Positions 1 to 64,000 of a stretch of DNA of 64,000 nt are shown piece after piece. Position 1 is the stretch's first letter. The number at the start of each line of letters is the position of its first letter. Source of the stretch: Membranipora membranacea (Eukaryota; Bryozoa; Gymnolaemata; Cheilostomatida; Membraniporidae). The stretch covers positions 22,108,162 through 22,172,161 of the forward strand of contig OU612067.1 in NCBI GenBank assembly GCA_914767715.1, given 5' to 3'. Both the position numbers and the translations under genes were made by a program. The notes beneath the pieces were generated by a model. It did not search any database, was not told the origin of the DNA, and saw only the letters and a program-made list of their open reading frames with translations.

Positions 1-1042
1 TGCTGAAAGTTTTCAAGATGTAGTACACTGCTTGCTATATTTATAATGGAAAAATTGTTACACCAGTTATGCATGAACCACTTCATCTTCACTTTCCACC
101 ATAACATTGGGAAGTAGACAACAGTAAAAATATGAGTTATCCTGTTTTATTTTGTGAGGGAACAACTCTCATAAGTGAAAATGGTTTCCTTATCCGAGCA
201 TCATCGATTGCTACAATGTAACAGATCAGATTTTTTTCATGGGTAGAGGCAGGACACATGGTGACCATATCGTGATCCAGGCACTTGCAGACATGCTGAG
301 TATGCAAATACTCATTTAAACGTCTACTAAAAACTCAGATATTTTGATTCGACCTGATGGTCCAGGCTTATTAGACTTAGACCCAAGTGAGCCATATATC
401 GTCCTCCCTAAATTACCAAAAAAACAATGGAGAACACTATGTAGCACTTGGACAAGATTTGACCGATGTTGTTATTGTCATTACAAGGTCACCGCAGATG
501 AGACTTCAGACAGAGAGTAAAATTCATGTGACTCCTTTAACAAGGGTGCAGTCAACAGAATCACCCCGAAGCTCCTTTGCAGCTATGGTTACATCACCTG
601 TACAGGCCTCAGAAGACATGACAGAAAACTTGTTTGACCTTCCAGTGGAAATTTTACCAGTGATATTTACTATGGTTGTCAACAATAACTTAAAACATAC
701 AAAAACACAAATATATCAGATGTTCCTGGACATACAAGAATTGCTTGGGTTTGTGTTAGCGTATGTAACAAGACCTGTCCCATCCTTATTATCATTACCA
801 ATTCATTGTTCAACCGTGTCTTTCTTGAGATATCATCACTTTCTATATGTAAAGGAAAATGGGTGGGCTAAACTTTTTGATCGATAATGACTCCATTCCA
901 ATGGAAGCAATTCATATGGATGCCTGCATGGAAAGGTGTTGAATCTGCGGAAACTTCCAGTAATCCGAATCAGCCTGAGTGCGGTATCACGTGCCAGCAG
1001 CAAGAATATTGGGCTTATGATTGAGAATAAGAGATGGTCGAT
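1..1042 (+). repeat. Segmental duplication, copy 1, left part
   Basis: Nearly identical to about 32813-33911 on the same strand, including the run from AAAGTTTTCAAGATGTAGTA to GAATAAGAGATGGTCGATGG. Copy 2 carries about 75 extra bases near 33030-33105. Copy 1 is cut at 1043 by the P-like transposon and resumes at 8819. An open frame at 387-887 (ending ENGWAKLFDR) is kept in the other copy at 33404-33751, but another frame is also partly open and no protein family was recognised, so it is not called as a gene. Confidence 0.85.
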
Positions 1043-1171
1043 GGTACAATCATAGAGTTATCCCCACTAGAGCTATTACTCACAGACTAATAACATTGCG
1101 TTTCCGGTGGAGGTGTGTGCACAGTGTCGGCCATATCGGATTTGGGGAGCAACACATAAACATTCCATTGT

Positions 1172-1876
1172 GCTCATGGGCCCCTAGGACTTACATGTCT
1201 TCACTTTGCCAATGTCCACTATCAACCACACAAAAAAAACCAAACAGGGTAAGACACACAAAAAATATTTTTTACAACCTACCTTGAAATCTATCACACT
1301 AACTCAGCCCTCCTTCCTCTTTCATTTGCTTCAGGTTTGAAGGTTCTAGCATAAACAGAGCTGACTTTATGGACCAGAGAAAAAAATTGTTCGACAAAAT
1401 ATGAGTAGGCTGAAATGGCTGCATGAGTGTCGACATCCCCACATGATTATTGTACTTTTTTTTTATTTCACTAAATTGGTTCTTTTTACACTCATATATT
1501 ATGAGTTCTAAATTATATTCATTAATTTTTAAGCTTCTAATAAGCTATGAGTATATGAGTGTAAAAAGAACCAATTTAGTGGAATAAAAAAAAAGTACAA
1601 TAATCATGTGGGGATGTCAACACTCATGCAGCCATTTCAGCCTACTCAGATTTTGTGGAACAATTTTTTTCTCTGGTCCATAAAGTCAGCTCCATTTACG
1701 CTAGAAACTTCAAACCTGAAGCAAATGAAAGAGGAAGGAGGGCTGAGTTAGTGTGAGAGATTTCAAGGTAGGCTGTAAAAAAATTTATTTTTGTGTCTTA
1801 CCCTTTTTGGTGTTTTTTGGGTGGTTGATAGTGGACATTGGCAAAGTAAAGACATATAAGTCCCAGGGGCCCATGA
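1172..1876. repeat. Long foldback (hairpin) element with arms of about 327 bp
   Basis: 1172-1498 is the near-perfect reverse complement of 1552-1876, leaving a loop of about 53 bases. Matching landmarks are GGTTCTTTTTACACTC/GAGTGTAAAAAGAACC at the loop and CATGGGCCCCT/AGGGGCCCATG at the outer ends. It lies in the noncoding 5' part of the P-like transposon, so it is probably nested. The outer sequence (GGACTTACATGCCTTTACTC and the TGGACATTGGCAAAGT side) recurs near 48180-48258 and 50905-50987, so it belongs to a wider family. Confidence 0.88.
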
Positions 1877-3128
1877 TTGTGCTTTGTAGTTGTGGTACAA
1901 AATTCATGGATATCTCTAGAGTTTTTTCAATAGATCTCAACATCTGTTGAACCCAGGCATAGATTGAAGAACCCAGGTAAAGTACAAAGATCTCTTAGCT
2001 GTATTTTATGATTTTGAACTCTCTTTGAGTAAAATATATGGATATCTCAGTGAAGCATGGTCTTGGGGAAGAACTTGTTAGCCACATAGCAGGGTAGAAG
2101 GGGCGTGGCCTGATACTATTGTTTCATTGGTTTACTTATTTGTATACAGACATTGAATTCCATATCTGGAATAGCATTATTAGCTTTCTTTTGCCCAACA
2201 ATGGGCTTGCAAAAATAGCCAGTCCCTAGTAGCATTCTGGAAAAGCCCAAATCATCGACGTTGAAGGCATTTTATTACTGTCTGCAGTTTTGTAAAGAAG
2301 TTGATTTCCCAGGCTATATAATTCATGCTAGTAGGGACAGCCAATCAGATCAATTTCAGATGAGCCCCTGCGTTAAGTGTTCTAACTGCATGATGTTATG
2401 ATACTATTTCCATTCTAAGAAAAGAAATAAATTCTGTGTATACAGACATTGCGAAAGCACATTGTTATATTAGATGTATTTTATAGATGGTAGTGCCTTA
2501 ATAATACTACAAATACTCTCTATATGCTTGAAGAGCAAAGATAGATAAATACCAGCCATCCAATGTAGAACCACCAAGAGAGAAAACACCCTTTTGAATG
2601 CTATTATGATTTTTCAACTAATGCAACTCAGACTCCTTTTATTTTGTTTTACTTATGTGTCGTACTTTCGATGCTACCAACCAATTGCAGGATGGATATT
2701 AGAAATAAGGCAATAAACAAACTTCAAACTTCACTTAAACATTTACTAATTCCAACATTCAAGCTAGTGTTAGACTTTATATCACAAATAACAACTCGAC
2801 GAAGCAAATGAAAACTTCACTTAGTGAGCTGAATTTTGGTTAGTACCTTATTAATCATCCTAGTAGCCTCTTTAAAAACTGCACAAACATGGTCTCAGAG
2901 GATGCTGAATATTCTTTGCATTTTGCAGCCTCTATATGTTTTTATTCAAGTTGCGGCAAGTGCTACCTTACTTGCATTTAATAATAGATTACAACGTTCG
3001 ATGCTGCTGTCACAAATATTGAGGTTATCAATGAGACACCACTGCTGTTGAATGATGGGAGCAAATAGCTGCAGATATATTCAACTAAGAGTTCGCATTT
3101 ACCATATTTGAATATAAGTATTGTAGAA

Positions 3129-3190
3129 CAAGTTTGTTCCCTTTGTGGTCGCAGAGGGATATCCCTCCACCACAGAGGGAACAAACTGAT
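3129..3190. repeat. Short hairpin inside the transposon
   Basis: AGTTTGTTCCCTTTGTGGT pairs with ACCACAGAGGGAACAAACT downstream, and the middle holds GAGGGATATCCCTC, itself a palindrome. Lies in the noncoding part of the P-like element. Confidence 0.6.
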
Positions 3191-3728
3191 GTATATATTT
3201 TAGATCCTTGTGACTTTAGCAAACACCGACTGCGCTTTGATTTAGATCTCTAAGAGGTATTGTCAGTTATTCTAAGCTTTGCAACAATACCTACATTGAA
3301 ACCATCAAATTTGTGATGAAAGAACATCGAAACATCTGAAATTACATTACATTAATTTGTGTCAATATATATATATATATAGAAAATAGGGAGTTGTCTT
3401 TACTCTCATAATCAAACAAGGCACATTTTAGTTCTTCAATTTCATTCTTCATTTAATTTTGTTGTTGTCCAGCATTCCTATCCCCCCTGATCCCATCATC
3501 TATTTGCCTTTCTATCTTCCTACAGCTAGCCCTTCATAATTGCGGGATTGAATGTAGAAAGACAAATAGAATGGTAAGATTACATCATTGTCAGCCAGCA
3601 AGCCAAATATATAATATAATATTAATTGGCACAATTGTAATTGTGTGTATTCATTTATTTCTTTCTGCAGCTAAGAGCTGTAAGATAGTTTTGGATTACC
3701 CGCATTCACTAAACAACAAGCAGGTGAG

Positions 3729-6700
3729 ATGCCCGGAGGGAGCTTTTGCTGTGCAGTTAACTGCTCTAACTCTTCAAGTAATTCATCTAAAAAATTCCAT
3801 GGGTGACTTATTTTATATTATAATTTACAATGTATAGCTTGGATCCATAACAGCAATAGTTGGTGTAAAATTGAGTTTTGTAGGCACATGGAGGGTTGAT
3901 TCCCCTACAGTGGTTTAGTGCCCCTCAAAAAACCACCACCAATCAACAAAATAAGTTGTGTTTTTTGTTGGTTGCTTTCGGTGGGGGACTGTTTGGTGGG
4001 CACTCGACCACTGTTGGGGGATCAAACCTTCAATGGTGCCCATGACTGATATTTTGTACTCTTTGCATTTGTCAGAGCAGAGCTTTTGAATTCAATACCA
4101 CCAAAAATGTTACAATATCGTTCACGCCTATCATTAGACTCACGGATGTATTACCACTAGCGTGTTTGTGTAGTTATTGAATCAAACTTGAATACGTAAT
4201 CAAAAAATAATCATTGTTACAATGCATTGTTATTATAGATTTCCACTGAAAGACCCTGAACTGACCAAAAGATGGGTGGTTGCGACAAAGAGAGAGGGCT
4301 TTAATCCTGGGAAGTCGACAAAGCTGTGCTCCGACCATTTTGAAGACAATGATTACGCCGGAGTGCCAAAACAGTCATATCTAAAACCTGATGCCATTCC
4401 TTCTGTGTTCACTTTTCCAGCACATCTTATGGCATGATGAATATGGCATGAAGCACATAGCTTTAGCATTGCCATGCGGCCAATTAAAAAAAAGGGCCGC
4501 AGGGCAAGGCTACATAACTTTGACATTGAAGCCTAAATCTTTCCATCGGAAAAGAATTGTTAACTCTTTTTTTTTATATGAGGAGTGTATCAGAACTACT
4601 GGATGGATTATTCAGATGATTGAATTATTCAAATAATCAATTTCAATGATCAGAACCGACACTTTAGCTTTGTAGATTACACAAAATATTGCACTCATGT
4701 AAATGTAGGCAATTCTCATTCACAGAACGTGTTAGTTGTGGCTTAACTTTTTTCCTGTTTTTGCTGCCTGTCTTTGTGTCTGAGTTTTTCTCATCGCTTA
4801 CATCTCAGTAGCTGATATTATATCAATCTTGTTGTTTGTAGCCTAAGCAGACCAAAGTCAGAACTGCACGGAAACGCAAATTATCCACAGAAGATTTGCC
4901 GAGCTCAGAGCCAGTTGTAGATGATAGCCCAACCCCAAGCTCCTCTAGTTCTCCGCATGATCATAGTTACAGCGAGGATATAGGTACGTATAGAACAGCA
5001 AACAAACATAGCTCATGCTCATAAAATAATAATGAGTTTATTTGATATCCTTACTATGATCCCGCTTAATGAACTCCAAGATAGGATAACTTCTAAGCGG
5101 CTGTAATTTTGTGGAATTTATAATTTAATGTGGTCGATGTAGATGTTGTAAATACCATAAATGTGTTTGTCTACATATACTTTGGCATTTCTTCGGTCTA
5201 TTATAGTGGCAGGTAGTGTTATTCACAAAATGATAAGAACAAATATGAACACAATCAACTTGATTTTATATTTCACAGATGTCGCAGTAAAAAAGTCTAA
5301 GGAGAGAACTAAGTTACTTGAAATAAAAGTCAAGGCGTTATCCAACAAAGTGCGGAGGCAAACACAGCAAATCAACACCCTCAAATCTCTTTTGGTTGAG
5401 CTAAAAGAAAAACAGCTGCTACAAGCACACCCAGCCGCAATATTAGAACAATGCTTTGACGACAACATAATTGATGTCATCAGGAATGAGTACGAGAACA
5501 GCTCTCTCCATAAAAAGGGTAGGCGTTATTCTGAAGAGACAAAACAGTTTGCTCTAACCTTACACTACTACAGCCCTCAAGCTTATGAGTTCTGCAGAGA
5601 AAAACTTTCCCTACCTCACTCGTCATCCCTCAAGCACTGGCTCAGTAATGTAACATGTGAGCCCGGATTTCTATCTAATGTGATTGAGGAAGCAGCTAAG
5701 TCAAACATAAAAGACTTCTCCCTAGTTGTTGATAGTATGTCCCTCATGAAGACTACAACTTACTCGAACAGTCTGTTCTCAGGATACTGCGACTATGGCG
5801 GTGTTGTCGCAGAAGAAAGCGACCGTCTGGCATCAGAGGCTTTTGTGTTCTTGCTGGTACCTCTGCACTACTCAGTTATGAAATACCCCGTGGGTTATTT
5901 TCTCGTTGACAAGGTAAATGCAGATATTCAAACAAGACTTGTGCAGAATCTTCTCAGCATAACTGCTGAGAAGGGAGTTCTTATACGTAATATAACCTCC
6001 GATGGTGCCTCCGCCAATATCGCCATGTTCTCTGCTCTTGGTGCTGATCTAGATGTACTCAATCCAAAGCCTTACTTTAATCATCCACAACTCGGCCACA
6101 GGGTCTACACTACGCTCGACATATGTCATATGCTTAAATTATGCAGAAACACACTCGCTGACTATAAAGAACTGAAAGTTGACGGTAGGACTGAATCAAT
6201 ATATTGGAATCACATTGTGCAACTATCATCGCTGCAAGATGACATTGGTCTACACCTGGAAATAAACTATTGTCACAACATGTAGCGTGGCTGAAACAGA
6301 AGATGAAGGTGAAATTGGCAGCTCAGACTTTCAGCCGTTCAGTGTCCGATGCTCTGGAGTTTCTCAAGCAAGCTGAAGTCCCAGAATTCAAAAAATGCTC
6401 AGCCACTATAGAATTCATACGTCAGGTATATTCTCAAAACTTAGTGCATTCTTGCTGTATGCTCCTGCTTGCTTTCTTTGAACAGTTAATGCTTAAAATC
6501 TCAATATCAATGTTTAAACCATTCGATATCGATTTTTCAAAAAGCAATATCTCGATACAGTTTGTCTCACTGGGATCTCTTAATTTCAGAAAATTTAGCG
6601 CCATTTTCCACAAGATACTCCAGGGATTACCTTGATTCAAGCCTACTATCTTTTCATAACAATGCTAGGTCAATATGGGTATAGTTGATCTCATATCAAT

Positions 6701-8307
6701 GATTTTATAATTCGTTCCAATACTATAACATTTAATGTTAGTTTTGATATCAAATTATTGATTACATATTTTTGGATTAATCTGAAATCTGTGTAGCACT
6801 AAGTTAAGTTTATGTTGTTGCTTGACACTTATGTTCTGTACTGTTCTTTCAGAGTTCTGCCATTGTTCCTCTACCTTTCAATCAGCGTGTTACGGTGAGT
6901 GCTTGTTGTTAGACTCGACGTTTCGTATTTTTGTAAAAAGAGTTGTTGCTTGTAGTCGAATTGAGTCATAGATAGACCATGATAGAATTTTCATCATTCT
7001 CTGAAATGGTGCTATAAACATCTCTGAATCCCCACTTATCATTCAACCCACCCTAGCCAATGAATAAATAAGTAAATCAGCTATCGTTTCATACCAATTT
7101 GAGTTTTTATCTTTGCTTGCAATGAGATCCATAATACAGAAATTTGGATCGCATTATTGCTTGTTCAAATCTGTGTAAGAGTAGTCTTCTCATGCCAACT
7201 TTCAATAGATATAAACTGCCACTAGCAGTTTAAGTGCATCTTTATCTCTTCTCCGTATTTACTTGGTGACTATTACCTATACAGCAATCTCTACATAATT
7301 GACCAATACAATTACGTATTTCTTTTTCACAGATGGACATCGTATTCGACGTATTAAACTCTAAGAGTGCATACGAGAGATTTTCAAAATCTCCATTACG
7401 ACCTGGTAACATGGCAGAGCAGAGAAAGGACTATGATAACTTCAGAAAATACATCCTTTCCATACAAGATTCGAGCGGCCAACCACTATATAGGGGAAGA
7501 CGCAAGACATTTATAGTAGGCTTCATAAACACATTCCACGCAGTTCTCATGCTAGCAGAGGAGCTGTTTTCCTCAGGTTTGAAGTACCTGCCTACGTTTA
7601 GGATATCACAAGATTTTATAGAAACACTTTTCAGTAAGATTCGCAGGATGGGTGGTCACAACAGCAACCCTACATGTGTGCTATTCAAAGCTGCTCTTAA
7701 AAAGCTACTGTGTAAGCAGTTCGTACAGGGCTCTAACAGTGCAAATGCTTTAGAAGCCGATTCCAACTCCGGCATTTTCTCTCTGAAATGGAGCAAGCGA
7801 ACTGCTCCTGTACCAACTGCTAGTGACATTTCATTGTTAAATGATTTAGTTGAGAAACTTCAACATCTCGAGACAAGCACAAGTAACATAGTTAGGGATA
7901 ATATTGTTACATATGTTGCAGGCTATGTTGTTCGATCACTGTTAGGGTCTGTTAAGTGTGAGGCCTGTGCCGAAGCTTTGGTCGGGAAGCGAGGCTGCTG
8001 TGTCTTTGATCATGACTATCAAAGTTACAGTTACAAATCTACACAGTTACTGAATATTAAGGATAGAGGTGGCCTTGTGGCTGCCTCACAGTCTGTTAAT
8101 GATATTATAAAGCGGTGTGAGTCCATCATGGAACGATATGTTGATAAAAAATTCCTACGTAAAGATAATCATATAAATCTGCTTGTGGCGTTTTTATTCC
8201 GCAGTGTAATTGTAGAAAATCCTATTTTATTATTTACTCATAGCTGTGAGCTTGGGGATGGTGGTTTAGATCACAGCAAACAGTTGATCAGGAAAATAGC
8301 CAAATAG
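3729..8307 (+). pseudogene. THAP9/P-element-type transposase with one frameshift
   Basis: Proposed exons 3729-3802, 4239-4431, 4842-4983, 5279-6425, 6853-6894 and 7333-8307. The THAP zinc finger is split: MPGGSFCCAVNCSNSSSN gives the first cysteines and FH; then FPLKDPELTKRW, KLCSDHFEDNDY and the closing AIPSVFTFP. A basic/Ser-rich exon and a coiled coil (KERTKLLEIKVKALSNKVRR) follow. The DDE region has FSLVVDSMS, NITSDGASANIAMF and LDICHMLKLCRNTLADY. The C-terminal part has FDVLNSKSAYERF, SQDFIETLFSKIRRMGGHN and NIVTYVAGYVVRSLL. Near 6258 the frame slips by one base: HL and then GNKLLSQHVAW are in different frames, as after loss of one G. Exon 2 has no GT donor; a GC donor at 4432 would fit the phase. 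AATAAA at 8477 lies in the 3' region. Confidence 0.88.
3882..4040. repeat. Imperfect inverted repeat in transposase intron 1
   Basis: GGTTGATTCCCCTACAGTGG near 3894 pairs imperfectly with CCACTGTTGGGGGATCAAAC near 4010, with further complementarity inward (CACCAATCAACAAAA against TTTTGTTGGTTG). Probably a small MITE between the two THAP exons. Confidence 0.55.
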
Positions 8308-8879
8308 AAAGTAGAAAATATTTTGATATTCGTATAAAACACTATGTAAAGCATTACAACAAAACAGTTATTCATGGGAGTAAGGGAAAGGTTTATTTTA
8401 TGTTTATGATCTATTTCATTATTGTCTATGAATTAAAAACATTATATCCATGTATCAGTCTGTGCTTGATAGGATCAATAAAAAACATTCATATGAGTAG
8501 CATCTATTGTATCTTCTTCCTAGCATCACTGGTAGGACATAGCATTGAAGCTTATATTTCCTTAATCTTTGGGTTAAAACCTCTGCAATGGTGTTTTGTG
8601 GTTCATCATAGCTTAAAAGTTACCTGTTGAGAGCTATGGTACTTGCAAATCAATGCTTAATCTTAAAAAGCTAACTCCTCCCCCATATAATTATATTTCT
8701 TCAACAGTCCACAGTGATTTGCTTATGTGTTGCTACACAAATCCAATATGGCCGCCGGATACACATGCCTCCACAGGAAGTCAACATTGAGTCATAGCTC
8801 TAGGGGGATAACTCTATGGGTACAACACTTGGTTAGTCTTGTTGGCAGAGTGGAATGAGTGGTTTGTAGTCGGAGATAC

Positions 8880-9110
8880 ATTTTCGGGAAAAAATTGAGA
8901 AGACAACTCGGTATTTCTATAGAGTTGCCACATTTGCTACGCTAGTGGGTTGGAGAATTTGCTACATTTAAAGAATTGCAATGTTTGTGGGTTTGCGACG
9001 TTACAAAAACACTTCGTTATGCCATTTTTTGGATTGTGACGTTAGTGGAATGCTAGATTAGGATGTTTTGACGTTTGCAACGTTTGTGGGTTCAACACTC
9101 CTTCAACAGG
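8880..9110 (+). repeat. CpG-rich motif repeat (TTTGCGACGTTTGTGGG type), copy 1
   Basis: Degenerate direct repeats of a motif like TTGCGACGTTTGTGGGTT at irregular spacing. Shared with 33960-34190 (direct) and 32070-32300 (inverted). Iterated subterminal motifs of this sort are common in hAT and P-type nonautonomous elements, but no ends were defined. Confidence 0.6.
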
Positions 9111-9636
9111 AAGGGGTTAACTCCATACAAAATGAACTTGAGCAAAAACAAATGAAAGAGGGTTGCTTTTCTGCTGTGTTTTACCTCAAGTGGGTCGAAT
9201 ATCTAACAATTTGTTACATCACACCCTCAAGCAATAAAGTACTTCAAGTGTGCACATAAATAAAGGTGAGTTGAGGTGGGAGGGGGGGTGACAAGACACA
9301 ATGAAATCAGTTCTGTGAAGAAGGAGACAGGGGGTCTTTTAATAAGAAACAGCCAAAATTGCAATCTGATTGCTTGAGTGACACCTGCTAGGGGTCTCGC
9401 TCTTAGATCGCTCACTCATTGATGGAGCTATTACATTCTGAGTGAGCGATATGGGAACGATCTTTTCTAATTGAAACACCAAGTGAGCGATAATTTTGAG
9501 CGATGTGATAGTGATAACTTGATTTAGTAAAGCATCGCTCTTTCTAATTGAAAGACCCCCCAGGATTATAGGGAGCATAAGTACCAGTCTTTAGAATTTT
9601 ACTGGTAAATTATATCAAGCCCACAGAACTGATGGT

Positions 9637-9963
9637 TTAAAAGATTGATGTACAATTATTGTTAATTCTGGAGGTCAAACTGAGTAAAGAAAGCAAATCT
9701 CTAAACTTACACTTCTCAGTATCCGACTCAGTATCCGACTCTGTATCTGAATCTGTATCCCACTCAGTATACAGCTCTGTATCTGTATCCCACTCAGTAT
9801 ACAGCTCTGTATCTGAGTCTGCCACCGACTCAGTATCATTGTCTGAGTCTTTAGCATGGCGCTCAGCACCTCTCTGGTCTCCTTTAGTCTCTGAATCAGC
9901 TCCCTCTGCTTTATCTTTGTCTGACCTCTGCATTCTGTTTCTGTCTGTGGAAGATTTAATCAT
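9637..9963 (-). other. Repeat-borne charged low-complexity frame, copy 1 (unknown)
   Basis: Minus-strand frame starting MIKSSTDRNRMQRSDKDKAE, then KDSDNDTES and short DTES/DTEL-type repeats, then EK and a candidate donor GTAAGT. The same arrangement (ATG, charged start, D-T-E-S repeats, donor GTRAGT) is found at 34733-35104 and 35648-35941. It could be a first exon carried by a repeat family, or only a repeat-derived open frame. No function is proposed. Confidence 0.4.
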
Positions 9964-10438
9964 GAAAAGAAACAGTCTCTGTTAGCTCTGGCTCTGGTTA
10001 TTGTATGAATGCAGTTTCAAACTGAGTGCTTGTTGCTAGAATTCAGAGCCAACTTTCCTGCCAACTCTTAGTAGCCATTAATACATCAGCTGGGCCAACA
10101 GCCTGACCAACAGGAAACCATGTCATCCAATGATGTAAACTCAATATTGATTCATTTCAATTCAATTGTTAAGGACATCATACACAAAGTTAGCCAGAAG
10201 CATAAGTACATAATTCAAAAACATCGTTTGGGAAGAGCATGGAGTCAAAACAATCAGGGCGGGTGCAAAGCAAACGCAAATGGGGTGCTGAAAGTTTGTC
10301 TTTTTATCAGACCAGGATGAAGCCCCGTTCAGGATGCATTTAAAGGTAAATAAATGGCAAATCCTGGTTGTGACTTGAGCTATATAACTAAATTTCATTA
10401 AATTTTAATCAGAGCGTTTCGGGCAACTCTTGCTTGTT

Positions 10439-10458
10439 GGGGGGGGGGGGGGGGGGGG
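10439..10458 (+). repeat. Poly-G tract of 20
   Basis: Uninterrupted run of 20 G at the right edge of segmental copy 1. Similar runs of G or C occur at 12625-12639, 13797-13809, 39899-39914, about 46610-46622, 56051-56064 and 60325-60336, often next to repeat boundaries. Confidence 0.9.
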
Positions 10459-10459
10459 A

Positions 10460-13400
10460 GGCCTTGTAAGTTGTGTGTGTTGCAAGAAGTGTGATCGCTT
10501 TTTATCTGGTTCATCATAACTAAATATCAAGGTCTAGTCTGAATAGACTACACATAAGGATTAACAGTATCACTATAGGCTACTCACATGCAGCTTCTCT
10601 GAGGTCCACAATTTGCCTGGTCTTCTGTTATCAGCTTGTTTATCAGCAAGGTGACAGATTGTCAACACTGTAATAATGAATGTCTGTTCTATACAAGCAG
10701 CGGCCTTCCAGTCTTCTTACTTTGTGGTGAGAAGATATACAAAGCTTGACAAGCTTAATGACATTTTCCATATCTAGGTCTATCTTAGTGTTTGGTGACA
10801 TAACAAAAGGTGATATGTCTTCTTAGATATAAAAGCTACAACTAGAGCTCAACAGTTTGTCTGAGGTTTCATCAAATATATCCTTACTATCAGGCACAAT
10901 ACCATACTAAGCTCATATCATACCAGATGGCATAAAATTGCGGTACATTACTGACATGATAGCAAAAAAAACATCCCCTACACTATAGCAATATAATGGG
11001 TCCTGTTAATTGATTTGATAAATTGTCAAGGATCAAGGGACTACGGTTGATCAGTCAACTATCTGATATTTAGCTGTGTAATTTGGAACATTGCCAACTA
11101 ACTGTCATGAAGAAATAAATGTCACAACAGAATGAAACTTCAACGCTACTGTATACAGGAACTTAAGCGTATGCACTATTATCTGCCAATATACTGTACA
11201 TGATTGTCAATGAAACGTTTTATGAGCCTTTCTATAAATTTAGAGGTTTGTAATGAAAATACTTGAGTGTTTGCTGAACCAAATATTTGTGCACTTAGAT
11301 TCACAATAGTTCATCTATCTGTAAGGTAATGGCGGAGAGATTTATTAATTTTGCTCTAGTACCGGAGATTTACCCAGGATAGCCAGTTCAAACCCCAAAT
11401 TTTGTGAACGCTGTACACACTACACCAATATATATGTATACTTATATTCTCGATGGTATCATGTCCAAGTTGGTCGAAGAGAACACTGCTGACTATTCTG
11501 TGTGACTTTCATGGCGAAAACTATATGTGTGGGTTATCAAGCTTTTGAGAAAACCTAATCCCAATCAGCGCCAAGCACATCTACGGACGTGATATCTGAC
11601 ACAAACCAACAAACTACAAAATCTTCTTAATCACAACTTTTCTGTGATTATATCAACTCAACAATGGCAAAACCAGTAAAGCATGCACAGTCCAAACATA
11701 ACTAGATATGATATTGCAGGTGAATCTGCAATAATTCAGCAGGACATCATCTGATGCAATTTACGTACACTATAACTCTATTTCATACCCCCTCCATCTG
11801 ATGACTTGAATCCTCAATTCACATTTTAATTGGTAAACCTGTTTTGTGTGAGTTTGCCATGGGCCTTTTAATCACACTACGGGCAGTAGGTAATGCATAG
11901 CCAACTGATCATAATAATCAAGCACAACAGAAAGTTAACTGCAACATTTTGTCGTTATGCTGGATATAAACCAATTGAGCTTGCAAGAACTAAGCTCTAC
12001 AGAGGAATGCATCGAATACAGAAGCCGCCATGAGTTTAAACTAGTCAAACTGATGTTGAAAGCCATGACATCCTTTCGCCTCAGCTCCCAATATTGCCTA
12101 ACTTCCAAAGCTTACCTGATATCTATTCAGTTGATGACTGCTAAGAAAATTAGTCGATAATAGCTCTGATCAGCGATGACCTCGAGATAAATCCTCTTAC
12201 TTGGATCAACTAGACATCCGTTATAATGTCACAATGCAGCTCTGTATTGGAAGTGATGATTGAAAAGTTGAAGATTGCCAGAGTTTGAAAGTGGAAAAAT
12301 CTCCAAATACTTTGCTTTAAACTTAGCTCTAGGTGCCTGCCACGATATAACAGCCTTCATCTAGTTCTGGTTCTTGCGGTATACTGACCTTTTCAACTGA
12401 TGTAGCAAGATAATTGTGAATATTTTAACAAACTAAGGGGTGTAACTAAATTTCAAATTGAAATGTTCCCCTTAATGAGCTGATGAAAACAGGCAGATCT
12501 TTATAGAATTTGGAAATTTAAAACAGTGAACCTTTGAATTATGAAGTATAAGAGCGTTGCAGTTTGGCAAAATAGCACTAATTTCTGCCTATCTGCCTCT
12601 TAACCAAAAGCTATACATTGGGAAGGGGGGGGGGGGGGGTTATTAAGACTGTTTCAAATGTCATCATCATTGATTCAAAGTTTTGCTTTGCGATTTTCTA
12701 AATAAAAATTCAGTTGCATACCTGTTAACTGTTACACTATATAAAAGAGAGCCATAACCTGATAATATAGTATATCATGAGAGAAGGGGGACTTTGTACA
12801 CCACTGGCTTAAATCATCTAGCTAAACTATGCATTTTTTATATTTTACATGGCTAGATGCCAATACTGCTTCATCAGTTGACAGAAATAACAAGCTTGAA
12901 TCTAACTATTTTTGGCTCGGTGCCTGAGTGTTTAATGATGCATATCAGATGGTGGTCTATCCTACATTCCGATAGGATTGCCTAGCTGTAAATGGATAAT
13001 GATTCAAGTATCTCACAGCCAGTCAGCTCAACAAAGTGTAGCGAAATTTGACCCGATGACAAACTTGACAGTAACCATTTTAATTTAGTGTCAGTGTTGA
13101 CTCTCAAAAAACTATCACATATCAATCAAACATACAAAAGTTTCTATTTTGTATGTTGTTAATGATGCTTGTAAGAAGGCTTGTGAGTTTTGTCATAACA
13201 AATAAAGACTTTATACTCAGTCTATTGTAAGCAAGGCCATTATAAAGGAAAAAGCAACAACCAGTATAACTTCATTGTGATTCACACATTCACTAAACGT
13301 ATGCCAAAGCTTATAGACCACAGAATTAAATTCTACTCATGGAATTCAATGCTATAGACTGTTTTGTTTTGACATTTGGACCTGCCTACACTTAAATCTA

Positions 13401-13790
13401 GATAGTGAAGGCTAAATGCAAGGGTTATGATATCCAGCTATTTCAGCTATTTTCTCAAAGGTTGTCATGGTGATTTATCATAATTGTCTTCAATGATTTA
13501 CTGGTAAAGCTTTGATATGCTAACGATGGTCAACTAAGAGTCTCAATATCTGCCAAAATACTTCCCATACATATTTAACAATGTTCGCATTCGGTGCGCG
13601 GTAGGGGCAATGAAGTTGTGAACTAAGCTAAATAAATTCTTTTAAAGATAGCTTGACTTTATCTCTCAAAAACTTTACGGTGTAGACACAGAAAATTTAT
13701 TTCAATGTCTAATATTCACCACCATTTCATACAATATACCTACAATACTAACAAATCTCATATCAAGTTTCACACACTGCACAAATATGG
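10460..13790. other. Intergenic, no gene seen
   Basis: AT-rich sequence with no convincing open frame or splice-supported exon on either strand. It holds one G run at 12625-12639. No repeat with definable ends was recognised. Confidence 0.6.
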
Positions 13791-13931
13791 CTGATGCCCC
13801 CCCCCCCCCAGAAATCGATGTTGAGTTGTGTCGCCCACAGAACAACCCTCAGATATCACCACTGGGCTCCAAGGTGCGGATTTTATAATCTTCTTTTAAA
13901 AACATCAATTGACAATTTCGATCGATTTAGA

Positions 13932-14105
13932 AGTAGGATGTGGCTCAGGTGGTTAGAGCAACTGCCCTCTAACACACAGTGTTGGAGGTCATGGGGTCAA
14001 ATCGCCCTGCTGTCTTCTAAGAACTGGGCCCTGTGTCTGCAAACTTAGAGCAACTTGGCGCTAAATTAGGCGGCCTTGCCCTTAATCAACCACATCAATC
14101 AATCG
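13932..14105 (+). mobile_element. tRNA-derived SINE (copy 1)
   Basis: Starts with a tRNA-like head: GATGTGGCTCAGGTGGTTAG (A-box type) and GGGGTCAAATC (B-box type). A body follows that shares CTGCAAACTTAGAGCAACTT and GGCCTTGCCCTT with the element near 38680-38862, ending in a short (ATCA)n tail. The missing acceptor pairing and the shared non-tRNA body make it a SINE rather than a tRNA gene. Confidence 0.7.
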
Positions 14106-14109
14106 AGGG

Positions 14110-15778
14110 AACAAAGTTATGAAGTGCAAGAAGAGCATGATTTATTCCTTTGATACTGAAATTAGATAGCTATATGCTGTATCAAAGTTATCTTGAGTAA
14201 GTCAGAACCATCGCAATAAGAATTGAAAGCCAGAGAGCAGATCAGAGCCCTAAATATCCCAACTTTGCACAGATGGAAGGATTGTCTCCACTCAACAAGT
14301 GGGACAGTAGCTCCTTCATCTAAACTGCCTCATCATTAAAATATAGATTGGATACATATATTAGATATATCTCCCATCAGCATTTAGGGGTCACAGAATG
14401 AAGTCAATGATCGATCAACGGTTCATAGACTGTTACAAAGAGTATTTATCAACTAAACAGGAGACTTTTATTCAGCAATGATCAGGAACTGGATTTAGAG
14501 GCAACAGTCATCAATTCAGCAATAGTTTTATCAGCAATGTAAGACAGCGTATATCTGCATCCATATGTGGCGGTAAGTTATCAGCAAAGTCTCAGTTGTG
14601 GCCTCATGATAAATTCCATCCCAATTTCGAATACATTTAAAAAAACCGGTTGAGGGTATGTGTGGTGGTAATTATCTCGAGCTAGCGGTTCATTCGATAA
14701 AGTTTATAGCCCATCAGTTACACATGGAGTATTCATACAACAGTGCTTTATGCTTAGCCTCTTTTATAGCCAGTGGCGATTAGGCAATTCGAACTGCGAA
14801 TTGTGCCTGATGGATTTACACCAGCAGTGCAGTCATGAAGTTAGTTGGTGGACGCAAGCCAGTAGGATTAATATTATTTTATAATATTTTATCTTAATCA
14901 GTTAATTGGTGACTTCAAAAGGAAAGGTTGAATCGCAGAAAAAATTATAAGAATCATAGATAGTAAATGGTGTGTTAATGATGACAGGGACATCAAATTG
15001 CATTAGATCTATAAGAAATTGACATCAAATCACAATGCAAGTTGAGGATTTAAACGACTCTTACATCAGTATTCCATTCAAATCTCATTTAGAAGTTGCG
15101 TTTTGTAACACGATGGTGCAACATCCAAACCTGCAGTGAGGAACCGGACATCCCAACACAAAATATACCTTGCACATGATATGAACAATTAATTATCAGT
15201 ACTCAATAACAGACAAGCTGGATAAAGCATTCTTTACTGCCACCAAATGCTCACCGGACCGCCACATCCGTGCAACAAACACAGTCACAGCGTCATTATA
15301 CCATTGTTGAGTTGGGATTGATCTCAATCCTATGACTGCAGAACCTAAATGTGCCACTGACTAAGTTAGTGAGGCAGCTGCCATATCCACTAATCACTAG
15401 AGAAAGTGAAGTTCAGTATTTGAAATACATAAAAAATTATTGCTGCTGCTTTTGCATAATATCAACAAAACTTCGAGGGATCTTATGTGATGTATAGCTT
15501 TCATGCCAATAAACAAATTTTTCAATCCTTAAAATAGAAACACAATTCAGTGCAGCAGTTGAGGTGTAGGTTTACATTATTTGTTTATTCAACTGATAAA
15601 TGACATTGATGATGATGAATGGGAGCTCGAATCCTAAAAATTGAACAATATATTATTGCAGTAACACTCATTGCTCACTGGTATCAACCAAACAAGCTAG
15701 ACTCTGATTCTCAAGGAGATAAAACCACATGATTAGGCAAAATTTGTTATCAAATGGGAGGTTACAAAATAAATATTA
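14110..15778. other. Intergenic, no gene seen
   Basis: No coding signal on either strand. No repeat with definable ends was recognised. Confidence 0.55.
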
Positions 15779-16036
15779 CCCTATAGGAGTTTAATTTAGC
15801 TAGAATTTACTTTCGGACCCAGGGCATAACCCTCCATCTGATTGCAAGGCAGACACTTAGACCACTACATCACACTACCTTACATGCGTAGGTAAGGTGT
15901 ATTCCTGTATAATTGTACATTGTTTATGAAACTAGCATTGCTTAGTAAGTAATTTCCGCTATCATAACATTTTGCTACTTAGGCAAAACCGCGAAAAGCG
16001 AATCCTAAATGCCGCGGAAACTAAACTCCTATAGGG
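15779..16036. mobile_element. Short TIR element (MITE) with a tRNA-like stretch
   Basis: CCCTATAGGAGTTTAATTT at 15779 is mirrored by the reverse complement of AAACTAAACTCCTATAGGG ending at 16036, giving terminal repeats of about 19 bp on a 258-bp element. Inside, on the minus strand, GATGTAGTGGTCTAAGTG, CTGCCTTGCAATC and GGGTCCGAAAG look like a degenerate tRNA. No target duplication is visible. Confidence 0.65.
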
Positions 16037-16179
16037 CACATGGCACTGGTTTCTTATCAGTGTGTTTATCCATCAGTCAACAAATGGAATGTCGCAATTT
16101 TAAAGAGACAGTTTGTTGACTGATGTCTATTTGGCGATTGTTTAGTGTTCACTTATTAACAGAGCAAAGGGAAAGAGTT

Positions 16180-16410
16180 GCTGTTTAGTAAGAAACAGAA
16201 GATTGGGCTGCCCCTGAAGTGGGAGGCAAGGTGCCCTAAATCCTCATACTGAGAATGTGATACATCCTATAATGCATCCTAGAGGTGAGACCATAGAAGA
16301 CCTCCGAATCGTCGGTGTTTAGTGAGCTGCCAAAACTGAACTGGCACTAATCGTCCATTGGCAGCGACACTTTGATCTTAGCCAATAGGCCGAGAAGTGA
16401 AGAGAAGAGA
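16180..16410 (-). mobile_element. U2 snRNA-derived SINE, copy 1, with 17-bp target duplication
   Basis: Read on the minus strand, the 5' end is CACTTCTCGGCCTATTGGCT then AAGATCAAAGTGT, which closely follows the 5' end of U2 snRNA. The remaining 190 or so bases are not U2 and are shared with 36116-36355. Flanks AGCAAAGGGAAAGAGTT (16163-16179) and AGCAAAGGGGAAGAGTT (16411-16427) form a 17-bp duplication with one mismatch, a mark of LINE-driven retroposition. Confidence 0.85.
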
Positions 16411-16429
16411 AGCAAAGGGGAAGAGTTCA

Positions 16430-17060
16430 TGATCACAATATTGCATAACACTGATTTCTTATCACAAGTCACAACCAATGCAGTACTGGTTAATGCTACA
16501 AAACCTTAAAGGTCCCCAAGCAGGGTTCACAATACGAGACAAATCAGGAACACTATGTTGTGCACGAGAGTCTTTAACATACCTAATCAAGCTTTAAATG
16601 CATTTTTACAAATAAGGGCCCCTTGGCAGCTGCTCAAATACAACAATGTCTAGCCGCAGCCTCAAAAACATGCCTCATTATTATTTCCTCATGATTATAT
16701 AAATTATTATTTGCAAAATTTGCACTGTCTGTGATCATATTTCCTGACCTTCAGAGTAAACTTCAACAACATCTAAGTTTATTTTGAAGGAAATGTGCGG
16801 CAAATTGTCGACTTCCTTAAGCAGTAATCGCAGTCCCAATATGACAAAGTACTAAATGAATCTTTTTTCAACCTGAGATAATTGGCCTTTTGTGTCCGAA
16901 TCATTGGCCACAGCATAGAAAGATAAACATTTCTGTGAAGACGTACATAAACATTTCTGTGAATTATCACGTTTGACACCTGTGTATCCTGAGATGTCAT
17001 TGAAGCTAATGTTCAGAGATTATCTGTTTGTGGCTTTGCTAGAGCGTTGAAATGAATAGC
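16430..17060. other. Intergenic, no gene seen
   Basis: No supported coding region or recognised repeat. The minus-strand frame at 16779-17000 has no recognisable motif. Confidence 0.5.
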
Positions 17061-17064
17061 TAGT

Positions 17065-17582
17065 ACAATTAGATGAATTGCCTATTACAATGTAGTAATA
17101 AAGGAAGGAATTTTCTTTTTCACAAGTTTGTCAAATCTAGGGTCCATAAAGGCCAGGCATCCAAGCACATACTTCATCTTGTTAGCAAATCAAACAGACA
17201 TACACGATCACTTCGTAGCAGCTGCGCAATAATTAAACCCTCATATAGCTCAAACCTAGGCAAATCAGCCTTTTTAAATATTTTTCATACATTTATAACT
17301 AAATCAACCAAGCCTCATCAATCATTATCATTTAATCCTACCTAATGCTGTTAACTTGTATCTTTGTTTGCCACTTTCTGTTTCTTCTTTTCTTTTTTCA
17401 TCTTATTCATGAAATTTATGATACCAAGCTTTTATTATCCTACTCACTATGTAACACCCTACCACTTATATCTTTTTATTCAAGTCATTTTTTGTATCCA
17501 TGTTAATGTGTATGAGGTCAACAAGTTATTTTTAATTTGCTCTAATTATAAACTTCTAGAAAACCTCAATAAATAAATAAAT
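17065..17582 (+). mobile_element. LINE 3'-end fragment with (AATA)n tail
   Basis: The open frame near 17073-17345 reads SNRHTRSLRSS and NLGKSAFLNIF, like the C-terminal tail of non-LTR retrotransposon ORF2 proteins (HTRS followed by a LGKSSF-like box). A 3' region ending in AATAAATAAATAAAT follows. The reverse transcriptase core is absent, so it is 5'-truncated. Confidence 0.6.
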
Positions 17583-17584
17583 CA

Positions 17585-18173
17585 ACAGATTTCAATTTGA
17601 TACTATCTCATTGGAAAACACCAGAATCACAAAAATAGTAAACCTTTTAAAATGCATGTCACTTGAAAAGTATGACAGTCATCATAGATCCCGGAGATAT
17701 GTTATCTTGTTTTAAAATAACTTGCTTTAGTGTAAAGTATATATATTATTTTTAAAAAGGTTGCAAAATCTGTCCGGGACAATGAAACATTCCGAAAGAC
17801 GACAACTTCTCGTTCCCGGGAAACCATCTCGTGTCATAATCAATATGATATGTCAACTTCCACATGTCTTGGCACATTATTATTCATTGTAAGGGTCTTT
17901 TCTATGATTTTGGTGAGTGTGTAACTCCTTATCATGGCAACGTCAAAAGTGCTTCAAGTGAAGTTATCATTTCACTGTTTTAAGAATAGTTTGGGCAGAA
18001 AAGGTCCTATAATATTTTTTGTTACTGCTCTCAATAATATCCTTGTCTCTCTTTTACTTTGAATATGAGTACCATAGAATGCAATGCGGGTATATAGTTT
18101 GTGATAATCTTGTGGAGAGGATATGAACAGCCTCAAATGTATACACTGCACAGACTGTCATACGACATTATAG
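17585..18173. other. Intergenic, no gene seen
   Basis: AT-rich, no open frame of note. Lies downstream of the caspase gene's 3' end. Confidence 0.5.
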
Positions 18174-18263
18174 AATAATATGAGCTGACTCGATATATAA
18201 TTTTGGTCCAATCAAAATAATATGATTGGACCAAAATTATATATCGAGCCAGCTCATATTATT
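18174..18263. repeat. Near-perfect hairpin, 41-bp arms
   Basis: 18174-18214 is the reverse complement of 18223-18263 with one mismatch and an 8-base loop. Core: CGATATATAATTTTGGTCCA. Probably a tiny MITE; too far from any transcript end to call a terminator. Confidence 0.8.
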
Positions 18264-18878
18264 CATATTATGCTTTCTATTGTGGAAAACATCTTGGAAA
18301 AGTGGGAATAAGATCTTATACAATATCCGAGAGCAGATGTTAATATATCACCATACAAAGCAGATGTGCTCTGATCACTAATCCAAATAAGTAGGTTTAA
18401 AGTGAAATCTGATAAAATATATTAACAAAAGCTAAAAAATCAATTCGATTTTTTTTCCCATACATTTATGGTATTCCTTCTCTCTTGAACTTATTTCTAA
18501 CTGCTTGAGCTCTGTTCGTAGTGCGTGTGCAAATAATGATTCTAAACTGTTTTTTTTTCATTAAACCCAATATTCTGTTGCATGCTGTACATGTTGTATT
18601 TATATAGTTATAAGGGAGATCCTAAATAAATGGTGAAAAAAATCAAGAACTATTTAACACTGCCATGCTGGCAATAAAAAAATGACAACTAGATAAAAAA
18701 AGGTAGAATAGCTATTACATATACAAATGAAAATCCACATCACTTCACATAATGATAAAGAGTAGTTGGTAATTTATGGTGAATATTCAGCATAGGGTAC
18801 TGGTAGTGTTACTCAGTATACTACAAAAGATGTACAGATCATTAGACCGACCCGCTCATAGTTTTAGATAGTCAGTCT

Positions 18879-19319
18879 TCATTTTAGCTTTGGTAAGCCG
18901 AGCTTCTCCATGAGACACTGCTTTGAAAACATGTTTTGGTTTTGTTGAAGATCTGATTTAGGCGCTGCAGGGGGAAGCACAAGACATTTCTTGAGTGTGC
19001 TTCTGGTTTCTGATGTTTGGAACTTGCTGTCTGGCTTACGATCCATAGCTATTTTGGCATACGTTACCATTTCATCTATGGTTTTCTTCCCATCGGCCAG
19101 AGCAAACTGGCTGGCTATGGCTCCTGTGAAGGCACCTCTATGAGACATTCCTCCAGCCACTGTTGACATGAGTAACAGAGTATGAGGCCTCTCTAGCTCT
19201 ACATGACGCTTTTCAGCTGTGTTTGCATGACCAGCATCTTTCTTCTGTCCTTGAGCATCTCTCTGCTGTCTTTGAGCACCAGCTTGAGAATGTGCTTGAC
19301 AAGCCTGAATTATTAGAAT
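18879..19319 (-). CDS. Caspase active-site Cys and small-subunit (p10) exon
   Basis: Terminal 441-bp exon, stop TGA at 18879-18881. It starts ILIIQACQ, the caspase QACxG motif with the nucleophile Cys at 19299-19301; the usual glycine after QACx is replaced by Ala. A Gln/Lys/Asp-rich stretch of about 37 residues, with Asp at exon residues 21 and 28, could be the interdomain cleavage linker. The p10 part has [15 protein letters not shown], where SHR matches the SWR of caspases and gives the second S1 arginine. It closes with a Leu/Pro-rich tail and [16 protein letters not shown]. All four expected residues (R, H, C, R) are present, so activity toward Asp is plausible. Confidence 0.88.
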   Translation of the reverse strand: MLIIQACQAHSQAGAQRQQRDAQGQKKDAGHANTAEKRHVELERPHTLLLMSTVAGGMSHRGAFTGAIASQFALADGKKTIDEMVTYAKIAMDRKPDSKFQTSETRSTLKKCLVLPPAAPKSDLQQNQNMFSKQCLMEKLGLPKLK

Positions 19320-22300
19320 CTGCAAAATCAACAAAATGAGCTAAATGTGACATACTATACAGGCACCAGTGATGGTAACTATGAAGATCTAGCTCCTAAT
19401 AATTGCTAATAAACAAAGTTATCATACAGCTGTACAATAAAAACCTACAATCCAATGTGTGGATCGTGATTTGATCATCTCAACAAGAACATGAATAAAT
19501 GCTGTCGGTGTGGCTAATAAAATCAATGAAATGTATGAATGTTTGCCTTGGTTGCATCATAATGCATCATCAGGCTCATCTTTTCCACTGTTATTGTGTG
19601 AATAATGATCTGAGTTTGTCGTGTATCACAAATGTAGCATTGTTGTTCATGGTGAACTCAATTCGTTAGGTCTCACAATCTCACCAGGGGGATCCGTTCA
19701 GGAAGTAGTTCTGCTAGCAACTCCAGCAATTCAGTAATAGACATCATGCAGTTGTTGTTTCCTATCAACGAACCAGCTGTACCATGTGACATGACAGACA
19801 TAACAAGTAGTGACAGACCTTGCCTAACCAATGATGGGAGGCTGGAACGGATTTCGCGAAAAAGATCATATTCTTTCCATTTCGTTGTCTCTGTCACAAA
19901 TCCAGATTTGTCAAGGCTCTCCTTCATAATACGAGCTTCTTCCTCAGCCCCTTCCCTGTTCACAGAGTTGAACATCACTAATCCACATCTCTTTACATTA
20001 GTTTGCTGGTATGGGATGATATACTGATCACTGAGATCAAACAGACGGTTGATGTCGTCTATGTTGAGTGGATGCTTCTCTATGAGTTCCTTCAGTATTT
20101 GCTGTTCGCCTTAACGAAAGAAAATTGAAAAATTCTATATTGAAATGCAGGAGAGAGGAAGTGACTTATATTAATTGATAAGTCACTATTAGGTATTGGA
20201 AACATATTCATGTAATTTTAGATTTTGCATTGATTAAGCTCGCTGGTTTCATTCTAGGTGGGCTTCGACGAAGAAACCTGGGTTTAACAAATGTGGGGTT
20301 TATCAAACACGTTCATCCGTTGCATTTCAAGATAACATTTGAAGATAACAGATGCTATAAGGTTTTAAGTTTCTGAATGATGAGCTTACTTGATATAATC
20401 TTTAGCTTTGAGATATAGTCTTCTAGCACTTCATGACCTGTCTTGTCTATGCTTGAATCTGAAATATTGAACAGCATGTTTTACCTGACACCAACCTTCA
20501 GTCCGATTGCATCAGAAAACAGAGAGAGGTTAGGACAAGATGAATATGTTTGCTAACTCTCCCAAAAAATGGTCAGGCTTTTGAATAGTAAATTAGTTAC
20601 GATAAAACAATTACACTTAGATAACGTCATAGACTTAATAATAAAGCTTGACAGGACACTATATATAGCTGAAGTGTGGCACTTTATTGTGGGGCAACGT
20701 AACGTAATTTGTAATTCTTTACTAATTTATTATGAACTTTTATTAACCACCGATCAATGCGTGAAGCAAATAAGACCATGTGAAAACAAAAAACAAAAGA
20801 AAAAATAAGAAGGCATTGATGTATTGGCGTATAAATTATTCACAAATACTTTCGTACTAATAGGGATTCCCCTGATTTCGTGAAATGTTGGATGTTAACG
20901 ATGCAAGTAACCGAATCGCGTAGACTTTCACAAACTGTTATCTGATTGGCTGTCAGATTTGAATGATTGGCTGTTTGTTTTGATTGATAAGTCAAGGCCA
21001 TATCTATGTAAACAACTTTGGTTAAAAAGATGCAATGGTTGATCAATATGTTGAGTGTCTCATTGATTTGGACCTGGAGCAAGAGGGAGAGGGGATGCAA
21101 TGACTAATGGGGTATCAAATTGAATAAATATGAGGAGATAGTTGAGCCTACGCATATCCAGAAGCTGAATCACTGGGCTGGTTGGTATAATAAACAAGGA
21201 GAAACAGCTTCTCCTTGGTTTAATTTTTTCTTTATAATTTTTCTCTATCACTGTAGGCCGATGATTGAGACTGGCTGAGGAGGATTACAGAATGATAACA
21301 CCCATAAATCATTAGTACGAATTTGGGAAATGACAATCATGAATGCCAGGCTGATATTCGTACAAAATTTATTTTGCAAGAATTGGTGGAAATTTGCACG
21401 AGCATGTGGCCTCTGCTTTAATGACAAGCTGCTAACTCTATTGTAATTCTCAAAGTCCGTTTAAAATTGATCGAGTGATCAACAAAAAGCCTGGATTTTA
21501 GACAGTAAATCAATGGTAGCATCTTTGCTTCTAACTTCCAATGACGTTACGTAGCCCACAATTAACTTCCTCAATGCCTCAATGCTTATGCTCCATAGAG
21601 TGTCCTGTCTAGGTATATTATTAAGTCTATTGATTACGAACACTTTGTCATTATAGGATTGCCTAGCAGACAACAAATTCTTCAATAAAACAGTTTACTT
21701 ACATGGATACATGAGCAGTTTCGGCACACAACGACGGTTCTTATCAACTTCCCTACTGCACACATAGGTGTCCTCACCAGTATAGCAAACATTGTCTGCC
21801 TCTGTTGTTTTGAACCAAGAAGGATCAACTGCTTTAGCCGGATTCATATTGTTTGCCAGTAGGCAGTGAGAACAATAGAATATACTCTCATACCGTATCC
21901 CCTTCCACACAGACTTAAGTTCCTCTGTGAGCTGTCGAAGAGTAGTAAGCTGCATATGCCATGCCTCACAGATCTTTTTCTGGTGAGTGAGTGTTATTAA
22001 GGTGACCCTGCATTCTTTTGATTCATGGAGTAGATGCTGAATGATCCCGTTACCAGTAGTGATTGAAGCACCATTTGTGCCCACCTCAGGAAAGCTTGAA
22101 AGGTGTGAGTTAATACCCAAGTAAGAAGCAGTAATGAGAGAGAAGACATATCCAGGTACAGGAAGACCGCGAAGTAATAGATCTATCTTCAACGGGATGA
22201 GCTGTCCAAATACCGAAGGTGCTACTACCATTCGAGTGGCAAAATAAGGAATGATGTATTTCTGATTGCTTATTGCAGCAGTTGAACCACATAGATGTAC

Positions 22301-25300
22301 AAGGTGGAATGTTCTTAGGATTTCGATGGATACATCAACAGGGAGTTTGGATTCTTGCTCTAAGAGGTGTCGAAGCAGAGGTGCGTCAATCACTCCTGTT
22401 TCTTTGAATGTGTCTATCATCTCTTTGTATCTGCTCTTTTCTATGGTTTTTCCATCAATGGGAAATGGAATAAATTCATCTAGCCTTTTGTTCCAGGATT
22501 CCTCCAGTGTGTGGTTGTATAGGACTTCTATCACACTTGTTATGACTTTTGAGCGATGGAATATAAAGTTTGATAGATTGTCTAGTCTCCTGAACCACAT
22601 TATTTGACTTATTTCATGAAGATACTCGAGAGTGACATGTCCTTTATCATCAGGAAATTCTGTCTCTATTTCAGACAGGGTGAGCATGGGCTTGTCAGAG
22701 TGTTGGACTAGCTTCTGTAGTATTCGATACCAGCTACCGGGAATCTCAGTGATTAATCCTGCACCAGCTGCTATGATAGCATTTTTCAGCTTGTCGATTT
22801 CAGGCTGTCCGGATGTCTTCGAGAAGTGATGGATGTCACAAGGCCTTATCAGGACTTCTGAGGTGTTGGCGAAGCTGGTCATGGTGAAGATCGGGTTAGA
22901 GTCATTGTTCAAGTTCTGATTGACATTATTTTCTGCTTGGATGATACGTTGGCGCAATTTCTCAGTGACTTTGAGCAGTTGATGAGTCGTCTGTTCAACC
23001 TTATCAGGTATACTGTCACAGTGAGTGAGGACTACTACAGGTCTCTTCAGTTGAGGACACGCAATGTAGAGGTGGGATAACCACTCAATACAAAGCTCTT
23101 GGCAGGCAGATTCCTCACCTTTCTCTGAAGCTAATCTATCAAACTCAGCAATGTCTATCACTAGCAGCGGCACACATTTTCTTTTAAAAGACAGTCTATA
23201 GGAAAAGTGATGGATCTTCTGGCCTCCGAAGTCAGTAAAGAGTATTTTTGATTTCTCATCAGCGTCCGCCTCGCTCATTTCAAACACTTTAGTGGCAGCA
23301 TCCAATTTCCCCTCATCAGAATCGCGTTGTGTCAGCACCCTTTTGTTTGCTTGCACACTGTTAACAAGGCTTGTTTTACCAGCTCTGCTTTTCCCTATGA
23401 CTGTGACAGGTATAAGTCTCTGATTACTGGCTTTCTCAATATGGAGGTCATGAATGTACTTTCTCACAGCTTCTACACCTTGCGTACAGACACCTAGTGG
23501 TGGAGATGTTAGAGAATCACAGTTATCACACTCTACTTTTTCTAATGTTGGGATACTGAATAAGCTCTCGGGGATGGTTGTGATGGATCTGTTATTCCTG
23601 ATATCCAAAGACTTCAGATTAATCAGCTGGCTGATGCTGCAAAAGAACAGAAGATAAAGTGTATTGTGTGAGAACGTAAAAATGGTCATCTGGAATCATC
23701 TCATTCAGAGGGGATAATGCTGGGAAGAGAGGGATGTGGCGAAGTATGCTGAAATGTTGGCCAAGTAGAACCTTCCTACAACTGATTAATAGTTATGAAG
23801 TTGAAATGGATATAAGATCCTTTTAACTAACAAAATGAAAATGCTCCAATTCAATTTCAATGGCAATCGAGAATAATATTGATGAATGCATACGAATGTT
23901 TATATACGTGTTTCTGTAATATTCATCAAGACTAGACGATATTAGACTTCATTAACTTCAACCTCAAAAACATTTCTGAGATCAACTCATCTTGACTCAA
24001 TATTATCTTTTTTTTTTCTTCGTTTTTTAAGCTTTTATTGCACTAAATTAATATACTAAGAATGTTATTTAAAAAATATAAATGGTTATAAAAGGCACAG
24101 GGACAACCAGATAGCCAGTCAAAGGCTAGCGTGAAGGCTGCCCAGCTCAAGATTTCCTCCCCTACCGCACGATCCCACCGAAAAGGCGGGGAAGCATGCC
24201 GAACCGGAGCCGGCCTAGGCCGCTGCCCACAGCCGTCCAGCAAGACCTGCCGCGGCAACAGGCAGAGAAGCGGCCTCTCATCCCAATAGGTACCTGTTGT
24301 ATAGTTCTATACCACTACACAACAAGGACCTTCCACCTCTATTGTTGTTGGTTTTAATTGGTTTGAGTTTAGTTGATCGCGTATGATAATTGTGAGATTT
24401 TGAAAATTCATCTAGTTTTTCAGGACTATAAGTTTTTAAAAGCAATTTTAGTATAGAATATTTGAATAGCATATCGATCGGCATAATTTTCAATTTTTTA
24501 AAACACGTTGTGACATGAGAATTTGGTTTAATTTTGAGTATGACCATTAGGCTTGCTTTTTGAATGATTAAAACACGTTTTAAATCTGTTTTGTTTCCAT
24601 GTCCCCAAAACTCTAGAGTCTAGACCATATAATAAATGAGGATAAAAAAATGTATAATATATGTCAATAAGAGTGTTTTGGTCTAGGTAAGGCTATGGCA
24701 AGCATCATGAACAAACATAAATTCAGTTTTCTAACAAGTTCAGCTATGTGTTTGGAGAATGAGATATTGCTGTCTAAAGTAATTCAAAGAAATTGTGTAT
24801 CCGGTTTTATTTGAAGAGGAATGTTGTTTAAATTGAGGGAAAAATCATTAAAATTAAGTTTTTTGTTTGGTGCTCTAAAAATTATCTGAATAGTTTTATG
24901 ATAATTTATAATCACCTTATTTGCACGACACCAGTTTTCTATGCTAGTTCAATTTTCATTTTGGATTGCTCTGTGGAGAATATGTTTGTATCATCAGCAA
25001 ATAAAATGTATTTCAAGCTTGGTGATGCCTTCAACAGACCATTGATAAAAATTAAAATTAGCAGAGGGCCTAAGACCGATCCTTGGGGTACACCTTTTTT
25101 TAGGGTTAAAAATGAGCATTTTGCATCATTGATTTGAACAAATTGTTTTCTGTTTGATAAATAACACTTCATGAAGTCTTTTGAATTTTCTGTAAAATTG
25201 TAAAGAGTAAGTTTTTGTATTAAAATATCATGGTCAATGGTGTCAAAAGCTTTAGAAAAGTCTAAAAATATACCCTGAGTGATTTTGCTAGAATTAAAAT

Positions 25301-28300
25301 TTATATATAAATCTTCCATCAACTTATATATGGCACCCGTAGCATTTCTTCCTTTCCTAAAACCGAATTGGCTGTCAGTAAAAATGTGATTTGTTTCAAA
25401 AAACTCATTAATCTGTGCAGCTAAAATCTTCTCCGAAATCTTGGATATGACACTGAGTATTGAAATAGGACGGTAGTTTGAGCAATTTGTTGGATCGCCT
25501 TTTTTATGAAGTGGTTTAACACGGGCAACTTTAAGTAGGTCTGGGAAACAAGAGTTTTGAATTGATAGATTTACTAACTAAGCTAGTACTGGAGCAAGGC
25601 TATATTTGTTGTCTTTTAAAGCTTGGATGGGTATTTTGTCATGGAAAGGCTTTATAAAATATCAATTATTTCTTGAACCCCAATTAGGTGAAAATCAAAT
25701 TTTTGGATGTAGGGGATTTGGATGGTCAAAATACTGTCTAAAATCTGTTTTTGAAGCAGGCAGTGCCACTGACAAGTTAGTACCAATATTTGTGAAAAAG
25801 TTATTAAATATTTCTGAAACTGCTTTTGGGTCATCAATTAATTGTTGGTGGTCAACTTTAAGAGCTATACAACTAGTCTCTGTTTTTTTGCTTTGATTAA
25901 GCAGACTTTTGATAAAACGCCATTTTTCATTTTGGTTGCCCTTACATTGTGAAAACTGTATCTTATAATAATTGCGCTTGGCTTCTTTGATACATGATTT
26001 TACGAAATTGCGGAAATTTATATAATGTTCTTGCACAATTTTGTTAAAAGGCTGATATTTTGCTTTATCGTTTAGTTCAGTGCGCTTTTTGGTCAAATGA
26101 AATAGCTCAGGTGTCATCCATTCTTTTTGGAAGGCTTTTTTGATGATTTACCGCTTTTAATTTTAAAGCTTTTACTTGAACTTTCAATAGCCTGGGTCAT
26201 AGTGTTTTGAAATTTTATTAAAAGCTAGATTTGTATCACTACAATGTAAACAGACTCCCAGTCACAAGCTGGTAATCGATCTTTTGAAATGTAGCATTAT
26301 TGCTAGCAATTTTATTGTTTTCAGAATGTTGCATATATGAGAAAGCCAAACACACAGGCAGATGGTCTGCAATCTGGTAATTTATGGTGAAAGACCTAAT
26401 GTTTTGTTCAAAAATTTTTATTAAGATGTGGTCGAGCATACTTGTCTTGGGTTTGCCAAAGCGAGTCGGAGTAGAAATAGTATTAAAATGACCATTTTTT
26501 CCAATCAAATCAAGATAATTGTAGGAAAATTTATCCAAAGGGTTTTCATAGTTAATATCAATATTAATATCCCCAACAACAACAGGGCTAGATGGGAGGG
26601 AAGGCAGCAGCTCTGCCAAATCACCAACTGTAAGTATTTAAATAATTATAGTGCGTGGATTCGAGGAAGAGACACAGGGCTCAGTGAAAATCAACTTATA
26701 AGTAAGACTAATAATGAGAAAAAAACTCACTGTCACAACTTAAAATAAGTCATGGTGGTAATGACTTTTTCAAACTTATATTCCAATTTTATCATAAATA
26801 AGCTGCATACTTATAATGGATAAATTACCCACCTCTCTGGTAATGTTGATAGATCACAGTCTGACACATCTAAGACCTTCAATGACCTCATCATACCTAT
26901 ACTATCAGGTAATGTGTGTAGATTATTATTACCGTACACATCTAACGTCTCTAGAGCAGTCAGTGAGCCGATACTATAATATATAAAGATAAGTAAGACT
27001 AACAATGAGAAGAAAACTCACTGTCACACATTAAAATAAATCATGGTGGTAATGACTTATTCAAACTTATATTCCAATTTTATCATAAATAAGCTGCATA
27101 CTTATAATGGATAGATTACCCACCTCTCTGGTAATGCTGATAGATCACAGTATGACACAACTAAGACCTTCAATGACCTCATCATACATATACTATCAGG
27201 TAATGTGTGTAGATTCTTACTATTTGACACATCTAACGTCTCTAGAGCAGTCAGTGAGCCGATACTATAATATATAAAGATAAGTAAGACTAACAATGAG
27301 AAGAAAACTCACTGTCACACATTTAAATAAATCATGGTGGTAATGACTTATTCAAACTTATATTCCAATTTTATCATAAATAAGCTGCATACTTATAATG
27401 GATAAATTACCCACCTTTCTGGTAATGTTGATAGATCACAGTATGACACAACTAAGACCTTCAGTGACCTCACCATACCTATACTATCAGGTAATGTGTG
27501 TAGATTATTATTACCTGACACATCTAACGTCTCTAGAGCAGTCAGTGAGCCAATACTATAATATGTATAAAGATAAATAAGACTAACGATGAGAAAATAA
27601 CTCATTGTCACGTATTAAAATAAATCATGGTGGTAATGACTTATTCAAACTTATATTCAAATTTTACCATAAATAAGCTGCATACTTATAATGGCTAAAT
27701 TACCCACCTTTCTGGTAATGCTGATAGATCACAGTATGACACATCTAAGACCTTCAATGACCTCATCATACCAATACCATCTGGTAATGTGTGTAGATTC
27801 TTATTACCTGACACATTTAACGTCTCTAGAGCAGTCAGTGAGCCAATACTATAATATGTATAAAGATAAATAAGACTAACGATGAGAAAATAACTCATTG
27901 TCACGTATTAAAATAAATCATGGTGGTAATGACTTATTCAAACTTATATTCAAATTTTACCATAAATAAGCTGCATACTTATAATGGCTAAATTACCCAC
28001 CTTTCTGGTAATGTTGATAGTTCACAGCCTGACACATCTAAGACCTTCAATGAGCTCATCATACCAATACTATCAGGTAATGTGTGTAGATTCTTATTAC
28101 CTGACACATTTAACGTCTCTAGAGCAGTCAGTGAGCCAATACTATAATATGTATAAAGATAAATAAGACTAACGATGAGAAAATAACTCATTGTCACGTA
28201 TTAAAATAAATCATGGTGGTAATGACTTATTCAAACTTATATTCAAATTTTACCATAAATAAGCTGCATACTTATAATGGCTAAATTACCCACCTTTCTG

Positions 28301-30842
28301 GTAATGTTGATAGTTCACAGCCATACACATCTAAGACCTTCAATGACCTCATCATACCAATACTATCAGGTAATGTGTGTAGATTCTCATTATATGACAC
28401 ATATAACGTCTCTAGAGCAGTCAGTGAGCCGATACTATAATATATAAAGATAAGTAAGACTAACAATGAGAAGAAAACTCACTGTCGCAACTTATAATAA
28501 ATCATGATGGTCAAGATTTATTTTAAACTTATATTCCAATTTTATCATAAATAAGCTGCATACTTATAATGTATAAATTACCCACCTTTCTGGTAATGTT
28601 GATAGATCACAGCCTGACACAACTAAGACATTCAATGACCTCATCATACCAATACTATCAGGTAATGTGTGTAGATTCTTATTATCTGACACATTTAACG
28701 TCTCTAGAGCAGTCAGTGAGCCGATACTATAATATATAAAGATAAGTAAGACTAACAATGAGAAGAAAACTCACTGTCGCAACTTAAAATAAATCATGGT
28801 GGTAATGACTTATTCAAACTTATATTCAAATTTTACCATAAATAAGCTGCATACTTATAATGGCTAAATTACCCACCTTTCTGGTAATGTTGATAGATCA
28901 CTGTCTGACACATCTAAGACCTTCAATGAGCTCATCATACCAATACTATCAGGTAATGTGTGTAGATTCTCATTATATGACACATATAACGTCTCTAGAG
29001 CAGTCAGTGAGCCGATACTATAATATATATGAAGATAAATAAGACTAACGATGAGAAAGTAACTCATTGTCACATATTAAAATAAATCATGGTGGTAATG
29101 ACTTATTCAAACTTATATTCAAACTTTACCATAAATAAGCTGCATACTTATAATGGCTAAATTACCCACCTTTCTGGTAATGTTGATAGTTCACAGCCTA
29201 ACACATCTAAGACCTTCAATGACCTCATCATACCAATACTATCTGGTAATGTGTGTAGATTCTTATTACCTGACACATATAACTCCTCTAGAGCAGTTAG
29301 TGAGCCGATACTATAATATGTATAAAGATAAATAAGGCTAACGATGAGAAGATAACTCATTGTCACATATTAAAATAAATCATGGTGGTAATGACTTATT
29401 CAAACTTATATTCCAATTATATCATAAATAAGCTGCATACTTATAATGGATAAATTGCCCACCTTTCTGGTAATGCTGATAGATCACAGCCACACGCCCT
29501 TATCACCTTCAGTGACCTCATCATACATATGCCATCTGGTAATGTGTGTAGATTCTTATTACGTGTCACATCTAACTCTTCTAGAGCTGTCAGTGAGCAA
29601 AGACTGTAATATACAAAAATATAAGTGAGGATAACTATTAGAATATATCTCATAATCACAATTTATATTAAATTATCCCTTCTTCATTTATGGTGTGTAG
29701 AGAAAATGCAAAGCTTAGAGGCCAGAGAGCAGTGCGCTTTCTGTGAAATCAATACACAAAACAAATATTGCACCACGAGTAGTGTGCTCATGTCAGAGCA
29801 CAGCGTCACTTTGTGAAAACAAAGCGAACGTTGAGTAAGTGTGCTCATGTCAGTGAGTGGAGAGTTAATTTTGGAAAATAAGCTTTATAAATATCTACAA
29901 GATATTATCTTCTAACGGGAATAATCACTTGTCAGTGCCGGGCGAAAGAAATATGAATATCGATATACATTTCCCGAATGAAATATCTGCATCGAGTAAA
30001 TCGAACCAAGGAGTTAAAGACAAGGAGATGCAACAAAGACAGCCTCCTGATTTTGATGAACTACCCTAATTTAAACAACTATAAAGCTTAACTTCAGAGT
30101 TTTCTCCCCCTGTAAGGAGGAGAGACAACTACCGACAGTGTGAAATTATGACATGAATATTACTGCCGGATACATTGTGAGAGTTTATCTCACTATTTGG
30201 AATTTTGTGTTGATAAAACAGCAAGTGGAAAATTGGTCAAGAGTGAGGCGATGTAATGGCTCAGTGACTTCAAGACACAGCTGTCAGATCTGCAACCATG
30301 GAGGCTCGCACCAAATGTCAGATTCTAGCCAAAGACTCCTATAAAACTCACATGTATCACACAATACTTATGCAAAGCATAATGAGTTTGTAAATTTCAA
30401 TTTCCCACCAAGCCCTCCTCTCATCTCCTGTTATCCCAGCAAGACATTTCCCATCAGGATGTTGGTTGCTATTTCAACAAGACATTTTCCCAATAACCCT
30501 TATCCCACTATTACTTCTTTCAAAGGCCGAGCCTTCAACTCAATGCTGATAGCCTTTCTAATTTTATGGTTATGTTTGATGTGAGACTACCCCATAGACC
30601 AAATGCTTACAAAAATACCTACCTCTGTAGCTGATCTTTGTCGGAGATCCTCTCGAGCCTGAGAGCTCTCAGATTAGGTACCAGCTGATCTAGATTAGGA
30701 GGGATATCACCGCGAATAACCATGGGTGAGATCTGACGGTCACAGATAGCCGCTTCAAGTTCTGATAAGGTCATGGATCTGAACTTTTTATCTTTTATGT
30801 TATCAATTCCAGGCATTACCATACCGTACCATACTCTGTAAC
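18879..30842 (-). CDS. LRR-Roc-COR-caspase fusion protein (5' end incomplete)
   Basis: Multi-exon gene built by reading GT-AG introns on the minus strand: 30842-30623, ten 141-bp LRR exons (29603-29463, 29310-29170, 29017-28877, 28726-28586, 28434-28294, 28141-28001, 27848-27708, 27555-27415, 27264-27124, 26973-26833), then 23636-21703, 20458-20390, 20109-19685 and 19319-18879 (TGA stop). All junction phases agree and give about 1,500 codons. Order: N-terminal part with LRR-like spacing, about 20 LRRs, a last LRR pair, Roc GTPase, COR, a Cys-rich segment, a linker, then caspase large and small subunits. ROCO proteins are GTPase-regulated scaffolds or kinases, and caspases are Asp-specific cysteine proteases. 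Joining them suggests a ligand-sensing, GTP-switched protease, possibly in immunity or cell death; that role is inferred. An earlier exon may lie at 31431-31344. No start codon is fixed. A LINE sits in the intron between the LRR array and the Roc exon. Confidence 0.88.
19685..20109 (-). CDS. Caspase large-subunit (p20) exon
   Basis: A 425-bp exon encoding about 142 residues. A short helical lead-in ([20 protein letters not shown]) precedes [19 protein letters not shown], matching the first strand and the R-x-GA motif of caspases; that Arg (19955-19957) aligns with an S1-pocket arginine. Further on, [12 protein letters not shown] carries the catalytic histidine (codon 19784-19786) in the animal caspase SHG motif. 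The exon ends LLPERIPL at donor GTGAGA, and the next exon continues directly with the strand leading to the catalytic cysteine. It resembles metazoan caspases rather than metacaspases. Confidence 0.88.
20390..20458 (-). CDS. Linker exon between COR region and caspase
   Basis: A 69-bp exon with acceptor TTTCAG and donor GTAAGC. It reads [19 protein letters not shown] then IIS, charged and probably helical. Its entry phase (two bases) and exit phase (one base) fit both neighbours, which is the main evidence that the ROCO and caspase parts belong to one transcript. No domain recognised. Confidence 0.75.
21703..23636 (-). CDS. Roc-COR exon of the LRR-Roc-COR-caspase gene
   Basis: A single 1,934-bp exon. 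Residues 1-50 hold a final LRR pair ([25 protein letters not shown]). The Roc GTPase follows: P-loop GKSRAGKTS at 23369-23395, switch II DFGGQ, and THCD as the guanine-specificity motif in place of NKxD. The COR region follows ([53 protein letters not shown]). The C-terminal part has paired cysteines ([29 protein letters not shown]) that could bind a metal. The fold order and G motifs are those of ROCO proteins such as MFHAS1, LRRK and DAPK1; no kinase or death domain follows. Acceptor TTTTGCAG at 23637, donor GTAAGT at 21697-21702. Confidence 0.92.
24008..26697 (-). mobile_element. LINE (non-LTR retrotransposon), decayed, in the ROCO gene intron
   Basis: Minus strand, 5'-truncated near 26697 where LRR-array intron sequence resumes. 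Endonuclease remains at 26619-26239 ([35 protein letters not shown] in place of the usual SDH). Reverse transcriptase follows (26117-25695, then 25322-24939 with [29 protein letters not shown] and FADD). The C-terminal tail is at 24547-24278 ([10 protein letters not shown]). A GC-rich 3' region and an A-rich tail (T run at 24008-24018) close it. Frameshifts and stops break the ORF. Confidence 0.88.
26833..29603 (-). repeat. Tandem array of ten LRR exons (about 292-bp period)
   Basis: Ten exons of exactly 141 bp alternate with nine introns of 150-152 bp. Each exon starts with one base and ends with two bases of a split serine codon, so exons can be added or lost without breaking the frame. Each encodes 47 residues, two LRRs of the type [22 protein letters not shown] and [15 protein letters not shown]. 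Introns occur in two types (A: 'aagataagtaagactaac'; B: 'aagataaataagactaac') in the order A A B B B A A B B by rising coordinate, a mosaic expected from block duplication or unequal exchange. The exon at 29463-29603 is the most divergent ([15 protein letters not shown], and VIRACGC in place of VLDVSGC). Plus-strand open frames over this array are antisense shadows. Confidence 0.93.
30623..30842 (-). CDS. N-terminal exon upstream of the LRR array
   Basis: Exon of 220 bp with acceptor TTCTAG at 30843-30848 and donor GTAGGT at 30617-30622. It reads [14 protein letters not shown] near its start and ends [17 protein letters not shown] plus a split serine codon, which joins the first LRR exon in phase. 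The last 30 residues have LRR-like leucine spacing. It begins with two bases of a split codon, so at least one exon lies further upstream (higher coordinates). I do not recognise a separate domain here. Confidence 0.75.
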
Positions 30843-31343
30843 CTAGAAATAGGGAAACATAAAATACAAACTAATTCGAATATGATGTTTATTTTGAGAG
30901 ATCTTCAGCTCTCACAGCTTGGACCATGATGAGCCAGGAGCCTCGATAGAATAAGGGGGGGGGGCAGAACCTATGAGATCTCAAGTCCTCACAGCTCACA
31001 GTCAGGCAGAGATTGACAGCAGACGCTATTAAGACTAAGACACCCAACTAAGACTCTTGAGGAATCACCACCCTCATCTAATCGCCTTTATATTCTAAAA
31101 ATCCTACATGAAAAAGCTCCTTAATTGTTTTGGATTTTCGCTGTTAAATTATCTTGATTGAGTGATAAGCAAAATCCTATCTCCGCTTTTTGAGAGAAAC
31201 GAGGGTTTAACACAATTAGTGTAAAATTAAACTATTTTAAATTTTTTTTTTTCAAGAGTTTTTGCAAGAGTTTTTGCAGTCTTATTTTTAAATTAAATTG
31301 ATTGTTTGGCAAACGCATTCTCCGATTTTATACACATGCCTAC

Positions 31344-31431
31344 CCACAGTGATGAAACCAGGTATAAACATCAAGCAGCTGGGCAGTTCTGGTTGGAGAG
31401 CCGGTGGAGCACGTATTTCTAGTATGGTAGT
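31344..31431 (-). CDS. Possible additional 5' exon of the LRR-Roc-COR-caspase gene
   Basis: An 88-bp stretch open in the frame needed by the next exon. It reads TTILEIRAPPALQPELP then CLMFIPGFITVG across the junction into YRVWYGM. The donor GTAGGC is at 31338-31343 and the acceptor CTCAG lies at 31432-31436. That acceptor and the first four exon bases are inside a 438-bp MITE (31428-31865), so the exon edge may have been set or damaged by the insertion. An ATG within it (reading M-F-I-P-G) could also serve as a start. Supported only by open frame, phase and plausible composition. Confidence 0.4.
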
Positions 31432-31865
31432 CTGAGCCCCCCAGACTTTGCCCCCTGTCCGACGGCCCCCCGGAGGGGAAAAAGTCTGAGAACAATGCAG
31501 GATTTCGCTGGAGTTGTCTGCTCTTGAGTGTTATAAGTTAATCAAGGGGAACACTAAAACTGCAATATCTATTGATTTCTATTCATGCCACCTACTTTAT
31601 TGCTCCAGGTATGAGAGTATTCCAGTAAGACTCTGGGAAAAGTAGCTTCATGTTTGGGAAATACCCATGAGCAGAGATATTCACTGCCAAGTAGTGAAGA
31701 AAATGTCAGCCAGAATTTCTTTCATTTTGAATAAGGGCGGTCATTCATGACATTGACAAAAGGTCATAAAATGTGTATTGTTGGACCCTAGGCTATATGA
31801 AGTAAGATTAATGTAGAAGTAATGAGAGGAAAAATCCAAGCAAATCCTGCACAGTGCGTAGACTA
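31428..31865. mobile_element. MITE with 9-bp target duplication, copy 1
   Basis: Begins TAGTCTGAGCCCCCC and ends GTGCGTAGACTA, so the ends are short inverted repeats (TAGTCT). Flanked by CTAGTATGG on both sides (31419-31427 and 31866-31874). Homologous along its length to 42767-43172. Its left end overlaps the candidate 5' exon of the ROCO-caspase gene and supplies that exon's acceptor. Confidence 0.82.
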
Positions 31866-32069
31866 CTAGTATGGTAAAGATTGCTTTTTTTTGGTAAATT
31901 ATTGTTTAGTGTTTAATTTAATTGATTATTCAAGAATAAAATTCATTTGAATATGGAAAACTCGTCTAAACCATGAGTTATTAGTAATTTGAGTAAGCAC
32001 CTTTACGTAACAAAGTTCGAAAAACAAATGTGCTGGATAAATTTAAGTAGCTAAACAAAACACTTTTTG

Positions 32070-32300
32070 TACCGAGTTGCCTCCTTGTTGAACCCACAAA
32101 CGTCGCAAACGTCAAAACGTCGCAATTTAGCGTTCCACTAACATCGCAATCTCAAAAACGTTGCAACAAAGGTTTTTAAAACGTCGCAAACCCATTGATG
32201 TTGCAATTTTCAAACATCGCAAATGCTCAAACCCACCCAAATGTCGCAACTCAATAAAAATGCCGAGTTTTCTTCTCATCGTATGAAAATTTGTGATTAA
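32070..32300 (-). repeat. CpG-rich motif repeat, inverted copy
   Basis: Reverse-complement relative of 8880-9110: AACCCACAAACGTCGCAAAC, AACGTCGCAAACCCATTG and similar. It lies about 500 bp before segmental copy 2, outside the duplicated unit, so the motif block moves on its own. Confidence 0.6.
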
Positions 32301-33959
32301 AATTGCTGCTGATAAGAGCATACAGACTTCAAAACACTGTGGGGAGTTGAAATATTGTGCAAATTGCTAAAAGAGAAAAATTTTCACTTCCTAGGATCAT
32401 GGTAAAAATTATTACCTCAGAAATAATTACTGCCGCCGAATATTGGATGCTTATAAATGTTGGATGATTACGAAACTAGATTATCAATACTCAAACTTGA
32501 TGAACTAAATGTTCATTTCCAGATCTCCAGATGTTTCTGTTTAACTAGAGTTTCCCCATGCCGACCTTTTCTTGATTAAGACCATCAAACATTAATATAG
32601 AACTACCCTACTTGATAACAATATTTTTAAGAAATTCACCTGATACATTACGATATTTGTTTTATGCACGATCTTATATGTCAATTGTCTTGATCAGCAA
32701 ATAAATCGAGATTAGTATTATTATCATTAATATCAAGAAACAACTGAGGCAGAATCAGCAAACATGCCTAGCTTGAAATATACCGTCATGTTTTATATAG
32801 GCTATGCTAAAAGTTTTCAAGATGTAGTACACTGCTTGCTGTATTTATAATGGGAAAATTGTTACACCAGTTATGCATGAACGACTTCATCTTCACTTTC
32901 CACCATAACATTGGGAAGCAGACAACAGTAAAACTATGAGTTATCCTTTTTTATTTTGTGAGGGAACAACTCTCATAAGTGAAATTGGTTTCCTTATCCG
33001 AGCATCTTCGATTGCTACAATGTAACAGCTCAAGGTTCCATGGTACCTGTGACAAATCAATATAATCATCATCATCATTTTTCCAGCATCTCTCCAGCAG
33101 ATTACATTTTCTTCAAGGGTAGAGGCAGGACACATGGTGACCATATCGTGATCCAGGCACTTGCAGACATGCTGAGTATGCAAATACTCATTTAATCGTC
33201 TACTAAAAACTCAGATATTTTGATTCGGCCTGATGGCCCAGGCGTATTAGACTTAGACCCAAGTGAGCCATATATTGTCCTCCGTAAATTACCAAAAAAA
33301 CAATGGAGAATACTTTGTAGCACTTGGACAAGATTTGACCAATGTTGTTAATGTCATTACAAGGCCACCGCAGATGAGACTTTAGACAGAGAGCAAAATT
33401 CATGTGACTCCTTTAACAAGGGTGCAGTCAACAGAATCACCCCGAAGCTCCTTCCCAGCTATGGTTACATCACCTGTACAGGCCTCAGAGGACATGACAG
33501 AAAACTTGTTTGACCTTCCAGAGGAAATTTTACCAGTGATATTTACTATGGTTGTCAACAATAACTTAAAACATACAAAAACAAAAATATATCAGATGTT
33601 CCTGGACATCCAAGAATTGCTTGGGTTTGTGTTAGCGTATGTCCCATCCTTATTACCATTACCAATTCATTTTTCAACCGTGTCTTTCTGGAGATATCAT
33701 CACTTTCTATATGTAAAGGAAAATGGGTGGGCTAAACATTTTGATCGATAATGACTCCATTCCAAGGGAAGCAATTTATATGGATGCCTGCATGAAAAGG
33801 TGTTGAATCTGCAGAAACTTCCAGTAATCCGAACCAGCCTGAGTGCGGTATTACGTGCCAGCGGCAAAAAAATTGGGCTAACATAATAATGAGAATAAGA
33901 GATGGTCGATGGTACAACACTTGGTAAGTCTTGTTGCAGAGTGGAATGAGTGGTTTGTA

Positions 33960-34190
33960 GTCGGAGATACATTTTCGGAAAAAAATTGAGAAGACAACTC
34001 GGTATTTCTAGAGAGTTGCCACATTTGCGACGCTAGTGGGTTCAAGCATTTGCGACGTTTAAAGAATTGCGATGTTTGTGGGTTTGCGACGTTACAAAAA
34101 CACTTCGTTCCGCCGTTTTTGGGATTATGACGTTAGTGGAATGCTAGATTAGGACGTTGTGACGTTTTCGACGTTTGTGGGTTCAACACT
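33960..34190 (+). repeat. CpG-rich motif repeat, copy 2
   Basis: Direct counterpart of 8880-9110 within segmental copy 2. It keeps more intact CGACG motifs (TTTGCGACGTTTAAAG, GGTTTGCGACGTTACAAA) than copy 1, where several have become TGC or CTAC. Confidence 0.6.
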
Positions 34191-34732
34191 CCTTCAACAA
34201 GAAGGGGTCAACTACATACAAAATGAACTTGAGCAAAACCAAATGAAAGAGGAATGCTTTTCTGCTGTGTTTGACCTCAAGTGGGTCGAATATCTAACAA
34301 TTTGTTACATCACACCCTCAAGCAATAGAGGGCTTCAAGTGTGTACATAAATAAAGGTGAGTTGAGGTGGGAGGGGGGGTGACAAGACACAATGAAATCA
34401 GTTCTGTGAAGAAGGAGACAGGGGGGTCTTTTAATTAGAAACAGCCAAAATCGCAATCTGATTGCTCACTCACTGAGTGAGTCTCACTCACTGAGTGAGT
34501 GAGACCTGCTAGGGGTCTCGCTCTTAGATCGCTCACTCATTGATGGAGCCATTACATTCTGAGTGAGCGATCTGGGATTGATCTTGTCTAATTAAAGCAC
34601 CAAGTGAGCGATAATTTTGAGCGATGTGATAGTGATGACTTGCTTTATAGTAAAGCATCGCTCTTTCTAATTGAAAGACTTCCCAAGATTATAGGGAGCA
34701 TAAGTGCCAGTCTTTATATTTTTATTGATGTA

Positions 34733-35104
34733 TTATATCAAACCCACAGAACTGATGGTTTGAAAGATTGATGTACAATTATTGTTAATTCTGGAGGTCA
34801 AACTGAGTGAAGAAAACAAATCTCTATACTCACGCTTCTCTGTATCTGACTCTGTATCATTGTCTGAGTCTTTAGCATGTCCCTTAGCAACTTTCCTGTC
34901 TGCCACCGACTCTGTATCTGAATCTGTATCCGATTCAGTATCCGACTCTGTATCACAATTTGTATCCGACTCAGTATCATTGTCTGAGTCTTTAGCATGG
35001 CGCTCAGCACCTCTCTGGTCTCCTTTAGTCTCTGAATCAGCTCCCTCTGCTTTATCTTTGTCTGACCTCTGCATTCTGTTTCTGTCTGTGGAAGATTTAA
35101 TCAT
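34733..35104 (-). other. Repeat-borne charged low-complexity frame, copy 2 (unknown)
   Basis: Same start (MIKSSTDRNRMQRSDKDKAE) as copy 1. The repeat block is longer here and includes ADRKVAKGHAKDSDNDTES, absent from copy 1 but similar to copy 3. Candidate donor GTGAGT after EK. Length differences come from gain and loss of D-T-E-S hexamers. Confidence 0.4.
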
Positions 35105-35527
35105 GAAAAGAAACAGTCACTGTTAGCTCTGGCTCTGGTTATTGTATGAGTGCAGTTTCAAACTGAGTGCTTGTTGCTAGAATTCAGCGCCAACTTTCCT
35201 GCCAACTCTTAGTAGCCATTAATACATCAGCTGGGCCAACAGCCTGACCAACAGGAAACCATGTCATCCAATGATGTAAACTCAATATTGATTCATTTCA
35301 ATTCAATTGTTAAGGAGATCATACACAAAGTTCGCCAGAAGCATAAGTACGTAATTCAAAAACAGCGTTTGGGAGGAGCATGGAGTCAAAACAATCAGGG
35401 CGGGTGCAAAGCAAACGCAAATGGGGTGTTGAAAGTTTGTCTTTTTATCAGACCGGGATGAAGCCCCGTTCAGGATGCATTCAAGGGTAAATACATGGCA
35501 AGTCCTGGTTGTGACTTGAGCTATATA

Positions 35528-36020
35528 ACTTGCTTTAGTAAAGCATCGCTCTTTCTAATTGAAAGACCCCCCAGGATTATAGGGAGCATAAGTACCAGTC
35601 TTTAGAATTTTATTGATATATTATATCAAACCCACAGAACTGATGGTTTAAAAGATTGATGTACAATTATTGTTAATTCTGGAGGTCAAACTGAGTGAAG
35701 AAAACAAATCTCTAAACTTACGCTTCTTTGTATCTGACTCTGTATCTGAATCTGTATCTGACTCTGTATCCGACTCAGTATACGACTCTGTATCTGACTC
35801 TGTAGCATCGCCTGAGTCTTTAGCATGGCGCTTAGCAACTTTCCTGTCTGCCATCGACCCGGAATCATCTCCCTCTGCTTTATCTTTGTGAGCTCTCTTC
35901 ATTGTGTTTCTGTCTGTAATAGATTCAATCATAAAAGGCAACTATTACTGTTAGTTCTGTTTGTTGTCAGAGCGCACTTTCAAACTGAGTGATTGCTGCT
36001 AGATTTCGGAACCAACTGTT
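35528..36020 (+). repeat. Partial tandem third copy of the duplicated segment
   Basis: Repeats the part from GCATCGCTCTTTCTAATTG through the Ser/Asp-type minus-strand frame (35648-35941) to CAAACTGAGTG, directly after copy 2. Matches about 34640-35180 with moderate divergence. Confidence 0.75.
35648..35941 (-). other. Repeat-borne charged low-complexity frame, copy 3 (unknown)
   Basis: Starts MPFMIESITDRNTMKRAHKD and keeps ADRKVAKRHAKDSGD and D-T-E-S repeats. A GTAAGT donor candidate follows the KK-R codons. The most divergent of the three copies. Confidence 0.4.
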
Positions 36021-36115
36021 TTTACACACCCTTTGAACCCACCAATAGATCAGTCAGTCAAACCGCATAAGCAACTGAAAGCAATGCCTTACTAATAATA
36101 AACACTCAAAATAGC

Positions 36116-36355
36116 ATATCGCATCACAGCCTACTGGCTAAGATCAAAGTGTCATTGCCAATGGCCGATTAATGCCGTTCAGTTTTGGCAGCTCGCTGCA
36201 CAGCCATGTTCAGGAGGTCTTATATGGCCTCACCTCTAGGATGCATTCTAGTTTTCTAGGATGTATCACATTGTAAGTATGAAGATTTAGGGCACCTTGT
36301 GTCTCTCTTTAGGGGCAGCCCAATTTCCTGTTTCTTACTAAACAGCAAAACAGAT
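36116..36355 (+). mobile_element. U2 snRNA-derived SINE, copy 2
   Basis: Starts ATCGCATCACAGCCTACTGG then CTAAGATCAAAGTGTC, again U2-like. The body is shared with copy 1 (CAGTTTTGGCAGCTC, CACCTCTAGGATGCATT, GATTTAGGGCACCTTG, GGGGCAGCCCAAT, GTTTCTTACTAAACAGC). The shared non-U2 body and opposite strand show independent mobility. A target duplication is not clear. Confidence 0.8.
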
Positions 36356-37112
36356 TTACTATTCTCTACCATCTCCTCGCAACAAGCCAAACAATACTAC
36401 AAGGACTTTTGCAAAACAAATGCCTAGAGCCTGAAATTCTCAGTTAACCTGGCAGCCACTCAACAGATTTCTTTCCCATTATGGAAATACGAATGCTAGC
36501 CATAGACACTTGTCAAGCAGGGAGAATGTAACCCACTCACATACACAGGCTGGGGGTGCAGCCATTCCCAGTAACAGAGGCAGTAGTCATAGCCACCTCA
36601 GTACTCATACCTGCCTCTACATGTATGAATAAAGACAGTGTGCACGATATGCCATCCATTAGAAAGGATATAGCAGAGCTCTCAACCTATCGGATTTAGC
36701 CTGAGTTACTCAGGTTTTTAGGTTCAACTCAGGCAACTCAGGGGATTTTAGAATAAGAGCTAAAAACTCATACTTTGCCACATATTCATAAAAGATGGAC
36801 ATAAACTCTCAGTGTGGTCTTGTTGTATTGTTATATCTGAAACTAGGGGTTTTAGGATACCCAATACAACTAAACTCGATACAATTGATAGAACAGGCTC
36901 ACCTCAAATAACTGTTACAAATATCTGACTTCTCAAGCAAGATCCTCTCAGTGCAGAGCTATCAGTGGAATGTCCTCTCTATTAGCCGCCAGCCTCTTGG
37001 GATGACTCTACAAGTAACATAAACCTCGTCTATAATATATTGTAGTTGGTACAACGGTATACTTCAATATCTGCACTATCTCTTTGCTGCTATGTGACTG
37101 ACTAGTTTCTGG

Positions 37113-37184
37113 TAGCCTGTATTAACAAGCTTTGTTCGATGGGGGGCGGGGCCCCACCGAACAAAGCTTGTTAAGACAGGCTAG
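37113..37184. mobile_element. 72-bp palindromic element with 8-bp flanking repeat
   Basis: TAGCCTGTATTAACAAGCTT and TTTGTTCGATGGGG are mirrored by CCCCACCGAACAAAGC and TTGTTAAGACAGGCTA (two mismatches in 32). GTTTCTGG lies on both sides (37105-37112 and 37185-37192), consistent with a target duplication. A one-sided relative (GACAAGCTTTGTTCGG) is at about 52877. Confidence 0.7.
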
Positions 37185-37284
37185 GTTTCTGGCTGAGTCA
37201 TACATACCAGAGAGTTATATCCCAAACTCCCTATTTATACCTTTGTACTCAATTACATTTAAAAGTGGGAGTTGCCTTCACTTT

Positions 37285-37398
37285 ATGCGTGGCGGGTCAA
37301 CTCCAAAGTAATATATGATGGCTATTACAATTTGGCTAATATATTATCCAAATTCTAATAGGCATCATATATTACTATGGAGTTGCCCAACCACACTT
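37285..37398. repeat. Imperfect hairpin, arms of about 54 bp
   Basis: Left arm AACTCCAAAGTAATATATGA pairs with right arm TCATATATTACTATGGAGTT, with complementarity running outward to GCGTGG/CCACACTT and inward to CAATTTGG/CCAAATT. Likely a MITE. Confidence 0.65.
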
Positions 37399-38679
37399 AA
37401 ATTCAATATAACAGTACGATTATAATTATAATTAAATAAGGTTTATCCTCCTAGGCACCCTAGTATACTATCAAAACAGAACAAAAAAACCAATTCTATG
37501 GAAGCATACATCTCCACTAGACAGAAGAAAAAACTTGAACAGAGGACTTTCTTTGATCGGCAGCAGAACGTTAGATACAGAAGAAGCTTAGCCATGCTGC
37601 CTAACTGCGACACTTCCTCTCCGCTCTCACATTATCAGAACTTAATACCCGTCAACAAATCCACTTAACTCTGGTATCGCTGATCATAGCCAGTTATAAG
37701 ACATCCCCATTCGGTGTCAATCGTTACATTTTGATAATCAAGTCATATTATTTCTATTTTGCTATCCTACTGGGAGTTGGCTATGATTTTTACATACTTT
37801 GTTAAAGCTATCATATTTGTATACATTACACACCACCCTCCAGTATATACTGTTATACCTAACCTTGGCAGGCTGTCAGGGATGGGAGGGGGACAGCCTG
37901 GGTAAATCAATTTGACAAGAGAGTTCCCCACCAACCCACCTGTGACTGCCTGCCCAGGTTACTGTCATACCCATGTATAAGGTCTGCCTTCACTACTGTA
38001 AATAATCTCAGACTGCAGTATGAATACTTACAATATTACAATACATCAATTTTGACGGGTTCGGCCAATTTTGCCTTCGTTGCTAGGCGCAATAGCATCT
38101 TTATTTTTCGCTTGAATACACAGATACAAGTCTCTACCATCTTCTCACTCATCTCTGGCTTACATAACGTTCAAGGGAAGTATATCTGACTTTTTCATAG
38201 CTCAACAGTTGAAGGTATCAAAGAGGCGCATTGTCTAAGATGTCTTCACCATAGGCCTACCTGACAATTGTACCTATTTAGTAGGGATCGGCTTCCAGTG
38301 TTAAGCGTTTTTTCCATCCCCTCCCTATCACCCTTATTTCAGCTTCATCAACCAGTAAATTCAGTAACCATCTATTTGCAAGGGAAACTCTGATTTTCCC
38401 CCTATAAACTCCACAGTACATTATTATACATAATCCATTACTGCTTGTATGCCGCTATTAATTATCTTCACCGAACAACACGCTATTGATAGGGCTGTCG
38501 GTCCAAGTTCAAATAAAGTGCAACAATATCATTTGTAAAAGAAAATCTGGTAAAAATGACGCAATGCGGCAATTCATAATATGAATGGCCAAGTGTTTGC
38601 TTAGAAATATGAAAAATGAGGGCCGAATTAAGAAAAAAATGTTTGTTAAAATCGCAAGAATGAGTACTCGAAATAGTTT

Positions 38680-38862
38680 GCGCCTGAAGGGCAAGGCCCC
38701 AATGTTTGCGTCAATTTGCTCTCAGTTTGTAGGCAGGTTGGAGCACACCTGGGGAACCAACCGGTCCCAATAATCAGTGGGCTGCAGTGGGACTCAAACC
38801 CATGACCTTCAACGCTTGCGTGCTAAAGTCCGGCGCTCTAACCAACTGAGCCACCTCCTACA
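38680..38862 (-). mobile_element. tRNA-derived SINE (copy 2)
   Basis: On the minus strand: GGAGGTGGCTCAGTTGGTTA, GAGCGCCGGACTTTAGCACG and the B-box-like GGGTTTGAGTCCCACTG, then a body with CTACAAACTGAGAGCAAATT and GGGGCCTTGCCCTT shared with 13932-14105. The tRNA head is better preserved than in copy 1, but acceptor pairing is poor and the shared body continues past it. Confidence 0.75.
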
Positions 38863-38954
38863 CCTGCACTGCGAGACGCAGAGTTGTACTCCGGGTTGGA
38901 AGTTCGCCCGCAGAGACCTTCTGATTGCTGGGTCTACCAACTTGTCATGTATGA

Positions 38955-39443
38955 TCTTCACTAAGAATAATTGATACCAATCTGCTCCCGAGAAATTAAC
39001 TAGTGAAACTCGGCTTGCTAAAAGTTCTGGGTTTAGACTATCCAAGGAAAATTTTAGATTTGCTTTAGCTAATTTCGGTGCTCAGAAGTTTAACGAATTA
39101 CCCAATCATGTTAAGCTGAGTCAATCCCTTGCTACATTCAAAAATGCCACTCGGAGCCACGTCCTCAAACTTCTCAATTAATGAGTCAGTTCTTATCATT
39201 TCATTTTAGCCTACTGCTACATTGTTCTAACTTTTCTTTTCCTAGCTATTGTGTATTAACTTGTGTAATGTTTTACTGTTAATTAATGCCTGCGTGTACG
39301 TTGTAATTTTACCTGTCATTGTTCTTGATTTTTAGTTACATGTCTTTTTAATTCTACACCATATTTTTATCAATTTTTCTGTTTTCTGGGTACAAGTCCT
39401 AAGGACTTATTCTTCTCCAGAATAAACATGGAATATATATAAA
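38955..39443 (+). mobile_element. LINE 3'-end fragment
   Basis: An open frame before a TAA near 39180 reads ETRLAKSSGFRLSKENFRFA and LANFGAQKFNELPNHVK, then SLATFKNATRSHVLKLLN, the usual C-terminal tail of LINE ORF2 proteins (phenylalanine box, then ELP and SL-FK). A 3' region with AGGACTTATTCTTCTCCAGA and an A-rich end follows. The polymerase core is absent. Confidence 0.7.
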
Positions 39444-40836
39444 AATAAAAACTAATGCACAAAATTCAAGATGACAATCTGTTATGAAATAAACTTTACC
39501 TGAATTTCAATCCTGAAAGTCAGTTGGCTATAACTCCTTGGTTATATTGAATGACTGTTAACCAGAAAATGGATCATCCTTACGGCTAAGGCTTGCAGGC
39601 GCTGTCGCGCAAATATTGCCACACCTTACTAAAAGTGTAAGCAAACCTGTTTATAATGCAAGCATCCAGTCGTCACAGCCAACAAGAGGCACTTGATTTT
39701 TTATTGGCTTTACTATCAGCTTTAGCATAGGCTTTTGTAGAAACTTTTATATGGGCTTTTGTTAAGGCTTTTGTGTAGGCTTTGTTTTGCTTTAGTTTGG
39801 CTTATGTATGCCTGCAGCCTACAATCTATTCAATAATGAATAAACTGCATAGCTGCGAAGATGAAATAGTATGTGTTTGTGGAATACAAACACATAATCC
39901 CCCCCCCCCCCCCCAATCCAGTCATCATTTTCATTCATTAAATCGTATAGATCAAACTCAAGACTCTGAGCTAAGACAGCTAGAAGGTGAAAAGTTTTGT
40001 GCGAACATATTATTGCGCTGGTACAGCACTAGATTTGGATGAAAAAGGGGGAACATTTATACATTTATACAAAGAAGTGCTAAGAATTTTTCAGTGTTGT
40101 TTTTCATGAAGTTTTTAAATTAAATGTTGGCTTCTCCATCACAACAAAACAAAAACCTTTGTTTGCATGAGTCATCAATATACCTTATATAAGCTTACTT
40201 ACATATAACATCTGCGATGAGCTTCGCCGTTTGTCTGCAGCCTCACCAACAGTTTGTACATGGTTATCAATGGCTCGATGTAAAATTGTAGGACAACGAA
40301 TCGTATACTGAGATCAAGTGATCTCGCTAACTTTCAATACAATGACAACGATCTAATGAGTGAAGCCCATAGTTTATCCCTAACTCTATGGTGAAGCCAC
40401 AGGTTGAACACTATTTGCTGTCAGTGTATTTGGGAGAAGCTTACTTCTTGTGCTCGTTACTGAATTTTACAACATTATTGCAAATTACTTCTCAGTAAAA
40501 TCACTGACAGAAAAACCAAACTACCAGGTAACTGTTATCCTTTGATAAAACTGTGAAATCAGTCATCGGCATGTAAATCAAAACAAATTTACACTGCGTT
40601 TGTAACTGCTTCCTTACTGATGTAAGCGAGGGATGCAGAATTAACGTACGAACCTCGATGCTTTGAGCTGAAAATGGTGTGCTCAAAATTCACACCAACA
40701 GGAAACAGACAAGTAAAAAGTTATTGACTGTAATAATATTATTCTTTGATATTATATATTTAAGTATTTACAATCATTTCTACCATTATGTATATGTCAG
40801 GCAACTCATATAATCAGTCAGTCAAAATTGCAGGTC
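39444..40836. other. Intergenic between LINE fragment and NSRP1 3' end
   Basis: Contains loose repeats of AGGCTTTTGT (39710-39790) and a C run (39899-39914). No gene seen. Confidence 0.55.
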
Positions 40837-43800
40837 TCACGTTCCCTGTTTGGCTGCTTTTCTAGCTAGATACCTCTCTCTAGCACTCATCACAGACTCT
40901 GTGTCATTTCTTTTGCCAAAACGATCCTTCTTTTCAGTAGATTCATTAATGTACATTTTATCTTCTGCAGTCGAATCAGCTGTGTCAGTAGAAGGCGCTT
41001 CAGAACTTTTAGGTTTAGGTGACCGCGATCGTCGACGCCTACCATCTACAATATGAAATACAAACTTATGTATTTCCTAGTTATACAAACTTGGGGCTTT
41101 CGCTTCTGATAGAAAGTCATCGGCTACAAGAAATTCAATTCCGTGCCGCCTCGACAAAAGAGACTTACATGGGGTATCAGCGTGATTGTTCTCGATGAGT
41201 TTCGGCCATTTGATTGCTACAGATTGGTATTCATGATTTTAAATGAATGCAAGATTTAGCACTAAGGTAAAATCCTGAATGCGTTAAATGAAAGGAAGTA
41301 TTGGTATTGCATAGCATATTATATGATATTATTATTTTATCACATATCAAGTGAAAGGTAACCATTAATAGTAGGATAATGTTAGACCTAGCTAGAACTA
41401 AGTAATTTATGCGCTTTTGCCCACACAAATTCCTTTTATAGAACAATGGATGTATAATAAAGGCGCCAAGTTGATGAGCCACACATTCCATAGTTGGGTG
41501 TGGACTATGCTGTGTCTACCCCCAAGTGCTAAAGGGAGTTTTAAAAATCCCAAAACAACATAACACAGACGCTGCCGCTGGGGGGGGGGCTGCCGGGTGA
41601 TAGGGGGGGGGGGCAAGAGTTTGGGGGGATCATACTACATCTAAACTAACCTTTGTGTTTCTTCTCATCTCTATCTGTGTCCTGATGTCTGTCTTTTTCT
41701 TTACCATCACTCTCTGCTCTGTAAGCCAATAAGGTTAAAGGTTAGGTTTATCTTACGTCAAGGACAACAAACAAGGGTCAGGATATCACTGGAGCTGTCA
41801 GTACACTAATATTATATCTTTATACACCATAAGAAAAAACTCATATAGCTGTTTCTTTGCAAATGGAACAAAAGTTGCAACCAGAATAATTTGTCGCACT
41901 TGAAGGAACATAAAGCCAAGAAACACAACAGCAAACATGGTTCAATCACACCCTGGTTTTTCGAACGGTTTGGTTAAAATTCTCGGAGGTATGTTTTGGG
42001 TCTTCAGAAAAGGAGAGAAAGTAGCAGGCAAGGTGGGCGGTTTTGCTGTGATACTCTGTTTTCCTGCACAATTATTGTGGAAAAGTCAGGAGAAGGAGAG
42101 AAGGGAGGGGGTGTGTATCATATAAGTACAGTCATCCATCTGGTTAAGTTTCTTTATCTGGTCTTGTCCAATCATGAGGTTGAGTATTTATATCAGGAAA
42201 AGTCTCTAAGCTAGCGTCTGCAATCACACGGCTCCATCATCTTAAACTCAACAATGCTCTACCTAATTTTGCATCCACACTTAAAGTCTTGACCATCAAT
42301 GCACTCCATATTGATGTATATAAATAGGCCTACCTGTGTCTATCTGATCTATGTTTGTCATGAGATTTTTGTCGATGTGATTGTCTGTCTTTATCTTCCC
42401 TTCTCTCTCCATCCCTGTGAGATTTCAAACTATTTTTCACCCTGTCACGACTATGTGACCTAGACCGAGATCTTGGTCTACTTATTTTGTCTTTGGGCGG
42501 ACTATCTTCTTCTGAATTACGTCGCCTGTACTGCCTACAAAGATATATAATTGCAGGATAAGTAGACTAATAATATTACAGTCATACAAGTATTTGATGA
42601 TTATAATGATCCATAAGTGAGTGAAGTCTGTCTGACAAACTTTATTGGTGGAGGGGGGAGGGGGGGGGAGCGAACACCTCGAATCAACAACATAAAGTGA
42701 GTGATACATATTGACATTCATCAGATTTACTCTTATCCCAATTCTTTTTGACATTTGGTCTTTGAGTAGTCTGAGCTCCGCCCGACGGCCCCCTGACGAC
42801 AGGAAAGTCTGAGAACAATGCATGATTTTTCTGGAGTTGTCTGCTCTTAGATAAACTAAGTTAGAACAGGGATCTATTGAATTCTATTCATGCCACCTAT
42901 TATATTGCTCCAGGTATGAGAGTTTTCCAGTCAGACTTTGGGAAGAGTAGCCTCATGTTTGGGCAATACCCATGAGCAGAGATATCCACTGCTAAGTACT
43001 GAAAAAAAATCTCAGCCAGAAATCATTTTATTTTGAATAAGGGCAGTCATTCATGACATTGACAAAAGGTCATACAATGTTATATTATTCGACCCTTAGG
43101 CTATTGAAGTAACACTAATGTAGAAGTAATGAGAGGAAAACTCGAAGCAAATCCTTCAAAGTGCATAGGCTAGTCTTTGGGTAGTCTTCAACCTTACCTT
43201 TTTGTATCTTTTGTAGGACTGTCAGCCTCTTTTTCTTGTTTGACCTTTATCTCCACCTGATTTTTGTCTTCTGTAGCCAATTTTGCATCAGGCTCTGAAC
43301 CCAAAGTCTGTTTATAGAGATTACGATAAAATCCAGACATTTCCGACTGCTTCGTAACGTCTAAAGCATCTACAACAAAGTGATGATATATTAAAATAAA
43401 TCTTGCTGCTAAATTGCAACTTAAATTGGGTAAGTAATTGCAGTATGTAATTTCATTTATTTTTGTTTATTATGTTTTGAGGCAGATGAGAAATCTGGAG
43501 GAGATTAAGAGCCAAACATCTAACACTAGGGTCTGTAATAATGGGCGAACACCCAGCTTTATTTATGTAAAATGACATAATTTTTCTCAACATACCCACA
43601 GGGGTATGTACAGTTTTCAAAATGTAAAGAGTTTTACTTGACCTGGGCACAGCCCATCTCTACTCTTAACTCAAGTCGTTGTTAGTTTAGTATGTTTTTG
43701 ACAAGTCTAAGTGCTCAGACTGCTGTGATTGAGATTTGATTGATTATTAAATGCCACAAACTCTGAACTTGCTGCCAACTGAAACTTAGAACTTAAGGCT

Positions 43801-46800
43801 ACATAAAGAACAGCGAGGCCTTACCTTCCAATGCCTCCTTTCGTTTCTCCTCCTCTTCTAAAGCTTGCATTTCAGCCATCTTCTTTTTATACGCTGATGT
43901 CACAAATTTCTCTTTGTCTTCAAATTCATCACCCTCCGCTTCACGTTCCTGTGAGAGAAAATATTGAAATAAATATATATAGTATGGGACTGTCAAGGTT
44001 CTTATTTTATCAGCCTGATGTTGATAATGGCGTCATGTCATGGGCAGCTTCATCATAACAATTTGACAGAAAGCTACCTCCTCAGTAGACTATATTCCAA
44101 TGAGTAAATTTCCCTGAAAATATCATCGTAATCTTGACTGGGCATGTAGTTCACTGATAAACTAGGCTATCTTTACCACATAGGAGATGTAGTAACGCTG
44201 AGTATCTTTCATGGGTGACTTTGATTTGCACATGTGCAAGAACAATGAGTATCGCTGGGGTTCTGATAGCAATATTGGTCAGGAAGAATGAGACACCCCC
44301 ATGTATGAATTGGTAATCAAAATTAGCAAATAGTAACAGCAGACGACGCCATTTCTACATGTATTGGAAAGAGCAGCCACCAGAGAGGGTGGCTAATCGA
44401 ATGGCTTTGGAATTACGAGACTCAATTTTGCAGTGATCAGCTCATGCCTCAGAGCTGCGCATGCGCAGAATGTGAAAAAAAGTAGCGGGCATGTTAATCA
44501 TTTTTTGTTAGCAGCTTTTCAGCTGAATACACTTGGTTGTGTCATTGAGCTACACAATTTTTTACATACAACATATGTGGTAGGGTGCCCGATGGCACTG
44601 GGTAGTACTCAAAATTTAATTGTAACCACAACATCAAGACCAGCGCTGTTAGTGGCATAACAACACGACAAGAGTTCAAAAACCCTAAACTAGGACATCC
44701 GTCTGTAGACGACAGGTTGTGAATCTACAAGAATAATCTGATTTTCTGAAAAGGGAGACCCGTAATGCTCAGTATAACTTGAAAAAAAGCAGACAGCTAT
44801 GGACATTGACCTTCATATAAACAGGAGTTATCAAGTATGAGATAATCTTGAACACCTTCTGTACTTGCTGATAAGTAGGGCTTCCACTGTTATAGTGCTG
44901 GGATAGCGTTAATATTATCAAACATAGAGAGTGGTTTGAAACAGACTTACAGATAAGGATACCTACAGCATAGACCGTAATTATATTATATAATCATTCA
45001 GTCATTATGTGCCAGCCTCATACCTTTTGTACTTTCTTCTCTGATCTTCTTTCATGCTCCTTCTGTCTCTTTTCAGCTGCCTTCATCAGCCCTCCAATGT
45101 ATCTAGACTGTCAATATAACCATAAGTCATATTCAATTATTGCTGCGCGCCTGAATCGTGCTGTGTTGACTTTTCTCGGAAATCATAGCAATGTGACTCT
45201 TCGTGTACAATCAATGGAATCTTAATTGATTCCAAGAGCTGATATATTGCTAGAGTGTATGGATCAATTTGGGAAAAACTTTTTCTATGTGCATCACTGC
45301 AATGTACTTGGAGTTTCCTGGTCACTATATATGAAAAATCACATGCTATTTAAGAGTTATTCTCTCTTTGACCTGAAAGTTCAGAGAGTTGACAACTCCA
45401 TGGAGCAAATAAAATATAGAGCAGCTGTGTCCAAACTCCAGCCCCTTGTATGAAGTGTTAAGTCAGGTTGTGATTTTTATTCAAAATCTTGGGTTCATCA
45501 TGATATCTGATTAAGTAGAAAGAGTGATTAGTTTATTTTGATATTTCTTTGGTTCAACTCCCTCATTGGTTCAACTATTACTTGTCATTATCTCTTGGTA
45601 GAAGATGACGGGCTAAAAGTAGAGGGTTACATCATTCAAATGTTTAGGCATCCTTGAGTAGCGTAATGCGCCTACACTGTCTACATGGCACATACATACT
45701 GTGATTTCAGGACGGCCAACTATCCCGAATGTTGCCCGGAATCTAGAGTCTGGCCTCATTGTATTTCAGGACAAGAAGACAGTTTCATTTCCAATGATTT
45801 TTTTTCAACAGGTTTCGTATACCTACCTTCTTTTCCACGGGATCTTTAGAATGGTTGAGTTTTTGTTTGTATTGTTCCTTTTCTGCGTTCTTCATGTCAT
45901 CGTACAATTCATCGTAACAATAGACATTTGGGTCATCAGCCAGCGCTTTATCAATCTCCATTTGTGTCTAAATGAAGAGAAATTATGTCATTATCTAATG
46001 CTGTCATTAAAAATAAGTTGTCTTATGATTGCAAAATCACCGAACTTCGTTAAGCTTATATGCTGATCTTATAATCACAGCAAACATTGAGGTAAGGTTT
46101 AGTATGACTCATTAATGTAATTGTGTAATAATCTGGTTTCTCAGTCTAATTTAGGGTACTACCCTAGACTCATTAACAGCCTTTGACCCAGTAAATCAAC
46201 CAGTTGATTCACCATGTTGGGGTCCAATAAAATTTACCAGAAATGGTATCTGAGAGTTTGCTGCAGACATGAACAAGACCTGCCTCAAGTCTCTCACCAA
46301 ATTCGCACACTGATTGGCTAAATGAATGACTAAAAAAGCAAGAGATTTGAGCCAAGTGAATGTGAGTAGTTTGTCAGAAAAGGCATCTTGCTCATTCTCA
46401 TTCAAAAACTTGCTGGTCATTATATTTGATTGTGAAGATATTTTCTTACTGTAGGGAAACTGATGATCATCTTTAGTTTACCTGTCATTTGGTTTTATTT
46501 TTCTGTGAGGTGAGATTAATTTCTTTGTTGACAGCCGCCATCCCATCCTACATAAGACAAGATAACTGGTTGTGGTAATATACAAATACTACAAAGCTGA
46601 AGGGTGAGCGGGGGGGGGGGGGGTGGAGTCTCAGTGATTCTGAAAACAGATAGAAGATAGATTAGGCCTATCTCTCCACATGACCTACATTTTTAATTGG
46701 AACCTGAGATCAGAACGTCAAAATTGCATATAGGTTTTCAATTTTTTATGAGGCATGTGTTGTATCAGTTTCAATACTTCGAAATCCTGCAGCACATTTA

Positions 46801-47002
46801 GACATAAAAATAATCATTATCAAGTCTAGGGCCGACGGTCGCCTTTACTCAGTACAGTCTAATATTAAAATATGAGAGGGGGGGTCAAGTCGGGTAGGGT
46901 GAGATGAGCTTTACCTCTTCACTATCACTGTCGAATATACTGGCTTTCTTGAGGGGAACTGCTGCATCTTTGCTCTTCTTAGGAAGCCTAATAAGACCAT
47001 AT
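40837..47002 (-). CDS. NSRP1: NSRP1-like nuclear speckle splicing regulatory protein
   Basis: Nine exons with consistent phases: 47002-46915, 46547-46482, 45967-45827, 45107-45024, 43948-43825, 43369-43198, 42534-42334, 41718-41651 and 41045-40837 (TGA stop), about 384 codons. A short first exon upstream of 47002 was not found. Family landmarks in order: YGLIRLPKK near the N terminus, an acidic SIFDSDSEE, QTQMEIDKALADDPNVYCYD, SRYIGGLMKAAEKRQKEH, EFEDKEKFVTSAYKKKM, ALDVTKQSEMSGFYRNLY, an RS/RD-rich low-complexity part, and the C-terminal SVMSARERYLARK box. NSRP1 (CCDC55) is a nuclear speckle protein acting in alternative splicing. Odd point: the exon at 46482-46547 has an in-frame TGA as its penultimate codon, where an arginine is expected. 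Confidence 0.9.
42767..43172. mobile_element. MITE with 9-bp target duplication, copy 2
   Basis: Starts TAGTCTGAGCTCC and ends GTGCATAGGCTA. Flanks GTCTTTGAG (42758-42766) and GTCTTTGGG (43173-43181) match in 8 of 9 bases. It sits in an NSRP1 intron only 25 bp from an exon. Related end sequences (GGGGGGCTCAGACTACCATT) occur at about 57757 and 61310 in copine introns. Confidence 0.82.
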
Positions 47003-47880
47003 CTACAAAGAGGGAGAGAATAAATATAATAGAATAACAGAATGAATAATAATAATATACAAATGCTGCATCCCTCAGCCTCAAGTCAATAAATTTAATA
47101 ACACAAACTTACTTGCCTCCCAATTGATCCTAGGAGCCAGTTCGAGGCAGAACAAAACAGCTAATGTGTTTCTAGCTCCCTGTTTATGTAGCACTATTAT
47201 AATATAATTAAAATATTATTTATTGTAAGAATATATATAGGGATGCTCACTGTTAGTGTTACTCTTTGATTGATGATATGATCAGCAATCAGCATACATA
47301 GGTTGCTTTTAAAGAGCTATATTATATAAACCATTGTATAATGAATTTAAAAGCATATCAGCTAATATCTCCTCCCTGAAGAGGGAGCTCATTGATCATT
47401 TGAATGAAAAAAGTGTTGGGGAGCTTGCAAATCATGAAACAACTTAGGAAATTTACTTTTTTGAGGGGGCTGCCATCTTTTTGCATTGATAACCAAAGTT
47501 CTACTTCAAGGCTTATCTTTAGTTGCATCATTTACTTAAAAATAGATCAGTAGTAGAAAAAGCAATAGTTGAAAAGAAAAAACACAGACATCTCACAATT
47601 ATGAACGTGAATTCTTTACAAATTATCATCATTAGATGATTGGTTATCATTGCTCTGAACAGATCAGTTGTGTTATTCAGGTACTGTAGGAAGGTAGGGC
47701 CTGCCTACCACCCCATCATACATACATACACAGAGAGAGTGAGAGCTCAGAGTTGATATAACATAATATTAATTAACAAACAAGTACAGACTGTCTGTGA
47801 GTATGGCATGAAGTTATGTAACTTAGTGTTGATATTGAACTAAGCAATTGGGTGTCTTACTCATTTAAACTGTGTTCAGT
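47003..47880. other. Region upstream of NSRP1 exon 2
   Basis: Should hold the NSRP1 first exon and promoter, or part of the first intron, but no ATG exon with a matching donor phase was convincing. The best donor-like site (GGAGGCAA then GTAAGT on the minus strand, near 47113) has the right phase but a stop close upstream and no ATG. Confidence 0.35.
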
Positions 47881-48257
47881 ACAGCACAGGAAATATATTT
47901 ACAGCAAAGTGAGTGAGTGTGTTGCTGAATTTGATCAGTGAGAATGATTTGGAGAATAGATAAATATTTAGGTAGATTTATGAATTTGGAAAGTAAAACT
48001 TGTCTTTCTGTACAATAAATAAGCAGAAGTCTCCTAGTGAGTGTCTAGCTGCCGGCCTACTACTCTACTTTTGACATTCTGGCCTGGGTTTGTCCTCGCA
48101 ACGGTTAATGATTGACTGTAACATATATTTTTCCTTACTAGGGATCCTTATCAGAGGTTGGGTACTTGAAACAAGGGGGTCCTTAGGACTTACATGCCTT
48201 TACTCTGCCAGGACATTGGTATCAACCTGAAGTGGTTGATACTGGACATTGGCAAAG

Positions 48258-50120
48258 TGTCTTCGTCTTCGTCTTGTTAATCGCCGTCGACGAGGTCTTT
48301 ATAAGCGATGTGCAGTAGTAGACAACGGCGTGGTTATAACAGTATTTTACTTCTGAAATTATGAAGACGAGTGAATGGCAGTGTTATTCAGACCGACTGG
48401 TGTTGACTTGGCTGTATTTTCCCTCCCTCGCAGTGTCAGTGTCCTGGCTTACCTCTGCACCCGGATTGGCCCGTGGTAGAGGTTAGTTGACATACAACTG
48501 TGCTGAGTTGAAATACACGTATTTGTGAGGGAGTAAAAAAGGACAGCACAAGATACAGTTTTAAGGTCAATATTTAATGGCAGAATCATTGCAACAACCT
48601 GTATAAGTAAAGTGGATGGGCAGGAGTACTTGTAATTCCAGCTAATCATAATTATACAATAAAACGGGCTGAGAGAAGTGAGAGCACTTCGGTAGCACTG
48701 AGCCCAGGGTCCCGTAAGGACAACCACTCCATAGCAGACAGAACAGGAGCAGAGGGTTCATGAGAACTTTGAAGAATGGAGCGGGTCATGTCTGAGTGTG
48801 AGTGTTTTTGAAGTACCTGTAAATGAATAGGCAACAAAACAGTGTGCAAGGGCATTTTACTAGTTCGTAAGCTTCCTGAATATCCGGTGTTTAAAGGAGA
48901 AGCGCTGGACATTGGTTTGAATTGAGTGGTGATAGGCACCTTTTCTGGTGTTGTAGCAACTTTGGTTTAGACTGAATCTATCTACATCAATGTTAACACA
49001 ACCTGACATAATTTTATGATACATTTTCATGTCTGTTATCTCACGTCTGCTTTTTAAAGTATGCCACTCCGCCTCGTCCATAAGTTGAGATATAAAGTCA
49101 TATTTTCGTTTTTTGAAATACCATCTAAACGCCTTGCGGTCTACAGCCTCTAATAATTTAATCATTTTCTGTTTATGAGGTGACCATACAATGGTGGCAT
49201 ACTCCAAAATAGGACGGCATATGCTTTTATATGCTGTAAGTCTAGTACGAGTTTTGGCTCTTTTCAGAGATCTCATGAGCATGTGCAGGTTATTCGATGC
49301 TTTACGGCAAATATCTTTAATATGTGCATCAAAAGTTAATTTATTATCAATATTAACACCTAAATATTTAATTTGTTCTACTGATGCCAGTTTAGCATTT
49401 CCAATATGGTACGAGGGGTCCGAGTTTGAATTATTCTTAGGTCTACTGATACGCATTGTTTCACACTTGTCAGCATTAAACTTCATTTGCCAGGATTCAG
49501 ACCAAGACACCAGACTGTCAAGATCGAGTTGGAGATTAAGCATGTCAGAGTCAGATTTAATGTTGTTATAAAGTAAAGAATCATCAGCAAATAATTTAAG
49601 TTTGGAATTAAGAACAGAGTTAGGCATGTCATTTATATAAATAAGAAAAAGCAGGGGCCCCAGGACGGAACCTTGAGGCACACCAGAAGTAACTAAATGA
49701 GAGTTTGAAGTAACACCATTTACTGTCACTTGATGAGTGCGATTTGACAACCAGTGTTTGATCCAGCCTATTGTCTGAGAGTGAATACCTATTGATTTTA
49801 GTTTGTGAATGAGCTTTGTGTGTGAAACAACATCGAAGGCTTTCGAAAAATCAAGAACGATGAGATCACTTATAATATTGGAGTCATAGGAGTCTATGAA
49901 GTCGGATATGGTATTAAGTAACTGAGTGTCACATCCGTGTCCTGGCCTGAATCCATGTTGATATTTAAAAAGGATATTATATTCATCTAAGTAACTATGA
50001 ATATTGTGGGCTATAATATGTTCCATGGTTTTGCACAGAACTGAGGTTAGAGAAATGGGTCTATAATTGAGAGCAACATTTCTGGCACCTTTTTTATGCT
50101 TGTTTTGTTTGTTTACATCT
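48258..50120 (-). mobile_element. LINE copy, 5'-truncated, reverse transcriptase frame open
   Basis: Ends in tandem GAAGAC units at the 3' side (48259-48276 as GTCTTC), typical of LINEs that finish in short microsatellites. The 5' end near 50120 abuts sequence that continues the flanking tandem repeat, so the element interrupts that repeat. About 1.86 kb long, with one long frame. Confidence 0.85.
48860..50110 (-). CDS. Reverse transcriptase, non-LTR type (partial ORF2)
   Basis: Open without stops for over 410 codons. Motifs in order: [67 protein letters not shown] (catalytic FADD), then YLGVNID, the thumb region and a C-terminal tail with YNTRKG. The upstream endonuclease domain is missing, so it cannot move by itself. 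The intact frame suggests a recent insertion. Starts called inside it are arbitrary because the copy is truncated. Confidence 0.88.
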   Translation of the reverse strand, partial: KQNKHKKGARNVALNYRPISLTSVLCKTMEHIIAHNIHSYLDEYNILFKYQHGFRPGHGCDTQLLNTISDFIDSYDSNIISDLIVLDFSKAFDVVSHTKLIHKLKSIGIHSQTIGWIKHWLSNRTHQVTVNGVTSNSHLVTSGVPQGSVLGPLLFLIYINDMPNSVLNSKLKLFADDSLLYNNIKSDSDMLNLQLDLDSLVSWSESWQMKFNADKCETMRISRPKNNSNSDPSYHIGNAKLASVEQIKYLGVNIDNKLTFDAHIKDICRKASNNLHMLMRSLKRAKTRTRLTAYKSICRPILEYATIVWSPHKQKMIKLLEAVDRKAFRWYFKKRKYDFISQLMDEAEWHTLKSRREITDMKMYHKIMSGCVNIDVDRFSLNQSCYNTRKGAYHHSIQTNVQRFSFKHRIFRKLTN

Positions 50121-51560
50121 GGTTACTCGTTCTTGTTGGCCAAAGTGTTGACTCTGATCCACAAGTAGGATGCTATATTGCCACAATCTGGCTGTGCAAC
50201 AAAATTGTGGGTCTGGTGGGGTTCAGCTTTGATGTTTCTTAAATAAAGTTTAAGTTAGTAATTTGTTGTAGGCCTGACAGTGTGACTTTAACTAATCATT
50301 AAAATCACCCTCTGCATTCATGACCCTAACCAACGCCTATCAAACATCGTGCCATCTAGACAGAGTCAACATCGACACTCTGCTAGGATGACTGACACTT
50401 AAATAAAGGGACACAGAAAATACAGCATGAGTAGGCTAACACAGTTTTTACAAAAATGGTATTCGAGTTTTTTTGAACTCCCTTCTTTTATCAAAGACAT
50501 TTCAAATACATATCGATTTAAGTTTTTGCTTTATATATAACACTCGCTCTATCATGATAGCCATGTCAACATGTACCATATGGAGCGGTAAAAACAGAGT
50601 AGATATTTATCTATTGACTAAATATATTTACAGTAAAGTGAGTGTGTTGCTGAATTTGATCAGTGAGAATGATTTGGAGAATAGATAAATATTTAGGTAG
50701 ATTTATGAATTTGGAAAGTAAAACTTGTCTTTCTGTACAATAAATAAGCAGAAGTCTCCTAGTGAGTGTCTAGCTGCCGGCCTACTACTCTCTCTACTTT
50801 TGACATTCTGGCCTGGGTTTGTCCTGGCAACGGTCAATGATTGACTGTCACATATATTTTTCCTTACTAGGGATCCTTCTCAGAGGTTGGGTACTTGAAA
50901 CAAGGGGGTCCTTAGGACTTACATGCCTTTACTCTGCCAGAACATTGGTATCAACCTGAAGTGGTTGATACTGGACATTGGCAAAGTTGCGGCATGCAAG
51001 TCACAGGGGCCCATGCTTGAACCATACTTTCATTTCACCTGTTTTACCTATGTGAAGTGTGCTTGTGCACATGTGTTACTCGTTCTTGTTGGCCAAAGTG
51101 TTGACTCTGATCCACAAGTTGGATGCTATATTTCCACAATCTGGCTGTGCAACAAAATTGTGGGTCTGGTGGGATTCAGCTTTGATGTTTCTTAAATACA
51201 GGTTAAGTTAGTAATTTGTTGTGGGCCTGACAGTGTGACTTTAAATAATCATTAAACTCACCCTCTTCATTCATGACCCTAACCAACGCCTTTCAAACAT
51301 CGTGCCATCTAGACAGAGTCAACATCTGCTAGGATTACTGACACTTTAATAAAGGGGCACAGAACATACAGCATGAGTAACACATTTTTTACAAAAATGG
51401 TATTTGAGTTTTTTGAACTCCCTTCTTTTATCAAAGACATTTCAAATACATATCGATTTAAGTTTTTGCTTTATATATAACACTCGCTCTTATTATGATA
51501 GCCATGCCATGTACTATTTAGAGCGGTAAAAGTAGAGTAGATATTTATCTATCTACGTCA

Positions 51561-51948
51561 AAAATTGCGGCCACATAACTTTCAGTGCACAAGGTATATC
51601 GGTACTGCCTCTTCTCCTCATGGAGACGAAGCAGTGAATGGGCTCTCAGTCCACACCACTTTAGTGTAGACTATTTGTGAATGATTAGCAGGCGTGAAAA
51701 TTGATTTGTCACTTCAGTTTGCTTAATGCGGAAGCTAGGCTTTATGGCAGGTTTTCAGGTGTTCAATACATTCTGCTCACATATCTATATCATGCTGACT
51801 GATTTAGATTACTACAACTTTGCAAGCACAAGGGGCCATGTCTAATATTTATAAAGTATTCTAATATTGATCATGAGTCTGTCAATGCACTATTTTTATC
51901 ATCTTACAGATAGTCAGTATTACCAAGGAGTAAGAAACTATAACTCCA
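51561..51948. promoter_or_regulatory. Region upstream of copine start, presumed 5' flank
   Basis: Lies between the tandem duplication and the first copine ATG. No clear TATA box or initiator could be named. It may hold the 5' UTR. Confidence 0.3.
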
Positions 51949-60013
<8,065 letters not shown>

Positions 60014-60776
60014 TGACTAGCTGCTTGGGAGTGATATCCCTTCTGTTTCATCCCACCCGATCTTGTGTTTTTTTCATTGTTTGAGTTGGATAGCTGGTTG
60101 GTCAACCATCTAGCTGACTGATGTTGATATCCCGTCAATAACTCATCACCCGTCGCACTTTGGAAACCACAGTTTTATAAAGAGTTGTTTCAGCTTGCTC
60201 GTGTTGCTAACAGTGGCTTTCTGTTAGGGGTCGATAAAGAAAGGCTGATAACAACAACCCTGGCAAAGTTTATGCACTATGACTAGAATTATCCAATGAA
60301 CCGCCTGAAAAAGTGAAAATACCCCCCCCCCCCCAAATACTAAGTTATATTTGCTTAGTCAAACTGACTACGCTGTAGGTGAAGCATATATTCCTAGGTA
60401 TCTCAGTAGTGGGTCCATCTCTCAAGATCGTTATGGCCAACAAGACGTATATTTATGTACATATCATACTGCTATTATATAACTTTCATATCTGTGTGTA
60501 GAACTTTGATAAAATTATTGATTGATTGATACTGATTGATTGATTAGCTATCACAAAGATTAAATGTTTCAAGTAAAGGATGCATATACTTTATCATAGC
60601 AGGAGCTTGCTACTGGAGTATTGAACTTGCAGTTTAAAAAGTATCTCATTGACCATAATGCACATTTACCTCATGATCCATATTTGCCTTAGGAAACAGT
60701 CTACTCAAGAAATCTACTCGTGCACTTCCCGTTTGTTTGCTAACTTACCTATATATTGATGTATTTATTTTTGTGG

Positions 60777-63739
<2,963 letters not shown>

Positions 63740-64000
63740 TGACTAGCTGCTTGGGAGTGATATCCCTTCTGTTTCATCCCACCCGATCTTGTGTTTTTCT
63801 TATTGTATGAGTTGGATAGCTGGTTGGTCAACCATCTAGCTGACTGATGTAGATATCCCGTCAAAAACTCATCACCCGTCGCACTTTGGAAACCACAGTT
63901 TTTTAAAGAGTTGTTTCAGCTTGCTCGTGTTGCTAACAGTGGCTTTCTGTTAGCGGTTGATAAAGAAAGGCTGATAACAACAACCCTGGCAAAGTTTATG

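Follow-up and report, generated by a model that had tools for sequence, protein, structure and literature searches.

A large LRR-Roc-COR-caspase gene family in the bryozoan Membranipora membranacea, and its proposed work as single-chain receptors

Are a ROCO GTPase and a caspase joined in one protein chain in an animal, and would such a chain be a receptor? The question is raised by a locus in a 64,000-nucleotide stretch of the M. membranacea genome (the window, by which the whole stretch is meant). A sequence-only reading had proposed here an LRR-Roc-COR GTPase fused to a caspase, in which ligand binding by the LRRs and GTP cycling control the protease without an adaptor. The window gene likely belongs to a large family of LRR-Roc-COR-caspase receptors in bryozoans, each a single chain that works in this manner. 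Judged from sequence, the family is real and large, and it was not found described in animals; its mechanism is what we infer.

Gene model and the GTPase half

The predicted gene occupies 30822–18879 on the minus strand, which corresponds to 22,127,040–22,138,983 of chromosome 3, and consists of 15 phase-compatible exons with GT-AG introns. Its 1,492-aa reading is free of internal stops and carries LRRs, Roc, COR, and caspase in this order, and the LRR (LRR_14, E 2.6e-77), Roc, and Peptidase_C14 matches all fall within this single predicted protein in the Pfam scan. The joins proposed earlier at 23636, 21703/20458, 20390/20109, and 19685/19319 were each recovered at the same base with compatible phases, and the stop lies at 18879. 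The proposed start at 30842 is an upstream AG, and the ATG at 30822 is a better start. The features of the locus are as follows.

30623..30822, minus: exon 1, with the start ATG and the N-terminal part that runs into the LRRs; open frame, donor GTAGGT, phase 2
26833..29603, minus: ten LRR exons of 141 bp, phase 2, read as two LRRs per exon
29603-29463, 29310-29170, 29017-28877, 28726-28586, 28434-28294, minus: LRR exons 1–5 of the array
28141-28001, 27848-27708, 27555-27415, 27264-27124, 26973-26833, minus: LRR exons 6–10 of the array
24942..26637, minus: reverse-transcriptase retroelement remnant within the intron that separates the LRR array and the Roc exon, non-coding for the gene
21703..23636, minus: large exon with the last LRR, Roc GTPase, COR, and COR C-terminal extension (PF08477, CtRoco match, AlphaFold/Foldseek)
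23369..23395, minus: Roc P-loop motif GKSRAGKTS
23222..23233, minus: switch II motif DFGG
20390..20458, minus: small linker exon of 69 bp, phase 1 at both ends
19685..20109, minus: linker and caspase large-subunit (p20) exon (PF00656)
19955..19957, minus: codon of the p20 S1-pocket Arg (NREG), role by homology
19781..19789, minus: catalytic His motif SHG
18879..19319, minus: exon with the catalytic Cys and small subunit (p10), stop TGA
19299..19307, minus: catalytic Cys motif QAC
19137..19139, minus: codon of the p10 S1-pocket Arg (MSHRG), role by homology

The retroelement is recognized by an RVT_1 match at 24942-25577 (Pfam, E 7.3e-33). Two ORFs in the same intron, 25698-26147 and 26242-26637, have no Pfam match at E 0.01 and are, in our reading, part of the same element.

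The GTPase half bears the hallmarks of ROCO proteins, namely, a Roc domain with P-loop and switch II, followed by COR. The domain assignment put forward for checking by Pfam and structure prediction held in part at the level of Pfam: the caspase domain is above its cut-off, Roc is under it, and COR is seen by structure. Roc of the window protein scores 25.3 bits with PF08477 (E 2e-5), just below the cut-off of 27, and three relatives score 27.2–31.4 bits. The window Roc-COR also matches CtRoco (3dpu; E 1.5e-9), and AGKTS of the P-loop is invariant in a five-row alignment, as are D and GG of DFGG. COR gives no Pfam match in the window protein and a match below the cut-off in the relatives; it was recognized directly after Roc in an AlphaFold model (Foldseek, 6hlu, 5.7e-17). 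The model of the Roc-COR exon has a pLDDT of 83 with a 34-row alignment, compared with 33.7 from the single sequence, and in this predicted structure the GTPase half resembles CtRoco and LRRK2. Its motifs predict GTP binding and hydrolysis. No NACHT or NB-ARC ATPase was found in the window protein by the Pfam scan; Roc-COR stands in its place.

The family in the genome and its variable LRRs

Two queries revealed, among the matches listed, 130 distinct genomic Roc-COR exons; at least 112 of these are followed by a caspase on their own strand, at a median distance of 920 bp. Colinear Roc and caspase are found at 125 or more loci, which are clustered and spread over nine chromosomes. When the window exon was the query, 67 of 68 Roc-COR matches had a same-strand caspase 468–3,084 bp downstream, and three caspase matches less than 10 kb from a Roc-COR exon sit in another arrangement; the window's own exon is counted within the 68, the 130, and the 125. 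Chance adjacency is rejected, since 51 of 72 Roc matches with an open frame of >200 aa are paired with a caspase, whereas random placement pairs 0.43 on average and never more than 4, and flipping the strands pairs none. Among the 18 of the 130 exons that have no caspase in the matches listed, one (L035) had caspase exons once its locus was fetched. Three further Roc loci lie outside the 130; fetching them added caspase exons to L034 and L036 and none to L037. Eighteen of 20 fetched loci extend into Roc, and L020 matches only exon positions 1–79, before the P-loop. The family gives the best support for one gene: Roc-COR and then caspase recur in this order in at least 125 loci. The dN/dS values of Roc-COR and caspase exons are 0.08–0.47 in 38 of 44 comparisons; five are not estimable, and the remaining one, 4.4 for the pair L015/L016, is based on very few changes.

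In the LRR array of the window gene, units of exon plus intron recur every 291–293 bp and are 86–93% alike, and a strict LRR pattern counts 10 repeats. The exon copies differ mainly at predicted ligand-facing sites: the pairwise difference is 0.41–0.44 at 12 predicted concave sites versus 0.05–0.08 at the other 35, in a comparison that is not blind, as the concave sites were assigned after the variable sites were already known. In another locus, L038, about 40 LRRs run into Roc-COR in a single open frame, and both caspase exons then follow. An HMM of the window LRRs detected separate upstream LRR exons in only seven of 20 fetched stretches (L009, L011, L013, L018, L020, L026, and L028), which extend only a few kb upstream and where LRRs may be diverged, so that the full array is not shown for most loci.

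The varying LRR faces and the large clustered family support the receptor-like part of the earlier proposal; control of the protease and the absence of an adaptor are its conjectural part. What such receptors would recognize can be read in two ways. Bryozoans are colonial, and a very large clustered family with varying LRR faces and an exchange tract between paralogs fits a polymorphic recognition system, so the main task might be allorecognition rather than microbial immunity, with the same machine killing or walling off cells where the colony meets a foreign one. However, the same features are compatible with pathogen sensing, and we consider a primarily allogeneic role unlikely.

The caspase half and its junction with COR

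The caspase domain of the window protein scores 49.9 bits with Peptidase_C14 (PF00656; cut-off, 21.4), and those of three relatives score 83.2–96.4 bits. The four residues R, H, C, and R named in the earlier reading are all present as motifs in the window gene, with catalytic and pocket residues in NREGA, MSHG, QAC, and HRGAFT. The window domain alone matched no PDB chain, and no match was obtained when the region was used as a homologue query; its animal type is supported through relatives, which match CED-3 and caspase-9, -8, and -1 in PDB. For example, the best PDB match of the L018 caspase is caspase-1 (E 7.6e-13). The window-type p20 recurs in other loci. L007, taken as the window gene's nearest caspase among the first eight loci, was dropped, as no significant match to Roc was obtained from the DNA upstream of it. 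Asp-specific proteolysis and activation by dimerization are predicted for the window caspase. Pfam, at E up to 1, detected no death-fold prodomain and no recruitment domain such as CARD or DED in the window chain, and therefore an adaptor step would be unnecessary in principle.

The caspase may instead be mainly a regulated scaffold or pseudo-protease in the same chain, whose output is assembly or signaling rather than cleavage; cFLIP is the model for such a role. The window Cys motif reads QACQA where QACxG is usual, L030 has THA instead of SHG, L022 and L023 have no recognizable QAC, and L010 has no H motif, and because of these deviations some members of the family may lack activity. Two other caspase-like proteins of the same genome, L001 and L002, also lack the Cys motif. 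Against this, 29 caspases (28 from fetched loci plus that of the window) retain the H motif in 28 cases and QAC in 27, and by loose patterns the p20 Arg in all 29 and the p10 Arg in 25; dN/dS of the caspase exons is mostly well below 1. A mainly scaffolding or pseudo-protease role is improbable in our view.

Alternatively, COR and caspase might be the products of two adjoining genes, an MFHAS1-like LRR-Roc-COR gene and a caspase gene, predicted as one but acting as separate proteins in the same pathway. In the window gene, a 1.2-kb intron lies between COR and the exon that follows, and in two of the 14 loci examined, L014 and L028, the COR exon lacks at the expected place the phase-1 GTRAG donor with which it ends in the other 12. 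Moreover, P0001 of Watersipora subatra, an MFHAS1-like protein, is LRR-Roc-COR and ends without a caspase. Its alignment with the window protein covers residues 247-1144 (29.6% over 916 columns), its N-terminus also aligns to residues 31-112, encoded by exon 1 and the first LRR exon (E 9e-10), and it was the sole match in a homologue search with residues 590-1492. Nevertheless, the donor is present in the other 12 loci, the window exons after COR have no in-frame Met ahead of the first caspase strand, and the order is constant, with a short gap, in at least 112 of the 130 loci. A small exon similar to the 69-bp linker, preceded by a phase-1 acceptor as judged from the sequence letters, is found in eight loci; in L038 it gave no HMM match. 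Furthermore, another W. subatra protein, P0033 (NCBI), is annotated as one protein in which a similar Pro-Cys junction links Roc-COR to a full caspase. It aligns to the window protein in Roc-COR (31.7%, E 1.3e-89) and in the caspase (E 2.9e-5), which scores 127.9 bits in Pfam and whose 60 PDB chains among the matches listed are all caspases, the best being CED-3 (E 1.2e-22). On exon phase and family order, two separate genes appear very improbable. A profile of five family members gave 205 matches, and among the best 120 of these, the bacterial COR proteins identified by name match much less strongly (best E 4.8e-26) and mostly cover about 17% of the query.

Proposed mechanism and known systems

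In the single-chain receptor, the ligand bound by the LRR solenoid would be variable and of microbial or non-self origin. On binding, Roc-COR would change its nucleotide state and pass from monomer to dimer or back, in line with descriptions of ROCO proteins, and the C-terminal caspase domains would thereby be drawn together or held apart, turning on proteolysis as in initiator caspases. Cleavage of the protein itself or of substrates may then lead to cell death or an inflammatory response. More tentatively, bryozoans might possess a hypervariable repertoire of >100 such receptor-proteases in the role that NLRs and adaptor-based inflammasomes have in other organisms, serving both immunity and colony self/non-self recognition, with new specificities arising as LRR exons are gained or lost and paralogs exchange sequence. 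If the proposal is true, it describes an animal design for immunity or cell death that dispenses with a separate adaptor, namely, a caspase receptor gated by a GTPase, and at least 125 Roc-COR plus caspase loci are counted in one genome. It would also provide candidate recognition genes for a phylum of colonial animals and a direct system for asking whether ROCO GTPase cycling and dimerization gate a protease, which is relevant to the biology of LRRK2 and MFHAS1.

NLR inflammasomes and the apoptosome likewise combine sensor repeats, a nucleotide switch, and caspase output. Their switch is a STAND ATPase, and death-fold domains recruit their caspase as a protein of its own, whereas Roc-COR and caspase are here predicted in one chain. 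MFHAS1/MASL1-type ROCO proteins have LRR-Roc-COR in common with the family, and P0001 represents this type without a C-terminal caspase (compare PMC6337361). Brown algal ROCO genes, proposed as immune receptors, carry their LRRs on shuffled phase-2 exons; phase-2 LRR exons are thus found in both, the algal ones being 72 bp with one LRR each, and algal group 3 has a C-terminal peptidase domain (IPR009003), the word caspase being absent from the available text (PMC11378527).

In amphioxus, hybrid genes of LRRs and caspase and of TNFR and caspase have been proposed to link recognition directly to apoptosis, and so in both animals receptor repeats are joined straight to a caspase; the main text of that paper has no word beginning with Roc or GTPase, i.e., no Roc-COR GTPase is mentioned (PMC2575513). 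An animal ROCO-caspase was not found described in the titles, abstract openings, and passages covered from open-licence PMC papers. The claim that no ROCO-caspase had been characterized holds for animals within this scope and fails for bacteria: bacterial conflict proteins of LRR-AP-GTPase(Roc)-COR architecture can carry a caspase as the C-terminal effector (Kaur et al., 2021; PMC8195603). As far as the consulted parts of that paper describe them, they use at least 24 effector domains, with several paralogs per genome and rapidly evolving LRRs. The order LRR-Roc-COR-caspase is common to both, whereas the bryozoan family has an animal-type caspase, introns, and at least 125 loci with one kind of effector. 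The family thus stands parallel to the bacterial LRR-Roc-COR-effector defence proteins, and an evolutionary link between them is testable.

Window gene model and related loci

Reading and splicing of the window minus strand over 30842-18879 recovered all exon borders of the sequence-only reading, with GT-AG ends and matching phases, and gave a gene model of 15 exons and 1,492 aa with no internal stops. Features of the window are as follows (exons from the spliced reading, in order).

From ATG at 30822, minus strand: exon 1
Minus strand: ten LRR exons, each exactly 141 bp, phase 2
Minus strand: one exon of 1,934 bp, end of LRR, Roc and COR
Minus strand: small exon after COR, 69 bp
Minus strand: linker and p20 exon, 425 bp
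Minus strand: Cys and p10 exon with stop TGA, 441 bp
5161-8304, plus strand: P-element-like transposase fragments spread over two frames (PF12017, PF21787, PF21788, PF21789)
48863-50122, minus strand: reverse transcriptase ORF (RVT_1, E 1.7e-38)

Parts of the window are also duplicated at ~91-96% identity (1-1049 and 8819-10389 with 32805-35530; 56154-60274 with 60357-64000). Each 47-residue LRR exon of the gene is read as two LRRs; a strict LRR pattern counts ten repeats in the gene, and the Roc-COR exon opens with an LRR. The Pfam check suggested earlier for Roc, COR and Peptidase_C14 was borne out in part: LRRs and Peptidase_C14 (49.9 bits) were matched, Roc scored 25.3 bits, under the cut-off of 27, and the scan gave no match to COR, NACHT or death-fold families.

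A Pfam search of the genome (339,339,785 bases, 18 contigs) gave at least 145 Peptidase_C14 matches (best 140 of 515 candidates scored), merged into 135 loci. Among 20 of these, fetched from seven chromosomes, 19 have a Roc-COR exon match upstream on the same strand, extending into Roc in 18. No such match was found within the fetched stretch of locus L010, and that of L020 is limited to Roc-COR exon positions 1-79, ahead of the P-loop. In L020, LRR exons and the pre-P-loop part of the Roc exon are followed by the caspase, so to judge from its sequence it is possibly an LRR-caspase without GTPase.

Conversely, a Roc search gave at least 148 matches (best 150 of 372 candidates scored). Where the match lies in an open frame >200 aa (72 cases), a caspase match lies no more than 10 kb downstream, in the same orientation, in 51, and no other Roc/caspase arrangement was seen among the 72; random placement gave a mean of 0.43 and a maximum of 4 (500 trials), and flipped strands gave 0. 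When the window Roc-COR exon was the query, 66 of the best 68 exons scored (window's own included) were stop-free and 67 of the 68 had a caspase match 468-3,084 bp further on. Another arrangement was seen for three caspase hits that lie no more than 10 kb from a Roc-COR exon. Querying with L009, a diverged member, gave 51 paired exons among 68 scored. Together, the two queries found at least 130 distinct Roc-COR exons, 112 of them caspase-paired (median gap 920 bp, 468-9,767). These 112, six more paired Roc-search matches and seven fetched loci make at least 125 colinear loci on nine chromosomes, and because each search scored its best candidates only, the true number may be higher. Eight Roc loci without a Pfam caspase match were also fetched (L030-L037), and caspase exons are present in seven: caspases of L030-L033 are of the window type (44-62% identical), those of L034-L036 are of another type, and the L037 stretch has no caspase and a partial Roc exon.

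Sequence variation and the proposed mechanism

Roc-COR and caspase exons gave 44 comparisons, in which dS is often saturated; dN/dS was 0.08-0.47 in 38 and not estimable in five; it was 4.4 for the Roc-COR exons of L015/L016, which have very few differences. Among the ten LRR exon copies, difference is 0.41-0.44 at 12 concave sites predicted from the LRR consensus versus 0.05-0.08 at the other 35 (permutation p 5e-5, the sites having been assigned after the variable ones were known, not blind). For nine copies, dN (0.080) is about equal to dS (0.077), and intron divergence is 0.064.

Over 1,603 bp, the window segment 24199-22598 has 95.4% identity with L030, which lies ~150 kb from it; identity falls to 73.5% inside the same Roc-COR exon, and the two caspases are ~50% identical as proteins. 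This tract looks like a gene-conversion-like exchange between paralogs. L024/L025 are a mosaic pair, with Roc-COR exons 93% and caspase His/Cys exons 47% identical as proteins. The window gene has a near-identical copy ~95 kb off on the same strand (G000:C3:22031962-22036686; 96-98% in Roc-COR and caspase exons).

By analogy with how ROCO proteins and caspases are known to behave, we infer that the LRRs would be the sensor, Roc-COR a nucleotide-dependent dimer switch, and the caspase an output activated by proximity. Allorecognition as the main use of the protein is rather unlikely.

The caspase half

The window caspase domain alone matched no PDB chain, though it passed in Pfam. Its class is nevertheless clear because relatives match animal caspases in PDB: P0033, an NCBI-listed protein of the bryozoan Watersipora subatra, matches CED-3 (1.2e-22) and caspase-9 (7.3e-22), and L018 matches caspase-1 (7.6e-13). 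All five sequences of an alignment (window, L015, L018, L009 and L028) share the p20 Arg and Gly, SHG, IIQAC and the p10 Arg. In a set of 29 caspases, made up of the window's and those of 28 fetched loci (L037 has none and was excluded), loose patterns, accepting THG and THA as the H motif, found the H motif in 28 (not L010), QAC in 27 (not L022 and L023), the p20 Arg in 29 and the p10 Arg in 25. The window Cys motif is QACQA versus QACxG, and THA replaces SHG in L030. L010, L022, L023 and L030 are possible pseudo-protease members, and L001 and L002, caspase-like proteins with QAC replaced by FVFFDSST and LVYIDC, are likely inactive homologues. It is unlikely that the caspase half of the window gene is a caspase-like scaffold.

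A probable single gene and known architectures

Evidence that the two halves belong to one gene is supplied by the family. A phase-1 GTRAG donor ends the COR exon in 12 of 14 of the 20 fetched loci (exceptions L014 and L028), and the acceptor of the following small exon reads as phase 1 in the eight loci displayed. L038 has one open frame of 1,634 codons that runs from ~40 LRRs to Roc-COR with no splice, and window-type p20 and p10 exons come next on the same strand; the small post-COR exon was not found there. Two separate proteins acting in one pathway are thus set against a family that points to one gene, and appear very unlikely.

An HMM built from the window's LRRs picked out separate upstream LRR exons in seven of the 20 stretches and none in the other 13. 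Giant open frames with a Roc-COR exon (1,634-2,462 codons) are L038 1-6801, G000:C11:3048916, C11:2957939 and C3:14198708. With the intron-free LRRs of L038, both intron-split and intronless LRR arrays are thus present.

A protein search with a five-member profile gave 205 matches (best 120 listed). P0033 (944 aa), which starts inside the P-loop, aligns with the window in Roc-COR (31.7%, E 1.3e-89) and also in the caspase; its Roc scores 16.7 bits, under the cut-off, its Pro-Cys junction is similar to that of the window, and its caspase is full (127.9 bits). Since P0033 joins Roc-COR and caspase, at least two bryozoans provide support for the predicted fusion. P0002-P0032 are Roc-COR frames on metagenome contigs (33-64% identity to the window). 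W. subatra also has an MFHAS1-like LRR-Roc-COR protein ending without caspase (P0001).

LRR-caspase genes are present in amphioxus (PMC2575513), and phase-2 LRR exon arrays occur in brown algal ROCO genes (PMC11378527). The word caspase is absent from the main text of a ROCO review (PMC6337361), and a recent comparison of bryozoan genomes (PMC13326412) lacks both immune and caspase in its main text. The earlier statement that no characterised ROCO-caspase is known agrees with the literature searched for animals, none being found among titles and abstract openings. The architecture does have precedents in bacteria, where the C-terminal effectors of LRR-AP-GTPase-COR proteins are of at least 24 kinds, caspase included (PMC8195603). 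The number of bryozoan Roc-COR-caspase loci is remarkable, and their architecture, shared with these bacterial proteins, is thus known in bacteria and, as far as searched, new in animals.
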